A DNA stretch of 59,466 nucleotides from Candidatus Saganbacteria bacterium (GTDB taxonomy: Bacteria; Margulisbacteria; WOR-1; O2-12-FULL-45-9), in the NCBI GenBank assembly GCA_016219705.1, contig JACRKQ010000012.1:1-59466 (forward strand). The letters run 5' to 3'. Numbering within the stretch: position 1 is the stretch's first letter; every line of letters begins with the position of its first letter. Below, piece by piece: positions 1 through 59,466 of this stretch. The notes below the pieces were generated by a model. The model did no database searches, was not told the DNA's origin, and worked only from the letters and a program-made list of their open reading frames with translations. The position numbers and the translations under genes are program-made.

Positions 1-504
1 GACGATATCATCTAAGCAAATAGTATCAAGATTTGCAGTGTTACAGTCATGAATGGCGGCATAGAGATTTCCGAGCGTCAAACTTCTTCCTCTTAAAGCT
101 GTTCTGGCGGCGGCAAGATTATACCTGCTGGGAGAAGAATTGGTTGGGCGATCGGAAAATGCTCTATTTAGGGAACCAAATATTGAGGTCTGTAATTGAG
201 GCGTTAATGTCGGTTGGTTTGACTGCACGGCCTGGAAAGTTCGATTTAATATTCTTTGTTCTGGTGATCTACCGTTTGTTCTTGGACGAGCTCGATCAAC
301 GGTTCCCCCGCCTTCAAGAATGAATTGTTCTCCAGCAGGATTGGTGTTCGTTCTACTTCCGGGAACAGTAACGGTGAGACGAATATCGTTATCGTCGACA
401 AATCTGACCAGTTCAGCTTGAACAGCGCTAGTCAGAGTTCCTCTTCCCCAAGCCGGTAATCGGCCTTCATTTTGGACAATATAAGTTGCGGATGCTTCCA
501 CCAT
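1..504 (-). CDS. Unknown protein, 3' part cut off by window edge
   Basis: An open frame runs from an ATG at 504 to the left edge without a stop (168 codons). It is missing from the ORF track, probably because it is not closed. The protein begins MVEASATYIV and is rich in Asn, Thr, Arg and Ser, with a GGGTVDRARPR stretch; I see no signal peptide, membrane segment or motif I recognise. AGGTG lies just upstream of the ATG, too close for an ideal Shine-Dalgarno. It follows the truncated DUF4143 gene by about 50 bp on the same strand. The forward ORF at 33-323 is its shadow. Function unknown. Confidence 0.6.
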   Translation of the reverse strand, partial: MVEASATYIVQNEGRLPAWGRGTLTSAVQAELVRFVDDNDIRLTVTVPGSRTNTNPAGEQFILEGGGTVDRARPRTNGRSPEQRILNRTFQAVQSNQPTLTPQLQTSIFGSLNRAFSDRPTNSSPSRYNLAAARTALRGRSLTLGNLYAAIHDCNTANLDTICLDDIV

Positions 505-556
505 TGCACCTATATTATCGCAGGAAGTGGAGGAAAACTTGCATCGATTACTGAAC

Positions 557-1003
557 TCACGAACTTAAGAACAGCAACCATTGCCAGAGGGGGACGGTCT
601 TGATCGTTTTGCCTTTTATAACTTCCTGACTTTTTTGGTCGTCGTTTATTATTAATGCTTCGGAAAGATTAAATTTATCCATGGCGAGGAGTAGCGCGCG
701 TATCTCACGATCCCTTGTTTTCTCCTGATTGATATTCCAGCAAACCTGAATAAGCTTGTTCACTGACAATGATTCTTTTAGCAAAAAATCAACCTCCCGA
801 TGGTGGGTGTCTTTCCAGAAGAAAAGCTCCAGGTTGGGATTAAGCGCCATTTGCTGTTTGAGTTTCCAGAAAACAAGGCTTTCCGCGAGATGGCCAAGGT
901 TTTCGCTGACGGCCATATCCGGACTTGTATTGTACTGTATATATATGAGGTTTATACTGACGAGGGTATTAGTGCCGGTACTACTGACCGCCCTGCCTTG
1001 CAA
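557..1003 (-). pseudogene. C-terminal fragment of a DUF4143 ATPase-family protein
   Basis: The reading frame carries only the C-terminal restriction-endonuclease-like half of DUF4143 proteins: SENLGHLAESLVFWKL, then FFWKDTHHREVDFLL, LIQVCWN and a final VPLWQWLLFL. The AAA N-terminus with its P-loop is absent. Recognisable similarity starts near base 915, so the first 25-30 codons of the ORF are probably not native and overlap the serine-recombinase fragment on the other strand. An intact family member lies at 25817-27052. I read this as a gene broken by the rearrangement that also truncated the recombinase. Confidence 0.65.
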
Positions 1004-1459
1004 AAGCTTTTCAAGGATGCCAGGCAGAAAAAGTTCGATTTAGTTATAGTTTATAAAATCGACCGCCTAAGTCGCCGGCTTAAGGACCTAATAGAGATAG
1101 TTGACCAACTGGAAGTAAGCGGAGTAGGGTTTAAGTCCGCGACCGAGCCATTTGATACTACGACTTCGGCTGGTAAGTTAATGTTTCAACAGTTAGGCAG
1201 TTTTGCCGAATTCGAGAGAAATCGTATTGCCGAGAGAGTTTTTCCCGGTATGGTAAAAAGTGTCCAAAGCGGTAACTGGCATGGTTCCAGAAACAGTCCT
1301 ACCGGTTACACTTATAATAAAAAAAAAAGGTTGTTGGAGATTAATGAGCGTGAAGCCAGAATTGTCAGGCTGGTGTATAAGTTGTATTTAGAAGGTAAAA
1401 ACACAGCTCAAATTGCCGAGTATTTAAATGATAGTAAGCGGGAGCCGAGAGCAGGCCGA
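935..1459 (+). pseudogene. Serine recombinase fragment, fused in frame to miaB
   Basis: The translation from about 935 matches the middle of a large serine recombinase: VYTDEGISAG, DRPALQKLFKDAR, VYKIDRLSRR, ATEPFDTTTSAGKLMFQQLGSF, then the start of the recombinase domain (ARIVRLVYKLYLEGKNTAQIAEYLN). The N-terminus with the catalytic serine and the long C-terminal DNA-binding region are missing. The ORF track starts at 800, but the first 45 codons read antisense to the DUF4143 fragment and look non-native. At 1459/1460 the frame passes without a stop into MiaB. It cannot be active as it stands. Confidence 0.7.
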
Positions 1460-2509
1460 TATTTTATCAAAACTTACGGTTGCCAAATGAACGTGGCTGA
1501 TTCGGCTAAGCTGGAGGCTGTGCTTGAGCAATCCGATTATACTCAAGCGGAGAATCAAGAATCTGCTGACATCCTCTTAGTCAACACCTGCGTTGTCCGT
1601 CAAAACGCGGAGGATCGTGCTGCCTGGTACGTGACTTCGGCTAAAGGCCTGAAAGAAAAAAATCCTAACTTCAAAATTATCCTTTGCGGCTGTCTGGTTT
1701 CCGAACCCGGCCGCGACGTTAAAAAACAATTTCCTCACGTGGATCTTTTCTTGAAACCGAATGAACCCGGGAAGCTGGCGGAATTCTTAAAACCCCTAAC
1801 CCCTTATTCCCCTTCCCCCTTACCAAGGGGGAAGGGGATAGGGGATGGGGGTGTTACGATTATGACCGGCTGCGACAACTTCTGCTCCTACTGCGTTGTT
1901 CCCTACGTCCGCGGTCGGGAATACAGCCGGCCCCTTGACGAAGTCCTGGCGGAAATCAAAACGTTGGTGGAGCAGGGCGTGACTGATATCACATTGCTGG
2001 GCCAAAACGTAAATTCATATAAATTCGGATTAAGCACATTGTTAAGGGAGATACATTCATTTGACATTTGTCATTTGACATTTGTCATTAGGTTCCTCAC
2101 CTGTCATCCCCGCGATATGTCCGACGAGATCATCGAAGCCGTAGCGGAACTCCCCTACGTCGCCAAAGACTTCATGTTGCCGCTCCAATCTGGTGACGAT
2201 GTGATTTTGCAGAGGATGAATCGCGGCTATAGTCTGGCCCGCTATGTTGATCGGGTCAAAAAAATTCGCAGTTTAATGCCCATGGCTACCATAAGCGCTG
2301 ATATCCTCGTTGGTTTTCCCGGCGAGACGGAGGAACAATTCCAAAATACTTTGCGAGCCATTGAAGAAATCAAGTTCAATGATGTGCACATGTTTGCGTA
2401 TTCGCCCAGGCCAAACACGGCGGCTGCCACTTTACCTGACCAATTGTCTGATGAAATCAAGCAAGAGCGCCTGCAGCGTTTGATAAAAATGGTGCGAAAT
2501 ATGTTATAA
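1460..2509 (+). CDS. miaB: tRNA-2-methylthio-N6-dimethylallyladenosine synthase, truncated
   Basis: Radical-SAM methylthiotransferase that thiomethylates i6A37 of tRNA. The N-terminal UPF0004 domain carries its three cluster cysteines (YGCQMN, VNTCVV, LCGCLV) and the SAM domain has CDNFCSYC. Homology begins at YFIKTYGC with no start codon; the frame opens into the recombinase fragment, so only the first few residues are lost. Two in-frame repeat insertions lie inside (about 1793-1856 and 2061-2088). The protein stops at LIKMVRNML, before the C-terminal TRAM RNA-binding domain, so about 350 residues remain of the usual 430-460. Activity is doubtful. The enzyme could be MiaB or the related MtaB; the YGCQMN opening favours MiaB. 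Confidence 0.75.
   Translation, partial: YFIKTYGCQMNVADSAKLEAVLEQSDYTQAENQESADILLVNTCVVRQNAEDRAAWYVTSAKGLKEKNPNFKIILCGCLVSEPGRDVKKQFPHVDLFLKPNEPGKLAEFLKPLTPYSPSPLPRGKGIGDGGVTIMTGCDNFCSYCVVPYVRGREYSRPLDEVLAEIKTLVEQGVTDITLLGQNVNSYKFGLSTLLREIHSFDICHLTFVIRFLTCHPRDMSDEIIEAVAELPYVAKDFMLPLQSGDDVILQRMNRGYSLARYVDRVKKIRSLMPMATISADILVGFPGETEEQFQNTLRAIEEIKFNDVHMFAYSPRPNTAAATLPDQLSDEIKQERLQRLIKMVRNML
1793..1856. repeat. Palindromic G/C-run repeat inside miaB
   Basis: A near-perfect inverted repeat: runs of CCCCTTxCCCCTT on the left and AAGGGGGAAGGGG on the right, around the trinucleotide ACC. It keeps the miaB frame open and encodes TPYSPSPLPRGKGIGDGG between the UPF0004 and radical-SAM domains, where family members have an ordinary short linker. 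It resembles the palindromic elements usually found between genes. Confidence 0.75.
2061..2088. repeat. Two tandem 14-bp units inside miaB
   Basis: TTGACATTTGTCAT occurs twice back to back and is followed by TAGG. Each unit is itself nearly palindromic (TGACA/TGTCA). The in-frame product is FDICHLTFV, which replaces the variable loop before the conserved FLTCHPRDM motif. The TTTGTCATTAGG end recurs in the intergenic element at 52358-52474. Confidence 0.7.
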
Positions 2510-2510
2510 T
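2480..2510 (+). promoter_or_regulatory. Putative sigma70 promoter for prs-hom
   Basis: TTGATA at 2480 and TATAAT at 2505, 19 bp apart, with an extended -10 (TGT before TATAAT). It lies in the last codons of the truncated miaB and faces prs, whose leader would then contain the 2524-2636 repeat. Confidence 0.5.
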
Positions 2511-2523
2511 CTGCAAAAAGGTT

Positions 2524-2636
2524 AGTGCCCTCATCCGCTGGCGCAAAACACTCCCCCTTCTCCCAGAGGGAGAAGGCGACTCCCTCTCCCTTTGGGAGAG
2601 GGAGGGTAGCTTTAGGGTAAGCGGGTGAGGGTACTA
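2524..2636. repeat. Composite palindromic element between miaB and prs
   Basis: Outer arms CCCTCATCCGCT and AGCGGGTGAGGG enclose two strong hairpins, CCTTCTCCC/GGGAGAAGG and CCCTCTCCC/GGGAGAGGG. This is the architecture of widespread REP/MITE-like elements. It begins just after the miaB stop and lies in the untranslated leader of prs, 20 bp before its start. Confidence 0.7.
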
Positions 2637-2656
2637 TACAGGAGGAGCTAACAAAA

Positions 2657-3601
2657 ATGGCAAATTCTGAACTCCGCGTTTTCTACGGTACTTCTCATTC
2701 CGAGCTCGGTGAAAAAATTGTTAAACATTTAGGCTTGACCGCGGGCGACATTAAAATCTCCCGTTTTTCCGGCGGCGAGATTTACGCCCGGATCGCGGAA
2801 AACGTCCGGGGACAAAGCTGCGTCATCATCCAGACCTGCACCGATCAGGTTAACGCTGACCTGATGGAATTATTCATTATTATCGACGCCATGAAACGCG
2901 CTTCGGCCAGTTCAATTGCGGCGGTTATACCCCATTTTGGTTATGCCCGCCAGGACAGGAAGGCTGCTTCCCGGGAGCCCATTTCTGCCCGTCTCGTTGC
3001 TAACCTTCTGGAAACTGCGGGCGCCGATCGGGTGGTCGCTATGGATTTGCACTCTGACCAGATACAAGGTTTCTTTAATATTCCCGTCGATACCTTGACG
3101 GCCATACCGATTATCACCAATTATATTAAAAGTAAAAACCTCAAAGATCCGGTTGTTATTGCTCCCGATACCGGCCGGGTTAAAGTGGCTAAGAAATTAG
3201 CGGATCGGATTGGAGCAAAATTGGCGATCCTCCATAAAGTCCGCTCCGGCCATCATCAATCGGAAATTACCCATGTCGTCGGGGAAGTCAAAAATAAAAC
3301 TGTAATTTTGACCGATGATATGATCGATACGGCCGGGACGATTACCAGCGGGATTGACGCCCTGCGCCAAGCGAGCTGTAATTCTGACGTTTATGTGACC
3401 GCCACCCATGGCATTTTCTCCGGGCCGGCGGTGGAGCGGATGACCAAAGCTAATTGCGCTGAAGTCATTGTTACCGATACCTTGCCGATACCAAAAGAAA
3501 AACAATTCCAGGGCTTAAAGATTCTTTCGACAGCGGATCTTTTAGCCCAAGCAATCAGGAGAAATTATGAAAACCAATCCATTACATCACTCTTTGATTA
3601 A
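2657..3601 (+). CDS. prs: Ribose-phosphate pyrophosphokinase
   Basis: Makes PRPP from ribose 5-phosphate and ATP, the substrate used here by PurF and HisG. 314 residues, the normal length. Visible motifs: SGGEIYARI near residue 35, the RQDRKA flexible loop near 95, AMDLHSDQIQGFF near 125, and the PRPP-binding signature ILTDDMIDTAGT near 215. The start has a very good Shine-Dalgarno (GGAGGAG, 9 nt upstream). The 3' end overlaps hom by 35 bp in another frame, so the two are co-transcribed and probably translationally coupled. Confidence 0.95.
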   Translation: MANSELRVFYGTSHSELGEKIVKHLGLTAGDIKISRFSGGEIYARIAENVRGQSCVIIQTCTDQVNADLMELFIIIDAMKRASASSIAAVIPHFGYARQDRKAASREPISARLVANLLETAGADRVVAMDLHSDQIQGFFNIPVDTLTAIPIITNYIKSKNLKDPVVIAPDTGRVKVAKKLADRIGAKLAILHKVRSGHHQSEITHVVGEVKNKTVILTDDMIDTAGTITSGIDALRQASCNSDVYVTATHGIFSGPAVERMTKANCAEVIVTDTLPIPKEKQFQGLKILSTADLLAQAIRRNYENQSITSLFD

Positions 3602-4832
3602 AATCGGGATCATCGGCCTCGGCAATATCGGTTCAGCCGTCGCGGAGAATGTGATTAGAAATCACGCGGCGATTTTACAGAATAGAGGGATTGCTCTCTC
3701 CATCGCCAAAGTTTGCGACATCCGCCGCCGAAAAATTAATCTACCGTTGACCGACGACCCGGCGGAAATCATTAACGACCCGGATATTTCTGTCGTGGTG
3801 GAAGCAATTGGCGGAGAAAAACCGGCGGCAGAATTTATCCTAGCGGCGCTTAAGGCTGGTAAACATGTGGTGACGCCAAATAAGGAAGTCATCGCTAAAC
3901 ATTTGCCAAAATTCTTAACACAAGCGAAAAAATCCGGCGTCCAACTGCGGTTTGAAGCGGCCGTCGGCGGCGGCATCCCGATCATCGCCGCTTTACAGGA
4001 AAATTTAGTCGGTAGCCGGCTCAATGAAGTTTACGGCATTGTTAATGGCACGACCAATTATATCCTTTCCAGGATGTTAGGAGAGGGGATAGAGTTTGCC
4101 GCTGCGCTGAAAGGAGCGCAGGCTAAAGGTTATGCGGAACAAAACCCGGCGGCTGATATCGCAGGCCAAGATGCGGCTTACAAGGCTGTGATTCTGGCAG
4201 CCAGCGCATTTCGGGTCCAGGTTGACTGGAAACAAGTTTATCGTGAAGGTATCAAGGCCATTACCCAGGAAGACATTCACTACGCTTTTGATATTGGTTA
4301 CGTTATTAAGTTACTGGCGATTGTCAGATTAGAGAAAAATAAATTAGATGTCAGGGTTCATCCGGCCCTGGTTGTGCACGACCATCCTCTGGCTTCCGTC
4401 TCTGATAACTATAACGCTATCTATGTAAAGGGCGAACCGGTCGGACAATTGATGTTTTATGGACCGGGGGCGGGGGGTGGACCGACGGCGTCAGCGATTA
4501 TTGGGGATGTGATCAGAGTATCAGAACATCAGAGCATCAGAATATCAGATTTAAAAAAGATCCCTTTGCAAAAGATCGGTGAGATCTCTAGCCGGTATTA
4601 TCTACGGCTGCAGGTTTTGGACCGTCCCGGGGTGTTAGCGGATATTGCCAGGATTTTTGCCCGCCATAATGTCAGCCTCGCGGCGGTAACGCAGAAAGAA
4701 GTAGTTGATGGATTGGTGACGATTGTGATTTTAACGCACGAAGTTAACGAGAAAAACCTGCAAAAAGCTTTAAGTCAGTTGAAACATTTGGCTGCGGTGC
4801 GAAAAATAGGCAATGTAATCAGGATTATTTAA
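3567..4832 (+). CDS. hom: Homoserine dehydrogenase
   Basis: NAD(P)-dependent reduction of aspartate semialdehyde to homoserine for Thr/Met synthesis. 421 residues with a Rossmann start IGIIGLGNIGSAVA near residue 13, the family motif VNGTTNYILSRM near 158, GYAEQNPAADIAGQDAAYK near 187, and a C-terminal ACT domain (LRLQVLDRPGVLADIARIF). It starts within the end of prs; RBS AGGAG precedes the ATG. A short ATCAGA-type tandem repeat (about 4516-4546) encodes VSEHQSIRISD between catalytic and ACT domains and looks like an in-frame repeat insertion. Confidence 0.93.
   Translation: MKTNPLHHSLIKIGIIGLGNIGSAVAENVIRNHAAILQNRGIALSIAKVCDIRRRKINLPLTDDPAEIINDPDISVVVEAIGGEKPAAEFILAALKAGKHVVTPNKEVIAKHLPKFLTQAKKSGVQLRFEAAVGGGIPIIAALQENLVGSRLNEVYGIVNGTTNYILSRMLGEGIEFAAALKGAQAKGYAEQNPAADIAGQDAAYKAVILAASAFRVQVDWKQVYREGIKAITQEDIHYAFDIGYVIKLLAIVRLEKNKLDVRVHPALVVHDHPLASVSDNYNAIYVKGEPVGQLMFYGPGAGGGPTASAIIGDVIRVSEHQSIRISDLKKIPLQKIGEISSRYYLRLQVLDRPGVLADIARIFARHNVSLAAVTQKEVVDGLVTIVILTHEVNEKNLQKALSQLKHLAAVRKIGNVIRII
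4516..4546. repeat. ATCAGA tandem repeat inside hom
   Basis: ATCAGA recurs five times within about 35 bp, separated by GT, AC, GC and AT dinucleotides, in the linker before the ACT domain. The pattern is of simple intergenic repeat type and is read in frame. Confidence 0.5.
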
Positions 4833-4841
4833 TGGCGATCA

Positions 4842-5789
4842 ATGAAGCTTAAGTTTGTCTTAATGGCTGCGGCTGTTGTCTTATGCCTGACAGGTAATCT
4901 GCGAGCGCAGCAAGATCCGCCTTCATCAACGCGCCAAATCCAGCTCTTTGTTGAACCAGCCGCTGGCCGGCAGCCGATTATCGACGCTATAAATGGAGCC
5001 AAACAAGCTATCCGCGTCGAGAGCTACCTGCTGACGGATTTTAAAATTATGCAGGCCTTGCGCGATGCCGCCCGGCGCGGCATCAACGTGCGGATCATCC
5101 TTGGAGCGCCGCCGTACGAAAAAATAAAGTCCCGGACCGGAAATCCTGCTTTTGCCTTAACGCACGCCAAGTTTCTTATAATTGATAATTCACAAGCTTT
5201 CATCATGACGCTTAATCTGACCAAATCCGCCTTTGGCCGCAACCGCGAGTTTGGCGTCATCACCGGTTATCCGGATGACGTCGAAGAGCTCAAAGAATTG
5301 TTTGAAGCGGATTGGGATAGGTCGACCAGCCGGATTGTCAATCGCGACCTGGTCTGCGGGCCCTCTGATTCCAGGGTTAAAATACTCTCTTTTATTGACG
5401 GGGCAAAAAAATCGCTGGAAATTTACAATGAGGAGCTTCAGGATAAGGAGATTGAAAACCATTTACTGGCTGCCGTCGGCCGCGGAGTGGACGTTCGGCT
5501 TATCCTTCCCCCGGTGAAAAACGATCGCGATCCCAATGCCTTTGGCCAGCCGCGGCTCCTGGCCGGCGGGGTGAAAATTAACTGGCTGCAAAAACCGTTT
5601 GTCCACGCTAAAATGATTTTAGCCGATCGCCGGCGCGCTTTTGTCGGCTCGCAGAATTTTTCTCCCGCTTCCCTGGACCGCAACCGCGAAGTGGGAATTT
5701 TGCTCGATGAAGCGACCGCAATCAAGACATTAGCGGAAACTTTTGACGCAGATTGGACCAAAAGCCGGCCGGCGGAGCTTCCCCGATAG
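4842..5789 (+). CDS. Secreted phospholipase D-family protein, two HKD motifs
   Basis: A 315-residue protein with a Sec signal peptide (MKLKFVLMAAAVVLCLTG, cleavage near LRAQQ). Two PLD phosphodiesterase motifs are intact: HAKFLIIDN...NLTKSAFGRNRE near residue 107 and HAKMILADRR...SQNFSPASLDRNRE near 255, so it should fold as a pseudo-dimeric single-chain PLD enzyme outside the cytoplasm. Substrate (lipid or nucleic acid) cannot be read from sequence; the Nuc-like size and repeated HxK...N pattern also suit an exported nuclease. It follows hom by 9 bp and its stop overlaps the next start. Confidence 0.85.
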   Translation: MKLKFVLMAAAVVLCLTGNLRAQQDPPSSTRQIQLFVEPAAGRQPIIDAINGAKQAIRVESYLLTDFKIMQALRDAARRGINVRIILGAPPYEKIKSRTGNPAFALTHAKFLIIDNSQAFIMTLNLTKSAFGRNREFGVITGYPDDVEELKELFEADWDRSTSRIVNRDLVCGPSDSRVKILSFIDGAKKSLEIYNEELQDKEIENHLLAAVGRGVDVRLILPPVKNDRDPNAFGQPRLLAGGVKINWLQKPFVHAKMILADRRRAFVGSQNFSPASLDRNREVGILLDEATAIKTLAETFDADWTKSRPAELPR

Positions 5790-7270
5790 TGGCGAAGAAT
5801 TTATTTTTATCTAAAAGCAAGTATCTCCACGGGTTACAGTGCCCCAAATATTTCTGGTATGAATATCATGATAAATCGGCTATCCCGCCGCCGAAGCTGG
5901 CGATCCAGCGGTCTTTTGACGAAGGTAAAAAGATCGGCGAATTAGCGCAAAAACTTTTTCCCGGAGGCCTGTTGTTGGCCAGGGAGAGAGAGCCGCGGCT
6001 GCAACATAAGCAATCGGTTGCTGCCCTTAAATTGCGCCGCCCATTATTTGAACCCGGTTTTGTCTTCCAGCAAACTTATGCGCTGGCCGACATTTTAACC
6101 CCCGTTGGCGACGATGAATGGGACATGATCGAAGTCAAGAGCAGTACCAGCGTTAAAAGCGAATATTATCATGACGCGGCCTTCCAGCGGTATGTTTATG
6201 AAGGGGCTGGTTTAAAGATCAGACGCTGTTTTATTTTACATCTCAATAAAGGATATATCCGTCGCGGCGCATTGGATGTGGAAGCTTTATTTAATAAAGT
6301 CGATATCACCCAGGAATGCCAGGTTCTCGCTGGACAGATTAGCGCCCAGATCGAACTGCTCAATAAAGTTATGGCCAGCCAGGATATCCCGGCGATAAGG
6401 ATTGGCCCGCATTGCGATAAGCCCCACCATTGTCCTTTGAGTAACTTGTGTTGGTCGTTTTTGCCGGAAGAGGACAATGTTTTCCTGCTGAACGGCGGCG
6501 GACAAAAGTGCTGGGAATTGCTGGACCAGGGGATAACGAAATTGACTGATATCCCCGCGAACTACGACTTAAATTTTCGCCAGGTCGCCCAGATCCAGGC
6601 CCACCAAAGCCGCCGGCCTTATTTTGATAAAGAGGCAATCAGGGAATTCCTGACGGCGATAAAATATCCGTTATTTTTCCTTGATTTTGAGACGTTAGCG
6701 ACGGCAGTCCCTTTATTTGACGGGGTCGGCCCGTACCAGCCGGTCCCTTTCCAATATGTTGTTTATTGTCTTAAAAGCGCAGAGAGCTCCCCCGAAAAGT
6801 TTTCTTTTCTGGCACCTGATCGCCAGGACCCGCGCGAGACAATTTTACGCCAATTACAGCAGTTACTGGGAGAAGCAGGCTCAATCATCGCTTACAGCGC
6901 AGCCTTCGAGAAAAATTGCCTGAAGGCGGCGGCGAACGAATATCCAGAATACCGCGAGTGGGTGGAACGGTTGAACAAGCGTTTTGTCGATTTATTAGTG
7001 CCGTTCCAAAAATTTTACTATTACCATCCCCAACAATTAGGGCGCGCGTCGATAAAAAATGTTTTACCGGCCCTGACCGGCCGTTCGTACAAGGGGTTGG
7101 AAATCGGTGAGGGCGGGACGGCCTCCGCCGAATTTTATCGGGTCATGTTTGGGGATAATGTTTCGGCCGAAGAACGGGAAAAAATCCGCGCCGCCTTGGA
7201 AATTTATTGTGATCAGGATACTCTTGGAATGGTGGAGATACTGGAGATTCTGCAGCGGCACGTTAAATAA
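5789..7270 (+). CDS. DUF2779 protein with Cas4/RecB-like nuclease domain
   Basis: The track begins at 5753, but GTG at 5789 overlaps the upstream stop (TAGTG), has GGCGGAG before it, and gives the usual N-terminus VAKNLFLSKSKYL. Residues 1-200 look like a PD-(D/E)xK nuclease of Cas4 type: LQCPKYFWY, DILTP...MIEVKSST, DAAFQRYV, and a cysteine cluster CDKPHHCPLSNLCW that with the N-terminal Cys could hold a 4Fe-4S cluster. The C-terminal half is DUF2779, with an RNase H/exonuclease-like FLDFETL start, AYSAAFEKNCL and YCDQDTLGMVEI acidic motifs. Probable two-module nuclease; pathway unknown. Confidence 0.85.
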   Translation: MAKNLFLSKSKYLHGLQCPKYFWYEYHDKSAIPPPKLAIQRSFDEGKKIGELAQKLFPGGLLLAREREPRLQHKQSVAALKLRRPLFEPGFVFQQTYALADILTPVGDDEWDMIEVKSSTSVKSEYYHDAAFQRYVYEGAGLKIRRCFILHLNKGYIRRGALDVEALFNKVDITQECQVLAGQISAQIELLNKVMASQDIPAIRIGPHCDKPHHCPLSNLCWSFLPEEDNVFLLNGGGQKCWELLDQGITKLTDIPANYDLNFRQVAQIQAHQSRRPYFDKEAIREFLTAIKYPLFFLDFETLATAVPLFDGVGPYQPVPFQYVVYCLKSAESSPEKFSFLAPDRQDPRETILRQLQQLLGEAGSIIAYSAAFEKNCLKAAANEYPEYREWVERLNKRFVDLLVPFQKFYYYHPQQLGRASIKNVLPALTGRSYKGLEIGEGGTASAEFYRVMFGDNVSAEEREKIRAALEIYCDQDTLGMVEILEILQRHVK

Positions 7271-7309
7271 GTTAAAAAGGGAAAACATTTTAACGTATCA
7301 ACATTTTAA

Positions 7310-7675
7310 CTAAAGCGACTCTGCCCATGGTTTTTTCCTCAAAGCCTTCTTTGCTGAAGTTAGTTTTTTCTGTTTCAGCGTCTTCTCCTTAGACCGCCGC
7401 GACCGCCGCCGCTTCTGCCGCCGTATTTTTTCAATTTGTCTTTGTCGTTCCGATTTCTGTTGGTTTAATCTTTCCGCGATCTTTTCCTCTAAACGGCGCC
7501 AGGCTAATAAACGGTTGACGGCCTGGGAACGCTCCTGGGTCATTTTAACTTCAATCCCCGTCGGCAGATGCTTTAAATAGACGCCCGTTGCCGTCTTATT
7601 GACGTTCTGTCCACCCGGGCCGCCGGAGCGGATAAACTTTTCTATGATGTCGCTTTTCTTGATAAAATTGGTCAT
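7310..7675 (-). CDS. Release-factor-like GGQ protein (ArfB/RF-1 domain family)
   Basis: A 121-residue protein with the catalytic loop SGGPGGQNVNKTATGV, which hydrolyses peptidyl-tRNA in the ribosomal peptidyl-transferase centre, followed by RSQAVNRLLAWRRL and a long basic tail (RRQKRRRSRRSKEK) that in ArfB-like factors enters the mRNA channel. It has no codon-recognition domain, so it suits stalled-ribosome rescue rather than termination. I chose the second ATG (7675): AAAGG lies 7 nt upstream, and a TATAAT lies only 12 nt from it. Convergent to the DUF2779 gene. Confidence 0.8.
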   Translation of the reverse strand: MTNFIKKSDIIEKFIRSGGPGGQNVNKTATGVYLKHLPTGIEVKMTQERSQAVNRLLAWRRLEEKIAERLNQQKSERQRQIEKIRRQKRRRSRRSKEKTLKQKKLTSAKKALRKKPWAESL

Positions 7676-7735
7676 ATTGTTGCCTTTATTATACATTAGT
7701 GCTAGAATTTTTTACAATGATGCGTAGAGATTTAA

Positions 7736-7830
7736 CATGCTCGAAACCTAAGAATGAATTCTCGGTTCCTCGCATGAGAATAAAAAAAAATGGAACCGCT
7801 CCGATGTTCATCGGAGCAGGTTCCATTTTT
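7736..7830 (+). promoter_or_regulatory. Putative attenuator ahead of the SLH protein gene
   Basis: Three mutually exclusive helices can be drawn. Helix A pairs CATGCTCGAAACC (7736-7748) with GGTTCCTCGCATG (7764-7776), 10 of 13 pairs. Helix B pairs CGGTTCC (7763-7769) with GGAACCG (7792-7798), perfectly. Helix C is a terminator-like hairpin, AAAAATGGAACCGCTCCGATG (7786-7806) with its complement at 7809-7830, one bulge and a run of five Ts. B would block C and A would block B, the usual anti-antiterminator layout. The ligand or signal is unknown. Confidence 0.45.
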
Positions 7831-9231
7831 ACCAGTTTTAGTTTTTCAATCGTGTTACTGTTCCTGCTGGTCACTGCCGCATTGGCTGCTGACAGCAGTA
7901 TAAAGTTCAAAGATATGCCGGATAATCATTGGGCGGCGCCGGCGGTTTATGACCTGGTTAAGTTAGGGGTGACCAAAGGCTATCCCGACGGGACTTTCCG
8001 GGGTGATAAGCAAATTTCTCGCTACGAAACGGCGCTATTTCTCTCTAAGCTTGCCAAGTCGCTGACTGGGAATTCGACGCTGAAAAAAGATATCGACTTG
8101 TTCCGTCAGGAAATTGTCGCCTGGCAGCAAAAACCGCAAAAAGGGATGTTGGACGGCAGTTACCAGGCTGCCTGGAAGTTCTGCAACCTGCTGGCTAATA
8201 CGGACGCGCGCGGCGCCCTGGCCAATTATCGCCTGCAATTAGGTTCAACTTATAAATTGGGAGACAGCGCTGATATCAGGGTTGGTCTTGACACGACAGA
8301 TTATGGATATTTCAATGATGGGTTATCGACTACCGGAATTGTGGCGACAGATTTATTGGATATTACCTCCAACCTTAAACTTAGCGCGAGTTCTATCGGT
8401 TGGCCCGACCCGGTTGAGCTCAAGCTCTCTGTCGGGCCGGGGCCCAAGCAGCACACGGCGGACCCGACGGGGATAATTTCCAGCGAAGTTGGCGTTACCT
8501 ATCTTCGGCCGTATACCGGGATTACGGTGGCAACTTCATTCTGGGGGACAAAAGTCGCCGCTGGTTATGAGGCGCGCGGCCACGCAGCTTCCGGTCGCAT
8601 CACGGCCAATAATATTTTCGGAACATTGGGTTATGAGTTCAAAGGGATCCCTTTAATTGATCAATTACAATTGACAGCTACCGGACAGCAGCTTTCAACC
8701 GGCCAATATTCAATCGCGAATCGCGACCTTCGGGCTTCAATCGTCATGAATTTTCCTCTGGGTAATAAAATTGAAGCTGGCGGGACGTTGGGCTTAAGCG
8801 GTCAGGATCGTTCAAAATGGTTGGTTGGCGGCAGTGTGGCCATCAATGACGTTTGGGATACGGGGACTGTCGCGGTCATAAAAGCGGCCAAAGTCGGCGC
8901 TGGTTTTATCGACGATCGTTTTGCGGCGGCGGAGATTGACTTGGCCGGTTTTGATAATTTTAACCGCCCGCTGGTCAATGGCTCGGTAAATATCGGCGGA
9001 CAAATTGTCCAATCGGTTTCGGACGATTTAAAACTTGTCGGTAAAGGCGATGTTCGCCTGCAGCCGGATTATACTTATGCCGGGATCAAAGGACGGCTAA
9101 CGGCTGAAGGAGGAATTTCTTACGCTGTTGCGCCCAATACGACTTTTGACGCCCGCTATCGTTTTTCTCATGATAAATCAACCAACACGAAATCAGATCT
9201 CGCCGCGTTGGGGCTCGTTTACCAGTTTTGA
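7774..9231 (+). CDS. SLH-domain outer-membrane porin-like protein
   Basis: Signal peptide with hydrophobic core SIVLLFLLVTAALAA, then one S-layer homology domain (FKDMPDNHWAAPAVYDLVKL ... YPDGTFRGDKQISRYETALFL), a short helical stretch, then about 370 residues of alternating beta strands ending in LAALGLVYQF, a terminal-Phe barrel signature. This is the plan of porins that anchor the outer membrane to secondary wall polymer. The start is uncertain: MRIKK at 7774 gives a basic n-region, but ATG 7804 lies exactly in the loop of the leader hairpin, and the upstream ORF start (7699) would not give a signal peptide. Its stop overlaps birA. Confidence 0.85.
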   Translation: MRIKKNGTAPMFIGAGSIFTSFSFSIVLLFLLVTAALAADSSIKFKDMPDNHWAAPAVYDLVKLGVTKGYPDGTFRGDKQISRYETALFLSKLAKSLTGNSTLKKDIDLFRQEIVAWQQKPQKGMLDGSYQAAWKFCNLLANTDARGALANYRLQLGSTYKLGDSADIRVGLDTTDYGYFNDGLSTTGIVATDLLDITSNLKLSASSIGWPDPVELKLSVGPGPKQHTADPTGIISSEVGVTYLRPYTGITVATSFWGTKVAAGYEARGHAASGRITANNIFGTLGYEFKGIPLIDQLQLTATGQQLSTGQYSIANRDLRASIVMNFPLGNKIEAGGTLGLSGQDRSKWLVGGSVAINDVWDTGTVAVIKAAKVGAGFIDDRFAAAEIDLAGFDNFNRPLVNGSVNIGGQIVQSVSDDLKLVGKGDVRLQPDYTYAGIKGRLTAEGGISYAVAPNTTFDARYRFSHDKSTNTKSDLAALGLVYQF

Positions 9232-9782
9232 TAATCGGCAAGCAGATTTTCCACTATTCAACAATAGATTCCACCAATACGGAAGCGAAGCGGTTAATCG
9301 CTTCTGGTCAGGCGGCTGAAGGAGCAGTTATAATTGCCGACGCGCAGACAACCGGCCGCGGTAAACCGGGAAGCAGCTGGTTCTCGCCGCCGGATTTGGG
9401 CCTCTACTTGTCAGCGGCGGTCAAACCTTATAAAAATCAAGCGGACTTAACGAACCTAACGTCTGTGGCCGCTGCCGCTGTCGCGGACTTAATTAAAGAT
9501 TTGACGCGATTGGAAGCCGCTATTAAATTGTCTAATGATATTCTGCTTAGCGGCAAAAAAGTTTGCGGAATACTTTGCGAACATTTAACCTCCGGGTTTG
9601 TTGTCATTGGCATTGGTTTAAACGTTAATCATCTGTCAACCTCTTTTCCGGCTGAATTGGCCGGTCAGGCGACGTCATTACAGATAGAGACGGGAGATGT
9701 TTTTGATTTGACCGCCGTGCGGCAAAAAATATTAGAACAGCTCAATCGTCATTACCTTGCCTATTTACGAGAAATTTGCTAA
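9228..9782 (+). CDS. birA: Biotin--[acetyl-CoA-carboxylase] ligase, short form
   Basis: Attaches biotin to the carboxylase carrier protein. Conserved features: STIDSTNTEAKRL, the GRGKPGSSWFSPP adenylate loop, the KLSNDILLSGKKVCGIL substrate motif (usual KWPND) and GIGLNVN. At 184 residues it lacks the N-terminal helix-turn-helix, so it is not a repressor, and is also short at the C-terminus, where a small SH3-like domain normally sits. TTG start, overlapping the previous stop as TTGA, implies translational coupling. The last codons contain the -10 box of aroH. Confidence 0.85.
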   Translation: MIIGKQIFHYSTIDSTNTEAKRLIASGQAAEGAVIIADAQTTGRGKPGSSWFSPPDLGLYLSAAVKPYKNQADLTNLTSVAAAAVADLIKDLTRLEAAIKLSNDILLSGKKVCGILCEHLTSGFVVIGIGLNVNHLSTSFPAELAGQATSLQIETGDVFDLTAVRQKILEQLNRHYLAYLREIC

Positions 9783-9791
9783 CATAAATAG

Positions 9792-10142
9792 ATGGCACTA
9801 CGGGGAATTAGAGGCGCTACGACAGCTGATGCGAATGAACGCGAGGTAATTGTCTCTGCTACCAAAGAGCTATTGCAGGCCGTGGCGGCCAAAAACAAAT
9901 TAAAGATCCCGGAGATTACTTCTATTATTTTTACCACTACCCCCGATCTGAATGCGGAATTTCCGGCGGTGGCGGCGCGGGAGCTGGGGTGGGAACAGAC
10001 CCCATTGTTATGCGCGACAGAAATTGCCGTGCCGGGGAGTTTGGGTCTATGTATCCGTGTTTTGCTCCACATCAATAGCAATAAAAAACAAGCCGCAATG
10101 GAGCACGTCTATCTCAAAGCGGCGGTCGGGTTGAGGAGGTAA
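9792..10142 (+). CDS. aroH: Chorismate mutase, AroH type
   Basis: Monofunctional chorismate mutase of the trimeric Bacillus AroH fold, converting chorismate to prephenate. 116 residues: RGIRGATTADANERE near the N-terminus with the active-site Arg, TTTPDLNAEFPAVAAREL in the middle, and IRVLLHIN...VYLKAAVGLRR at the end. A TGCTAACAT extended -10 lies six bases before the ATG, so the mRNA may be leaderless. It is followed after 7 bp by DAHP synthase, the first step of the same pathway. Confidence 0.9.
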   Translation: MALRGIRGATTADANEREVIVSATKELLQAVAAKNKLKIPEITSIIFTTTPDLNAEFPAVAARELGWEQTPLLCATEIAVPGSLGLCIRVLLHINSNKKQAAMEHVYLKAAVGLRR

Positions 10143-10149
10143 CTATTAA

Positions 10150-11169
10150 ATGATCATTATCATGCGGCCGGATGCGACAGAGCGGCAGGTTAATTCTATC
10201 GTTGATAAACTCAAAGCCCATGGCTTTGGCGTCCATCTCTCCAAAGGGGTGGAGCGGACCGTTATCGGCGCGATTGGCGACAAGAGCTCGATTGAACTGG
10301 AAAGCCTGCAGATGATGCCGGGGGTTTCCGAGATTGTCCCCATCAGAAAACCGTACAAACTTGTCAGTCGTGAATTCAAGAAAGAAGATACCATCGTTTC
10401 TCTCTCGGCCGAGGTTAAAGTAGGCGCCGGGCAAAAAATCCTGATCATTGCCGGACCCTGTTCGGTTGAAGGGGAAAAACAGATTATCGAAATTGCCGAA
10501 TTGGTAAAAGCCGCTGGGGCTAATGCTTTGCGGGGCGGGGCGTTCAAGCCCCGGACTTCCCCTTACGCCTTTCAAGGTTTAGGGGAGACCGGCCTTAAAT
10601 ATTTAGCCGCGGCCAGTAAAAAGACCGATTTGCCAATCGTCACCGAAGTTATGGACACGCGCGACGTCGCTCTCGTCGCCAAATATGCCGATATGCTGCA
10701 GGTTGGCGCGCGCAATATGCAAAACTTCAATTTGTTAAAAGAAGTCGGCAAGACTAAAAAACCGATTTTACTTAAAAGAGGGCCGGGTTCAACAATAAAA
10801 GATTTATTGATGTCGGCGGAATACATATTGTCGGAGGGGAATAATCAAGTTGTCTTGTGTGAACGGGGAATTAAAACCTTTGAAGATTCCACCCGTAACA
10901 CTCTTGATCTGAATGCTGTTCCGGTCATCAAAAAATGGTCGCATCTGCCGGTTGTAGTTGATCCCAGTCATGGGACAGGAGAGTGGGATCTGGTACCGGC
11001 GATGGCCAAAGCGGCGATTGCGGCGGGGGCGGATGGGCTGGCGATAGAAGTCCATCAGAAACCCGAAGCGGCTTTATCCGACGGCGCGCAATCATTGAAA
11101 CCGGATACTTTTGCCCAATTGATAAAGGAGCTGCGTCTGGTGGCGAAAGCGGTGGGGCGGGAGTTGTAA
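10150..11169 (+). CDS. aroF: 3-deoxy-7-phosphoheptulonate synthase, type I-beta
   Basis: Condenses PEP and erythrose 4-phosphate to start the shikimate pathway. 339 residues: an N-terminal ferredoxin-like regulatory domain ([18 protein letters not shown], about residues 1-70) followed by the barrel with [45 protein letters not shown] and [23 protein letters not shown] is 10 nt upstream. The regulatory domain suggests feedback inhibition by an aromatic amino acid or prephenate. The last codons ([10 protein letters not shown]) recur in diverged form at the end of glpD, 7.8 kb downstream. Confidence 0.95.
11140..11169 (+). repeat. aroF 3' end, left copy of a diverged direct repeat
   Basis: GTGGCGAAAGCGGTGGGGCGGG... 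to the TAA matches 18914-18943 at 22 of 30 positions. Six codon pairs differ, four of them only at the third base. It marks the left edge of the accessory block 11170-18943. Confidence 0.4.
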
Positions 11170-11175
11170 GTTAGT

Positions 11176-11475
11176 ATGGCTAATAAATTGTATGGCAAAT
11201 TATTGGAAACCGTTACCGATGTTTCTGGCCGCAAAATAAATCTTTATCTAAATAGTTATAAACACATAATTAATAAGCATAATAAATTTGAGCTTTGGAT
11301 AAAACATTGGAAAAGAGTTATGGAAACTGTTAAACCCGATAAAAATGATTATTATGAGGATTTATTGGAAAATAGTGAAAAGATTCAAATACGAGTAATT
11401 AAGGAGAAAGGAGAGTATTTAATAAAAACAGCTATAATTGGCAAGGGGGTTATCACTAAATGGAAAAGAATATAG
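11176..11475 (+). CDS. Small protein resembling PBECR/RelE-like nuclease toxins
   Basis: A 99-residue, Lys-rich protein starting 7 bp after aroF. The pattern GRKINLYLNSYKHIINKH, followed by an acidic NDYYEDLLENSEKIQIRVI stretch and an IKTAIIGKGVITKWKRI end, is like the small HI-x3-H nuclease domains found in phage and toxin proteins, but the match is by eye only. Its DNA is clearly more AT-rich than aroF, so it is likely acquired. It overlaps the next gene by 16 bp, as toxin-antitoxin pairs often do. It could equally be a phage orphan. Confidence 0.5.
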   Translation: MANKLYGKLLETVTDVSGRKINLYLNSYKHIINKHNKFELWIKHWKRVMETVKPDKNDYYEDLLENSEKIQIRVIKEKGEYLIKTAIIGKGVITKWKRI

Positions 11476-11852
11476 TTTTTGAAATCGAGTATGATAAAGT
11501 ATTGGATGTGTTAAAGATATACGAGAAAAAACATAACCCTAAAAATATTGATTTTTTTCAATTTGAGAACCTGCCAATATATGTAATAGCTGAGAACGGC
11601 AATATAATTGGGATTGAATATTTTGAATATAAAAAACATGTGAAAGAATTCTATGGAGATAAAAAGAAAGAAATGGGGTTTAAAAATCAAAAACAAGCAG
11701 AGGAATTCCTACGAGGGAGTTTTTATTCTTTTTATAGGAATGAGTTTTCTGGCGGAAAAATAACCAGGATGGAAAACAGAAGAATAGAGATTAAAAATAC
11801 TTATTCTGAAAAGAAAATGCTGCGTAATTTAGAAGATTTAGTACCGGCTTAG
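11460..11852 (+). CDS. Unknown partner protein of the 11176 gene
   Basis: 130 residues, charged and Tyr/Phe-rich, with no signal peptide or membrane segment. ATG at 11460 lies inside the end of the previous gene after GGGGGT, so expression is probably coupled. AT-rich like its partner. If the upstream protein is a toxin this would be the candidate immunity protein; I do not recognise the family. Confidence 0.5.
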   Translation: MEKNIVFEIEYDKVLDVLKIYEKKHNPKNIDFFQFENLPIYVIAENGNIIGIEYFEYKKHVKEFYGDKKKEMGFKNQKQAEEFLRGSFYSFYRNEFSGGKITRMENRRIEIKNTYSEKKMLRNLEDLVPA

Positions 11853-11924
11853 TTAATATTTTGCTAACAATCGTTTCGGATAGTAAGCAATGACTGTATA
11901 TTATGAGAAACGATAAAAAACCTT

Positions 11925-11981
11925 AATTGATAAAAATTGATATTCATTGAAATTTCTGATTTTAATCAAGGATAAACAATC
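11925..11981 (+). promoter_or_regulatory. Conserved hairpin leader of the first methyltransferase copy
   Basis: TTGATAAAAAT pairs with ATTTTAATCAA across TGATATTCATTGAA..., followed by AAGGATAAACAATC and the ATG. The same leader precedes the gene at 13574 (about 13515-13573), where TGATAAAAAT/ATTTTTATCA pairs perfectly. Two copies with compatible folding suggest a functional RNA leader or operator, or simply a recent duplication. Confidence 0.45.
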
Positions 11982-12266
11982 ATGGCAATGCATCGTATTC
12001 CCAGACCTTTATTGAGACCGAGCGCTCATCCTCGCCTTCAGGCGAACTGGGCGATAAAAAATGCGCGCTTGCTAGCCCAAAGAAAAACACAAGCAGAAGA
12101 GAGACGCCAACTTTTAGAAAAGCTGGATGGCTCTAAACTGCACACGCTAGAGGCAGTTGCTGGAGCTGAATCAGCCTTTAATGAACTAAAAGTGAAAAAG
12201 TTGCTGCATTTAGCGGATTTTCAAATGGTTTTAGGTCTATATCAAATCAACGCCAGAAAAGTTTAG
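11982..12266 (+). pseudogene. Internally deleted copy of the methyltransferase family
   Basis: The 94-residue product begins MAMHRIPRPLLR, like the 13574 gene (MAIGRIPGHLLR), and ends LYQINARKV, like the 14656 gene. The SAM-binding core is missing. The final 44 bp are identical to 15240-15283. It is best explained as a recombination product joining the 5' end of one copy to the 3' end of another. It has an SD (AAGGA) and could still be translated, but no methyltransferase activity is expected. Confidence 0.6.
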
Positions 12267-12279
12267 GCGTGTTTTCATA
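12236..12279 (+). repeat. 44-bp exact direct repeat, copy 1
   Basis: TCTATATCAAATCAACGCC... through GGCGTGTTTTCATA, identical to 15240-15283. It covers the last codons of two methyltransferase copies and a small ACGCC/GGCGT stem after the coding end that may act as a weak terminator. Confidence 0.8.
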
Positions 12280-12395
12280 GAAATATGAAAATTTAGCGTT
12301 TTTAAATCAAGCGGCGGAATCGCCGACCCCTATTTTGTGATTTGATTCTTTTAGTTTTTTGGGGTATTCTTATTTTTTAGCGGGAGGTGATGGCA

Positions 12396-12623
12396 ATGAA
12401 AAAGATGGCTGAAAAATATGCCAGCATTATTCTTAAGGGCATAAAGACTCTGCCGGTTAGTGATGTGAAAGAACTTGCTAAATATGTACAATTTCTTTAT
12501 TTTAATCGAGCAGAAAGCAATTATGAACAGTTATTCGGCAGGGCGAAAAGCGCGGCCGAAAAAAAAGGGTATTCACTAAAAAACATCAACAAATTAATCA
12601 AGGCGGTCAGGAGTAATTCATAA
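12396..12623 (+). CDS. Putative antitoxin of the PIN-domain pair
   Basis: 75 residues, helical and charged (KKMAEKYASIILKGIKTLPVSDVKELAKYVQFLYF). The track begins at GTG 12387; ATG 12396 is better placed, 8 nt after GGGAGG. It sits 10 bp upstream of the PIN protein, the standard antitoxin-first order. No clear DNA-binding fold can be read by eye, so the call rests on size, position and partner. Confidence 0.6.
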   Translation: MKKMAEKYASIILKGIKTLPVSDVKELAKYVQFLYFNRAESNYEQLFGRAKSAAEKKGYSLKNINKLIKAVRSNS

Positions 12624-12633
12624 TAATCCTGTG

Positions 12634-13047
12634 ATGCATCGATTAGTAATAGATACAAATATATTGATTTCAAGTTTGTGGGGCAACAAACCTCGGGAAT
12701 TGATTAACCTTTGGTTAAATGGCACTGTTCGAGTTTTAAGCACGCCGGCGATTATTGAAGAATATCTCTCAGTCTTGTCCCGCTTTGAATTAAGCCTGGA
12801 TGATATGCAGAAATGGACACGGTTATTTATTGAAAGGACAGAGAGAATAAGAGAGGAGACACTTGTAGATATTATAAAGGACGATCCGGCAGATAACAAG
12901 TTTTTATCTTGTGCTGTGGGTGGCAAGGCGGGTTATGTCGTTTCCGGCGATAAGCATCTTCTAAAAATAAAAAAATACAGTAATGTTGTCGTAATCAAAG
13001 TTTCAGATTTCCTTGGTATTTATCATCACGCTTTTGAAAGTTATTAA
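12634..13047 (+). CDS. PIN-domain ribonuclease toxin
   Basis: 137 residues of the PIN_3/COG1569 'putative toxin' type: VIDTNILISSLW with the first catalytic Asp, the central STPAIIEEYLSVLSR with Glu, and DDPADNKFLSCAVGGKAGYVVSGDKHLL with the last acidic residues. Mg-dependent RNase expected, neutralised by the protein encoded just upstream. ATG 12634 preferred to GTG 12631. It lies between copies of the methyltransferase family, in an AT-rich accessory block. Confidence 0.8.
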   Translation: MHRLVIDTNILISSLWGNKPRELINLWLNGTVRVLSTPAIIEEYLSVLSRFELSLDDMQKWTRLFIERTERIREETLVDIIKDDPADNKFLSCAVGGKAGYVVSGDKHLLKIKKYSNVVVIKVSDFLGIYHHAFESY

Positions 13048-13091
13048 TTCGGTTGCTAGCCCTGACAACCGTTTCCTATAGTATACAATAG

Positions 13092-13226
13092 CAGATCAAT
13101 AGGATTGACGAACGCAGCATTAAGCTGGATCTGGAGCCGCTGCTGGAAAATCAGAGTTTCATTAGAGATTTTTCCGGAAATATTAAGGCGGTTCTGCTCA
13201 AGAAACTTGATGAGAACTGGCGGTAG
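13092..13226 (+). pseudogene. Remnant of an unidentified gene
   Basis: A 44-codon open stretch bounded upstream by TAG encodes RIDERSIKLDLEPLLENQ and IKAVLLKKLDENWR before a stop. Its composition and heptad-like helices look like genuine protein, but there is no start codon. It is in a different frame from the track ORF at 13105-13377, which I regard as a shadow. Parent family not recognised. Confidence 0.35.
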
Positions 13227-13573
13227 CTCTGGTCTGCTAAAACCGTCGGGCTGGAGCTTTAGGGTCCCCGAATCTTGCCAGCTTAAAAAATCTCAAATCT
13301 TATCTCAAATCTCTTTCCCGTATCATCTCGAAGATTTATCCCAAATTTTTTCTCAAATGGCACAAATTATTCCCTAATCATTATTTGATTTTGACGGTTT
13401 GAGAATAATTTTGGTAATTAGTGAATTAGATTGGAGATAGATTTATTGGTGATAATTTGGGAAGGTGATTAGTGATAAAATTTGGGATTTTATGGCACAC
13501 AGGCCAATACTCAAAAATTGATAAAAATTGATATTCATGTGAAATTTCTGATTTTTATCAGTGATAAATAGGC
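13227..13573. other. AT-rich intergenic stretch with short repeats
   Basis: No gene seen. It has two TCTCAAATCT-like units near 13288-13312, several ATTAGTGA/GTGATTAG units near 13418-13476, and the conserved hairpin leader of the next gene from about 13515. The repeats resemble degenerate intergenic repeat elements. Confidence 0.5.
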
Positions 13574-14659
13574 ATGGCAATAGGTCGTATCCCAGGACAT
13601 TTGTTAAGACAAATAACACTCTCCCATCCTCATCAACGCGCCGGTTGGGCGGTACCATTAGAAGATCTTTGTCATGCGGGAGAGAGAAGCCGTCACGAAA
13701 AAATTCGGGAACTAGTTTTGCAGGATTGCCCAGAAGAGGCCAGCTTTTGGTCAGATACATATGATAGGAACGACACTTCTTTGGCAGAATATAGTTTACG
13801 AAGGGAACTACACAGGAAAAGAATGGTTATCGCTTTTCAAAAATTATCTTTGAGCAGTCATCTTGATTATCATGATCTTGCTCTACTTTATTATGCCCTG
13901 CAATCTGGCCGGTATTGTTTAGGAACGGGGGGTAATGCCGGAATTATTGTTACCGCACTGCGAGATTTAAAGGTGCGGCGCATTTCTTCTCCAAACATTT
14001 TAGTTTTGGGCTTTTCCTCCGTCTACTCATTAGAAAATCTTGCGGCGCTTCTTAAATTAGTCGGCTTTAAGAATGCCAATATTGTAGCGTTGAATATTGC
14101 TCTTGCTCCTTTGACTATGGCCAAAGAAGAATTTGGCGGGAAAATTTGCGGCTATCCTATAAGTTATGTGAAAGGCGACGCCAGAGAATTGCCCTTTGCC
14201 AACAGCTCCTTTGATTTGGTTGCCACGCATCTGTTTTTAGGACATTTCCCTAATAATGAAAAAAAATGTGTTTTGGAAGAGGCATACCGCGTGCTGCAAA
14301 AAGGCAGAGACTTTGTAGATGCAGAAATAGTTGTTGAGCAATGGTTCGATAAGGCTGAATATATAAAGACTTTTGCAGAGTTAGGAAAAAAATTTAAAGG
14401 AACAAGTAACGAACGAAAACGCGCCGGCGATTACTTAAAAAAATTTGCCTCTTTTTTCCCATTTTATCCCTATACCTTATCCCCTTATTTTAATCCAGGG
14501 TATCCTTATGAGCGATTATTTGATGTTTCGTGGTTTATTCGCATTAAAGTAGACTTAGATAAACAGGGCTTTGTTGCAGATCTTCACGGTTCAAATCCTC
14601 AAGCCTTATACCCTGGCTGCGAAGCCCGCATTTGCCAGATTCGGGCGCGGAAAGAGTGA
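13574..14659 (+). CDS. SAM-dependent methyltransferase-like protein, full-length copy
   Basis: 361 residues. The first 120 are an unknown helical domain; a class I methyltransferase fold follows: ILVLGFSSVYSLENLAALL as a degenerate motif I (normally GxGxG), acidic motif II replaced by IVALNIA, then YVKGDARELPFANSSFDLVATHLFLGHF as motifs III/IV and a LEEAYRVLQKGRDFVDAE post-motif. Loss of the glycine-rich loop and of the motif II acid makes SAM binding uncertain. The leader hairpin is shared with the 11982 copy. It overlaps the next gene as GTGA. Confidence 0.7.
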   Translation: MAIGRIPGHLLRQITLSHPHQRAGWAVPLEDLCHAGERSRHEKIRELVLQDCPEEASFWSDTYDRNDTSLAEYSLRRELHRKRMVIAFQKLSLSSHLDYHDLALLYYALQSGRYCLGTGGNAGIIVTALRDLKVRRISSPNILVLGFSSVYSLENLAALLKLVGFKNANIVALNIALAPLTMAKEEFGGKICGYPISYVKGDARELPFANSSFDLVATHLFLGHFPNNEKKCVLEEAYRVLQKGRDFVDAEIVVEQWFDKAEYIKTFAELGKKFKGTSNERKRAGDYLKKFASFFPFYPYTLSPYFNPGYPYERLFDVSWFIRIKVDLDKQGFVADLHGSNPQALYPGCEARICQIRARKE

Positions 14660-15270
14660 AAAAGAATGATTACAAATTTACAACCATATATTCCCTGGAA
14701 AATCTGGGGGCGATCCTATCTCTGGTTGGTTTTAAAAACGCCACAATTGTTGCCCTGGATATTTCTGCCTCTCCTCTGGAAAAAGCCAGGGCGCATTTCG
14801 GCCGGACCGTCTTTGGGTTTCCGGTTGAATACGTCCAGGGCGATGCCTTGGCGCTGCCCTTCGACAATGATAGTTTTGACCTCGTAACGACGCATCTTTT
14901 TATGACTCATATCGCGGATCAACGCAAGAATCAAGTACTGGCTGAGGCCGGCCGCGTTTTAAGACGCGACAGGGAGTTTATAGATGAAGAGATTGTTGTT
15001 CCACCCGGAACCGATCTGGACAAATATAAATGGTTTTATGCAACTTTAGCAGATGAATTTCCTGGAACACCAGAGCAGAAAGCTAAGGTCGCGCAATATA
15101 TGGTGGAACTTGGCGCTTATTCTGAATTTTATCCCTATGGAAGCGAGAAATCTCTCGTCGCAAGTATGAATAGTAACGGGTTTGAGGCGCACTTAGGCGG
15201 TCTTCAAGAAAAACGTCTTTATGTGAACGTCTGTGCCTCTCTATATCAAATCAACGCCAGAAAAGTTTAG
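14656..15270 (+). CDS. Methyltransferase-like paralogue lacking the N-terminal domain
   Basis: Residues from YSLENLGAILSLVGFKNATIVALDIS onward align with the second half of the 13574 protein (shared VQGDALALPFDNDSFDLVTTHLFMTH, RVLRRDREFID). The N-terminal domain and motif I are cut away. The motif II acid (ALDIS) is present, unlike its neighbour. GTG 14656 overlaps the previous TGA, so the two are translated in tandem; the pair may work together as one split enzyme, or this may be a decaying copy. The last 44 bp match 12236-12279. Confidence 0.6.
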   Translation: MKKNDYKFTTIYSLENLGAILSLVGFKNATIVALDISASPLEKARAHFGRTVFGFPVEYVQGDALALPFDNDSFDLVTTHLFMTHIADQRKNQVLAEAGRVLRRDREFIDEEIVVPPGTDLDKYKWFYATLADEFPGTPEQKAKVAQYMVELGAYSEFYPYGSEKSLVASMNSNGFEAHLGGLQEKRLYVNVCASLYQINARKV

Positions 15271-15283
15271 GCGTGTTTTCATA
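15240..15283 (+). repeat. 44-bp exact direct repeat, copy 2
   Basis: Identical to 12236-12279; it covers the codons for LYQINARKV and the following 15 bases. Exact identity between otherwise diverged genes points to recent recombination. Just downstream, 15286-15345 is an open stretch (INSDLSEDDLNDFRQFLK, stop) that looks like the tail of another lost gene. Confidence 0.8.
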
Positions 15284-15376
15284 AAATATATTAATTCCGA
15301 TTTATCCGAAGATGATTTAAATGATTTCAGGCAATTTTTAAAATAGAGTGAAATTATTTGTAGAAGGGGTCGAGAA

Positions 15377-15409
15377 ATGTTTGAGAGATGTTTGAGAGAT
15401 GTTTGAGAG
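15377..15409 (+). repeat. Three tandem 11-bp units
   Basis: ATGTTTGAGAG occurs three times without spacers, ending 10 bp before the SGNH hydrolase start. The 11-bp period is close to one helical turn, so a repeated protein-binding site is possible; replication slippage is the plain alternative. Confidence 0.7.
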
Positions 15410-15418
15410 AAAACAAAT

Positions 15419-17167
15419 ATGAACGTTAAAGTTGAGCGAAGTATTAGCCATTGGTTGGGACGATTTGGGAAATTGGCCTACACAAGTGGTCTTACGCGAG
15501 TCGGAAATGAAATTGCTCAACGTTACGGCCAAACAAGATCAAATACTCAAAATCCATTCAGAATTAGAGTAACAGAATCAGGTCTTCTACTAGATGACGG
15601 GCCGGCTCTAGTTTCCCCTCATAAAATCCTTGCTCGGCGCTTATGGCAGGTTGGAGTCGATTCAATCGTTGTTGATTCAGAAACAAAAGCACCTGATTTT
15701 AAGCATGTTTTTCGGCAACTGCTTTATCGGACACAGCGAGAGCTGGAAAACAGCAAGGTTATTAATTTTTCGTGGATGGATTCGCATAAACAAAAAGAAG
15801 TAGAAAGTGCTATTGCTCGATATCAGAGTGAGATGAGTACTGGCCAAAGTGTCTTTGCAAGACCCTGGGTAACTCCTGATAGATTGGCTTTCCTTGGAGA
15901 TAGCCTCTTTGCGAATACGCGGGCTTTCACCATTTTCCCAGAACAAAAGGATTCATTGGCCGGATTCCTGACCCGTTGCTTGCTTTCAGAGGAGATAAAA
16001 CCTGATTTTCCGAGCTATGGACGTCCTTACCCAATAGATGTTCCTTCGATCATGCGTGATGGCGTTGGATATAACGTCCTGCTCGCTTATTCTAAACCGA
16101 AACCGTCACCAATGCATGTGCCGGAGTCCACTTCCCGCAGCACGGTGTTTGCTGCTCCGGCGGCAACATATAAAGATATTTTCTGTGAGCCTGAAGAAAT
16201 TGAAAAAGATCGAACCACTTCGACCTACGTTCATTACATGCCGGAGAGTCTTGTCACGCAACTGATAAAATGGCTGGCGATGAAAAAAATGGGGCAACAG
16301 AGTGCTGTTTTTATTTGGGTGGTAAATGACTTTATGACTTTGAATGGTCAAGGGTTTGTAGCGGGAAGAACTCCGCTCCAAAGCAAGTTGGAAGATTTTG
16401 TCCAAACACTTCTCCGAGAAATCTACGCTGAAGATTCAACGGCTCGTCCCATATTTTTTCTAATTCCCGATATCCCCACTTTAACATTAAAACCAATCTA
16501 TCAAGAAGGAGATTGGAGCAATTATCAAAAGGGTGAGAAGATGAAGTATTTTCGCGATGGTCGGCCAATTCCCTGGGGAAGCTTTGCGATGCCCTTCATC
16601 CTTGATCTTGTGCGCCAGCAAGGGCAGCACAAGCCTGATGATGTGATCCTACCACAGGAAGTGCTCCGGACATATAGGGCGATTGAAAAATTTAATCTGT
16701 TTCTGCGAAGGCTCACCGAAGCTAATTCACGTGTTTCTGTCATTGATGTGAATGCCTTGCTGAGGGAGGCAGCACGAGGAGAACTTGGTGGAAAATTGTT
16801 CACAGAGGATGGCGTACATCCAACTCCTATTCTCCAGGCCTTAGCAGTTAATGTTATTATAACATCATTAAATGAGCAGTTAGGTTTGCAATATCCAACA
16901 ATAACCCCAGAACGACTTGCTCTCATTCGCAACGATTACTCGAAAGAGGCTCCCCCGTTAAATGAAATTCAGCAAGTCCGCCGTGCTCTTGTGAACAGGC
17001 TAATTGTCTATGCCTGTCGAGCAGGAGGATCCTTTATTCGTCGACTCCCCTGGCAACATACTAAAAAAATATTTCCTGCGGTGATAAGCTTTCTCTGGTG
17101 GACGAGTGTTTCTCGACGATTTCAAGCAATGTCAAAAAAGCTTGAGAATATTTTATTCAAACATTAA
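15419..17167 (+). CDS. SGNH/GDSL-like hydrolase
   Basis: 582 residues, cytoplasmic by sequence (no signal peptide). SGNH blocks are visible in order: block I AFLGDSLFANT with the nucleophile Ser near residue 163, a long insertion, WVVNDFMTLNG near 302 (block III Asn) and the catalytic pair in DGVHPT near 460. The fold normally needs about 200 residues, so the extra material is unusual; the C-terminal 60 residues are basic. Likely an esterase or acyltransferase-type enzyme of unknown substrate. Part of the accessory block. Confidence 0.65.
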   Translation: MNVKVERSISHWLGRFGKLAYTSGLTRVGNEIAQRYGQTRSNTQNPFRIRVTESGLLLDDGPALVSPHKILARRLWQVGVDSIVVDSETKAPDFKHVFRQLLYRTQRELENSKVINFSWMDSHKQKEVESAIARYQSEMSTGQSVFARPWVTPDRLAFLGDSLFANTRAFTIFPEQKDSLAGFLTRCLLSEEIKPDFPSYGRPYPIDVPSIMRDGVGYNVLLAYSKPKPSPMHVPESTSRSTVFAAPAATYKDIFCEPEEIEKDRTTSTYVHYMPESLVTQLIKWLAMKKMGQQSAVFIWVVNDFMTLNGQGFVAGRTPLQSKLEDFVQTLLREIYAEDSTARPIFFLIPDIPTLTLKPIYQEGDWSNYQKGEKMKYFRDGRPIPWGSFAMPFILDLVRQQGQHKPDDVILPQEVLRTYRAIEKFNLFLRRLTEANSRVSVIDVNALLREAARGELGGKLFTEDGVHPTPILQALAVNVIITSLNEQLGLQYPTITPERLALIRNDYSKEAPPLNEIQQVRRALVNRLIVYACRAGGSFIRRLPWQHTKKIFPAVISFLWWTSVSRRFQAMSKKLENILFKH

Positions 17168-17186
17168 AAAATGGAGGCCATAAAAA

Positions 17187-17282
17187 ATGACGGGAATAGT
17201 TAGATTTGGAGAGCTGAACTCGGTGGAGGATACAGCCAAATTATCATTGGACATATTTTTGGAGGTCTCAATACTATGTTAA
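17187..17282 (+). CDS. Small ORF of 31 residues between SGNH gene and glpD
   Basis: ATG at 17187 has a good Shine-Dalgarno (GGAGG, 9 nt upstream), and its stop overlaps the glpD start (CTATGTTAA), which would couple the two. Product MTGIVRFGELNSVEDTAKLS... has no known motif. It may be a leader peptide, a small protein or the remnant of a larger gene. Confidence 0.35.
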   Translation: MTGIVRFGELNSVEDTAKLSLDIFLEVSILC

Positions 17283-18943
17283 ACAGACCTAGAGCAATAT
17301 CTAATCTGCGAACAAATATTCATCAAACAAGACGCTATGATGTTGCCATAATAGGCGCGGGCGTAGTTGGTTCTGCCGTTGCTGTTTCTTGCGCGCGTAG
17401 AGGCTGGTCTGTCCTCGTATTGGACAAAGGCGATCTGGCGGGAGAAACTTCATCAAACAGCACAGGCCTTCTTCACGGAGGGGCCCGATATGCGGAAAAG
17501 TTAGAATTTGGCATGGTGCTTTCAGCCATCCGTGGGCGCGAATATTTCAAGAAGGCTTTCCCAAATTTAGTTGTTGAAAGGCAATATTTTGTTCCAGCCT
17601 TTCAGGCAGGGAAGCATGGTTATCGAAAAATGCAGATCGGCCGATGGTTGTATGACCTGACTAAACTGTTTGGGTTGAGTTCCTTCCCTAGAGGCAGGAC
17701 GATAAGCGCCGCTGAGTTATCATCGGAAAACATTCCTTGGGCGCAAGATAAGGTCAGGGGCGGATCGTTTTTCTGGGATGGGCAAACTGACGATCATCGC
17801 TTAGCCTTAACGATGTTAATGATTGCGGCTCAACATCAGGCTGATATTATCAGCAGAATGGAATGCAGAGGCTTTGTTCATGATGGAGGCAGGGAAGGCG
17901 GCGTTAGTGGGATTGAGGCAAGAGATCTGCTAAGTGATGAGATATTTAACGTTAAAGCTGATGCGATTGTAAACGCTGCGGGGCCTTGGGCCCAAGATGT
18001 ATATGGATTAAATGATCCGCCAGCCTCCCAATTTCAAACGCTTGATGCAGGGTCTCATCTGATCGTACGCAATTTTTTTGGCCGGCCAATGAACTTTGGC
18101 TTTTTTGCGGAATTCAAAGATGGGCGATTGGTTTTTATCCTGCCGCATGGGCGCAATCTCCTTGTTGGCACGACTTCCGAAGGAAGAAGAGAATCGATCG
18201 ATAATGTACTTCCGGTTTTGCGGCATAACCAATATCTTCTTAACGGAGTGAACAATCTTTTCCCTTTTGCCGCTCTTAAGCCTGCCGATATAATATATGC
18301 GTATTCCGCGCACCGGGCTTTATTTAATGACACCAAGGCAAAGAACTCTGATGCTTTGTCCCGAGAAAATAAAATATTCATCTCCCCTCAAGGATTAATT
18401 ACTATTATCGGCGGGAAAATAACCACTGCGCCTTTGATCGGTGAAAAGGTGGCTAGCTTGGTCGCTAGAGGCAAGAATCTTCCCTTCGATCGCCTTTCAA
18501 CAAAGATGCCTTTTGAATCTTTGGACGAAACAGACAGACTTTTGTTTGTTAATGATAAAGCCCAGATTTTAATGGACAGATATCATATCGATCGAAGGCG
18601 ATGCGAACACCTGTTATTAAAATATGGAATGCGTGCGAGAGCTGTGCTTGATGCGGCGGAAGGTGACGAAAAATTATTACTTCCTTTAGAACCAGGGGGA
18701 ATGGAGGTTGGGGCGCAGGTAGTATATGCTGCCAGAAACGAAATGGCTCTTGGGGTAATCGATGTTCTGTCGCGAAGAATTAGATTGGAAAGAGAAGTTG
18801 GCAATGGCCTTAGCGCTTCATCAGTAGTTTCTCATATCTTGGCTAAAGAACTAGACTGGTCCAAATCGGAAACTGCCGCTCAAGCTGCGGCATATCATGA
18901 AAGGGTTAGGAAAGTGGCACAAGCCGTCGGGCGAGAAGTTTAA
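17276..18943 (+). CDS. glpD: FAD-dependent glycerol-3-phosphate dehydrogenase
   Basis: Oxidises sn-glycerol 3-phosphate to dihydroxyacetone phosphate with quinone as acceptor. 555 residues: dinucleotide motif VAIIGAGVVGSAVAVSCARRG near residue 23, SSNSTGLLHGGARY (substrate/FAD region), VNAAGPWAQDVY, LVGTTSEGRRESID, and ITIIGGKITTAPLIGEKVA near the end of the FAD domain, then a helical C-terminal domain. RBS GGAGG 10 nt upstream. No other glp genes are nearby. Its last codons, VAQAVGREV, look like a DAHP-synthase tail and overlap hflX by 38 bp. It could also be called glpA. Confidence 0.88.
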   Translation: MLNRPRAISNLRTNIHQTRRYDVAIIGAGVVGSAVAVSCARRGWSVLVLDKGDLAGETSSNSTGLLHGGARYAEKLEFGMVLSAIRGREYFKKAFPNLVVERQYFVPAFQAGKHGYRKMQIGRWLYDLTKLFGLSSFPRGRTISAAELSSENIPWAQDKVRGGSFFWDGQTDDHRLALTMLMIAAQHQADIISRMECRGFVHDGGREGGVSGIEARDLLSDEIFNVKADAIVNAAGPWAQDVYGLNDPPASQFQTLDAGSHLIVRNFFGRPMNFGFFAEFKDGRLVFILPHGRNLLVGTTSEGRRESIDNVLPVLRHNQYLLNGVNNLFPFAALKPADIIYAYSAHRALFNDTKAKNSDALSRENKIFISPQGLITIIGGKITTAPLIGEKVASLVARGKNLPFDRLSTKMPFESLDETDRLLFVNDKAQILMDRYHIDRRRCEHLLLKYGMRARAVLDAAEGDEKLLLPLEPGGMEVGAQVVYAARNEMALGVIDVLSRRIRLEREVGNGLSASSVVSHILAKELDWSKSETAAQAAAYHERVRKVAQAVGREV

Positions 18944-20006
18944 CCAAATTATCCAAGCCATTTTCCGTTAACGCCGAAACTTTAACAAATGGTTCATAAG
19001 AGGCCAAAGCCTCGTCAGGCAGAGCTTCACTTAAACAATCAATTTTATTAAAGACCGTAATAATCGGTTTGCTGGAGGCGTTTAATTCATCGAGCACCTG
19101 AAAAACTGCGTTGATCTGTTGTGGCCAATTGGGAGCCGAGATATCCACGATATGCAATAATAAATCAGCTTCGGTCACTTCCTCCAGCGTGGCTCGAAAA
19201 GCGGCAATCAGTTGATGGGGGAGCTTTTGGATAAAACCGACGGTGTCAGTTAATAAAATTGTTTTTTGCGGAGAAATCTCCAGCCTTTTCACGGTGGTGT
19301 CAAGGGTGGCAAATAATTTGTCTTCCGCCAAAACATCGGCGTTAGTCAACGCATTAAGCAGAGTTGATTTTCCGCTATTGGTGTAGCCGACCAGAGCGGC
19401 CAGCGGGAGCTGGCTTTTTTTACGTTTTTCCCGGCGCAAACTTCGTTCCGCGCGCAATTTAGCGATCCCTTTTTTCAGCTCCGAAATCTTGTCGCGAATC
19501 CGACGGCGGTCATATTCCAATTTGCTTTCTCCTGGACCTCTTGTCCCAATTCCTCCGCCCAGGCGCGACATCGAAACGCCGTGTCCCGTCAGCCGGGTGA
19601 TCTGAAATTCCGCCTGAGCCAATTCCACCTGCAATTTACCCTCACGGCTGCGGGCATGCTGGGCAAAAATATCTAAAATTAATTCCGTCCGGTCGATAAC
19701 TTTTGTCTCTAGCGCTTCTTCCAGGTTGCGGGTTTGCGCGGGAGAGAGGTCGACGTCAAAAATTAAAAGATTGGCGCCGGTAGAAGCGATTAATGATTTA
19801 AGCTCCGTTACTTTACCCGAGCCGATAAAATATTTCTGATCGGGGCGGGGCCGTTTTTGCGACAGCGACCCGACGACTTTGGCGTTGGCTGTTTTTGTCA
19901 AACGCGTCAACTCCTCCATAGATGCGGCCAGCGGGAATTCCTGGTCTTGCGGTAATTCGACCCCGACTAAGAGGGCTTTTTCTGGCGCAAAAACATTTTT
20001 TTCCAT
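18906..20006 (-). CDS. hflX: Ribosome-associated GTPase HflX
   Basis: GTPase that splits or rescues stalled ribosomes. 366 residues: N-terminal HflX domain (FIGSGKVTEL, GANLLIFDVDLSPAQTRNLE, DRTELILDIFAQHARS), the glycine-rich GTRGPGESKLEYDRRRI linker, then the G domain with GYTNSGKSTLLNAL (G1), LDTTVK (G2), DTVGF (G3), NKID (G4) and SALT (G5). All nucleotide-binding motifs are intact. TATACT with an upstream TGT lies 7 nt from the ATG; the GGAGG there is only 2 nt from the start, too near to work as an SD, so the mRNA is probably leaderless. Divergent from pilB. Confidence 0.93.
   Translation of the reverse strand: MEKNVFAPEKALLVGVELPQDQEFPLAASMEELTRLTKTANAKVVGSLSQKRPRPDQKYFIGSGKVTELKSLIASTGANLLIFDVDLSPAQTRNLEEALETKVIDRTELILDIFAQHARSREGKLQVELAQAEFQITRLTGHGVSMSRLGGGIGTRGPGESKLEYDRRRIRDKISELKKGIAKLRAERSLRREKRKKSQLPLAALVGYTNSGKSTLLNALTNADVLAEDKLFATLDTTVKRLEISPQKTILLTDTVGFIQKLPHQLIAAFRATLEEVTEADLLLHIVDISAPNWPQQINAVFQVLDELNASSKPIITVFNKIDCLSEALPDEALASYEPFVKVSALTENGLDNLVKLLARRLVPLS
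18914..18943 (+). repeat. aroF-like 3' end, right copy
   Basis: Second copy of the 30-bp stretch at the aroF terminus (22 of 30 identical, including the TAA). It forms the end of glpD and lies antisense inside hflX. It may be the original end of aroF, left behind when the accessory block entered. Confidence 0.4.
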
Positions 20007-20048
20007 TTCCTCCAGTATAACATGTGTGCTATAATTTCGCTGAGTTTA
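20006..20048. promoter_or_regulatory. Divergent promoter region hflX/pilB
   Basis: Forward: TGCTATAAT (20027-20035) 12 nt before the pilB ATG. Reverse: TGTTATACT (-10 at 20014-20019) 7 nt before the hflX ATG. Both are extended -10 boxes and only 41 bp separate the two genes. Confidence 0.55.
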
Positions 20049-21727
20049 TGGTAGACCGAAATAAATCATTGCGCGATTGCCTGGTCAAAACAAAATTACT
20101 GTCGGAAGAACAGGTCAAGACGGCAATTGAAGAAGGCCGCCGGTCAGGGACAACCTTAATTAAAAGCATTCTCAAGTGCAATTTCCTGGATGAAAAAAAA
20201 CTCATCGATTTCCTGGAAAATGAAATGGATATTCCCCGCGTTGATTTAAGCGCCTACCAGGTCGATAAAAAAGTCCTTAACTCGATACCTTTTGCCACCT
20301 TGCAAAAACACAAAATTATGCCGCTGTTCAAAATTAGCGATATTTTGACAATAGCGACCATTGATCCTTTTGATGTGTTGGCGTTGGATGAGATCAGGTT
20401 GAAGAGTAAATGTGATATCGAACCGATGGTTGCTTCCCTGAAAGAGATCGCCCAGGCGATCAATCAATATTATGGGGTAGCCGGTTCGGTCAATGATCTG
20501 CTCAAGAAGATAGGTTCGGTTGATATCCCGGTTCCCCCTGTTCCCATCGGCATCCCCGAGGAAGAAGCGCCGATTGTTAAATTGGTAAATTTATTAATAA
20601 TGCGGGCGGCTAATGAAGGGGCTTCTGATATCCATATTGAGCCGACGGAACAGCAAGTGCGGATCCGTTATCGGGTGGACGGGGTGATGCACGATGTCTC
20701 TGGCGCTCCGACTTTTTTACATTCCGCTATCATCACCCGGATCAAAGTCTTGGCGCGCATGGATATCGCCGAATCGCGTGTCCCCCAGGATGGCCGGTTT
20801 GAACTGAAGACGGATGACAAGGCTATCGACTTGCGCGTCTCTTCTTATCCGACAATTTACGGCGAATGCCTGGTCATGCGTTTATTAGATAAAAGCAGTA
20901 TCCGTTACAGTCTGGAAGATTTAGGCTTCGGTAAAGATAATTTCGTGAAGTTCCAATCAATTATCGAACGGCCTTACGGCATTATCCTGGTGACCGGACC
21001 GACGGGATCGGGCAAGACCACAACTCTTTACGCCACCCTAAACAGTATTGTCAAACCGGGAATTAATGTCATGACGATTGAAGATCCGGTTGAATATGAA
21101 TTGGGTGGTGTCCGCCAGGCCCAGGTTAATGTCAAGGCGGGGATGGAATATGCCAATGCTTTGCGGGCGATGCTCCGGCAGGACCCTGATGTCATATTAG
21201 TCGGTGAAATCCGGGACCTGGAGACCGCGCGGGTGGCGATCCAGGCCGCCCTAACCGGCCATCTGGTTTTTTCCACCTTGCATACTAATGATGCGGCCGG
21301 CTCAATAACCCGCTTGATTGATATGGGAATTGAACCTTTCTTGGTGACTTCATCGCTGGCGGCGGTTGTGGCCCAGCGCCTGGTGCGGACAATCTGTGAA
21401 TATTGCAAAGAGACTTATAAAGCGCCAAAAGAATTAGTTGACAGGCTAGGTTTGCCGATTAATAAAGACTACCAATTCTATCACGGGAAAGGCTGCGTAC
21501 ATTGCAAAAATTCAGGATACAAGGGACGGATGGGAATTTACGAAATTCTGACCATAACTAATGAGATCCGCGACCTGGCGGTTAAAAAGATCAGCGATGT
21601 GCAGATTAAAGACGCGGCGATTAAGAGCGGGATGAAGACCCTGCGTGAAGATGGAATTGCCAAGGCGCTTGAGGGCAAAACAACCATTGAAGAAGTTTTA
21701 CGGGTAACCCAGCTTGACACGATTTAA
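20048..21727 (+). CDS. pilB: Type IV pilus assembly / type II secretion ATPase
   Basis: Hexameric motor that polymerises pilin. About 559 residues: N-terminal MshEN-type domains (LLSEEQVKTAIEEG, FLENEMDIPRVDL), then the ATPase core with GTPDIHIEP-like ASDIHIEPTEQQVRIRYRVDGVM, Walker A GPTGSGKTTTLYA, Asp box MTIEDPVEYE, Walker B ILVGEIRDLETA, His box STLHTND, and the C-terminal zinc motif CEYC...CVHC. The track start is a GTG (20024) inside the promoter; ATG 20048 fits. It overlaps pilC by 14 bp. Could serve a pilus or a T2SS (GspE). Confidence 0.92.
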   Translation: MVDRNKSLRDCLVKTKLLSEEQVKTAIEEGRRSGTTLIKSILKCNFLDEKKLIDFLENEMDIPRVDLSAYQVDKKVLNSIPFATLQKHKIMPLFKISDILTIATIDPFDVLALDEIRLKSKCDIEPMVASLKEIAQAINQYYGVAGSVNDLLKKIGSVDIPVPPVPIGIPEEEAPIVKLVNLLIMRAANEGASDIHIEPTEQQVRIRYRVDGVMHDVSGAPTFLHSAIITRIKVLARMDIAESRVPQDGRFELKTDDKAIDLRVSSYPTIYGECLVMRLLDKSSIRYSLEDLGFGKDNFVKFQSIIERPYGIILVTGPTGSGKTTTLYATLNSIVKPGINVMTIEDPVEYELGGVRQAQVNVKAGMEYANALRAMLRQDPDVILVGEIRDLETARVAIQAALTGHLVFSTLHTNDAAGSITRLIDMGIEPFLVTSSLAAVVAQRLVRTICEYCKETYKAPKELVDRLGLPINKDYQFYHGKGCVHCKNSGYKGRMGIYEILTITNEIRDLAVKKISDVQIKDAAIKSGMKTLREDGIAKALEGKTTIEEVLRVTQLDTI

Positions 21728-22940
21728 TTTTAAGGCGCGCGACCGCTATGGCGTCCTCTCCGAAGGGGCGATGGAGGCGGCGGATTCCAAAGCCGTGGCG
21801 CTGCATCTGTCCAGGTCCGGTTTTACTCCTGTGGCGATTGCCTCGGCAGGGACAAACGATCTCTTTGGTCAATTGTCCGCTTGGTTTGCAAAATTTCAAA
21901 ACGTAAAGCCGTCAGAAATTGTGGTTTTTACTCGCCAGCTTTCTTCTATTCTCGACGCTGGCGTGCCTCTCCTTGAAGGGCTTGATGCCGTCCATGAGCA
22001 GGTGCGTAACACCAAGTTCCGCGGCGTCATCAAAACGGTCCGCACAGATATTGAGCGCGGCAGCGCTTTTTCTGACGCGCTCGAAAAACACCAGGCTATT
22101 TTTTCTCTCTTGATCATTAATATGGTGCGGGCGGGGGAAAAGGCCGGCATTTTAAGCGAAGAGCTTGACCAAATTTCCAATCTCATCGAAAAAGATATGG
22201 AGACGGTGGAAAAGATTAAAACGGCGACCCGCTATCCCGTGGTGGTCATCGCTTCGCTGGCGGTGGCCTTTACTATTCTGATGGTGGCGGTCATTCCCCA
22301 ATTTGTAAAATTTTTCGGCGCCTTTAAAACGGAATTACCCCTGCCGACGCGGATATTGATCGGCATGAATTATCTCATCCAGCATTACTGGTATGTGATT
22401 ATAGGGACAGCTGTTTTATCCTCTTATGGCTTCACCCGGGCGCTGGCGACCGAGAAGGGGCGCTACGGCTGGGACCGCTTTATCCTGTCAACGCCGATCT
22501 TCGGCCCGCTTTTTCTCAAAATTTTTCTCTCCCGTTTTGCCCGCATGCTGGCGGCGATGCTCAAAAGCGGCATCCCGATTTTAGAAGCTTTGAGCATCAC
22601 GGCGGCGACGGTGAACAATAAAGTTATTTCTCATGTTATTGTAGACATGCGCGACAAGGTGTCGCAGGGCAAAAGTTTGGTCGAACCGATGAAGGGGAGC
22701 CATGTCTTCCCGCCGATTGCGGTGGCCATGGTGGCGATCGGGGAAAAGGCCGGTTCGTTGGAAAACATGCTCAATAAAGCGGCCGATTATTTTGATCGAG
22801 AAGCTAATTACACGATTGCCAATTTAACGCCGCTCCTGGAGCCGATCTTGATTTTCGGACTGGGCTTTGTCGTCCTGTTATTTGCCCTGGGAATTTTCTT
22901 GCCGATGTGGGACTTGATCAATGTTTATAAAAATTATTAA
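21714..22940 (+). CDS. pilC: Type IV pilus / type II secretion inner-membrane platform protein
   Basis: 408 residues with two GspF domains: IVVFTRQLSSILDAGVPLLEGLDAV near residue 65 and FLSRFARMLAAMLKSGIPILEAL near 270, each followed by VRAGEKAG- or VAIGEKAGSLE-type motifs, and three membrane spans (near 170, 220 and 380). It anchors the PilB motor in the inner membrane. TTG start inside the end of pilB (14-bp overlap) implies coupling. Confidence 0.92.
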   Translation: MTRFNFKARDRYGVLSEGAMEAADSKAVALHLSRSGFTPVAIASAGTNDLFGQLSAWFAKFQNVKPSEIVVFTRQLSSILDAGVPLLEGLDAVHEQVRNTKFRGVIKTVRTDIERGSAFSDALEKHQAIFSLLIINMVRAGEKAGILSEELDQISNLIEKDMETVEKIKTATRYPVVVIASLAVAFTILMVAVIPQFVKFFGAFKTELPLPTRILIGMNYLIQHYWYVIIGTAVLSSYGFTRALATEKGRYGWDRFILSTPIFGPLFLKIFLSRFARMLAAMLKSGIPILEALSITAATVNNKVISHVIVDMRDKVSQGKSLVEPMKGSHVFPPIAVAMVAIGEKAGSLENMLNKAADYFDREANYTIANLTPLLEPILIFGLGFVVLLFALGIFLPMWDLINVYKNY

Positions 22941-22958
22941 GAAGGGATTGTGGTTTTC

Positions 22959-22986
22959 TTGACAAGATTTTCTGGTGTGTTAAAAT
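22959..22986 (+). promoter_or_regulatory. Strong promoter for the pilin gene
   Basis: TTGACA at 22959 and TAAAAT at 22981 with 16-bp spacing and a TGT before the -10. It lies just after pilC, giving the pilin its own high-level transcript, as expected for a major subunit. Confidence 0.65.
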
Positions 22987-23015
22987 CAGCTAGCCAAGGA
23001 GGTGAAAAAGAGACT

Positions 23016-23423
23016 ATGAAAAAAGGCTTTACCTTAATCGAACTCATTATGGTGATTGTTATCCTGGGTATTTTAGCGGCGACAGCTCTGCCCCGCTTTA
23101 TCGATTTGTCAGCCAAGGCTAAAGATAACGCGGCCAAAGCGAATTTAGGATCGGTGCGCGCGGCAGTGGCGATCAAATATGCCAGCAATGCGGCTAATAA
23201 CATTACTGCTGCTTCCGATAACAGCCAATCCAATTTTATTCCAGTTACAGTTGAGGCTGGCATGTTCCAGGACAGCATCATTCCCACGGAATCTTACAGC
23301 AACAGCAATGCGATTGAACTGGGGAATGCCGCTCCGACCGGAACAACCGGCGGGTGGTATTATAACAGTGTCCAGGGACGGGTTTACATAAACGATACCA
23401 CTAGCGGACGTTCCGGCTATTGA
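23016..23423 (+). CDS. Type IV pilin / major pseudopilin
   Basis: About 135 residues. Prepilin peptidase site MKKG|FTLIELIMVIVILGILAATALP with Glu5, followed by the amphipathic helix and a small globular domain rich in Asn, Thr and Ser. The track start (22950) lies before the promoter; the ATG at 23016 has AAGGAGG upstream. A terminator follows directly. No prepilin peptidase (pilD) is in the window. Its size fits a minor pilin, PilA or GspG-like major pseudopilin. Confidence 0.88.
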   Translation: MKKGFTLIELIMVIVILGILAATALPRFIDLSAKAKDNAAKANLGSVRAAVAIKYASNAANNITAASDNSQSNFIPVTVEAGMFQDSIIPTESYSNSNAIELGNAAPTGTTGGWYYNSVQGRVYINDTTSGRSGY

Positions 23424-23439
23424 TTTTTTTGCTTGATAC

Positions 23440-23473
23440 AAAAGCCTCATCTCCTTCGGGGGATGAGGCTTTT
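23440..23473 (+). terminator. Intrinsic terminator after the pilin gene
   Basis: AAAAGCCTCATC...GATGAGGCTTTT stem with a CCTTCGGGG loop region. Symmetric A and T runs make it usable in both directions. Confidence 0.85.
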
Positions 23474-23483
23474 CGGTGATATA

Positions 23484-25763
23484 ATGATTTTTACAAAAAA
23501 AGATGGCTGGGCGCTCCTTACTTTTCTCGGTCTTACGCTGCTTTTTTTCGCCCCCTTCCTTACGGGGGAACAAATTTTAGGCTTCAAGGATCTTTCCCGC
23601 TATTTTTATCCCTTGCGCTTCCTGATGGTCGAGCAGGCCAAAAGCGGACACTGGCCCTTATGGAACCCTTATCTCTTTTGCGGTTTCCCTTTGTTAGCGA
23701 CGCTGCAGATCTGTTTCTTTTATCCCTTAACTCTCCTTTATTATTTTTTACCCTTTAATTTAGCTTTTAACTATTTCACCATCCTGCATTATTTCCTGGC
23801 GGCGGCGTTTATGTATTGCCTTTTGCGTCACTATGATCTTAATCGCTGGAGCGCTCTTTTGGGCGGCTTGCTTTTTAGTTTTTCCGGCTATCTGCTCTCG
23901 GTTTACAACATGAATACCTCTCTAGCGGCCGCCGTCTGGCTGCCGCTGGCGGTTTTATTTTTTGACCGCTGGATGAATGGCGGAAAATTTTCCAATCTTG
24001 CCGGACTGGCGGTCTCTCTGGTTTTAACTTTCCTCGGCGGCGAACCGACAATAATCTATATGACAATATTATTATTATTCGCCTATGCGGTTGTTTTTTC
24101 CCAAACCCGGCGGCAGGGATTTATCAATTTATCGGGGCTAGCTTTAGCCTGCGCCATGGCGGCCGGTTTGGCGGCGGCGCAGCTGCTGCCGTTTATCGAA
24201 TTGGCGCGATTATCCGATCGAACGGGAAAAATTGCTTATGATCTAGCGACCTTCCGTTCTTTTCCGCCGCGGGAGCTGATCAATTTTATTTTTCCGTATT
24301 TTTTTGGCAATGCCGCCCAGTTTGGCAATTTGACGGAAAATTTGATCGGCAAAAATTTTCAAGACTGGTTAATTTCTCCCTATCTGGGGATATTGCCTTT
24401 GCTCTTTGCCGCTTTAGCTTTTAGCCGCCGCCGTCGGCTGGCCTGGTTTTGGCTGGGGACAGCGGTGGTCGGCCTGTTTCTAGCCTTTGGCTGTTATACC
24501 CCGTTTTATCATCTGGCTTATTTATTGCCGGGGATATCGATGATCCGCTATCCAGTCAAATATCTTTTTCTCGTCAATTTTTCTCTCGTCTGGCTGGCGG
24601 CGGCGGGATTTGACAATTTATCGCGCCAGCTAAGGAATGATTCTAAACAACTGGCTCGTATGTGCCGCTGGCTGTTAAATGCGGCTTTTTGTTTGGCTTT
24701 GGCCGCGGCTGCGGCCAATATATGCAAGGCGCGGATAATTCAATTATTGGTCGGGCATTATCCGGCGCAGGCCGCCCAATATTTTATCGTCCTGCTGCGC
24801 AATCTGGTTGATTTTAATCTTTTCAGCTTAACGCTGGTTAGCGCCAATCTCTTTGGTTTCGCTGTTTTGCTGCGCTGGGCCAGCCAAAAAAAAATTCACC
24901 CGAATATTTTTGCCGGTTTGATCTGCCTGCTTATCGCTGTCGACCTGTTCGCCAACAGCATGACGATAATGGTGCCGATCAATGCGAAATTATTTACTGC
25001 TCTCCCCGCGACGTATCGCCGCATGATTGAACAACCGACCAGAGGAAGATTTTTCTATATGCCAGCGGTGGAACAGCAAAACCGGATGACATTCGGCGAA
25101 AATTACGACGAAGCAATGTGGGAGGCCAAAGAGAACTTTACGGCCAATTGGCCCCTGCCGCACCATCTGGCCGATTTTTACGGTTATGAATCAATTAAAC
25201 CCCGGGCGCTGATGGATTATTATCGGAAAGAGTTTGGCGGCGGGCAAAAAATGACCAGCCAAAAACTTAACCAATTATCCGCCTATAATGTTAAATTTAT
25301 TATTTCTGCCGTACCGCTAAATTTCCCGCAACTTAAAATCATAAATGGCCGGTTTAAATTCGGCCGCAATTTTTATCTTTATGAAAATAACGGAGTTTTG
25401 CCGCTGGCCTATATGATCTTTCATGGCCGGACGGCTCGTATGAGCCGACAGACTATTCTTGATTTAAAAACGGCGCAGATTTTAAAATATGAACCAGATG
25501 AAGTTGTGATTAAAGTCGAGACTAAGAAGGCGGGCCAGCTATTTTTATCGGATTCATATTATCCCGGCTGGCGGGCCTGGGTGGATGATCAGCCAGTAAA
25601 AATCGAAAAATCCCAGGGCTTATTCAGGATTGTTCCGGTGCCGATGGGGGAACACCTGGTCCGTTTTCATTACGAACCGCGGTCCTTTTATCTCGGCGGA
25701 ATTATTAGCCTGCTTACTCTCGGGTTAATCCTGGTAGGGGCGGTAGTATTGCGTTACTATTAA
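23484..25763 (+). CDS. YfhO-family polytopic membrane protein
   Basis: 760 residues with 11-13 predicted membrane spans starting WALLTFLGLTLLFF, the family motif GFKDLSRYFYPLRF...WPLWNPYLFCGFP in the first loop, GFSGYLLSVYNMN and GEPTIIYMT, and a C-terminal beta-rich extracytoplasmic domain (LFLSDSYYPGWRAWVDDQPV, FHYEPRSFYLGG) before a last span. YfhO relatives are GT-C-fold glycosyltransferases of envelope polymers; the Asp after GFK is the likely catalytic residue. The track start (23433, TTG) lies in the terminator. ATG 23484 overlaps a TATAAT, so the start is not certain. Confidence 0.82.
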   Translation: MIFTKKDGWALLTFLGLTLLFFAPFLTGEQILGFKDLSRYFYPLRFLMVEQAKSGHWPLWNPYLFCGFPLLATLQICFFYPLTLLYYFLPFNLAFNYFTILHYFLAAAFMYCLLRHYDLNRWSALLGGLLFSFSGYLLSVYNMNTSLAAAVWLPLAVLFFDRWMNGGKFSNLAGLAVSLVLTFLGGEPTIIYMTILLLFAYAVVFSQTRRQGFINLSGLALACAMAAGLAAAQLLPFIELARLSDRTGKIAYDLATFRSFPPRELINFIFPYFFGNAAQFGNLTENLIGKNFQDWLISPYLGILPLLFAALAFSRRRRLAWFWLGTAVVGLFLAFGCYTPFYHLAYLLPGISMIRYPVKYLFLVNFSLVWLAAAGFDNLSRQLRNDSKQLARMCRWLLNAAFCLALAAAAANICKARIIQLLVGHYPAQAAQYFIVLLRNLVDFNLFSLTLVSANLFGFAVLLRWASQKKIHPNIFAGLICLLIAVDLFANSMTIMVPINAKLFTALPATYRRMIEQPTRGRFFYMPAVEQQNRMTFGENYDEAMWEAKENFTANWPLPHHLADFYGYESIKPRALMDYYRKEFGGGQKMTSQKLNQLSAYNVKFIISAVPLNFPQLKIINGRFKFGRNFYLYENNGVLPLAYMIFHGRTARMSRQTILDLKTAQILKYEPDEVVIKVETKKAGQLFLSDSYYPGWRAWVDDQPVKIEKSQGLFRIVPVPMGEHLVRFHYEPRSFYLGGIISLLTLGLILVGAVVLRYY
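25704..25748 (+). repeat. yfhO 3' end, left copy of a diverged direct repeat
   Basis: ATTAGCCTGCTTACxCTCGGGTTAATCCTxGT... matches 27048-27092. Within the first 37 bp the only differences are the third bases of three codons (ACT/ACG, CTG/CTA, GTA/GTG). Confidence 0.8.
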
Positions 25764-25816
25764 AATCGTGTTATCATAGTAATGTAATCCTAGTGATTAA
25801 TTAAGGAGATGGTGTT

Positions 25817-27052
25817 GTGCGGGAAGAATTATTTGAGTTGAGCCGGAATTTGGTGGAAAACTACAATCGTCAATATCAGCGGTATTTCTTAAAGGAAAAC
25901 AAGCTTGACAGTCGATTGTCTGTAATTATTGGCCAGCGAGGAATCGGCAAGTCAACGGTGATTGTCCAGTATTTGCTGTCTCATTACGCAAAAGAACTTA
26001 AGGCTAATAAAGCGCTTTTTCTCCAAGCGGACCATTTTCTGGTCAATGAGATCTCTTTATATGAAATTGCTGAACAGTTTAACTCCCTGAATGGGAAAGT
26101 GCTCTGTTTTGATGAAATCCATAAATATGGCGACTGGTCAAGGCAGTTGAAGAGTATTTATGACACTTTTCCTGACTTGAAAATAATTGCTTCCGGCAGT
26201 TCCGCCCTGGAAATTTATAAAGGAACCCATGATTTAAGCCGGCGGGCGATTGTTTATGAAATGAGAGGGCTTTCCTTTAGAGAATTTATAGAAATTACCC
26301 TCAATCTGACACTAGAAGAACATACTTTGACAGATATTCTGCGTCAGCATGCTGAAATTGCTCGCGATATTGCCCAGCAGCTTAAAAGGAAAAACGAAAA
26401 AATTATCCCCTTGTTCAAAAGATATTTAGCTTATGGATATTATCCTTATTTTTTGGAGTTCGAAAATAAGGTCTTGTATTATCTTACGTTGGAACAGAAT
26501 ATTCATACGACGATAGAGGCGGATTTGCCCGCGATAAATCCCAATCTATCCGGCAGCAGCGTAAAAAAAATAAAAAAACTGCTGGCCTTTATCGCCAGCG
26601 CGGTCCCTTTTACCCCCGATCTAAAAAAACTTAAAACAATTTTGGATGTTGGTGATGAAAGAACGCTGAAGTCGTATTTGAAATATCTCGAAGACGCTGG
26701 TTTAATTCTTACCCTTACGGCGGGAGGCAGGGGAATGCGGGAGCTGGAAAAACCGGAGAAAATTTATTTGAATAATTTTAATCAAGCTTATGCTATCTCT
26801 GGTCATTACGGCGCTAATGTTGGCTGTATTAGGGAAACTTTTTTTGCCAATATGTTATCTTCGTTGGCGCGGCTCTCCTACGCTAAACAAGGGGATTTTC
26901 GTGTGAACGATAGGTTTGTCTTTGAAATAGGCGGCAGGAGTAAAAAATTTGATCAAATAAGCGCCATAAAAGATTCTTTTCTGGCGTTGGATGACATCGA
27001 ATACGGCAGCGGTAACAAAATCCCTTTATGGCTCTTTGGCTTTTTATATTAG
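25817..27052 (+). CDS. AAA ATPase with DUF4143 domain
   Basis: 411 residues, GTG start with AAGGAG 9 nt upstream. AAA_14 domain: Walker A GQRGIGKSTVIVQYLL near residue 38, Walker B VLCFDEIHKYGDW near 97, sensor ASGSSALEIY. The C-terminal DUF4143 part (VFEIGGRSKKFDQI) is a restriction-endonuclease-like fold. Family function is unproven; members behave as mobile accessory genes. The gene is flanked by two copies of the yfhO 3' end, and its own stop lies in the right copy. A broken relative is at 557-1003. Confidence 0.85.
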   Translation: MREELFELSRNLVENYNRQYQRYFLKENKLDSRLSVIIGQRGIGKSTVIVQYLLSHYAKELKANKALFLQADHFLVNEISLYEIAEQFNSLNGKVLCFDEIHKYGDWSRQLKSIYDTFPDLKIIASGSSALEIYKGTHDLSRRAIVYEMRGLSFREFIEITLNLTLEEHTLTDILRQHAEIARDIAQQLKRKNEKIIPLFKRYLAYGYYPYFLEFENKVLYYLTLEQNIHTTIEADLPAINPNLSGSSVKKIKKLLAFIASAVPFTPDLKKLKTILDVGDERTLKSYLKYLEDAGLILTLTAGGRGMRELEKPEKIYLNNFNQAYAISGHYGANVGCIRETFFANMLSSLARLSYAKQGDFRVNDRFVFEIGGRSKKFDQISAIKDSFLALDDIEYGSGNKIPLWLFGFLY

Positions 27053-27092
27053 CCTGCTTACGCTCGGGTTAATCCTAGTGGGGGGAGGGGTA
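27048..27092 (+). repeat. yfhO 3' end, right copy
   Basis: Diverged copy of 25704-25748. In the yfhO frame it encodes ISLLTLGLILVG and stays open to a TGA at 27135, adding a basic tail (TQKRQRRNYRF) typical after a last membrane span. This may be the original yfhO end, now detached. Confidence 0.7.
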
Positions 27093-28140
27093 ACTCAAAA
27101 GCGTCAGCGGCGAAATTATCGATTTTCCCAGCTTTGATGATGCCGTCAGCTCCATTCTTTAAAGCTCTTAAGCCATCATGCGAATCTAAATCATGAATTA
27201 ATATAAAACCGCTAAACGATGGTTTTTTGGCAAAACTAAACCCTTGGGCAGGATCTCTTAGTAAATGAACTAAAATGGGCGTGTCCATAGCTGGCATTGA
27301 GCCAGCGATGATCAGGAGATCGACCGGTGGTCTGCTTTCATCAAAAATTCTCTCAAGAACATCTTCCGAATTTGACCTAATCTCTGTCACAATAATTTCT
27401 GGAAGCAGGCTTCTAAGAGTAGAAGCAGTGGCTGGATCAGTTGAAATAACCAATATTTCTCTTATTCTGTCAGGTCTCCCTTCCTTTATAATAGGCACAG
27501 GAAAATTTTCCGATATTGCCAATCCGGGTGCCGTGGAGACCGGGTGGACGGTTGGCGGCGGGGCGACAACTAGCGGAGCGGGGGGAAGGGGTTGGGTAGA
27601 GGTCACAAAATGTCTTTTCAAAAAGTCAGTGGGGTCAGACTTCATCGGATTAGCAAAATCGGCAATTCCAAGGGCAATCATCATCGCATTTACCGCAGAA
27701 GAATTTGCTGCAATATAGCCGCTGTATCCATTATCTCTTAATAATTTTCCTAATTCCAGGCCGCTTATCCCGGGCATATCATTATCCATAAAGATAAGAT
27801 CAATTTTCTGTTCTGCGGCCAGAGCTAAAACTTGATCCTTGATCGGTTGCTGTTGATTTACTGTGACAACCTTTACGCTGTCATCCAACTCACCTTGAAT
27901 AAGCCCTTGATAAAGCTCGAGAATGTTTGGATTATCATCCACAACTAGAATTGTTCTTATAATCTCCGGTCGGCCTGGTTTAGCAGAAGCCGCTTTAATC
28001 CTAAGAGCACCTTGGGGAATATTTAGTTGTTCAAGTTTCGCCTCATCCGCAGAAGTACAAAAGTCTCTTATTCGTGCAGATGGAGTAGCTAGTCCCACTC
28101 GAGTCAGTGTGGTTCGTAGAAAATCTGTTATTCTAGACAT
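27058..28140 (-). CDS. Protein with two response-regulator receiver domains
   Basis: 360 residues, SD GGAGG 10 nt upstream. Receiver 1 (about 62-175): TILVVDDNPNILELY, phospho-acceptor in IDLIFMDNDMPGISG, with the usual Thr/Ser in ANSSA. A Pro-rich linker (PPAPLVVAPPPTVHP) leads to receiver 2 (about 228-345): ILVISTDPATAST and LLIIAGSMPAMD, where the acceptor Asp is replaced, so it is a pseudo-receiver. No output domain. The last residues (LGLTRA) are encoded antisense to the yfhO repeat. Partner kinase not in the window. Confidence 0.8.
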   Translation of the reverse strand: MSRITDFLRTTLTRVGLATPSARIRDFCTSADEAKLEQLNIPQGALRIKAASAKPGRPEIIRTILVVDDNPNILELYQGLIQGELDDSVKVVTVNQQQPIKDQVLALAAEQKIDLIFMDNDMPGISGLELGKLLRDNGYSGYIAANSSAVNAMMIALGIADFANPMKSDPTDFLKRHFVTSTQPLPPAPLVVAPPPTVHPVSTAPGLAISENFPVPIIKEGRPDRIREILVISTDPATASTLRSLLPEIIVTEIRSNSEDVLERIFDESRPPVDLLIIAGSMPAMDTPILVHLLRDPAQGFSFAKKPSFSGFILIHDLDSHDGLRALKNGADGIIKAGKIDNFAADAFELPLPPLGLTRA

Positions 28141-28197
28141 AATAATTTTACCTCCAATTTTTGTCTCGGTTCCTCGCGTTTTTGAAACCGCGAATTT

Positions 28198-28746
28198 TCA
28201 CTTTGTTAAATTAAAAAATTTTCTGACAAAGCGATCAAAGCCAATTTTTCCGCCGCTGTTGTCATCGACCCCAACAAAAGAACCTTCAGTTGTATTAGCG
28301 ATGATCCAGCCATTATATCCATCAGTCCGAAGCTGTCTGGCCAAAACATCGCCATTTACCCCATGACCTTGCATTGCGTAATCCAAAAAAACCATATCGG
28401 GCGCTTCTTCTCTGGACTTGGCAATAAAGTTATCGCTCTGATCAAATGTTTCAATCCGAACTCCTGGTCCCAGAAATCTCTGTAACAATCTCTTAAAAGC
28501 GGAAAGATTAAGAGGATCATCATCAACAATATAAATTAATTTGATAAATTGCGGCCTGTTTTTATTGGAGCCATCTGCAACTTTCGCAGGTGAAGCTGGG
28601 ATGTCCGGCCTCGTAGTCGGGCTGGCATCAAAGGGGAGAGTGGTTGACGGCAGGCCCGTTGGGGTTATCTTGGTCCCTCTTGTGAAGCTTCTGCAGTCAA
28701 ATGGCCCTTTTTTATGTAAAGATGGAGGCAGTCCGATCATTTTCAT
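28198..28746 (-). CDS. Single-domain response regulator with a disordered N-terminal extension
   Basis: 182 residues: about 65 low-complexity N-terminal residues, then a receiver with IYIVDDDPLNLSAFKRLL and phospho-acceptor MVFLDYAMQGHGVNG, Ser/Thr in ANTTEG. No output domain. It resembles receiver 1 of the downstream gene (shared LGK/ARQLRTDGYNGWIIAN pattern), so the two are paralogues in one operon. A GATAAT lies 7 nt before the ATG. It may pass signals to the two-receiver protein or to the pilus. Confidence 0.78.
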   Translation of the reverse strand: MKMIGLPPSLHKKGPFDCRSFTRGTKITPTGLPSTTLPFDASPTTRPDIPASPAKVADGSNKNRPQFIKLIYIVDDDPLNLSAFKRLLQRFLGPGVRIETFDQSDNFIAKSREEAPDMVFLDYAMQGHGVNGDVLARQLRTDGYNGWIIANTTEGSFVGVDDNSGGKIGFDRFVRKFFNLTK

Positions 28747-28837
28747 ATACCTTATTATCGCCGCCTTCCTCTGGAAATTTCACTCTATTTTTGATATAAT
28801 ACCTTTAGTGTCTGTGGTGGGGAGGTTTTGCGAGCCC

Positions 28838-30004
28838 ATGAAAATGTCCCAATTGCTGGTGCCAACGCTTCGTGAGGATCCTGCTGAAGCTGAAATAGTA
28901 TCTCATCGCCTCCTATTACGGGCTGGTTTTATCCGCAAAGTTGCCGCTGGTATTTATACTTATCTTCCTTTAGGCTTAAAAGTCCTCCATAAAGTCGAAA
29001 ACGTTATCCGTGAAGAGATGAACCGGGCGGGCGCCCAGGAGATCTTTATGCCGGTTTTACTACCGGCCGAACTTTGGAAAGAAACCAATCGTTGGGACCA
29101 ATATGGCAAAGAACTTTTCCGCATTGCCGACCGCCATGAGCGCCAATTCTGTCTCGGTCCTACCCACGAAGAAGTCATTACCGATATAGTGCGTTCTTCA
29201 ATCCACTCATACCGCAATCTTCCGGTAACACTTTATCAAATCCAGACTAAATTTCGTGATGAGATCCGGCCCCGCTTTGGCTTGATGCGCGGCCGTGAAT
29301 TCATGATGAAAGACGCCTACAGTTTCCACGCTTCCGCAGAAGATCTTGACCGAGAATATAAAAACATGCACGCGGCCTACTGCCGGATTTTTGATCGTCT
29401 GGGGTTGAAATATCAGGTGATCAAGGCGGATTCCGGGCTGATCGGCGGCGAATTTTCCGAAGAATTCAACGTCATCGCCGACGCGGGGGAGAATGAATTG
29501 CCGGACGGGAAGCGCGGAATTGAGGTGGGCCACATTTTTAAGCTCGGGACCAAATATTCTGAAAGCATGAAATGCGTCTACCTTGACGAGAACAATGTTG
29601 AGAAACCGATGACCATGGGGTGTTACGGCATTGGCGTTGGCCGAACCGCCCAGGCGGCGATTGAGCAAAATCACGATGCCAACGGCATTATCTGGCCGGT
29701 ACCGCTGGCGCCGTTTCAGGCAGCTATTATTCCTGTTAACACAACTTTGCCGGAACAAATGGCGACGTCAGATCAGTTATATAAAGCCGGACAAGCAATT
29801 GGTCTAGATATGTTACTGGATGACCGAGAACAAAGGGTTGGCGTAAAACTCAAAGATATCGACCTGATCGGTATACCGGTTAAGGTTATTATTGGTAAAG
29901 CGCTGGCGGAAGGGAATGTCGAACTTAAATTGCGCAGGACAGGGGAGACAAAATTGGTCCCGGTTGCTGCGGCAATCAAAGAGCTTCAAGGACTGCTGGG
30001 ATGA
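28838..30004 (+). CDS. proS: Prolyl-tRNA synthetase, short form without editing insertion
   Basis: 388 residues. Class II motifs: KVAAGIYTYLPLG (motif 1 region), FRDEIRPRFGLMRGREFMMKDAYSF (motif 2), MGCYGIGVGRTAQAAIEQ (motif 3), then the anticodon-binding domain (LLDDREQRVGVKLKDIDLIG). The INS editing domain of about 180 residues usual in bacterial ProS between motifs 2 and 3 is absent, as in some alphaproteobacteria. The track start 28541 is upstream of the promoter (TGATATAAT at 28792); ATG 28838 follows GGGGAGG. Stop overlaps purF (ATGA). Confidence 0.92.
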   Translation: MKMSQLLVPTLREDPAEAEIVSHRLLLRAGFIRKVAAGIYTYLPLGLKVLHKVENVIREEMNRAGAQEIFMPVLLPAELWKETNRWDQYGKELFRIADRHERQFCLGPTHEEVITDIVRSSIHSYRNLPVTLYQIQTKFRDEIRPRFGLMRGREFMMKDAYSFHASAEDLDREYKNMHAAYCRIFDRLGLKYQVIKADSGLIGGEFSEEFNVIADAGENELPDGKRGIEVGHIFKLGTKYSESMKCVYLDENNVEKPMTMGCYGIGVGRTAQAAIEQNHDANGIIWPVPLAPFQAAIIPVNTTLPEQMATSDQLYKAGQAIGLDMLLDDREQRVGVKLKDIDLIGIPVKVIIGKALAEGNVELKLRRTGETKLVPVAAAIKELQGLLG

Positions 30005-31419
30005 AGGATTCTCGCTGCTGCGCCAGCGAATTAAAACTAAAAGACGCCTGCGGCGTTTTTGGCGTTTATTCTTTTAACGGCGCCAACCTGGCCAAGCCGA
30101 CATATTACGGCCTTTTTTCCCTCCAGCATCGCGGCCAGGAATCGGCGGGAATTTATGTCTCCGATGGCCGGCGTTTCAAAGGGCGAGCGGGGATGGGGCT
30201 CGTCAACATGATTTTTAACGAGGATAACCTGAAAGAATTAACCGGCCACATTGCCATCGGCCATGTCCGTTATTCTACTACCGGTTCTTCCATTCTGGAG
30301 AATGCCCAGCCGTTTGTCATCGAATCAAAATTTGGCCCGATTGCCGTGGCCCATAATGGGAATTTGATCAACACCAAAGAGCTGCGCGATCACCTGCCTG
30401 ATTATAAATTCAAAGGGACAACCGACACCGAAATTATCGCCGCTCTGCTGGCCAATTCGCCGGAGAGCGATTTTGAAGCCGCGTTAATTAAAACTTTGGC
30501 CCAATGTCGCGGCGCTTTTTCCTTAATAATTATGACCAACGATAAATTGGTCGCGGTCCGCGATCCGCATGGCATCCGGCCGTTATCGATTGGTAAATTA
30601 GACGATGCTTATGTCTTCTCTTCAGAGACCTGCGGCCTTGATGTCGTAGGCGCGGTCTTTGTCCGCGACGTTGATGCGGGAGAACTGGTGATTATTGACG
30701 CGCAAGGTTTGCGTTCCAAGACCTGGAGCCGCGGCGAGCGCGAAGCGATGTGCGTCTTTGAATTTATCTACTTTGCCCGACCGGACAGTTTAATCAAGGG
30801 TCGCAGTTTCCACGATATCCGCGTCCATCTCGGTAAATATCTGGCGGTAGAACAGCCGGCTAATGCCGATATGGTCATCGCCGTCCCTGATTCTGGGATT
30901 CCGGCGGCGATCGGTTATGCGTCGGAGTCGGGGATCCCATTTTCTGAAGGTTTAATCAAGAACCGCTATATCGGCCGGACTTTTATCCAGCCGACGCAGG
31001 CCTTGCGCGACATCGGGGTAAAGATGAAGCTCAATCCGATCCGCGATGCGGTGCGCGGCCGAAAAATTGTTTTAATGGATGACTCCATTGTTCGCGGTAC
31101 GACGTCGCGCCAGATCGTCCGGCTGCTGCGGGATTGCGGCGCCCGGGAAGTGCATTTTCGCGTCTCATCCCCGCCCATCATGCACTCCTGTTTTTATGGT
31201 ATTGATACCCCTAGCCGGGCGGATCTGATCGCCGCGAACCTTTCAGTGGAAGGGATCAGAAAATATATTGAAGCCGATAGTTTGGGCTATTTAAGTTTGA
31301 AAAGTTTAACCAAAGCGATAAATTTGCCGGCGGACCGTTCGTGTCTGGCCTGTCTTAATGGCGAATATCCGGTCAACATTCCGGAAAGACTGCAGAGTTT
31401 AAAATTATTTTTTGAATAG
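30001..31419 (+). CDS. purF: Amidophosphoribosyltransferase
   Basis: First committed step of purine synthesis: PRPP + Gln to phosphoribosylamine. 472 residues: short propeptide before the N-terminal nucleophile in DACGVFGVYS, Ntn amidohydrolase motifs LQHRGQESAGI and GHVRYSTTGSS, then the PRTase domain with IVLMDDSIVRGTTSRQI. Cysteines in the C-terminal CLACLNGEYP suggest the 4Fe-4S type, as in Bacillus. Overlaps proS by 4 bp; purM follows after 8 bp. Confidence 0.95.
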   Translation: MKDSRCCASELKLKDACGVFGVYSFNGANLAKPTYYGLFSLQHRGQESAGIYVSDGRRFKGRAGMGLVNMIFNEDNLKELTGHIAIGHVRYSTTGSSILENAQPFVIESKFGPIAVAHNGNLINTKELRDHLPDYKFKGTTDTEIIAALLANSPESDFEAALIKTLAQCRGAFSLIIMTNDKLVAVRDPHGIRPLSIGKLDDAYVFSSETCGLDVVGAVFVRDVDAGELVIIDAQGLRSKTWSRGEREAMCVFEFIYFARPDSLIKGRSFHDIRVHLGKYLAVEQPANADMVIAVPDSGIPAAIGYASESGIPFSEGLIKNRYIGRTFIQPTQALRDIGVKMKLNPIRDAVRGRKIVLMDDSIVRGTTSRQIVRLLRDCGAREVHFRVSSPPIMHSCFYGIDTPSRADLIAANLSVEGIRKYIEADSLGYLSLKSLTKAINLPADRSCLACLNGEYPVNIPERLQSLKLFFE

Positions 31420-31427
31420 GAGGAATC

Positions 31428-32411
31428 ATGATAACTTACAAACAAGCGGGAGTTGACATCGACGCGGGAAATGAAGTCGTGAGACGGATCAAGAAATTCG
31501 CCAAAAATATAGGTTTCTTTGGCGGCCTGTATCCCCTGGGAAAAAATTTCCTGGTGGGGACGACCGATGGGGTGGGGACCAAACTTAAAATTGCTTTTAT
31601 GATGAAAAAGCACGACACAATCGGCATCGACCTGGTGGCGATGAATGTCAATGATGTCGTGGCCACCGGGGCTAAGCCGCTTTTTTTTCTCGACTATTTT
31701 GGCTGCCATAAAGTTAATCCTTCCCAGGTGGAAAAAGTTGTCAGAGGGATTGCTGAAGGCTGTAAGCAGGCCGAGTGTGATCTGCTTGGCGGAGAGACAG
31801 CAGAACTTTCCGATATGTACCAAGTCGGAGAATATGACTTAGCTGGCTTTGCCGTCGGTCTGGTGGAAAAACAAAAAGTGATTAACGGTTCAAAAATAAG
31901 AGCGGGTGATAAATTAATTGGCTTAGCTTCAACCGGCTTGCATAGCAATGGCTACACTTTAGCGCGCAAGGTCCTGCTCGACCATGCCAATCTTGATCCT
32001 CGGCAGGAATTGGAAGAGATCGATGGTAAACTGGGAGAGAAACTGCTTATCCCGACAAAGATATACGTTAAACTTATTCTTTCCTTAATAAAGAAGTTTA
32101 AGATTAAAGGGATTGCCCATATTACCGGCGGCGGTTTGCCGGAAAATGTGGCGCGGATCATGCCCAGAAATGTCCAGGCGGTCTTTGATCTTAATGCCTG
32201 GACTGTGCCGCAAATTTTTCGTCTCATCCAGCGTTTAGGTAAAGTTGATCATAACGAAATGTTTCGGACTTTCAACATGGGGATCGGGATGGTAATTGTT
32301 GTTGAGGGCAAAGAAGCTGATAAAGTTATGAAGTACTTAGCCAGCATTAAGGAAAAAGCGTTTCTGGTTGGAGATGTTGAGAGAGGAAAAGGTGAAGTAA
32401 TCATAATTTAA
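31428..32411 (+). CDS. purM: Phosphoribosylformylglycinamidine cyclo-ligase
   Basis: AIR synthetase, fifth step of IMP synthesis. 327 residues: YKQAGVDIDAG at the start, LVGTTDGVGTKLKIA near residue 41, VAMNVNDVVATGAKPLFFLDY, LLGGETAELSDMY, LASTGLHSNGYTLAR and AHITGGGLPENVARIMP. RBS AGGAGG 6 nt upstream. The operon lacks purL, purD and purC/K/E, which must lie elsewhere. Confidence 0.95.
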   Translation: MITYKQAGVDIDAGNEVVRRIKKFAKNIGFFGGLYPLGKNFLVGTTDGVGTKLKIAFMMKKHDTIGIDLVAMNVNDVVATGAKPLFFLDYFGCHKVNPSQVEKVVRGIAEGCKQAECDLLGGETAELSDMYQVGEYDLAGFAVGLVEKQKVINGSKIRAGDKLIGLASTGLHSNGYTLARKVLLDHANLDPRQELEEIDGKLGEKLLIPTKIYVKLILSLIKKFKIKGIAHITGGGLPENVARIMPRNVQAVFDLNAWTVPQIFRLIQRLGKVDHNEMFRTFNMGIGMVIVVEGKEADKVMKYLASIKEKAFLVGDVERGKGEVIII

Positions 32412-32540
32412 ATTCTAAGCACTAAATTCGAAATTCTAAACAATATTTAATATCAAAATTCTAATATTTTAAAGTGATTTTGAATTTAGGTTGTTTGAAT
32501 TTAGAATTTGTTTAGAGTTTAGATATTAGGATTTATTAAT
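32411..32540. repeat. ATTCTAAA-type inverted repeat element
   Basis: Left arm with AAATTCTAAGC, AAATTCGAAATTCTAAAC and right arm with GAATTTAGAATTTGTTTAGAGTTTAG; the two halves are roughly complementary. It fills the gap between purM and purN. The same family is at 58435-58572. Confidence 0.7.
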
Positions 32541-32542
32541 TT

Positions 32543-33145
32543 ATGTTAAATCTCGGCGTTTTAATTTCCGGTAAAGGCTCGAATCTGCAAGCGATCATTG
32601 ATGCTTGTGAGAGAGAGAAAATTCCCGCCAGGGTGGCCGTTGTAATCAGCAACAATCCCGAATCTTACGGTTTGGAGCGGGCGAAAAATCACAAGATTCC
32701 GGCAGTAATCCTCAATTCTAAAGATTTTTCCAATAAGAATACTTACGAGTTAGAAATTGTTAAAAACCTAAAACAGTATGATGTTGGTTTAGTTTGTCTC
32801 GCCGGCTATATGCGAATTGTTGGGACTGTCTTGCTGGAGCATTATCCGTCTAAAATTGTTAATATTCACCCCTCGCTTTTGCCGTCGTTTCCAGGACTGC
32901 ATGCTCAAAAACAAGCGCTGGACCATGGGGTGACGGTGACCGGCTGTACCGTCCATTTTGTCAATGAAGGATGTGATACGGGCCCTATAATAATTCAATC
33001 AGCAGTGCCGGTTAAAGAAAAAGATACGGAAGAGACGTTATCAGAAAGAATATTACAACAAGAACACCATATTTATCCGCTGGCGATTGAGTTTATTGCC
33101 AAGGGGAAGTTGAAGATTGAGGGAAGAAGGGTGAAAATTGCTTAG
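32543..33145 (+). CDS. purN: Phosphoribosylglycinamide formyltransferase
   Basis: Third step of purine synthesis using 10-formyl-THF. 200 residues: LGVLISGKGSNLQAI at the start, ISNNPESYGLERA, LAGYMRIVG, and the active-site block KIVNIHPSLLPSFPGLHAQKQALDHGVTVTGCTVHFVNEG with Asn-His and Asp. The usual length is 190-210. It begins just after a repeat element with no obvious SD. Confidence 0.95.
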   Translation: MLNLGVLISGKGSNLQAIIDACEREKIPARVAVVISNNPESYGLERAKNHKIPAVILNSKDFSNKNTYELEIVKNLKQYDVGLVCLAGYMRIVGTVLLEHYPSKIVNIHPSLLPSFPGLHAQKQALDHGVTVTGCTVHFVNEGCDTGPIIIQSAVPVKEKDTEETLSERILQQEHHIYPLAIEFIAKGKLKIEGRRVKIA

Positions 33146-33455
33146 CCAATTTGGGATGATAAGCAATGAACTTGGTATATCACAAAATATTTATAACGTT
33201 TTATTGATAACATTGCTGATATTTTGCGGAATACTCCTTATCATTTCTCTAATTACCCGTTCAATAGGAAAGTTTATGGGGATGTTAATTTTAGCGTTTA
33301 TCTCCTATTGGATTTCAAGCGGAACTCTTATCGCCGTGTTGCTCTGCGCAATTTCAGGCTTTTTTTATCTTGATAATTTGGGAGGCTTTCTTAGTGAGAA
33401 AAGCTTAGGCAAGAAAAAAAATAATTCTGATATTAAGCAGGGGCCGAATTGCTAA
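33138..33455 (+). CDS. Small membrane protein of unknown function
   Basis: 105 residues from a TTG overlapping purN, or 99 from ATG 33156. Two or three hydrophobic segments (VLLITLLIFCGILLIISLI, FMGMLILAFISYW, LIAVLLCAISGFFYL) and a basic tail. AT-rich. Similar 16-17 bp sequences, AATTGCTTAGCCAATTT and AATTGCTAACCAATTT, lie at its two ends, hinting that it was inserted between purN and purH. No family recognised. Confidence 0.5.
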   Translation: MLSQFGMISNELGISQNIYNVLLITLLIFCGILLIISLITRSIGKFMGMLILAFISYWISSGTLIAVLLCAISGFFYLDNLGGFLSEKSLGKKKNNSDIKQGPNC

Positions 33456-33521
33456 CCAATTTCATGTTATAATTTTAGTTGCAAAAAATATCAATTAAAG
33501 AAAGGAAGTCCTGTTTATAAA

Positions 33522-35168
33522 ATGAAAAAGAAAAAACGGCCCATAATGGCCCATAAAGTGTTAAAAGGCAAGAAGGTAAAAAAGATAAAAATAAAAAAGA
33601 CAGAGACATTAAAAAAATACGCATTATTGTCGGTTTCGGATAAAAAAGGACTTGATAAACTAGCCAAAGGCTTAAAAGATCTAGGTTTTGAAATTATTTC
33701 ATCGGGCGGAACAGCGAAGTTTTTACGTAAAGCCGGCGTTCGGGTTGCTGAAGTTTCCAAATTAACGAAATATCCTCACATGCTTGATGGCCGGGTCAAA
33801 ACTTTACATCCCGTAATCCATGCAGCAATTTTAGCTGACCAAACTAATCCCAAACATTTGAAAGAATTAAAAAAATATCGGATCAACCCTTTCCAATTAG
33901 TGGTCTGTAATCTTTATCCCTTTGAGCATGTGATTAGCAAACAGAATTTTACCCAGGCGGAAGCTATTGAAAATATCGATATAGGCGGGCCGTGTATGGT
34001 CCGTGCGGCGGCGAAGAACCATAATAGCGTGGCGATTGTCGTCGATCCCGAAGATTACGGGCGGATACTGGAAGAATTAACGGCTAGTGGAAACATCAGT
34101 TTGGCAACCAGACAGCAACTGGCGCTTAAAGCTTTCAGCCATACTAAATATTATGATTCAGTGATTGTTAATTATTTGCAGGGTGAATTTGCTTCTAGTG
34201 AAGATTTTGCTCCCCATCAGGAAATCCATCTCGAAAAAACCCAAACACTGCGCTATGGGGAAAATCCGCACCAACGCGCCGCCCTTTACCGAGAAATTGT
34301 CAGTCAGGCCAAAAATCGCGGCGCCCAGGTAACTGACGCGAAACAATTGCATGGTAAAGAATTGTCTTTTAATAATTATGTCGATATGGACGCGGCCTGG
34401 ACGCTGGTCAATTATTTTGCTGATACGACAGTGGCGATTATCAAGCATACCAATCCCTGCGGCGTGGCTAAAGGCAAAACTTTGGTTGAAGCTTATCAAA
34501 AGGCTTTTGCCTGTGATCCTGTCTCGGCTTTTGGCGGTATTATTGCCGCCAATCGTCGTTTTGATGAAGAGACAGCAGCGGCTTTGCAAGATTTGTTTGT
34601 CGAAGTGATAATTGCCCCGGCTTATACTCCCAGGGCGCTGGAAATTCTCCGGGGAAAGAAAAATCTCCGCATTATGGAAATGGGAGAGAAAGCAGTCGGT
34701 AAACCCTTTATGGGTTTAGATTATAAACGGATCAGCGGCGGGATGCTGGTGCAGGATCCTGACATTGCTCAATTAGCTGTCAATGATATCAAAACGATGA
34801 CCAAACGTGAACCGAGTTTGCAGGAGATGGATGATCTCTTTTTTGCCTGGGGTGTGGCCAAACATGCCAAGTCCAACACCATTGTCCTGGTAAAAAATGG
34901 GGTGGCGATTGGTGTGGGTGTGGGACAGATGAGTCGCATCGAAGCGGCCGAGTTGGCCGTGCGCCGATCTCGAATCGATGTTAAAGGTTCTGTTTTAGCT
35001 TCAGATGCTTTCTTTCCCTTTGCTGACGTAGTAGAATTAGCGGCGAAGCATGGAATTATTGCTATCATCCAACCGGGTGGAGCAAAGCGGGATCAAGAAT
35101 CAATCGCCGCGGCCAACGCGGCCGACATGACGATGGTCTTCACTGGCCGCCGGCACTTTAAGCATTGA
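33522..35168 (+). CDS. purH: Bifunctional AICAR transformylase / IMP cyclohydrolase
   Basis: Last two steps to IMP. 548 residues: MGS-like cyclohydrolase domain (LLSVSDKKGLDKLAKGL, ISSGGTAKFLRKAG, MLDGRVKTLHPVIHAAIL) then the transformylase domain (LRYGENPHQRAALY, HGKELSFNNYVDMDAA, KHTNPCGVA, AFGGIIA, QPGGAKRDQESI). An unusual Lys-rich extension of about 30 residues precedes the normal start; ATG 33546 is an alternative. Promoter TGTTATAAT near 33463, SD AGGAAG. Confidence 0.93.
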   Translation: MKKKKRPIMAHKVLKGKKVKKIKIKKTETLKKYALLSVSDKKGLDKLAKGLKDLGFEIISSGGTAKFLRKAGVRVAEVSKLTKYPHMLDGRVKTLHPVIHAAILADQTNPKHLKELKKYRINPFQLVVCNLYPFEHVISKQNFTQAEAIENIDIGGPCMVRAAAKNHNSVAIVVDPEDYGRILEELTASGNISLATRQQLALKAFSHTKYYDSVIVNYLQGEFASSEDFAPHQEIHLEKTQTLRYGENPHQRAALYREIVSQAKNRGAQVTDAKQLHGKELSFNNYVDMDAAWTLVNYFADTTVAIIKHTNPCGVAKGKTLVEAYQKAFACDPVSAFGGIIAANRRFDEETAAALQDLFVEVIIAPAYTPRALEILRGKKNLRIMEMGEKAVGKPFMGLDYKRISGGMLVQDPDIAQLAVNDIKTMTKREPSLQEMDDLFFAWGVAKHAKSNTIVLVKNGVAIGVGVGQMSRIEAAELAVRRSRIDVKGSVLASDAFFPFADVVELAAKHGIIAIIQPGGAKRDQESIAAANAADMTMVFTGRRHFKH

Positions 35169-35185
35169 TTCAAGGAGGCAAAACG

Positions 35186-36343
35186 ATGAGACGCAGGGCT
35201 TTAATGTTTTTGTTTATGGCGGTCACTTTAACAAGTCTGGTTGTAGCAGATGACGGTGCTGTCTCTCGCTTGCAGTCTAACATCGCTGGTTTGAGTTTAG
35301 GCTACGTGAAAGTTGGTTCCAGAGAAGTTGGTTCGCTGGCCTGGCATCCCGATTTTAAATTGGGGCCGTATGGCCTGGGGGCTGATGTCAATTTATTTCT
35401 CGGGCAGGATAAGCCAATTGGCTACGATAATCTTGTCTTGCGGTATTTAGAATATAACGATGGAAAAAAAGGCTTGCGCTATGGCGTGATAGAAAATTTA
35501 ACCTGGGGGCATGGGTTACTTTTGGACAAATATTCCACGCGGGCTTATGGGACATTAGTTTTAAATAACGAGCAGTTAGCCTATTTAGGTTTCGTTGATC
35601 TTGATTCTTATGTGGTGCGGGCGTTATTGACTAAAAGAGGCTTATATGGGGTGCGGGTGGAAGAACGTATTAACCCAATGCTTCGTTTGGGGCAGACGTA
35701 TATTGCTGACAATAGCGGCGTAACGCCGCTGGGGACGACGGAGAGCCAAAAAATTTCCGGTCTCGGTTTAGATGCCACAGTCCCTTTGCCCCTTAACTTT
35801 GAAGGTTTTGCCGAATATGCCCAGTTGATCGGTAAAGGGAGCGGCTATGGCGCAGGACTCTCCTGGGGCTATGACATGATGGTGGCCAACGCCTCATTTT
35901 TGGCAGAATATCGTGTGCTGGATAAAAACTTTGTCCCCGGTTATTATGGGCCGGACTATGAAACCAATCCGATTAATTTAAGTTCTGCCGAGGCGACAGG
36001 GAATGTCAAAAATGGTTATCTGGCTAAATTGGATGTTAATGCCTTGGGATTAGCTAGTCTGAAAGCAATTTATGAGAAATATAATGACAGCAACTCCGGT
36101 TCGCTCAATGCCGATTTAACGGCCAAATTACCGCAGGATGTGGAAGCCAATTACTATTATAAACAGCCAAATTTTTCTAATTTTCGTTCTCTGTCCTTTG
36201 AAGATGGGGCGATCTTAGGCGGTTCGCTTGCCTATCCGATTAATCCTTTCAGCAAGGTGGTTTTGCACTACAAAAAGGCTTATAATCCGATAACGGCTAA
36301 AGTTGAAGAATCGCAGTATTATGAGTTGCGGTTGAGTTTTTAA
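35186..36343 (+). CDS. Outer-membrane beta-barrel protein
   Basis: 385 residues from the ATG at 35186 (AAGGAGG 6 nt upstream; the track's TTG at 35165 overlaps purH). Signal peptide MRRRALMFLFMAVTLTSLVVA; the rest is alternating strands with many Gly/Tyr and ends YELRLSF, a C-terminal Phe barrel signal. Motifs such as LTWGHGLLLDKYS resemble uncharacterised porin-like proteins of candidate phyla. Cargo unknown. Confidence 0.75.
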   Translation: MRRRALMFLFMAVTLTSLVVADDGAVSRLQSNIAGLSLGYVKVGSREVGSLAWHPDFKLGPYGLGADVNLFLGQDKPIGYDNLVLRYLEYNDGKKGLRYGVIENLTWGHGLLLDKYSTRAYGTLVLNNEQLAYLGFVDLDSYVVRALLTKRGLYGVRVEERINPMLRLGQTYIADNSGVTPLGTTESQKISGLGLDATVPLPLNFEGFAEYAQLIGKGSGYGAGLSWGYDMMVANASFLAEYRVLDKNFVPGYYGPDYETNPINLSSAEATGNVKNGYLAKLDVNALGLASLKAIYEKYNDSNSGSLNADLTAKLPQDVEANYYYKQPNFSNFRSLSFEDGAILGGSLAYPINPFSKVVLHYKKAYNPITAKVEESQYYELRLSF

Positions 36344-36407
36344 AAACTGATCTCTGACCTCTTCCTGGTGTTTTTTAGGAGCAAAAAGTTTATTGGAGGT
36401 GTTAATT

Positions 36408-36647
36408 TTGGAGAAAAAAAATGATGCATTTGCAAAGTTGATGAATAGGTTATGTCGAACTTCCAAGTATGTCGGAAAGCATGTGGCGGTAATTAAGGGG
36501 AATATTGTTGTGGCTGTTTCTAAAAGTCAGTTTGCAGTCTATAAAATGGCTAAAAAGATATATCCCAAAGAAACTCTGGGCATATATTATGTGCCAACAG
36601 CCAAGGAGGCTTTGACGGCTTTATGCAATATCCTTACGCGGAAATAA
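36408..36647 (+). CDS. DUF5678-like small protein
   Basis: 79 residues. I chose TTG 36408 because GGAGG lies 8 nt before it; the track start 36393 overlaps that SD. Core YVGKHVAVIKGNIVVAVSKSQFAVYKMAKKIYP and YYVPTAKEA match the short DUF5678 pattern. It overlaps the retropepsin-like gene by 25 bp, a recurring pairing in many prokaryotes. Role unknown. Confidence 0.65.
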   Translation: MEKKNDAFAKLMNRLCRTSKYVGKHVAVIKGNIVVAVSKSQFAVYKMAKKIYPKETLGIYYVPTAKEALTALCNILTRK

Positions 36648-37021
36648 AGCCGGAAATATTTGCTCCGGTTGTGGAGCTGCAAATTTTTGGTGAAGAATGG
36701 GTTTCCTTTAATTTATTTGTTGATACTGGGGCAAGTTTTACCATTTTTCATTCTGAAACCGCACGCCTTTTAGGGATAAATTATAGGAAAGGCGCACTAG
36801 TTTTTCTCACAGTTGGCGATGGCAGGCAAATTCCTGTGTATCGACATAAGTTAAAAGTTCTGTTTTCTGGCCAGGAATTTAAGGCGATAATTGGTTTTTC
36901 TTCAAGATTAGGAGTTGGCTTTCATCTTCTCGGTCGGGAAGATTTTTTTGAGAATTTCAGAATTTGTTTTAACGATCGGGATAAAGTGCTGGAAACGACT
37001 TTTTTGGAAAGCGGAAAATAA
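36623..37021 (+). CDS. Retropepsin-like aspartic protease
   Basis: 132 residues, one aspartic-protease domain: NLFVDTGASFTIFHSE with the DTG catalytic triad, then LLGREDFF, matching the second signature (hydrophobic-hydrophobic-Gly) of dimeric retropepsins. No signal peptide, so cytoplasmic. Translated together with the DUF5678-like gene. Substrate unknown. Confidence 0.75.
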   Translation: MQYPYAEIKPEIFAPVVELQIFGEEWVSFNLFVDTGASFTIFHSETARLLGINYRKGALVFLTVGDGRQIPVYRHKLKVLFSGQEFKAIIGFSSRLGVGFHLLGREDFFENFRICFNDRDKVLETTFLESGK

Positions 37022-37024
37022 ACA

Positions 37025-38503
<1,479 letters not shown>

Positions 38504-38528
38504 GCAACCTTGATTTTAGGAGGGAAGC

Positions 38529-39074
38529 ATGAAGAAAATTATCAGTTTGATGTTTTGTCTCTTAATTGTTTTTGCTTTTTGTGCTGATGCTGCCCAAAAA
38601 ACAGTTTTACCACCTAAGCTAAAAATAACTAAAACAAAGAATATTGTCATTCGTCCTGCTCCAGTTCCTTTAGCTGTGAAATCCAAATTAGCTCCGGTTA
38701 AAAGGCTGGTCCTTGAGGCGGGGTTTGCCGGTGGCGCCGGTTTACTTGATTTGGGATATTTATTCCCGCTGTCGGGGAAACCATTTGATCTGAAAGTGAA
38801 CGGGGGGATTGGTTTTGGCAACGGATACAATCTCTGGCTTTTACAAGGGCAATTACGGCATGCTTTTAATTCTGAAAGTTTTGGCGGGATAAGTTTGGAT
38901 TGGGCAAATTATTCGGAAACCGTGAGGAACCTTATTGGTCTTTCTGGCAATGTTGCCAAAGGGGGCAACTTTGGCGTTGGGATCTTTACCGGCAGGATTT
39001 TTGATAAATACAATGTCAAAATCGGTTATAGTTCTGTTTTAGGCGTGAATGTCTCTGTCGGTCTGATGTTTTAG
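38529..39074 (+). CDS. Small outer-membrane beta-barrel protein
   Basis: 181 residues: signal peptide MKKIISLMFCLLIVFAFCADA, a Pro/Lys linker of about 40 residues, then eight or so strands (LVLEAGFAGGAGLLDLGYLF, DLKVNGGIGFGNGYNLW...) ending VSVGLMF. SD AGGAGGG before the ATG. Its 3' end is 5 bp from the detached sua5 tail. A frameshifted small barrel at 48994-49385 may be related in type. Confidence 0.65.
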   Translation: MKKIISLMFCLLIVFAFCADAAQKTVLPPKLKITKTKNIVIRPAPVPLAVKSKLAPVKRLVLEAGFAGGAGLLDLGYLFPLSGKPFDLKVNGGIGFGNGYNLWLLQGQLRHAFNSESFGGISLDWANYSETVRNLIGLSGNVAKGGNFGVGIFTGRIFDKYNVKIGYSSVLGVNVSVGLMF

Positions 39075-39079
39075 TTGTT

Positions 39080-39134
39080 TTACCGTCTTATAATTTTACC
39101 AGAGGTTAAGTCAATTACTTGGGGACTTTTTTTA
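39080..39134 (-). repeat. Detached sua5 3' end (copy 1)
   Basis: In the reverse direction it reads KKSPQVIDLTSGKIIRR-stop, against KKSSQVINLITGKIIRR-stop at the true gene end (39689-39743). The 55 bp differ at only six or seven positions, and the first 23 bp are identical. The TA module lies between the two copies. Confidence 0.85.
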
Positions 39135-39175
39135 TGCTACAATTTAAGAAAGATTATTAAAAAAGGTGGTTTTAA

Positions 39176-39418
39176 ATGAACGCAATAGATGTTAAATACG
39201 CGAAGAAAAAATTAGGACAACTTTTGGCAGGAGTGAATGAGTCTCACGAGCCGGTTTATATAGTCGGTAAAAAATCTTCGGCTGTGATGATTAGCGAAGA
39301 AGACTGGAGCGCGATAGAAGAAACCCTCTGTTTATTGTCTATGCCTGGAATGAGACAGTCCATTATTAAAGGATTAAAGACACCTATTGAAAAATGCCTT
39401 AAAAAATTGGATTGGTAA
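39176..39418 (+). CDS. Phd/YefM-family antitoxin
   Basis: 80 residues: MNAIDVKYAKKKLGQLLAGVNESHEPVYIVGKK, SAVMISEEDWSAIEETLCLL, the classic YefM N-terminal DNA-binding fold with a C-terminal toxin-binding tail. AGGTGG 8 nt upstream of the ATG; TGCTACAAT promoter near 39137. It should repress its own operon and neutralise the following toxin. Confidence 0.9.
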   Translation: MNAIDVKYAKKKLGQLLAGVNESHEPVYIVGKKSSAVMISEEDWSAIEETLCLLSMPGMRQSIIKGLKTPIEKCLKKLDW

Positions 39419-39678
39419 TGTATAAGATTGTTTATACCAAGCAGGCGCAAAAAGACGCCAAAAGGCTTGCTGTTTCCGGATTAAAAGAGAAGACGCAGAA
39501 GCTATTAAAATTATTGGAAGAAAACCCATTTCGCAATCCGCCTGCTTTTGAAAAATTAATGGGGGATTTAAGCGGGGCGTGTTCCCGCAGGATTAATATC
39601 CAGCATAGGCTTGTTTACCAGATTTATGAAAAATTAAAAATTATAAAGATTATTAGAATGTGGTCTCACTACGAATAG
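39418..39678 (+). CDS. YoeB/Txe-family mRNA interferase toxin
   Basis: 86 residues of the RelE superfamily: YKIVYTKQAQKDAKRLA, LLEENPFRNPPAFEKLMGDLSGACSRRINIQHRLVYQIYE, ending IIRMWSHYE, with the His-Tyr pair used for ribosome-dependent mRNA cleavage. ATG 39418 overlaps the antitoxin stop (TAATG); the track's TTG at 39412 is less likely. Confidence 0.92.
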   Translation: MYKIVYTKQAQKDAKRLAVSGLKEKTQKLLKLLEENPFRNPPAFEKLMGDLSGACSRRINIQHRLVYQIYEKLKIIKIIRMWSHYE

Positions 39679-39688
39679 TAATCCCCAC

Positions 39689-40228
39689 TTACCGTCTTAT
39701 AATTTTACCAGTGATTAAGTTAATCACTTGGGAACTTTTCTTTAGTTTAACCCGGCCGCCAAGGACATAATCAACTGCAAGCATTTTAAGTTGCAGGGAA
39801 CTAGAATTTAAAATTGGTGGTTTGCCAGCGATGTTAGCGGAAGTTGCCGCAATCGGGCCGCAAAGTTTGATTAATTGCAAAATAGTTTTATGCGCGGGAA
39901 TTCTAAGCCCGACAGTTTCCAAACCGCCGGTGATTAATTTGGAGACTTTTTGGGTTTTGGGGACAATCAAAGTATAGGGTCCGGGCCACTTTTTTCTGGC
40001 AAAAGCTAAATCTTTATCATTAAAAATGCCCAATTCCTGTGCTTGCTCAATTGTGCCGATTAAAATTTGTAAAGGTTTACTTCTTGGACGTTTTTTTATT
40101 TTAAATATTCGCCTGATAGCTTGAGGCTGGTTCAAGCAAGCGCCGATGCCAAAAACGGTGTCAGTAGGAAAGGCGATAATGCCGCCGTTAAGGATAATTT
40201 TAACCGCCTGTCTGATTTTATTTTTCAT
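39689..40228 (-). CDS. tsaC: L-threonylcarbamoyladenylate synthase
   Basis: Makes the intermediate for t6A37 of tRNA. 179 residues, YrdC/Sua5 domain: GGIIAFPTDTVFGIG near residue 18, KKRPRSKPLQILIG, WPGPYTLIVP, GLRIPAH, GPIAATSANIAGKPP. The extra C-terminal Sua5 domain is absent. ATG 40228 fits a consensus promoter (TTGACT-17-GATAAT) ending 8 nt away. Its 3' end has a second, diverged copy at 39080-39134. Divergent from cysS. Confidence 0.92.
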   Translation of the reverse strand: MKNKIRQAVKIILNGGIIAFPTDTVFGIGACLNQPQAIRRIFKIKKRPRSKPLQILIGTIEQAQELGIFNDKDLAFARKKWPGPYTLIVPKTQKVSKLITGGLETVGLRIPAHKTILQLIKLCGPIAATSANIAGKPPILNSSSLQLKMLAVDYVLGGRVKLKKSSQVINLITGKIIRR

Positions 40229-40310
40229 TGGTGGCAATTATCGGTCAGAAACGGAAAAAAGTCAAATATACTATCAAATCAGAAAAGTTTATATTATAAT
40301 GAAATGGCTA
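40228..40310. promoter_or_regulatory. Divergent promoters tsaC / cysS
   Basis: Reverse: TTGACT (40260-40265), 17 bp, GATAAT (40237-40242), 8 nt to the tsaC ATG. Forward: TATAAT (40295-40300), 9 nt to the preferred cysS ATG at 40310. Neither gene has a Shine-Dalgarno. Confidence 0.65.
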
Positions 40311-41752
40311 TGGTTTTGCGCCTTTTTAACACCTTATCAGGAGAAAAAGAAATCTTTTTCCCGCTTAATCCGCCGCAGGTGAAAATGTATGTCTGCGGCA
40401 TTACCCCTTATGATGCGACCCATCTGGGCCACGGCCGCGCGTATGTCACCTTTGACGTTGTCCGGCGCTATTTGAAGTTTTCTGGTTTTCAGGTCACCTA
40501 TGTCCAAAATTTAACAGACATCGATGACAAAATAATTAAAAAATCAGAAATAAATACTAAATCAGAAAATCAAAATATAAAACAAAAATGCCGGGAAATT
40601 GTGGAAAAATACACAACGGAGTATTTTGAAGTTATGGACCAACTAAATGTTCTGCGAGCTGACCAGTATCCTAAGGCGACTGAAATGATTCCTGACATGA
40701 TTAAGGTAATTCAGAGGTTGATCGAACGCGGTTGTGCCTATGTCGCTGGCAATGACGTCTATTTTTCCGTCGCTTCTTTTGCTGATTACGGAAAATTATC
40801 CAAGCGGAAAAAGAAAGACCTTTTAGCCGGGGCGCGGATGGGGATCAATGAGAGCAAGAAAGATCCGCTCGATTTTGCTCTCTGGAAAGGGGCGAAGCCG
40901 GGAGAACCGAGTTGGTCTGCGCCTTGGGGGGAAGGACGTCCGGGGTGGCACATTGAATGTTCTACCATGTCCAATAAACTGTTGGGGGAGACTTTTGATA
41001 TTCACGGCGGCGGGCGCGATTTAATCTTCCCTCATCATGAAAATGAAATTGCGCAGGCTCAAGCTTATAACGGTAAGCTGTTCGTTAAATACTGGCTGCA
41101 CAATGGTTTTGTCAATATTAACCAGCAGAAGATGTCAAAATCGCTGGGAAACTTTTTCACGCTCAAAGATATTTTTCGAAAATTTGCTCCGCTGGTAGTT
41201 CGTCTCTTTTTACTCCTTACTCATTATCGGAGCCCGATCAATTACAGCGACCAAGAATTGGCCAGCGCCAAGGAAGCGTATAATCGTTTGGTCCGGTTTA
41301 TCGCTGACCTCGATTTCCGGCTGCAAAAAACAAACGACAGCGCGCCGCAGATTGAATTAGTCGGCTTGCAAGACGAATTACTGGAGTTTAAGAATAAATT
41401 TATCACTGCCATGGACGATGATTTCAACACGGCGGGGGCGCTGGCGGAGATTTTTAACTTGGTTCATTACTGCCGCAAAAAAATGGAGGCGGGTGAGATT
41501 GAACGAGAGTGTTTGATAGTCATGAAACAAACAGTTGAACATCTCTGCGGGATTTTAGGGTTGATGATCAAGACGGAAGCTGCTGTTTCCGACAAAATCA
41601 CGCCAGAAGTCGAACGATTAATTGCTGAACGAGAAATAGCCAGAAAAGCCAAAAATTTCCAACAAGCGGATGAGATCAGACAAAAATTAACTCTTATGGG
41701 GGTTATAATCGAGGATACTCCGCAAGGGACAAGGCGGTTAAAAAATGCTTGA
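40310..41752 (+). CDS. cysS: Cysteinyl-tRNA synthetase
   Basis: 480 residues. Class I signature [21 protein letters not shown] (HLGH as HIGH), KMSKSLGN (KMSKS), zinc ligands including HIECSTM and the first Cys, and [10 protein letters not shown]. The track start 40121 runs antisense through tsaC; ATG 40310 gives the normal [14 protein letters not shown]. An AT-rich stretch around 40537-40592 ([15 protein letters not shown]) after [11 protein letters not shown] resembles an in-frame repeat insertion. Overlaps serS by 8 bp. Confidence 0.94.
40537..40592. repeat. AAATCAGAAA-type repeat inside cysS
   Basis: AAATCAGAAATAAATACTAAATCAGAAAATC has two AAATCAGAAA units near the junction between the catalytic motif and the next helix. 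It is AT-rich against a GC-richer gene, and it keeps the frame. Confidence 0.4.
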
Positions 41753-43019
41753 TCCAAAATTGCTGCGCAATAATCCCGATGCCGTCAGAGCCGGCTTGAA
41801 AAACCGTAAAGCGGAGGCTTCTCTAGTCGACCGTTTTTTAACCGTCGACGAAAGTTGGCGGGAATTGACGCGGCAGGTTGATGAGCTCAAAGCTTTGCGC
41901 AATAAGGTTTCCGACCAGATTGGCGAGATGAAGAAGGGCAAACAAGATGCCGGCGAGCTGATCGCGCGGATGAAAACGCAGTCGGCGACAATAAAAGACT
42001 TGGAAGCCGCGCAGGCTAAAATTGCCGGCTCGCTTATGGCTGTCCTTTTGGAAATGCCCAATATTCCGCATCATTCAGCGCCTATCGGGGTTGATGCCCG
42101 CGATAACATTGAGGCGCTAACCTGGGGGGAAAAACGGATCTTTGATTTTAAGCCTTTGGCGCATGATGAAATTGGCTGCAAGCTGGGGATATTAGACTTT
42201 GAACAGGCCGCAAAAATTTCGGGGTCGCGCTTTGTCGTCTATCGCGGAGCGGGGGCGGCTCTGGAGCGGGCGCTCATCAATTTCATGCTCGATACCCATG
42301 TCAAGGAGCACAGTTCAACGGAAATTTTTGCTCCGGTCCTGGTTAAGCCCCAAAGCCTGATAGGCACAGGTCAATTGCCTAAATTTGAAGAAGAGTTATT
42401 TAAATTGCGCGACGATGATTTATATCTGATCCCCACGGCCGAAGTTTCTGTGACCAATCTCCACCGTGAAGAAATCTTATCAGTCGATTGTCTGCCGCTC
42501 AAATATTGCTGTTATTCGCCCTGTTTCCGTCGGGAGGCGGGCTCTTATGGCAAGGATACTAAAGGGATTATTCGCCAGCACCAATTTAATAAAGTTGAGC
42601 TGGTGCGATTTGTGGAGCCGGAGAAGTCGTACGAGGAATTGGAAAGGCTAACAGCCGACGCGGCCGCGATTTTAGAAAAATTAAATCTGCCGTATCGTGT
42701 TGTCCAGCTCTCTACCGGCGACCTGGGCTTTTCCGCGGCCAAAACTTATGACATTGAAGTCTGGTTCCCGTCGGAAAAACAATACCGTGAGATTTCCTCC
42801 TGTTCCAACTTCGAATCTTTCCAAGCCAGGCGCGCCGCAATCCGTTATCGCAAAGACCGGGAGGCAAAGCCGGAATTTGTCCACACCTTAAACGGTTCCG
42901 GTCTGGCTGTCGGCCGCTGTCTGGCGGCAATTTTAGAAAATTACCAGCAGGCTGACGGCAGTGTTCAAATACCGGAAATCTTGTGGCCATATTTGCATTG
43001 TAAGATTATAAAAGTTTAA
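41745..43019 (+). CDS. serS: Seryl-tRNA synthetase
   Basis: 424 residues. N-terminal long coiled-coil arm (about 1-100; [19 protein letters not shown]...) that holds tRNA-Ser, then the class II core with [15 protein letters not shown], motif 2 [27 protein letters not shown], the [15 protein letters not shown] serine/ATP region and motif 3 [15 protein letters not shown]. Starts inside cysS, same transcript. Confidence 0.95.
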
Positions 43020-43060
43020 TCTGCAAGTTTTCTCCTCTTTATCCCGATAATTAGTATGCC

Positions 43061-43306
43061 ATGGGAGATAACGTCAATATTTCCGGAATCCGAGCGGCTT
43101 TTGAGACCATCAGTTTAACTCCAGTTACGCGGGCGGGTGAAGGTAATTACCTGGAGGTCCTTAAGAGTATATTTGAAAAAGAAACTGCTAAAATGACCCC
43201 GGCGGCTGGTTTGCCGGCTGGTGTTTTTGTGGCTAATGCCGCGCCGGGACAAACATTGGCGTCTTTGAATATAGCAAACGTTTCTCCAGAATCTTCCTCT
43301 GTCTAG
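43061..43306 (+). CDS. Small unknown protein between serS and etfB
   Basis: 81 residues, Ala/Pro/Ser-rich, with no signal peptide or membrane span (MGDNVNISGIRAAFETISL...). No SD, but GATAAT lies 10 nt before the ATG, the same arrangement seen at other promoter-proximal genes here. It may be a real short protein; no family recognised. Confidence 0.45.
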   Translation: MGDNVNISGIRAAFETISLTPVTRAGEGNYLEVLKSIFEKETAKMTPAAGLPAGVFVANAAPGQTLASLNIANVSPESSSV

Positions 43307-43323
43307 CTCCGGTCTTTTTATGT

Positions 43324-43338
43324 TATAATTTATCTGTG
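43324..43338 (+). promoter_or_regulatory. Extended -10 abutting the etfB start
   Basis: TGTTATAAT (-10 at 43324-43329) is followed by six bases and then GTG. The expected transcription start coincides with the start codon, so the mRNA should be leaderless. Confidence 0.6.
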
Positions 43339-44142
43339 AGAATAGTTGTCAGCATTAAGCAGGTTCCCGATGTCACCGATGTTAAAATAGACCCCGTTAC
43401 CAACACTTTAATTAGGGAAGGGGTCCCCTCCATTGCTAATCCTTATGATCTCCATGCGCTGGAAGAGGCGCTGAAACTCAAGGACCAATATGGAGCGAAA
43501 GTTATTGCCATCAGCATGGGGCCGCCGCAAGCCAAAGAAGTCTTGCGTAAAGCGATTTCCTTAGGCGCAGACGAAACGTTTCTTCTGACCGACCGCGGTT
43601 TTGCCGGCGCTGACACTTTAGCCACCAGTTACGTTTTATCAGAAGCGATCCGTAAGCTTAACCCCGATCTGGTCTTGTGCGGCAAACAGGCGATTGACGG
43701 CGATACAGCCCAGGTTGGTCCGGGTATCGCTACCCGCCTTGGATTTTCCCAACTGACCTATGTCGCCAAAATTCGTGAATTAAATTTAGCGGCAAAAACA
43801 ATTATCGTGGAACGCAAACTTGAAGAGGGAATAGAGGTCGTCTCGTCTCCCCTCCCTGCCTTATTAACCATCCTTAAAGAAGCGAACCAAATTCGTTATG
43901 CCACGCTGCCGAATTTAATGTCAGCGGTCAACTGTGAGCCGCCAGTTTGGGATAAAAACGCCCTCTCTCTTGATCCCGGTTTATTGGGGCTTAAAGGTTC
44001 GCCAACCCAGGTCGTAAAAATTTTTAGTCCGCCTTTGCGCACAGCTGGAAAATTTATTCCTCCGACAGAAGCAGCCCTCTCCTCCATGATCGATAGTGTC
44101 TTGCCTTTAGTTAAAGGCGAGCCGGTGAAGTGCGATGTTTGA
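43336..44142 (+). CDS. fixA: Electron transfer flavoprotein beta subunit (FixA type)
   Basis: 268 residues: IVVSIKQVPDVTDVKIDP at the start, IANPYDLHALEEALKLKD, VLRKAISLGADETFLLTDR, LVLCGKQAIDGDTAQVGPGIATRLG, the ETF-beta signature. With FixB, FixC and FixX it forms the electron-bifurcating complex that oxidises NADH and splits electrons to quinone and ferredoxin/flavodoxin. GTG start directly after a -10 box. Overlaps fixB by 8 bp. Confidence 0.92.
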   Translation: MRIVVSIKQVPDVTDVKIDPVTNTLIREGVPSIANPYDLHALEEALKLKDQYGAKVIAISMGPPQAKEVLRKAISLGADETFLLTDRGFAGADTLATSYVLSEAIRKLNPDLVLCGKQAIDGDTAQVGPGIATRLGFSQLTYVAKIRELNLAAKTIIVERKLEEGIEVVSSPLPALLTILKEANQIRYATLPNLMSAVNCEPPVWDKNALSLDPGLLGLKGSPTQVVKIFSPPLRTAGKFIPPTEAALSSMIDSVLPLVKGEPVKCDV

Positions 44143-45136
44143 TATAAAAGAATATTCCGGAGTCGCGGTTTTCATCGAACAATTCCAGGGCAAGATCGCG
44201 CTGGTTTCGCTGGAGCTTTTAGGCGCGGGACGGATCCTGGCGGACAAATTAAAAGTTCCCCTGGCGGCGTTTTTAATCGGCAGTCAGGTTTCTGATCTGG
44301 CGGCCGAAATTATCCAATCCGGCGCGGACATTGTCTATGTCGTCGATAAATCCACGCTCAAAGATTATCGCACGGCCAGCTATCGCCAGGCGGTCGAAAA
44401 ATTAGTCTTAAAATATAAGCCGGAAATTTTGCTGCTGGGGGCGACGACGATGGGGCGGGATTTAGGCGGCGCGGTGGCAACTTCTTTAGGCACTGGGCTG
44501 ACGGCCGATTGCACGGAACTTGATATCGATGAAGCGGCGCGGGCTTTGAAGCAGACCCGCCCCGCTTTTGGCGGCAACATTATGGCGACGATTATGACGA
44601 AACGGAATCGGCCGCAGATGGCGACAGTGAGGCCTCGGGTGATGGCCGCCCGGCCAAAGGATCCGGCCAGGCAAGGAAAAATTATCCAGGAAGAAGTGCT
44701 GGATATTGACGAAAAAGTTAAGGTTTTGGATTTCATCTGTCAGATTAAAAGCGAAGCGCCGATCGAAGATGCCGAGATCATTGTTTCCGGCGGACGGGGG
44801 ATGGGGGGAGCGAAAAATTTTTCCCTCCTCAAAGAACTGGCTGATATTTTAGGCGGGGTGGTCGCCTCCTCGCGTAAAGCGGTTGATGCCGGTTGGGTGC
44901 CGGCTAGCTGGCAGATCGGGCAGACGGGGAAAACCGTGCGCCCCAAAATCTATTTTGCCTGTGGTATCTCGGGGGCGGTCCAGCATTTAGTGGGAATGCA
45001 GGGATCCGACGTGATCATCGCGATCAACCAGGATAAAGAAGCGCCGATTTTTAAAGTCGCCACTTATCCAATTGTGGGGGATGTTCTGCAAGTGGTTCCG
45101 TTATTAACAAAATTATTTAGGGAGAGACAGTCATAG
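44135..45136 (+). CDS. fixB: Electron transfer flavoprotein alpha subunit (FixB type)
   Basis: 333 residues. N-terminal adenine-nucleotide-binding fold (VAVFIEQFQGKIALVSLELLG, LLLGATTMGRDLGGAVATSLGTGLTADCTEL) and the C-terminal FAD domain SGGRGMGGAKNFSLLKELADILGGVVASSRKAVDAGW, QIGQTGKTVRPKIYFACGISGAVQHLVGM, AINQDKEAPIF, the ETF-alpha signature. Forms the heterodimer with FixA. Confidence 0.94.
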   Translation: MFDIKEYSGVAVFIEQFQGKIALVSLELLGAGRILADKLKVPLAAFLIGSQVSDLAAEIIQSGADIVYVVDKSTLKDYRTASYRQAVEKLVLKYKPEILLLGATTMGRDLGGAVATSLGTGLTADCTELDIDEAARALKQTRPAFGGNIMATIMTKRNRPQMATVRPRVMAARPKDPARQGKIIQEEVLDIDEKVKVLDFICQIKSEAPIEDAEIIVSGGRGMGGAKNFSLLKELADILGGVVASSRKAVDAGWVPASWQIGQTGKTVRPKIYFACGISGAVQHLVGMQGSDVIIAINQDKEAPIFKVATYPIVGDVLQVVPLLTKLFRERQS

Positions 45137-46431
45137 ATAACCATTTTGACGTTATTATTGTCGGCGCGGGGCCGGCGGGGACTTCAACCGCGATTGTCCT
45201 GGCGGAAAAAGGACTCAAAGTTGCCCTGGTTGAGCGGGCCGAATTTCCCGGCGGCAAAAATGTTATGGGCGGCCAAATTTACAGCCACTCCCTGGCCGCG
45301 ATCGTCCCGGAATTTTGGAAAGAGGCGCCGCTGGAACGGCCAATTGTCGAAAAACGGATCTGGTTTTTGACCAAAGATTCAAAAGTCTCGCTTTCCCATA
45401 AGAACCCGGCTTTTGGCGCTCCGCCATTCAATAGCTTTACGGTTCTGCGGGCGAAATTTGATAAATGGTTTGTGCAAAAAGCGGTCCAAAAGGGAGCTTT
45501 TTACATCCCAGAGACGTTAGTGGAAGATGTAATTCGGGAGGGAAAAGGGAAAATCATCGGTGTAAAAACCGGCCGGACACAGGGAGAATTATTCGCCCCG
45601 GTGGTAGTGGCGGCTGATGGGGTAAATTCCTTATTATCAAAAAACGCTTCCTTGCATGCTGAAATTTCCCCGCAAAATGTCGCCCTGGCGGTCAAAGAAA
45701 TTATCGCCATGCCCAAAGAGCGGATCCAGGACCTTTTTGATCTTTCGGGCGACCAGGGATTAACGATTGAGATAATGGGCGAGATTACCCGCGGGATGGT
45801 GGGAGTCGGTTTCATTTATACGAACTTGACGACGGTCTCTGTCGGTTTAGGTTGTATCTTATCCGATTGGGTAAACTATAAGATCAGTCCGTATGATTTA
45901 ATCGAAGAGATGAAAAATCATCCGGTGGTCAAGCCGCTCCTCTCCGGTGGGAAAATCAGGGAATATTTAGCCCATCTCATTCCGGAAGGCGGGTATAACG
46001 CGATCCCGCCTCTTTATGCTGATGGCCTGCTGGTTGTGGGAGATGCCGCGATGATGGTTAACGGTCTGCATCAAGAAGGATCAAATCTGGCGATGACTTC
46101 CGGGCGGCTGGCGGCGGAGACGATTATCGAAGCGCACAAGTCGGGTGATTTTTCCGCAGGGAGACTGTCCCGCTATAAAAAATTACTGGAAGAAAGTTAT
46201 GTCATGAAAGACCTCAAAAAATATCGCAACAGTTATCCGTATCTGGAAGGCAATCGCCAGCTTTTTACTATCTATCCCCAAATCATTAACGATGCGGCGA
46301 CAGAAATTATCAGAGTCGATGGTGTGCCAAAACTGGTCAAGCAGGCAAAAATTATAAGCGCTACTTTTAAGAAGCGCAACTTATGGGGATTGGCCAAAGA
46401 TGCCTTTTCCGCCTGGAGGGCTTTTCGATGA
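45133..46431 (+). CDS. fixC: FixC, ETF-quinone oxidoreductase-like flavoprotein
   Basis: 432 residues. The ORF track begins at 45265, but the same frame is open upstream and encodes the missing Rossmann motif DVIIVGAGPAGTSTAIVLAEKG. The only plausible start is AUA at 45133, overlapping the fixB stop (ATAG) with GGGAG 7 nt upstream; no ATG, GTG or TTG exists in frame between the upstream stop and that motif. Later motifs: GGKNVMGGQIYSHSL, VVAADGVNSLL, VVGDAAMMVNGLHQEGSNLAMTSGRLAAE. Passes electrons from FixAB to quinone. Overlaps fixX by 4 bp. Confidence 0.9.
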   Translation: MDNHFDVIIVGAGPAGTSTAIVLAEKGLKVALVERAEFPGGKNVMGGQIYSHSLAAIVPEFWKEAPLERPIVEKRIWFLTKDSKVSLSHKNPAFGAPPFNSFTVLRAKFDKWFVQKAVQKGAFYIPETLVEDVIREGKGKIIGVKTGRTQGELFAPVVVAADGVNSLLSKNASLHAEISPQNVALAVKEIIAMPKERIQDLFDLSGDQGLTIEIMGEITRGMVGVGFIYTNLTTVSVGLGCILSDWVNYKISPYDLIEEMKNHPVVKPLLSGGKIREYLAHLIPEGGYNAIPPLYADGLLVVGDAAMMVNGLHQEGSNLAMTSGRLAAETIIEAHKSGDFSAGRLSRYKKLLEESYVMKDLKKYRNSYPYLEGNRQLFTIYPQIINDAATEIIRVDGVPKLVKQAKIISATFKKRNLWGLAKDAFSAWRAFR

Positions 46432-46703
46432 ATTTAGAAGATAAACTATTCCTTGATCGTTATGTAGTCGATGAGATCCCGCATTTAAGGATTATCAATC
46501 TTGATAAATGCGCGATTTGTAAAAAACAGCAATGCCTTTACACCTGCCCGGCGCAGTGTTACAAGCTGGAAGAGGGACGGGTCGTTGTTTCTTACGAAGG
46601 CTGTTTGGAATGCGGAACCTGCCGGATCATTTGCGACGAATATAAAAATATCGAGTGGAAATATCCCCGAGGAGGCTTTGGTATCTGTTATAAGTACGGC
46701 TAA
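46428..46703 (+). CDS. fixX: FixX ferredoxin-like protein
   Basis: 91 residues; ATG 46428 overlaps the fixC stop (ATGA), so the track's upstream start is wrong. Cysteines CAICKKQQCLYTCPAQC and CLECGTCRIIC bind Fe-S clusters, and the C-terminal WKYPRGGFGICYKYG is the FixX/ETF-QO ferredoxin signature. It completes the fixABCX operon; the cluster likely sits between FixC and the quinone. Confidence 0.94.
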   Translation: MNLEDKLFLDRYVVDEIPHLRIINLDKCAICKKQQCLYTCPAQCYKLEEGRVVVSYEGCLECGTCRIICDEYKNIEWKYPRGGFGICYKYG

Positions 46704-46709
46704 TGTAAA

Positions 46710-47009
46710 ATGCCACTCTACGATTATAAATGTGAAAAATGCGGGCACATCTTTGAGGTGATGCAAAAGATCACCGCAGAGCCGCTAAAGTTTTGCCCTG
46801 AATGCAAAGGGCCGATCAAGCGTTTAATATCCGCAGTGGGGATCATTTTTAAGGGATCAGGATTTCATGTGACTGATTATGCGAACAAGGCTCCAGAAAA
46901 GAAGAGTGCCGGAAAACCAGGGGAAAGCGAAAAAACAGATAAACCAGCAACCGAGACAAAAACCGAAACCAAACCGGAGACTAAACCTTCAACGACCAAA
47001 AATTCTTAA
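46710..47009 (+). CDS. FmdB-family zinc-ribbon protein
   Basis: 99 residues. MPLYDYKCEKCGHIFEVMQK...FCPECKGPIKRLISAVGIIFKGSGFHVTDY is the FmdB putative regulator fold, a two-CxxC zinc ribbon. The C-terminal 40 residues are a low-complexity Lys/Thr/Glu/Pro tail. It overlaps the converging pabC end by 29 bp. Regulatory role in the family is only suggested. Confidence 0.88.
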   Translation: MPLYDYKCEKCGHIFEVMQKITAEPLKFCPECKGPIKRLISAVGIIFKGSGFHVTDYANKAPEKKSAGKPGESEKTDKPATETKTETKPETKPSTTKNS

Positions 47010-47778
47010 TTAATGCTTGTGTTATCGTATCACGATTGATAACAGTTTTATTTACCTTAGTTATTGGTTGAATGTCTAGCAAAGAATTAGTGATAAAAAC
47101 TTCATCAGCTTGCAAAAGTTCCCTAACTTTAAATTTATTTTCAATTACTTTATGGCCCAAACGTCTGGCCAACTTAATAACATAGGCTCGAATGACGCCG
47201 GGGAGAATTGGCAGGGGGGTGGGCGGGGTGATGATTGCGCCGCGCTTAACGATAAAAATGTTGCTTTTTGTTCCTTCAGTTACAAAACCATCAGAAGCAA
47301 CTTGAATTACTTCTCCGGCATCGGACAGAGCTCCTTCAGTCCCAATTAACTGATTGTTCAGATAATTTAACGTCTTTAAACGACTAGTCGGCAATTCTGG
47401 CTTTATCCAGCGGCTAATAACAATTTTATTCTTGTTTCTTCCTGATTTCGGTAATGGACGAACAAAGATAATAAGGCTTGGCCTTTCAGCTCCGCGGGTG
47501 ATAATTATTTTGATGTAGGCATTGGGTAGGCGGCTTTGGGTTATCAGCTGATCAACAATTATTTTCAAAGCGTCAATTTTAACCGGCGGTTTAATTTTTA
47601 GTATTTTTAATCCATGCCAAAGCCTGTGAAGATGCTCTGGCAGGAGAAAAGGTTTTCCGTCAAAGGTTCGCAAGCTTTCAAAACAGCCGTCACCGTAGAG
47701 AAATCCTCGGTCGAGGATTGAGATTTTAGCGTCTGCCAGGGTAGAAATTTTTCCGTTAACGTATGCTAGCTCTTTCAT
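46981..47778 (-). CDS. pabC: Aminotransferase class IV, probably aminodeoxychorismate lyase
   Basis: 265 residues, PLP fold type IV: YVNGKISTLADAKISILDRGFLYGDGCFESLRTF, catalytic Lys in SRLKTLNYLNNQL, SDGFVTEGTKSNIFIV, LPGVIRAYVIKLA. Branched-chain aminotransferase and D-amino-acid aminotransferase share these motifs; pabB and pabA on the same strand favour aminodeoxychorismate lyase, giving p-aminobenzoate. The start overlaps the upstream nucleotidyltransferase stop (ATGA). Confidence 0.75.
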   Translation of the reverse strand: MKELAYVNGKISTLADAKISILDRGFLYGDGCFESLRTFDGKPFLLPEHLHRLWHGLKILKIKPPVKIDALKIIVDQLITQSRLPNAYIKIIITRGAERPSLIIFVRPLPKSGRNKNKIVISRWIKPELPTSRLKTLNYLNNQLIGTEGALSDAGEVIQVASDGFVTEGTKSNIFIVKRGAIITPPTPLPILPGVIRAYVIKLARRLGHKVIENKFKVRELLQADEVFITNSLLDIQPITKVNKTVINRDTITQALIKNFWSLKV

Positions 47779-48467
47779 GCTGTTTGATTATTGATCAATT
47801 CTATTATTTTCTCTTCTCCAAGCTCTTTTAGGCCTTTGTTTATTTTATCCTGCCATTTTTTGGGGATAGAGAAAAAAGCCTTTCGAAGTTCGATTTCTTC
47901 TTTTTTTTCAATAAGAGCTTCAATAACGTTTATGGCAGCGGCAAAATCCTTTTCTTTCTTTTCAGAATTTCTTCTTCTTTGGGCAATAATCAGTTTATGA
48001 AGTGCGAAATTTGCCGGATGGGGCAAAGTAACAGTTATGTTGTCGATAATCACCTTGATGGTCTTCATCGTTAAAAAATTTAAAAATCTTAAAGCAGTAG
48101 CATTAACACCTAAATTTGGGAAAGGAATCGGCTCATCAAAACCCTTCCCTTTTTCGATAACCAGAAATTCAACAATCAAATCAGGATGCTGAAGTATAAT
48201 ATAACCTTTTGATCCTTTAAAACCTAAGACAAAACCGAGACTTTTTAGCAATGAAGGAATATCAGCCTTATATTTAAAGCTTGAAGGATTTGGCAATAAA
48301 AAATCTAAATCCCTTGTTTTAATAGTTGATTGAAATTCAATGCCGGAGAAATATTGTTTATAAAAAGGCAAACACCAACTGCCAATGAGAATAATCTTAT
48401 CAAGCAATTTACGCTTTGCAAACTGTTTTAAGACATTAAAGCAAAGATCAGACTGACTCTTTTCCAC
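47775..48467 (-). CDS. Nucleotidyltransferase-fold protein (NTP_transf_8-like)
   Basis: 230 residues: LIGSWCLPFY as the GS nucleotidyltransferase motif and TRDLDFLLPNP with the acidic pair, followed by a helical C-terminal half. Such proteins are often paired with a small upstream partner, as here with the 48448 gene (20-bp overlap), in toxin-antitoxin-like modules. AT-rich. The module separates pabB from pabC. Confidence 0.7.
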   Translation of the reverse strand: MEKSQSDLCFNVLKQFAKRKLLDKIILIGSWCLPFYKQYFSGIEFQSTIKTRDLDFLLPNPSSFKYKADIPSLLKSLGFVLGFKGSKGYIILQHPDLIVEFLVIEKGKGFDEPIPFPNLGVNATALRFLNFLTMKTIKVIIDNITVTLPHPANFALHKLIIAQRRRNSEKKEKDFAAAINVIEALIEKKEEIELRKAFFSIPKKWQDKINKGLKELGEEKIIELINNQTA

Positions 48468-48765
48468 GTAAAGTACTCCTGAGAAATCTGATTTGTTTCT
48501 TCACTTGGGATAATAATTTTCTGTATTTTGCGCGATATGCTTTAGCCTGATTGTATTTATCGAGCGCTTCTGTTGATACCTTTCCTTTATAAATAGATTT
48601 TACTTTGCCTTTTTCTCTCAAAATCAAATAGAAATAAAAGCGTCCTCTCCTCTGCTTTTTTACCAGACTCCCCTTTGGCAGGTTTGCTAATTCTCTTTCA
48701 TAACTTTTTTTCATTCTTTCTGAATTTTCCAACTCTTCTTTTAAGACCCCTTTAATTACTCCCAT
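48448..48765 (-). CDS. Small partner protein of the nucleotidyltransferase
   Basis: 105 residues from ATG 48765 (the track's TTG at 48795 lies inside an operator). Core MGVIKGVLKEELENSERMKKSYERELANLPKGSLVKKQRRGRFYFYLILREKGKVKSIYKGK is a conserved small family found beside NTP_transf_8 genes. GGGGTG lies 5-6 nt upstream. Basic and helical, a possible DNA-binding regulator of the operator array upstream. Function unproven. Confidence 0.65.
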   Translation of the reverse strand: MGVIKGVLKEELENSERMKKSYERELANLPKGSLVKKQRRGRFYFYLILREKGKVKSIYKGKVSTEALDKYNQAKAYRAKYRKLLSQVKKQIRFLRSTLRGKESV

Positions 48766-48783
48766 TATTACACCCCAAATATT

Positions 48784-48878
48784 GTTGCCATACAATCATT
48801 GTTTTATTATATTTTGTATGACAACAGATGTCAAAAGTTGCCATACAAAAGTGTTTAAATGGCAGATTGTATGACAAC
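48784..48878 (-). promoter_or_regulatory. Promoter with four operator copies for the nucleotidyltransferase module
   Basis: Consensus promoter on the reverse strand: TTGACA (48829-48834), 17 bp, TATAAT (48806-48811). The 12-mer TTGTATGRCAAC occurs four times in alternating orientation at 48784-48795, 48814-48825, 48837-48848 and 48867-48878 (centre spacings 30, 23, 30 bp). One copy lies within the spacer, so binding should block RNA polymerase. Confidence 0.8.
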
Positions 48879-48993
48879 AGCTCTTTCATGTGATTTGATT
48901 ATTTTTTATGCAATCCATAGTTGAAATTGAGGATATGCGTTTTTATCATAAAAATCTAAATCTTTTAAAAGTAAGCAGGAGCAATTTTCATCT

Positions 48994-49385
48994 TTAATTA
49001 ATGTTTATCCCCATTCCCAAATTCACAAAATAAGGCAATAGGCCTCCTTTAATGTCGTAGAAAAATTTGTCGCTGAAGAACTCAAACATTATTCCCACAG
49101 TGGGGAAAGCGCCAGCAATATTCCCTAAGAACCATGAGGCGCGGAAATTATCACTGAGGGCATTTGATTTAGCGACTTCTGAGTGTATGTTGCCGTAAAG
49201 TCTTAGCCCCACTTGATCATTTAGCCAATATCTAGTTTCAACTCCGTATATCAAAAATGATGCTGAGATTCCCAGCTGGAACTGCGGAGATTTGTTTTTT
49301 TGTTTCCTTCTAAATTATCTTCTGCGGTTACAACATTGCAAATTAGGACCATTAATAAAAAGACGAAAAAACTTTGTTTTAACAT
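48994..49385 (-). pseudogene. Frameshifted small outer-membrane barrel gene
   Basis: ATG 49385 with GAGGGGGG 9 nt upstream starts a signal peptide MLKQSFFVFLLMVLICNVVTAED; the frame ends soon after. After a run of seven As (NKK) the continuation lies in another frame: SPQFQLGISASFLIYGVETRYWLNDQVGLRLYG ... GMGININ. One extra A would give an intact barrel of about 130 residues. It could be a real mutation, a slippery switch or a sequencing error. The track shows only the second part. Confidence 0.65.
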
Positions 49386-49438
49386 CGTTTTCAACCCCCC
49401 TCATTGTATTAATCATGATTTTTAGTAAACAGCGGATT

Positions 49439-49457
49439 CCGAGCCTAAGAGGCTCGG
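49439..49457. repeat. Perfect 8-bp palindrome downstream of pabB
   Basis: CCGAGCCT AAG AGGCTCGG hairpin about 30 bp after the pabB stop. No T-run follows in the pabB direction, so it is a repeat palindrome rather than a clear terminator. Confidence 0.5.
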
Positions 49458-49487
49458 CTACGCGGAGAGATTAACCGTTCATCTCTG

Positions 49488-50720
49488 TCATATTCCCAAC
49501 GCCTCCAACATGGCTTGAGCTTTATGCTCGGTTTCCCAAAATTCTCTTTCTGGATCGGAATCGGCGACGATACCAGCGCCAGCTTGAACATAAGCCTGTT
49601 GGTCTTTAATCACTATTGTACGTATGGCAATATTTAAGTCAAGATGATCTGGTCCGATATAGCCGATGGAACCGGTATAGATACCGCGTTTGACCGGTTC
49701 GAGTTCTTCAATAATTTCCATCGCGCGGACTTTGGGACAGCCGGTAATCGTGCCGCCAGGAAAAGTCGCTCTAATCACATCGGCGGCAGTTTTTTTTGCT
49801 AGCAATTGGCCCTGCACATTAGAAACGATATGCTGGACGTGGGAATATTTTTCAATGACCATCATTTCATCAACTTTGACCGAGCCAGGCCGGCAAACTT
49901 TACCAAGATCATTTCTCGCCAGATCGACCAGCATAATATGTTCAGCCCGCTCTTTAGGGTCGAGCAACAATTCTTGCGGCGGGCAATTAATCGGGCGGGT
50001 GCCGGCGATGGGGCGCATCTCCACCCAACCATTTTCCAATTTAACCAGCCGTTCAGGAGAACAACTAACCAGTTTAATCTCGCCAAAATCAAAGAAGGAG
50101 GCGAAAGGGGAGGGATTTATTTGACGCAAACGGCTGTAAACGGTTAGCGGATCAGCTGGTAAATCAACTTGAAAGCGTTGCGAGAGATTGACCTGATAAA
50201 TATCGCCGGCGCGGATATACTCTTTGGCGCGACGGACCATGGTCATGAATTGATGTTTTGTTAAATTTGAATTAATTTTATTATGGTTATTAATTTTTTT
50301 TGCAATCGGCTTGATTGTCCCGCAACTTAATCGATCTAATATTGCCTGCGGGTTATCAGCGGTAATGGTTAACTCTTGGCGTTGACGATCAAAGACCAGG
50401 AGTTTGCCTGGCACAATCATCATTATTTTGGAGAGTTTTAGATCGTCATCGGCGAAGTGAGGGAGCTTTTCAATCTCCCAGCCGAGATCGTAGCTTAAAT
50501 AACCAAAGGCTAGAGGAGAAAGTCTGTTGTTCCAAAGGTTTTGGGAGTCAGTGATGATTTTAACCGGATCCAGACCGATAAAAGAATAGCGAGTTAATAG
50601 TCCCAAGGTTGGGGGACTTTCGAGGAGAAAAGAACCAAATCCGTTATAGAGAATCTGGAAGGCTTGCCAGGGAGAGATTTCTGTCTTGACTGTTAATTTA
50701 GAGTTGTAAGAAGTTAGCAA
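49488..50720 (-). CDS. pabB: Aminodeoxychorismate/anthranilate synthase component I
   Basis: 410 residues, chorismate-binding fold: [99 protein letters not shown]. It has PIAGT rather than the PIKGT of E. coli PabB, so anthranilate synthase (TrpE) is possible; the pabA and pabC neighbours and absence of other trp genes favour PabB. TTG start inside pabA (23-bp overlap). Confidence 0.8.
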
Positions 50721-51261
50721 GCAATTGTTTCCCTGCTTCGCTCAATATCGATTCCGGGTGGAATTGGACGCCTTCCACGATAAATTCTTTGTGCCGCAGG
50801 CCCATGATTTCGTCTTTATCCGTCCAGGCGCTGATCTCCAGACGGTCTGGCAGCGTTTCTCTTTCCACCAGTAGAGAATGATAACGGGTGGCGGTGAAAG
50901 GGTTCGGCAGTCCTTTGAAAATTGTTTTCCCATCATGATGAATGGCCGACGTTTTCCCATGCATTAAGAGAGGCGCCAGAATCACCTTGCCGCCAAAAGC
51001 TTCGCCAATAGCCTGATGCCCCAGGCAAACGCCCAGAATGGGAATTTTTCCGGCAAAATGGCGGATGACTTCCAGCGAAACGCCCGCGTTCTTGGGTATT
51101 CCGGGCCCAGGAGAAATGACAATCTTTTTGGGCGCAAGTTTTTCGATCTCTGCAACCGTGATTTTATCATTGCGGAAGACCTGCAATTCTTGCCCTAATT
51201 CCCCCAAATATTGGACGAGATTGTAGGTAAATGAGTCGTAATTATCGATCATCAAAAGCAT
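50698..51261 (-). CDS. pabA: Glutamine amidotransferase subunit, component II
   Basis: 187 residues: [31 protein letters not shown], catalytic Cys in [25 protein letters not shown], and His-Glu in [11 protein letters not shown]. Supplies ammonia to component I for p-aminobenzoate (possibly also anthranilate) synthesis. ATG 51261 is chosen because the family starts at this Met and a TGTTATAAT ends six bases before it; the track extension to 51492 is spurious. Confidence 0.9.
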
Positions 51262-51283
51262 GCTATAATTATAACATAAATTA
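51261..51283. promoter_or_regulatory. Overlapping divergent -10 boxes of pabA and the FemAB gene
   Basis: TGCTATAATTATAACA reads as an extended -10 on both strands: forward TATAAT 51264-51269, reverse TATAAT 51268-51273. The two -10 elements share two bases, so polymerase could occupy only one at a time. Confidence 0.6.
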
Positions 51284-52359
51284 TGAAAGCAAAAATCATC
51301 ACCCCACAGGAGAGGGGGAGCTGGAACGATTTTGTGGCCGCCGCCCCTTATTCCCCCGTTCTCCAGTCGTATGAATGGGGGGAATTGAAAGCGCGTTTCG
51401 GTTGGCAGCCTATTCGGCTGGCGCTGGAGAATGAAGGCAAGATTGTGGCCGCTATTTCTATCCTGAAACGCGAAATTCCTTATCTTCGCCATTCATTATT
51501 CTATGCTCCCCGTGGCCCGGTTGTTAATTTATTTGATCGAGAATTGACTGAAGATCTGCTTGAAGCAGTGGAACATGAAGCGGAAAAACAACATGCCCTC
51601 TCTCTAAAAATTGACCCGGAATTGCCGGATATTCCGGCCAAGCAATCGGAAAACTTTGCTTTGTTAAATAAATTAGGTTTTGTTAAATCACTAAAACAGG
51701 TCCAACCCCGGGCGACATTTCTCCTCGACCTGACACCTGATTCAGACGCCCTGCTAAAAAATTTTGAACCGAAGACACGGTACAACATCAAGCTTGCCCA
51801 AAAAAAAGGGGTTGTTGTCAAAGAAGATGTCAGCGAAGAAGGGATCAAAAATTTTTATGATCTTTATCAGGAGACCTCTGTTCGGGATAGATTTATGATC
51901 CATCCGCTAAAATATTATCAGGCGATCAGGCAAATTATGTTTGAGAACGGCTTGGGGAGCAATTTTATCGCTTATTACAACGGCCAGCCGGTAGCGTCGG
52001 TTATTGTTTTTAATTTTGGCTCGCGTCTCTGGTATATGTATGGGGCGTCGGGCGCTTTGCACCGCAATGTCATGCCCAATCATCTTCTGCATTGGCAGAT
52101 TATCCAGTGGGCCAAGGAGAGGAATTTGAAAACGTATGATCTGTGGGGAATCCCTGCCGATCCGCGCGAAGGGCACCCACTTTTTGGCGTTTATCGTTTT
52201 AAGCAGGGTTTTAACGGCAACGCTGTGAAATTTATCGGCGCATATGATTTTCCTTACAGCCCGCTCTTTTACCACGCAGTTGAGTGGGGGGCGCTGTGGT
52301 GGAAAAATCTCAATAGCTTGATGCGGAAAGGCAAGATCGAGGACTCTCTGGGAGAATGA
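51283..52359 (+). CDS. FemAB-family peptidoglycan bridge-forming aminoacyltransferase
   Basis: 358 residues with two GNAT-like folds: [17 protein letters not shown] and YAPRGPVVN in the first, [56 protein letters not shown] and [28 protein letters not shown] in the second. FemX-like enzymes add an amino acid from aminoacyl-tRNA to the peptidoglycan stem; the murE neighbour supports an envelope role. ATG 13 nt after TATAAT, no SD. Confidence 0.85.
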
Positions 52360-52474
52360 CAAATGCCAAATGACAAATTTCAAATAAATCGAAGAAATGA
52401 CAAAAAGGGAAATTTCTTTGATTTGAATTTTCCCCGATTAATTTGGGTTTTGTCATTAGGATTTTGAATTTACG
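52358..52474. repeat. TGACAAAT-type inverted repeat element
   Basis: Left part AATGACAAATGCCAAATGACAAATTTCAAAT, right part TTTGATTTGAATTTTCC...TTTGTCATTAGG; the ends are complementary. It fills the gap between the FemAB gene and murE and shares TTTGTCATTAGG with the insertion inside miaB. Confidence 0.7.
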
Positions 52475-53884
52475 ATGAAGCATAACCGAATCGTTTATGA
52501 TTCTCGCCAAGTTCAGCCCGGTGACACCTTCGTCGCTATTCCTGGCTATAAGGTTGATGGGGCAAATTATATTCCGCAGGCGCTTGAGCGCGGGGCCAAA
52601 GTTATTGTTACCGAAAGAGATGATGTAAAAGTTCCAGAAGGAGTCGACTTGCAAAGAGTTCCTTCGGCTCGCCAGGCACTGGCCTTCTTAGCCAAGAAAT
52701 ATTATAACCATCCAACCAGCAAATTAACTTTAATTGGCCTTACCGGGACCAATGGAAAAACGACGACAGCTTACTTAATAGAATCTATATTACGCCAAGC
52801 GGGTTATAAAGTCGGCTTGATTGGGACAATCGGCGCCAAAATTGACGGCCAAACAATCGAATCAGCCTTAACGACTCCGGAATCGTTGGAACTGCAGCAA
52901 TTGTTAGCGCAAATGGTTGAGGCCAAAGTAACACATGCGGTGCTGGAAGTCTCGTCGCATGCTTTAGCCTTGGACCGCATGGCCGGTTGCGAATTTGATA
53001 TCGCAATTTTTACTAATTTAACCCACGATCATCTCGATTTTCACAAGACAAAAGAAGAATATTTAAATGTCAAAAAGAAACTTTTTACGATGTTAAAACC
53101 GGATGGAATCGCCATCATTAACGTTGATGATCCTGCCAGCAATCAACTGATTGAAGCGGTGCGAGGCGAAGTTATTACGTACGGAATTAGCCAAGCTAAA
53201 CATGAATTACGCAGTACCAAACAGAATGAGTTTGATATAGTTATTTCTGATATAGCGATCAGGGAAAAAGAGATGACGGTAAAGATTAATGGGTTGGAGC
53301 TGCGGACGCCATTAATTGGACTGCATAATGTTTACAATATTGCAGCGGCCTATCAATGCGGTTTGTGCCTGCATATTCCCCAAGCGACGATTAAAAAAGG
53401 GATCGAGTTATTAAAAAATGTTCCGGGGAGAGTTGAGCGAGTCGAAGCGGGCCAGCCATTTTCTGTAATTGTTGATTTTGCTCATTCGCCAGACGCGTTA
53501 GAAAAATTAATTGAAACTTATCGGCCGTTAACAACAGGGAAAATTATTTTAGTCTTTGGATGTCCAGGAGAACGAGACAAGGAAAAACGACCGATTATGG
53601 GAGAGCTGGCGGCTCGATTAGCAGATTATCTGATAATAACTACTGATGATCCCCATGGGGAAAATCCTGAGGAGATAGTTGAAGAGATCGTGGCGGGATT
53701 TTCCAATGTCCAATATCTAAAAATTGTTGACCGCAAAGCGGCTATCACCAAAGCTTTACAGCTGGCGCAAAAAGACGACACGGTCCTCATTGCCGGTCGC
53801 GGGCATGAACAATACCAGGACTTTGCGGGAAAGAAAGTTTATTTGGATGATAGGAAAGTGGTTGAGGAAATTTTGAAACATTAA
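52475..53884 (+). CDS. murE: UDP-N-acetylmuramoyl-tripeptide synthetase
   Basis: Adds the third residue to UDP-MurNAc-L-Ala-D-Glu. 469 residues: DSRQVQPGDTFVAIPG, P-loop LTGTNGKTTTAYLI near residue 90, LTTPESLELQ, EVSSHALALDR, FTNLTHDHLDFH, PGRVERV, VDFAHSPDALEKLI. The residue that selects the amino acid lies in TTDDPHGENPEEI; meso-DAP enzymes have DNPR, so neither DAP nor Lys is clearly indicated. Begins right after the repeat element, with no SD visible. Confidence 0.92.
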   Translation: MKHNRIVYDSRQVQPGDTFVAIPGYKVDGANYIPQALERGAKVIVTERDDVKVPEGVDLQRVPSARQALAFLAKKYYNHPTSKLTLIGLTGTNGKTTTAYLIESILRQAGYKVGLIGTIGAKIDGQTIESALTTPESLELQQLLAQMVEAKVTHAVLEVSSHALALDRMAGCEFDIAIFTNLTHDHLDFHKTKEEYLNVKKKLFTMLKPDGIAIINVDDPASNQLIEAVRGEVITYGISQAKHELRSTKQNEFDIVISDIAIREKEMTVKINGLELRTPLIGLHNVYNIAAAYQCGLCLHIPQATIKKGIELLKNVPGRVERVEAGQPFSVIVDFAHSPDALEKLIETYRPLTTGKIILVFGCPGERDKEKRPIMGELAARLADYLIITTDDPHGENPEEIVEEIVAGFSNVQYLKIVDRKAAITKALQLAQKDDTVLIAGRGHEQYQDFAGKKVYLDDRKVVEEILKH

Positions 53885-53959
53885 ACTGGTTACAATAGCA
53901 CAATTGTATTGTCAAGCTGATTTGCGAGCTCAACCTATGGTTGCAAAAATGGCAGTCCC

Positions 53960-55468
53960 TTAGTCCCTAAACCGGTATCTCAGTATCTCCGGATCCGACT
54001 CGTCAATCGCGATCATTTTATAAGGGAAAAAGACATTAGTGTCGGTTTCGCGGATATTCAGGTCGGTTAGCCTGACCTCCAGATGGACATCGGCCGGAAT
54101 GATCCTGATCTCATAATGGTTACTCCCCGACATCGGCTGGGACCAATTCTCAATAATTCGGCTGATCGTCTGCCTTTTGCCGGAAAATTCTTCTCCGAAT
54201 TCCGTCAGGATCGCCAGCAGCGGTTTACCCAGCCGGGCCTCCTTTAACAAATTAATACACCCCAGCATCCCGAGATGCTGGCCTAAAAGCTTTCCTTCCT
54301 CTTTTTCCACCGAACCGATGTTGAGGAGCAAAACCGAGACATCCTTGTAAAGACGCCCTATCCCAACTTCGTAGCGACTGTCGCCGGTAATGCCAATTTT
54401 AATAAATCCGTCATTTTTTGTGTCAGGGATCAGCGTGTTGATGATGACGCCGACGGCCGATTCCTGGTTGGTCCACCGTTCTGTATGATGGGCAGGATTG
54501 ACCAAAAGAGTAAAACCGTGTTTGTCTAATAATGAAACACCTTCCATTTCTTTAATCTCGGCGCCGGGGACCAGCAGCTTAAAATTTATTTCCCGGTTGC
54601 CAAAAAGGTCAGTGGCCGAAAGAAGTCCGTGAAATTTCAGGAGGACTCCGGCGGAGCCAAAGACATCGATTACTTTGGTTTTCTTTTGTTCATTATGATC
54701 GTTATATTTTGCCAGCAGTGATAGTATTCCTTCCATCGACTCGGTATGGTCGTCATGGTCGTGGGTGATGATGATGGCGTCGATATCGGCGATGCCCAGT
54801 CCCAAGTCGCGGAAAATCGCAAAAAAATCATAACCAGGATCAATGGCAATCCCCTTTGTCTGTCCCTGACGATTTTTCAGCGTCAGAAAATAGCCCCCAC
54901 CTTGTGATATTCCCTGGGAGAAGAGGGGCGTGGCAGAATTCCATTTATGGATTGTGCGCAGCATGTTTGGTCCCATGGCCCGGTCAAGCGCCCTAGGGAT
55001 ATTAAGATCATGGAGCAGTTTATCTTGATTTTTGTGGATGATATCGCGCGTCGGGAAAATCGTCTCTTCCATATAAGCAATTGCCCGCACCGCGGCGCTG
55101 TTGACCTTCTTTACCTGCAGGTCGTGCTGGCGGGAGAGTTTAAAATCGTGGTAAGCCTCCTGGAAACGTCCCTGGAGAAAATGAGTAATACCCAGCAGAT
55201 AAGCGGCCAGTCCGACGTCACCGTGTTCTTTCTGCGTCTTGCGAAATAATTCCTCGTAAATCTTTTCCGCTTCACTGTAAAGATTATCGTCGATACAGAG
55301 ATAACCGATCAGGTTCCATAGCTCAAGCTCGCGGACCGGCAAACTATTAAGGGTCAACAGGATGTCACGGAAGTTCTGGCGGAGCCATTCCCCGCGGTTG
55401 TGAAAATTTAAATGGAGAAGGGCGCCCCAGGTATTTGGGCGTTTGGTATCCAAAAGAGACTGATACAT
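53960..55468 (-). CDS. Metallo-beta-lactamase-fold hydrolase with TPR-like N-terminus
   Basis: 502 residues, no signal peptide. Residues 1-140 are helical repeats (LWNLIGYLCIDDNLYSEAEKIYEELF, LAAYLLGITHFLQGRFQEAYHDF). The MBL domain has ITHDHDDHTESMEGIL (HxHxDH) near residue 235, further ligands in ITGDSRYEVG and the late segments. It follows the porin-like gene by 3 bp, so they form an operon. Substrate unknown. Confidence 0.75.
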   Translation of the reverse strand: MYQSLLDTKRPNTWGALLHLNFHNRGEWLRQNFRDILLTLNSLPVRELELWNLIGYLCIDDNLYSEAEKIYEELFRKTQKEHGDVGLAAYLLGITHFLQGRFQEAYHDFKLSRQHDLQVKKVNSAAVRAIAYMEETIFPTRDIIHKNQDKLLHDLNIPRALDRAMGPNMLRTIHKWNSATPLFSQGISQGGGYFLTLKNRQGQTKGIAIDPGYDFFAIFRDLGLGIADIDAIIITHDHDDHTESMEGILSLLAKYNDHNEQKKTKVIDVFGSAGVLLKFHGLLSATDLFGNREINFKLLVPGAEIKEMEGVSLLDKHGFTLLVNPAHHTERWTNQESAVGVIINTLIPDTKNDGFIKIGITGDSRYEVGIGRLYKDVSVLLLNIGSVEKEEGKLLGQHLGMLGCINLLKEARLGKPLLAILTEFGEEFSGKRQTISRIIENWSQPMSGSNHYEIRIIPADVHLEVRLTDLNIRETDTNVFFPYKMIAIDESDPEILRYRFRD

Positions 55469-55471
55469 TAA

Positions 55472-56758
55472 CTAAAATTTCCAGCTGGAGGAAATCATCT
55501 GGGTGCGGCCATAAGCGCCGCCGAGATAGGCGTAGTCGATGATCATCTGGCCGATGCCGAAGCTGATACCGACAGTCTTGTTCGATTTTGCCTGCTCGGT
55601 GTCGGAGAGGCCGGCCCGGAGAGCGATGCCGTAAGCAGGTTTGACTTCCACTCCGTAATGCATGGTCGGCTCTTTACTGTTTTGCCCCAGAAGATTGTGC
55701 ACATCAGCGGCGAGAGTTAATTCCTGGAGTGGTTTGATGGCTATCCCGCCATTGATCGTCATTTCGTAGCGGGCGGTTGTATGATTGTCGAATTTAATGT
55801 CGGTCGTCAATAGTTCTTTCGCGGCCAGGCCGAACATTAATTTGTCGGAGAAACGGAGCAGGCCGCCGATGTCGAAGCTGGCGCCCAGACCTTTGGCATT
55901 CAAACTGGTTAGAGTCACATCATAGATATTAAAGTTGCCGCCGATAGCAGCTATTTCCCCCCAGCCGGAGGCCAAAGACAAGGTGTACCAGTTGCTGTTT
56001 TGCTTAAGATTGGAATTCTTGTCAGACATAACAGTTAAGCCGAGAGCGAATTGCGCTTTGCCGGCCGGCGTTAGCTCCTCATCATCATAATCATGACGGT
56101 TGTCCCAATAATTAGGTCGGTAATAATCAGCCTGATACCAATAAGGATGATAATAATAGTGGCGATGACTGCTTTTAACCGCCGCTTCCAGGGCGGTTTT
56201 AGCCGCGGATTTAGCGACAAAAATTGTCCCTTTGCCGAGTTCCTTTATTCCCTCCTTGATCATTTTCCGACGGGAGACAGGCTCTCTCTGCGGCTCTTGC
56301 CCTTCAGCGATCTGTTTTTCTTCTTCTTCTTTTACCGTTTCTTCCAGTGATTCTTCCTTGCTCACTTTCTTCCCTGGGCGCCCCCAATTTTTTTTGACAA
56401 TTCCCCGGTCGGCTAGATATTTAGCCCCTTCCATGGCAAATAAAGAGGCGGCGCCGATGCCAAAAATCCAGGTAAAGGGGTCCATGCCGATTTCGAAACA
56501 AGCCTTGAGAGCGGCAACATTATCGCCGATCTGGTTGTTACGGTTTGTCAATTGATAGCTGCCGGACAGGTCGATGCCGGGATTGATGGCGAAACCGGCC
56601 GGATTCCAGTAAGCGGCGAAGGCATCGTCAGCAATAGCGGTAAAAGCGCTCCCCATCCCCATGGCGCGCGGGGCATAGATGGCGAAAGCAGGTTGAGAAG
56701 AATAATTAACAATTAACAATGACGCAATTAACAACAAGGAAACAATAATTTTCTTCAT
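55472..56758 (-). CDS. PorV/UPF0164-like outer-membrane protein
   Basis: 428 residues from ATG 56758 (the track's 56782 is in the promoter). Signal peptide MKKIIVSLLLIASLLIVNYSSQPAFA; then the family motif RAMGMGSAFTAIADDAFAAYWNPAG, a charged insertion (about 120-210, with YYYHPYWYQ), and barrel strands ending GRTQMISSSWKF. FadL-fold proteins of this type help transport or secretion. The promoter is leaderless-like: TTGTAT-17-TAAAAT, 8 nt to the ATG. Confidence 0.78.
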   Translation of the reverse strand: MKKIIVSLLLIASLLIVNYSSQPAFAIYAPRAMGMGSAFTAIADDAFAAYWNPAGFAINPGIDLSGSYQLTNRNNQIGDNVAALKACFEIGMDPFTWIFGIGAASLFAMEGAKYLADRGIVKKNWGRPGKKVSKEESLEETVKEEEEKQIAEGQEPQREPVSRRKMIKEGIKELGKGTIFVAKSAAKTALEAAVKSSHRHYYYHPYWYQADYYRPNYWDNRHDYDDEELTPAGKAQFALGLTVMSDKNSNLKQNSNWYTLSLASGWGEIAAIGGNFNIYDVTLTSLNAKGLGASFDIGGLLRFSDKLMFGLAAKELLTTDIKFDNHTTARYEMTINGGIAIKPLQELTLAADVHNLLGQNSKEPTMHYGVEVKPAYGIALRAGLSDTEQAKSNKTVGISFGIGQMIIDYAYLGGAYGRTQMISSSWKF

Positions 56759-56821
56759 TAATCTGCATTTTAACAAAATCATCTTGTCAATACAAGCCGA
56801 TGATGATAGAATTTATCACTA
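56758..56821. promoter_or_regulatory. Divergent promoters porin-like gene / Yip1 gene
   Basis: Forward: TTGTCA (56784-56789), 17 bp, TAGAAT (56807-56812), 8 nt to ATG 56821. Reverse: TTGTAT (56790-56795), 17 bp, TAAAAT (56767-56772), 8 nt to ATG 56758. The -35 boxes abut. Neither start has an SD. Confidence 0.7.
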
Positions 56822-57417
56822 TGAATATTTTTGACCGTGTTAAAGAATTGCTTATAAATCCCCGGATAACCTGGGAGACGATTAAAGGCGAAGAGATCGA
56901 GATCAAAACATTTTTCATCAATTACGCCGCGCCGCTCGCCTTAATCCCGACTATCTGCGGCTTGATCGGCATTTCATTATTAGACGTCCGTTTTCCGGCG
57001 GGTAATGTCGCCCGGGCGCCGTTTTTTCAGGCGTTAATCGGCGGGATACTCGGATATGTTGTTAATTTAGCGGCGGTCTATGCCGGAGCCTGGGCCGTAA
57101 AATTTCTGGCGCCGATGTTCAACGCTAAATCCGATCTTAAAGAAGCGGTTAAAGTTGTCGGTTATTCTATGACCCCGGCCTGGCTGGTGGGGTTTTTCTC
57201 TCTGGTCCCAGGGTTATCAATCCTCTCTATCCTGGCCTTGTATTCAATTTATCTTTTAAGTCTTGGGGTGCAAATTATCTTGGAAACTCCGGCGGATAAA
57301 GTTATTTGGTTCACGCTCTCTATTTTATTGTCCGGAATCATAATCAGTTTTATCTCTTCGATCATCATGATCAATCTCGTTTATGGTCCAATGTTTGTCC
57401 GGATGATGGCGCTGTAA
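56821..57417 (+). CDS. Yip1-domain integral membrane protein
   Basis: 198 residues from ATG 56821. N-terminal FDRVKELLINPRITWETIKGEEI is the Yip1/YIPF amphipathic start, followed by five membrane spans (APLALIPTICGLIGISLL, GGILGYVVNLAAVYAGAWAV, TPAWLVGFFSLVPG, LSILALYSIYLLSLGVQII, IILSGIIISFISSIIMINLVYG). Function in bacteria unknown. Converges with hisG, 1 bp apart. Confidence 0.8.
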   Translation: MNIFDRVKELLINPRITWETIKGEEIEIKTFFINYAAPLALIPTICGLIGISLLDVRFPAGNVARAPFFQALIGGILGYVVNLAAVYAGAWAVKFLAPMFNAKSDLKEAVKVVGYSMTPAWLVGFFSLVPGLSILSILALYSIYLLSLGVQIILETPADKVIWFTLSILLSGIIISFISSIIMINLVYGPMFVRMMAL

Positions 57418-57418
57418 T

Positions 57419-58294
57419 TCAGTCAATCACTTTATTCAACGGATACTCGACAATGCCTCTGGCTCCCGCTTTTTTCAATTGAGGAATCAACTCCCGCACG
57501 GTGCTTTCATCAACCACGGTGTCGACGTCAACCCAGGCGGAATTGGAGAGCTCGGCGATGGTGGGGGTCTGCAGCGCCGGCAAAAGCTTAATAATCGACG
57601 AAAGGCGAGTTTTGATGACATTCATCTTCAGGCCGACTTTTGTTTCGGCGACCAGCGCCCCCTGGAGCAGCAATATTAAATTTTGCAATTTTTCATTTTT
57701 CCAGGGATTAGCTAAACAAGCCGGGTTGGCGATAACCACGGTATTTGATTCTACGACAGTGTCAATTATTTTCAATTTATTGGCGTGCAGTGATGAACCA
57801 GTTTCTGTCAATTCCACAATCGCGTCGGCCAGTTCCGGCGGCTTGGCCTCGGTTGCTCCCCAGGAAAATTCAACGGCGGCGTTGATTTTATTGTCCTTTA
57901 AATATTTTCGAGTAACGTTAACTAATTCAGTGGCGATTCTTTTTCCTTTGAGATCTTTAACGGTCTTAAATTTAGAATTTTCCGGCACCGCCAGGACCCA
58001 GCGGACTTTGCGCAAGCCCTGTTTGGCGTAGACCAGGTCGGCCACTTTTTTCACTTTGCAGCCGGATTCTACCACCCAGTCGTTGCCGGTCAGGCCGCAG
58101 TCAATGACCCCGCTTTCCACGTAACGGGCCATTTCTTGCGCCCGGCTCAACATGATTTCCAGTTCTGGATCATCGACACTGGGATAATAAGAGCGGGAGG
58201 ACGATTTGATCGACCAGCCGGCTTTCTTGAATAGCTCAAAAGTCGATTCTTGCAGTGAACCTTTAGGGAGTCCCAGCTTTAATGTTGCGGGCAT
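57419..58294 (-). CDS. hisG: ATP phosphoribosyltransferase, long form
   Basis: First step of histidine synthesis from ATP and PRPP. 291 residues: [70 protein letters not shown] (PRPP loop), and the C-terminal ACT-like regulatory domain that marks the HisZ-independent, His-inhibited form. Overlaps the upstream gene by 16 bp. No other his genes are in the window. Confidence 0.94.
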
Positions 58295-58578
58295 GACGGC
58301 ATCTCCTTTGATTCTTTGATGATTTGAGTTTCGGCCGAGCCAGCGGAAATAACATCAATTTTAAAGATTTCCAGTTTATACTTTGGCTCGACCGGCTTGG
58401 GGGCGGAACCCATGGCCTGGACTGACGCCAAGGACAACGCTAAAATACTAAATACTAATATCGAAATTCTAAACAAATAATAATTACCAAAATTCGAATG
58501 ATTTAAACGTTTTAATGTTTTGAATTTATAGTTTCTGATTTGTTTAGAGTTTAGAATTTCGGATTTCGTATTTTTCAT
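58279..58578 (-). CDS. Small secreted protein with repeat-derived N-terminus
   Basis: 99 residues, ATG overlapping the panD stop (ATGA). The first 35 residues are basic, then [21 protein letters not shown] forms a hydrophobic signal-like segment; the mature part is [26 protein letters not shown]. Codons 3-45 or so coincide with the repeat element 58435-58572, so the targeting sequence seems largely encoded by repeat DNA. A shorter start before the hydrophobic segment is not evident. Unknown function. Confidence 0.5.
58435..58572. repeat. ATTCTAAA-type inverted repeat element, coding copy
   Basis: Same family as 32411-32540: TACTAAATACTAATATCGAAATTCTAAACAAATAAT on the left and GATTTGTTTAGAGTTTAGAATTTCGGATTTCG on the right, mutually complementary. 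Here it lies inside the 58279-58578 reading frame. Confidence 0.7.
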
Positions 58579-58922
58579 TTCTCTTTCACCTCATTCCTTT
58601 CATCGACTAGAATTATTTTAGGTTTAAAGGTTTTAGCCTCTTTTTCATCAACTTGAGCGTAAGAGATGATAATAACTTTATCGCCTTTTTTGCCAAGTTT
58701 GGCGGCTGGTCCGCGCAGGGAAATCTCGCCTTTAATCCCTTCGATCACGTAAGTTTCAAAGCGGCTGGAATTGTTAAAATTGAGAACCTGGACCTTTTCG
58801 CCAGCCAGGAGGTCGGCTGCTTTCATTAATTCCTTATCAATGGCAATACTCCCCTCATAATAAAGGTGGGTATCAGAGATTTTGACCATATGGATCTTAG
58901 ATTTCAGCATGGTTAGGAGCAT
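58575..58922 (-). CDS. panD: Aspartate 1-decarboxylase
   Basis: Makes beta-alanine for pantothenate. 115 residues, starting MLLTMLKSKIHMVKISDTHLYYEGSIAID with the Gly-Ser self-cleavage site that yields the pyruvoyl group, then GEKVQVLNFNNSSRFETYVIEG, AAKLGKKGDKVIIISYAQ. The N-terminus matches E. coli PanD, which fixes the start at 58922; TATAAT ends six bases upstream, so the mRNA is leaderless. Confidence 0.94.
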   Translation of the reverse strand: MLLTMLKSKIHMVKISDTHLYYEGSIAIDKELMKAADLLAGEKVQVLNFNNSSRFETYVIEGIKGEISLRGPAAKLGKKGDKVIIISYAQVDEKEAKTFKPKIILVDERNEVKEK

Positions 58923-58964
58923 GCTTTAATTATAGCGTGAAAACAGCTATAATGTAAACCCCTT

Positions 58965-59249
58965 ATGCCAATAAAAGTCATCGGTTTAGCCTTAGCTTTA
59001 ACATTGGCTGCGTCGGCGCCAATGGTGCGGGCGGAGACAGTGGAAGCGGTAAAAAAGGCTAATGTATGGCAGGAAATAGATATAACTTTTTGGCAAACCA
59101 TGCCTTTTGCTATTTTTTGGACCCATTTAGCGGAGCGTCAAATTTCTAATATGATTGTGCCTGGTGCTGCAACTCGCTGGGAGATCATTCTTCCCATCTC
59201 GGCTGTCATTGCGCTGGGGAATGCTTGGGTGCATAATCGAAGACTTTAA
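58965..59249 (+). CDS. Small exported or membrane protein, unknown
   Basis: 94 residues: signal sequence MPIKVIGLALALTLAASAPMVRAET, then a hydrophobic segment (WEIILPISAVIALGNAW) near the C-terminus and a basic tail. TATAAT lies 11 nt upstream; no SD. Overlaps the converging gene by 4 bp. Family not recognised. Confidence 0.55.
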   Translation: MPIKVIGLALALTLAASAPMVRAETVEAVKKANVWQEIDITFWQTMPFAIFWTHLAERQISNMIVPGAATRWEIILPISAVIALGNAWVHNRRL

Positions 59250-59466
59250 GTTGCCTGTCGTATGTAACCGATAGTGCCTTCTAAATAGCGAACTTTTATA
59301 GGTTTTGCCGAGTCAAATTCAATCTTGCCGCAAATAATTGAGACTCTGGGCGCATGAACTCTGCTGTCGGGAAACATCATGCCGATAGCGTTGGCTACAT
59401 TAACGATCTTTTCTTCGCCGGCGCCAGTCCCGCAGCTATCGAGAACGATATCGCTGCCGGGGATTA
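59246..59466 (-). CDS. Unknown protein, N-terminal part beyond window edge
   Basis: An open frame enters from the right edge and ends at 59246 (73 codons): DIVLDSCGTGAGEEKIVNVANAIG, HAPRVSIICGKIEFD, KVRYLEGTIGYIRQAT. It is absent from the ORF track because it has no start here. No family recognised. Confidence 0.55.
   Translation of the reverse strand, partial: IPGSDIVLDSCGTGAGEEKIVNVANAIGMMFPDSRVHAPRVSIICGKIEFDSAKPIKVRYLEGTIGYIRQAT

Follow-up and report, generated by a model that had tools for sequence, protein, structure and literature searches.

How does a gene for an ATPase come to lie within the 3' end of another gene while leaving that gene intact? This question arises from a locus in a 59,466-nt stretch of DNA (the window; contig JACRKQ010000012.1, assembly GCA_016219705.1) from a Candidatus Saganbacteria genome of 1.47 Mb in 94 contigs. 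Here a single small ATPase gene of the very common but unexplained PDC-S01 family is flanked by two similar, but not identical, copies of the 3' end of yfhO. The analysis described below suggests that the ATPase gene arrived together with a spare copy of the yfhO end from a different species, and thus that this widespread "defence candidate" is a mobile gene that keeps its landing site working. However, the engine that would move it is unproven.

Two copies of the yfhO 3' end

The repeat noted in the preliminary description is real. The two copies are 38 nt long with 35 identities (92%), and a BLAST search of the whole window against itself returns the pair with E = 7.5e-8. The upstream-versus-downstream flank score is 61, compared to a maximum of 34 among 948 mismatched flank pairs. 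The three differences (ACT/ACG, CTG/CTA, and GTA/GTG) are all at third positions and synonymous. The left copy, which completes yfhO, reads ...ISLLTLGLILVGAVVLRYY to its stop codon, while the right copy is open in the yfhO frame and reads ...ISLLTLGLILVGGGVTQKRQRRNYRFSQL to its stop codon; the window case is one of those where the last residues of the two copies differ. The ATPase stop codon lies inside the right copy, and one ORF of 411 aa fills the insert, which carries no integrase gene. The preliminary description had called the ATPase a DUF4143 gene, and this requires one correction: the protein matches AAA_14 (PF13173) and the PADLOC PDC-S01 profiles, but has no match to Pfam DUF4143 (PF13635) at E <= 0.001. 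It is a diverged member of that family, and its closest relatives share a variant C-terminal motif.

Features of the yfhO locus and other features of the window
Position	Strand	Feature	Basis
23433..25763	+	Host gene yfhO (776 aa membrane protein), completed by the left copy	PF09586, 97.5 bits
25703..25740	+	Left copy of the yfhO 3' end (functional, inferred foreign allele)	38 nt, 92% to the right copy, three synonymous differences
25741..25763	+	End of yfhO not shared with the right copy (AVVLRYY and stop codon; inferred to have come with the element)	Read from sequence; homology stops 23 nt before the stop codon
25764..25816	+	Short leader of the ATPase gene (expression signals presumed)	Sequence; upstream copies end a median 75 nt before the element start codon over 38 loci
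25817..27052	+	AAA+ ATPase gene of the AAA_14/DUF4143 (PDC-S01) family, 411 aa; C-terminal PD-(D/E)XK-like domain with degenerate motif DF...FEIG; stop codon TAG at 27050-27052	PF13173, 85.9 bits; PDC-S01 (PDLC04787), 3e-27 over residues 16-357; model pTM 0.84
27047..27084	+	Right copy of the yfhO 3' end (inferred native, displaced)	Begins at the ATPase stop codon, as in most of the family
27085..27137	+	Displaced basic yfhO tail, still open: GGGVTQKRQRRNYRFSQL and stop codon	Relatives without the insert have basic tails
39080-39742		YefM/YoeB toxin-antitoxin pair between two 54-nt copies (89%) of the sua5 3' end	Only 2 of 6 differences are synonymous
47768-47792 and 48879-48903		25-nt repeat of an aminotransferase (PF01063) 5' end, bracketing a nucleotidyltransferase gene (PF12281, 47778-48467) and a small ORF	Possibly the same kind of insertion, at a gene start
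11925-12286 and 13516-15289		Short ORF (11982-12266) with a 5' region like that of the methyltransferase gene 13574 and a 3' end 98% like that of the methyltransferase gene 14632	Looks like an internally deleted copy of the pair
37025-38539		ORF with a low-complexity (AAC)n stretch followed by tandem repeats of about 141-144 nt encoding a repeat protein	
48784-48880		Two neighbouring 44-nt repeats (73%), each containing an inverted repeat GTTGCCATACA...TGTATGACAAC	

The interpretation given in the preliminary description, that both copies were under protein selection and that the right copy is the original end of yfhO, is supported. Three changes in one locus are weak evidence for the first claim, but 26 loci together give a pN/pS of 0.18 (see below). 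For the second claim, the comparison of yfhO C-termini across relatives, which had been proposed as the check, shows that four of the five best same-family yfhO hits without the insert end in basic tails like that of the right copy (QKARQS, KYRVGGVR, SKRQNKQIP, and RQSYQA). The outcome named in advance as contradicting the claim, in which all relatives have the left-hand tail, was not seen. The companion search, for a genome in which the exact right-hand tail is continuous with yfhO, found none, because the relatives are too distant. The likeness drawn to the sua5 locus is correct in anatomy, although the differences there are mostly not synonymous.

Bracketing in the PDC-S01 family and the origin of the two copies

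The genome of the window holds about 30 AAA_14/DUF4143 genes. At E <= 1e-15, 15 of 30 genomes searched (the window's own and its relatives) have them, with up to 18 per genome outside the window's own, and 100 regions of these genomes were retrieved for analysis (individual loci are given below as L numbers). Of 116 family genes in this phylum with enough flank, 38 have direct repeats scoring 34 or more between the upstream and downstream flanks, in contrast to 4 of 214 other ORFs in the same loci (Fisher p 1.8e-15). One of these four controls is a DUF1016/YhcG gene, itself a PD-(D/E)XK nuclease, and YhcG genes tested separately gave 3 of 27. The anatomy recurs: the downstream copy starts a median 12 nt after the element's stop codon. 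The hosts are conserved genes, including glmS, proA, rsmA, malate dehydrogenase, SecA, UvrD, YmdB, and electron transfer flavoprotein (gene names as read from the Pfam hits), and both 3' and 5' gene ends are used, in both orientations. In L061 (contig C8, positions 995-11166), six AAA_14/DUF4143 genes lie within 10 kb with at least three copies of one gene end, an apparent repeated or nested insertion. In addition, a DUF4143 gene in one genome (L173) and a YhcG nuclease gene in another (L329) sit at what looks like the same glycosyltransferase gene start (MPKTIVIIMPAYNAEK).

In 26 loci with an identifiable host gene, the differences between the copies fall at codon positions 26/17/107, giving a pS of 0.34, a pN of 0.060, and a pN/pS of 0.18 over 404 codons; only one remnant codon is a stop. 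Decay of one copy after an in-place duplication predicts a pN/pS of at least 0.5 and a synonymous fraction of about 0.37, but the observed fraction is 0.63 (p 2e-10; bootstrap over loci, CI 0.55-0.73). Thus, both copies were under protein selection, and one came from another lineage. Of 22 stop-end cases, homology ends within 3 nt of the host stop codon in 11 and before it in 9, as expected for two alleles of a coding gene end. That is, the copies are alike as far as the protein is conserved, not as far as a duplicated DNA block would reach.

Which copy is native is seen most directly at glmS in the same genome, where the two copies share 54 of 63 coding bases and 8 of 9 differences are synonymous. 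Comparison of the glmS ends with 27 relatives did not separate the copies by identity, since both are equally far from all of them. However, the gene that follows the displaced copy follows glmS directly in most same-family and same-order relatives, none of which has an ATPase gene there. So the displaced copy is the resident end, and the completing copy arrived with the ATPase gene; such synteny evidence is available for glmS, not for yfhO itself.

In Prevotella, elements that are 88-93% identical in protein sit at different places, several with repeats of their own (40-137 nt). A search for empty sites in Prevotella found deoD relatives of at most 81% identity, too distant to assign the copies. 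In a sample of other phyla, 9 of 83 family genes are bracketed against 7 of 341 controls, although a few of the nine involve terminator- or promoter-like repeats and are doubtful. E. coli yhcG was examined as a further candidate and rejected: the locus varies, but nanQ shows no jump in divergence at its end.

A predicted nuclease domain in the ATPase

The window protein is modelled as an AAA+ domain plus a C-terminal alpha/beta domain, and the residues G39, K45, D99, and E100, in its AAA_14 domain with Walker motifs, are invariant in the alignment. A sequence search of the PDB gave no relative, and whole-chain fold searches found only AAA+ relatives (Orc1, RuvB, and clamp loaders). A nuclease fold appeared only when the C-terminal domain of a canonical member was modelled alone. 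This model (pLDDT 92.9) matches PD-(D/E)XK folds, namely Can2, McrC, EndoMS/NucS, VRR-NUC, and Hjc; the matches are weak in E-value (7e-4 to 2e-2) but consistent in kind, and E...D...ExK residues are invariant in canonical members. The window protein, however, has E-I-G in place of E-x-K, and thus its own nuclease is probably dead. Degenerate subfamilies are bracketed at least as often as canonical ones (Q-V 8/15, ExG 3/5, ExK 27/94), which weakens the case for cutting in cis.

Proposed homing-like spread and its rivals

The explanation favoured here, held with moderate confidence, is that the 1344-bp segment is a single-gene mobile element consisting of the ATPase gene with, on its left, the 3' end of an orthologous yfhO from another lineage. 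In this view, it entered the resident yfhO about 90 nt before its stop codon; the imported end completes yfhO, and the native end was pushed downstream as a now untranslated remnant. The analysis itself demonstrates the bracketing, its enrichment in this gene family, selection on both copies, the native status of the displaced copy at glmS, the presence of near-identical elements at different sites in Prevotella, and, as a prediction from the models, the PD-(D/E)XK fold of the family's C-terminal domain. That the spread is homing-like is an inference. A break in an unoccupied gene end would be repaired from an occupied allele, copying the foreign gene end plus the element, and the break would most likely be made by the family's AAA+-coupled PD-(D/E)XK nuclease, acting in trans or ancestrally for copies such as this one whose active site is degenerate; neither cutting of the unoccupied allele nor copying into it was assayed. 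Generic recombination with long flanks would usually carry over both copies from the donor, so diverged copies favour a break at the gene end, but this too is inference. Several observations count against this view besides the degenerate active sites. YefM-type toxin-antitoxin loci, which encode no DNA nuclease, include several bracketed cases, sua5 in this window among them; a few loci (L138, L170, and L173) have identical copies, which would leave an "uncut-proof" site; no donor allele carrying yfhO plus this element was found; and two thirds of family members have no detectable bracket. On the other hand, YhcG, an unrelated PD-(D/E)XK gene, shows the same anatomy.

The strong rival, judged possible but less likely, is cargo-independent recombination. 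Here linear DNA from a relative, carrying the orthologous gene end plus an addictive cassette (ATPase, YhcG nuclease, toxin-antitoxin, or nucleotidyltransferase gene), would pair through the homologous gene end and be joined on the other side without help from the cassette; only events that leave both neighbours intact would survive. Toxin-antitoxin pairs and a nucleotidyltransferase gene do show the same anatomy, as do the nuclease-degenerate ATPases. In one such toxin-antitoxin locus (L350), the bracketing 98-nt coding repeat (81%) looks mostly synonymous, so the foreign-end pattern may not be limited to nucleases. However, the ATPase family is bracketed more often (33%) than the YefM loci (6 of 30 by score, one of them attC-like and one at unusual distances), YhcG, or control genes (2%), and the joint lies close to the ATPase stop codon in most cases, which is more regular than random end joining predicts.

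Insertion with a long target duplication in one genome, followed by divergence of the two copies, is unlikely. The repeat lengths of about 20-135 bp do match the "order of 100 bp" described for restriction-modification genes (PMC3874152), and some repeats are identical or include non-coding DNA (L138, L170, L173, and the Prevotella locus L268). However, one copy would then be free to decay, which is excluded for the set as a whole by the pN/pS and by the 71% of differences at third positions, and the repeats stop at the stop codon instead of running past it. Chance similarity, tandem duplication of yfhO, or an assembly artefact, for which there is nothing beyond the short length of this one repeat, is refuted by the self-comparison E-value, by recurrence in many genomes and many genes, including a genome in 4 contigs (G023, L173-L179), and by rates far above those of mismatched pairs and control genes.

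The closest known design is that of the mobile ORFs (mORFs) of fungal mitochondria, found in Allomyces atp6 and in Glomus atp6, atp9, cox2, and nad3 (PMC3630166). In these, a foreign gene C-terminus plus one ORF is inserted in a gene, the native C-terminus is displaced downstream, the two ends differ mostly synonymously, and the host gene is a working hybrid. There the ORF is a LAGLIDADG or GIY-YIG endonuclease in mitochondria; here it is an AAA+ ATPase with a PD-(D/E)XK-type domain, in bacterial chromosomes, in up to about 30 copies per genome, and at both 5' and 3' gene ends. Restriction-modification genes inserted with long target duplication (Nobusato 2000, cited in PMC3874152) are likewise small addictive or defence genes without their own integrase between variable direct repeats of around 100 bp, but those repeats are read as target duplications, whereas the copies described here are allelic ends from two lineages that stop at start or stop codons. 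Integrase elements such as e14 in icd of E. coli also insert in a gene end and supply a replacement; in the present case there is no integrase in the 1.3-kb insert, and each locus uses a different gene. One paper was found that mentions DUF4143 and none that mentions PF13635, and no report of the mORF or restriction-modification type of insertion was found for AAA_14/DUF4143 in the literature searched, which lacked most subscription journals.

The window protein and its relatives match the profiles of PADLOC phage defence candidate PDC-S01, and YhcG matches those of PDC-S02. These candidates were defined by position near defence genes, and mobility with gene-end replacement is not part of that description. 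PDC-S01 is reported as the fourth most common such gene in prokaryotes, with 29,494 bacterial and 9,986 archaeal instances counted as an antiviral defence candidate and validation pending for most PDCs (PMC12988326). A more far-reaching reading, which is tentative, is that PDC-S01 is largely a family of self-propagating homing genes: AAA+-coupled PD-(D/E)XK endonucleases that attack conserved gene ends, replace them with an uncuttable foreign version, and were listed as defence candidates because they accumulate near other mobile and defence genes. The gene-end signature makes the question of what PDC-S01 does directly testable with an occupied/empty allele pair. If many of these genes are mobile units that edit the ends of housekeeping genes (glmS, proA, rsmA, malate dehydrogenase, SecA, and others), then defence counts, the history of gene ends, and the role of a huge unstudied family all need rereading.
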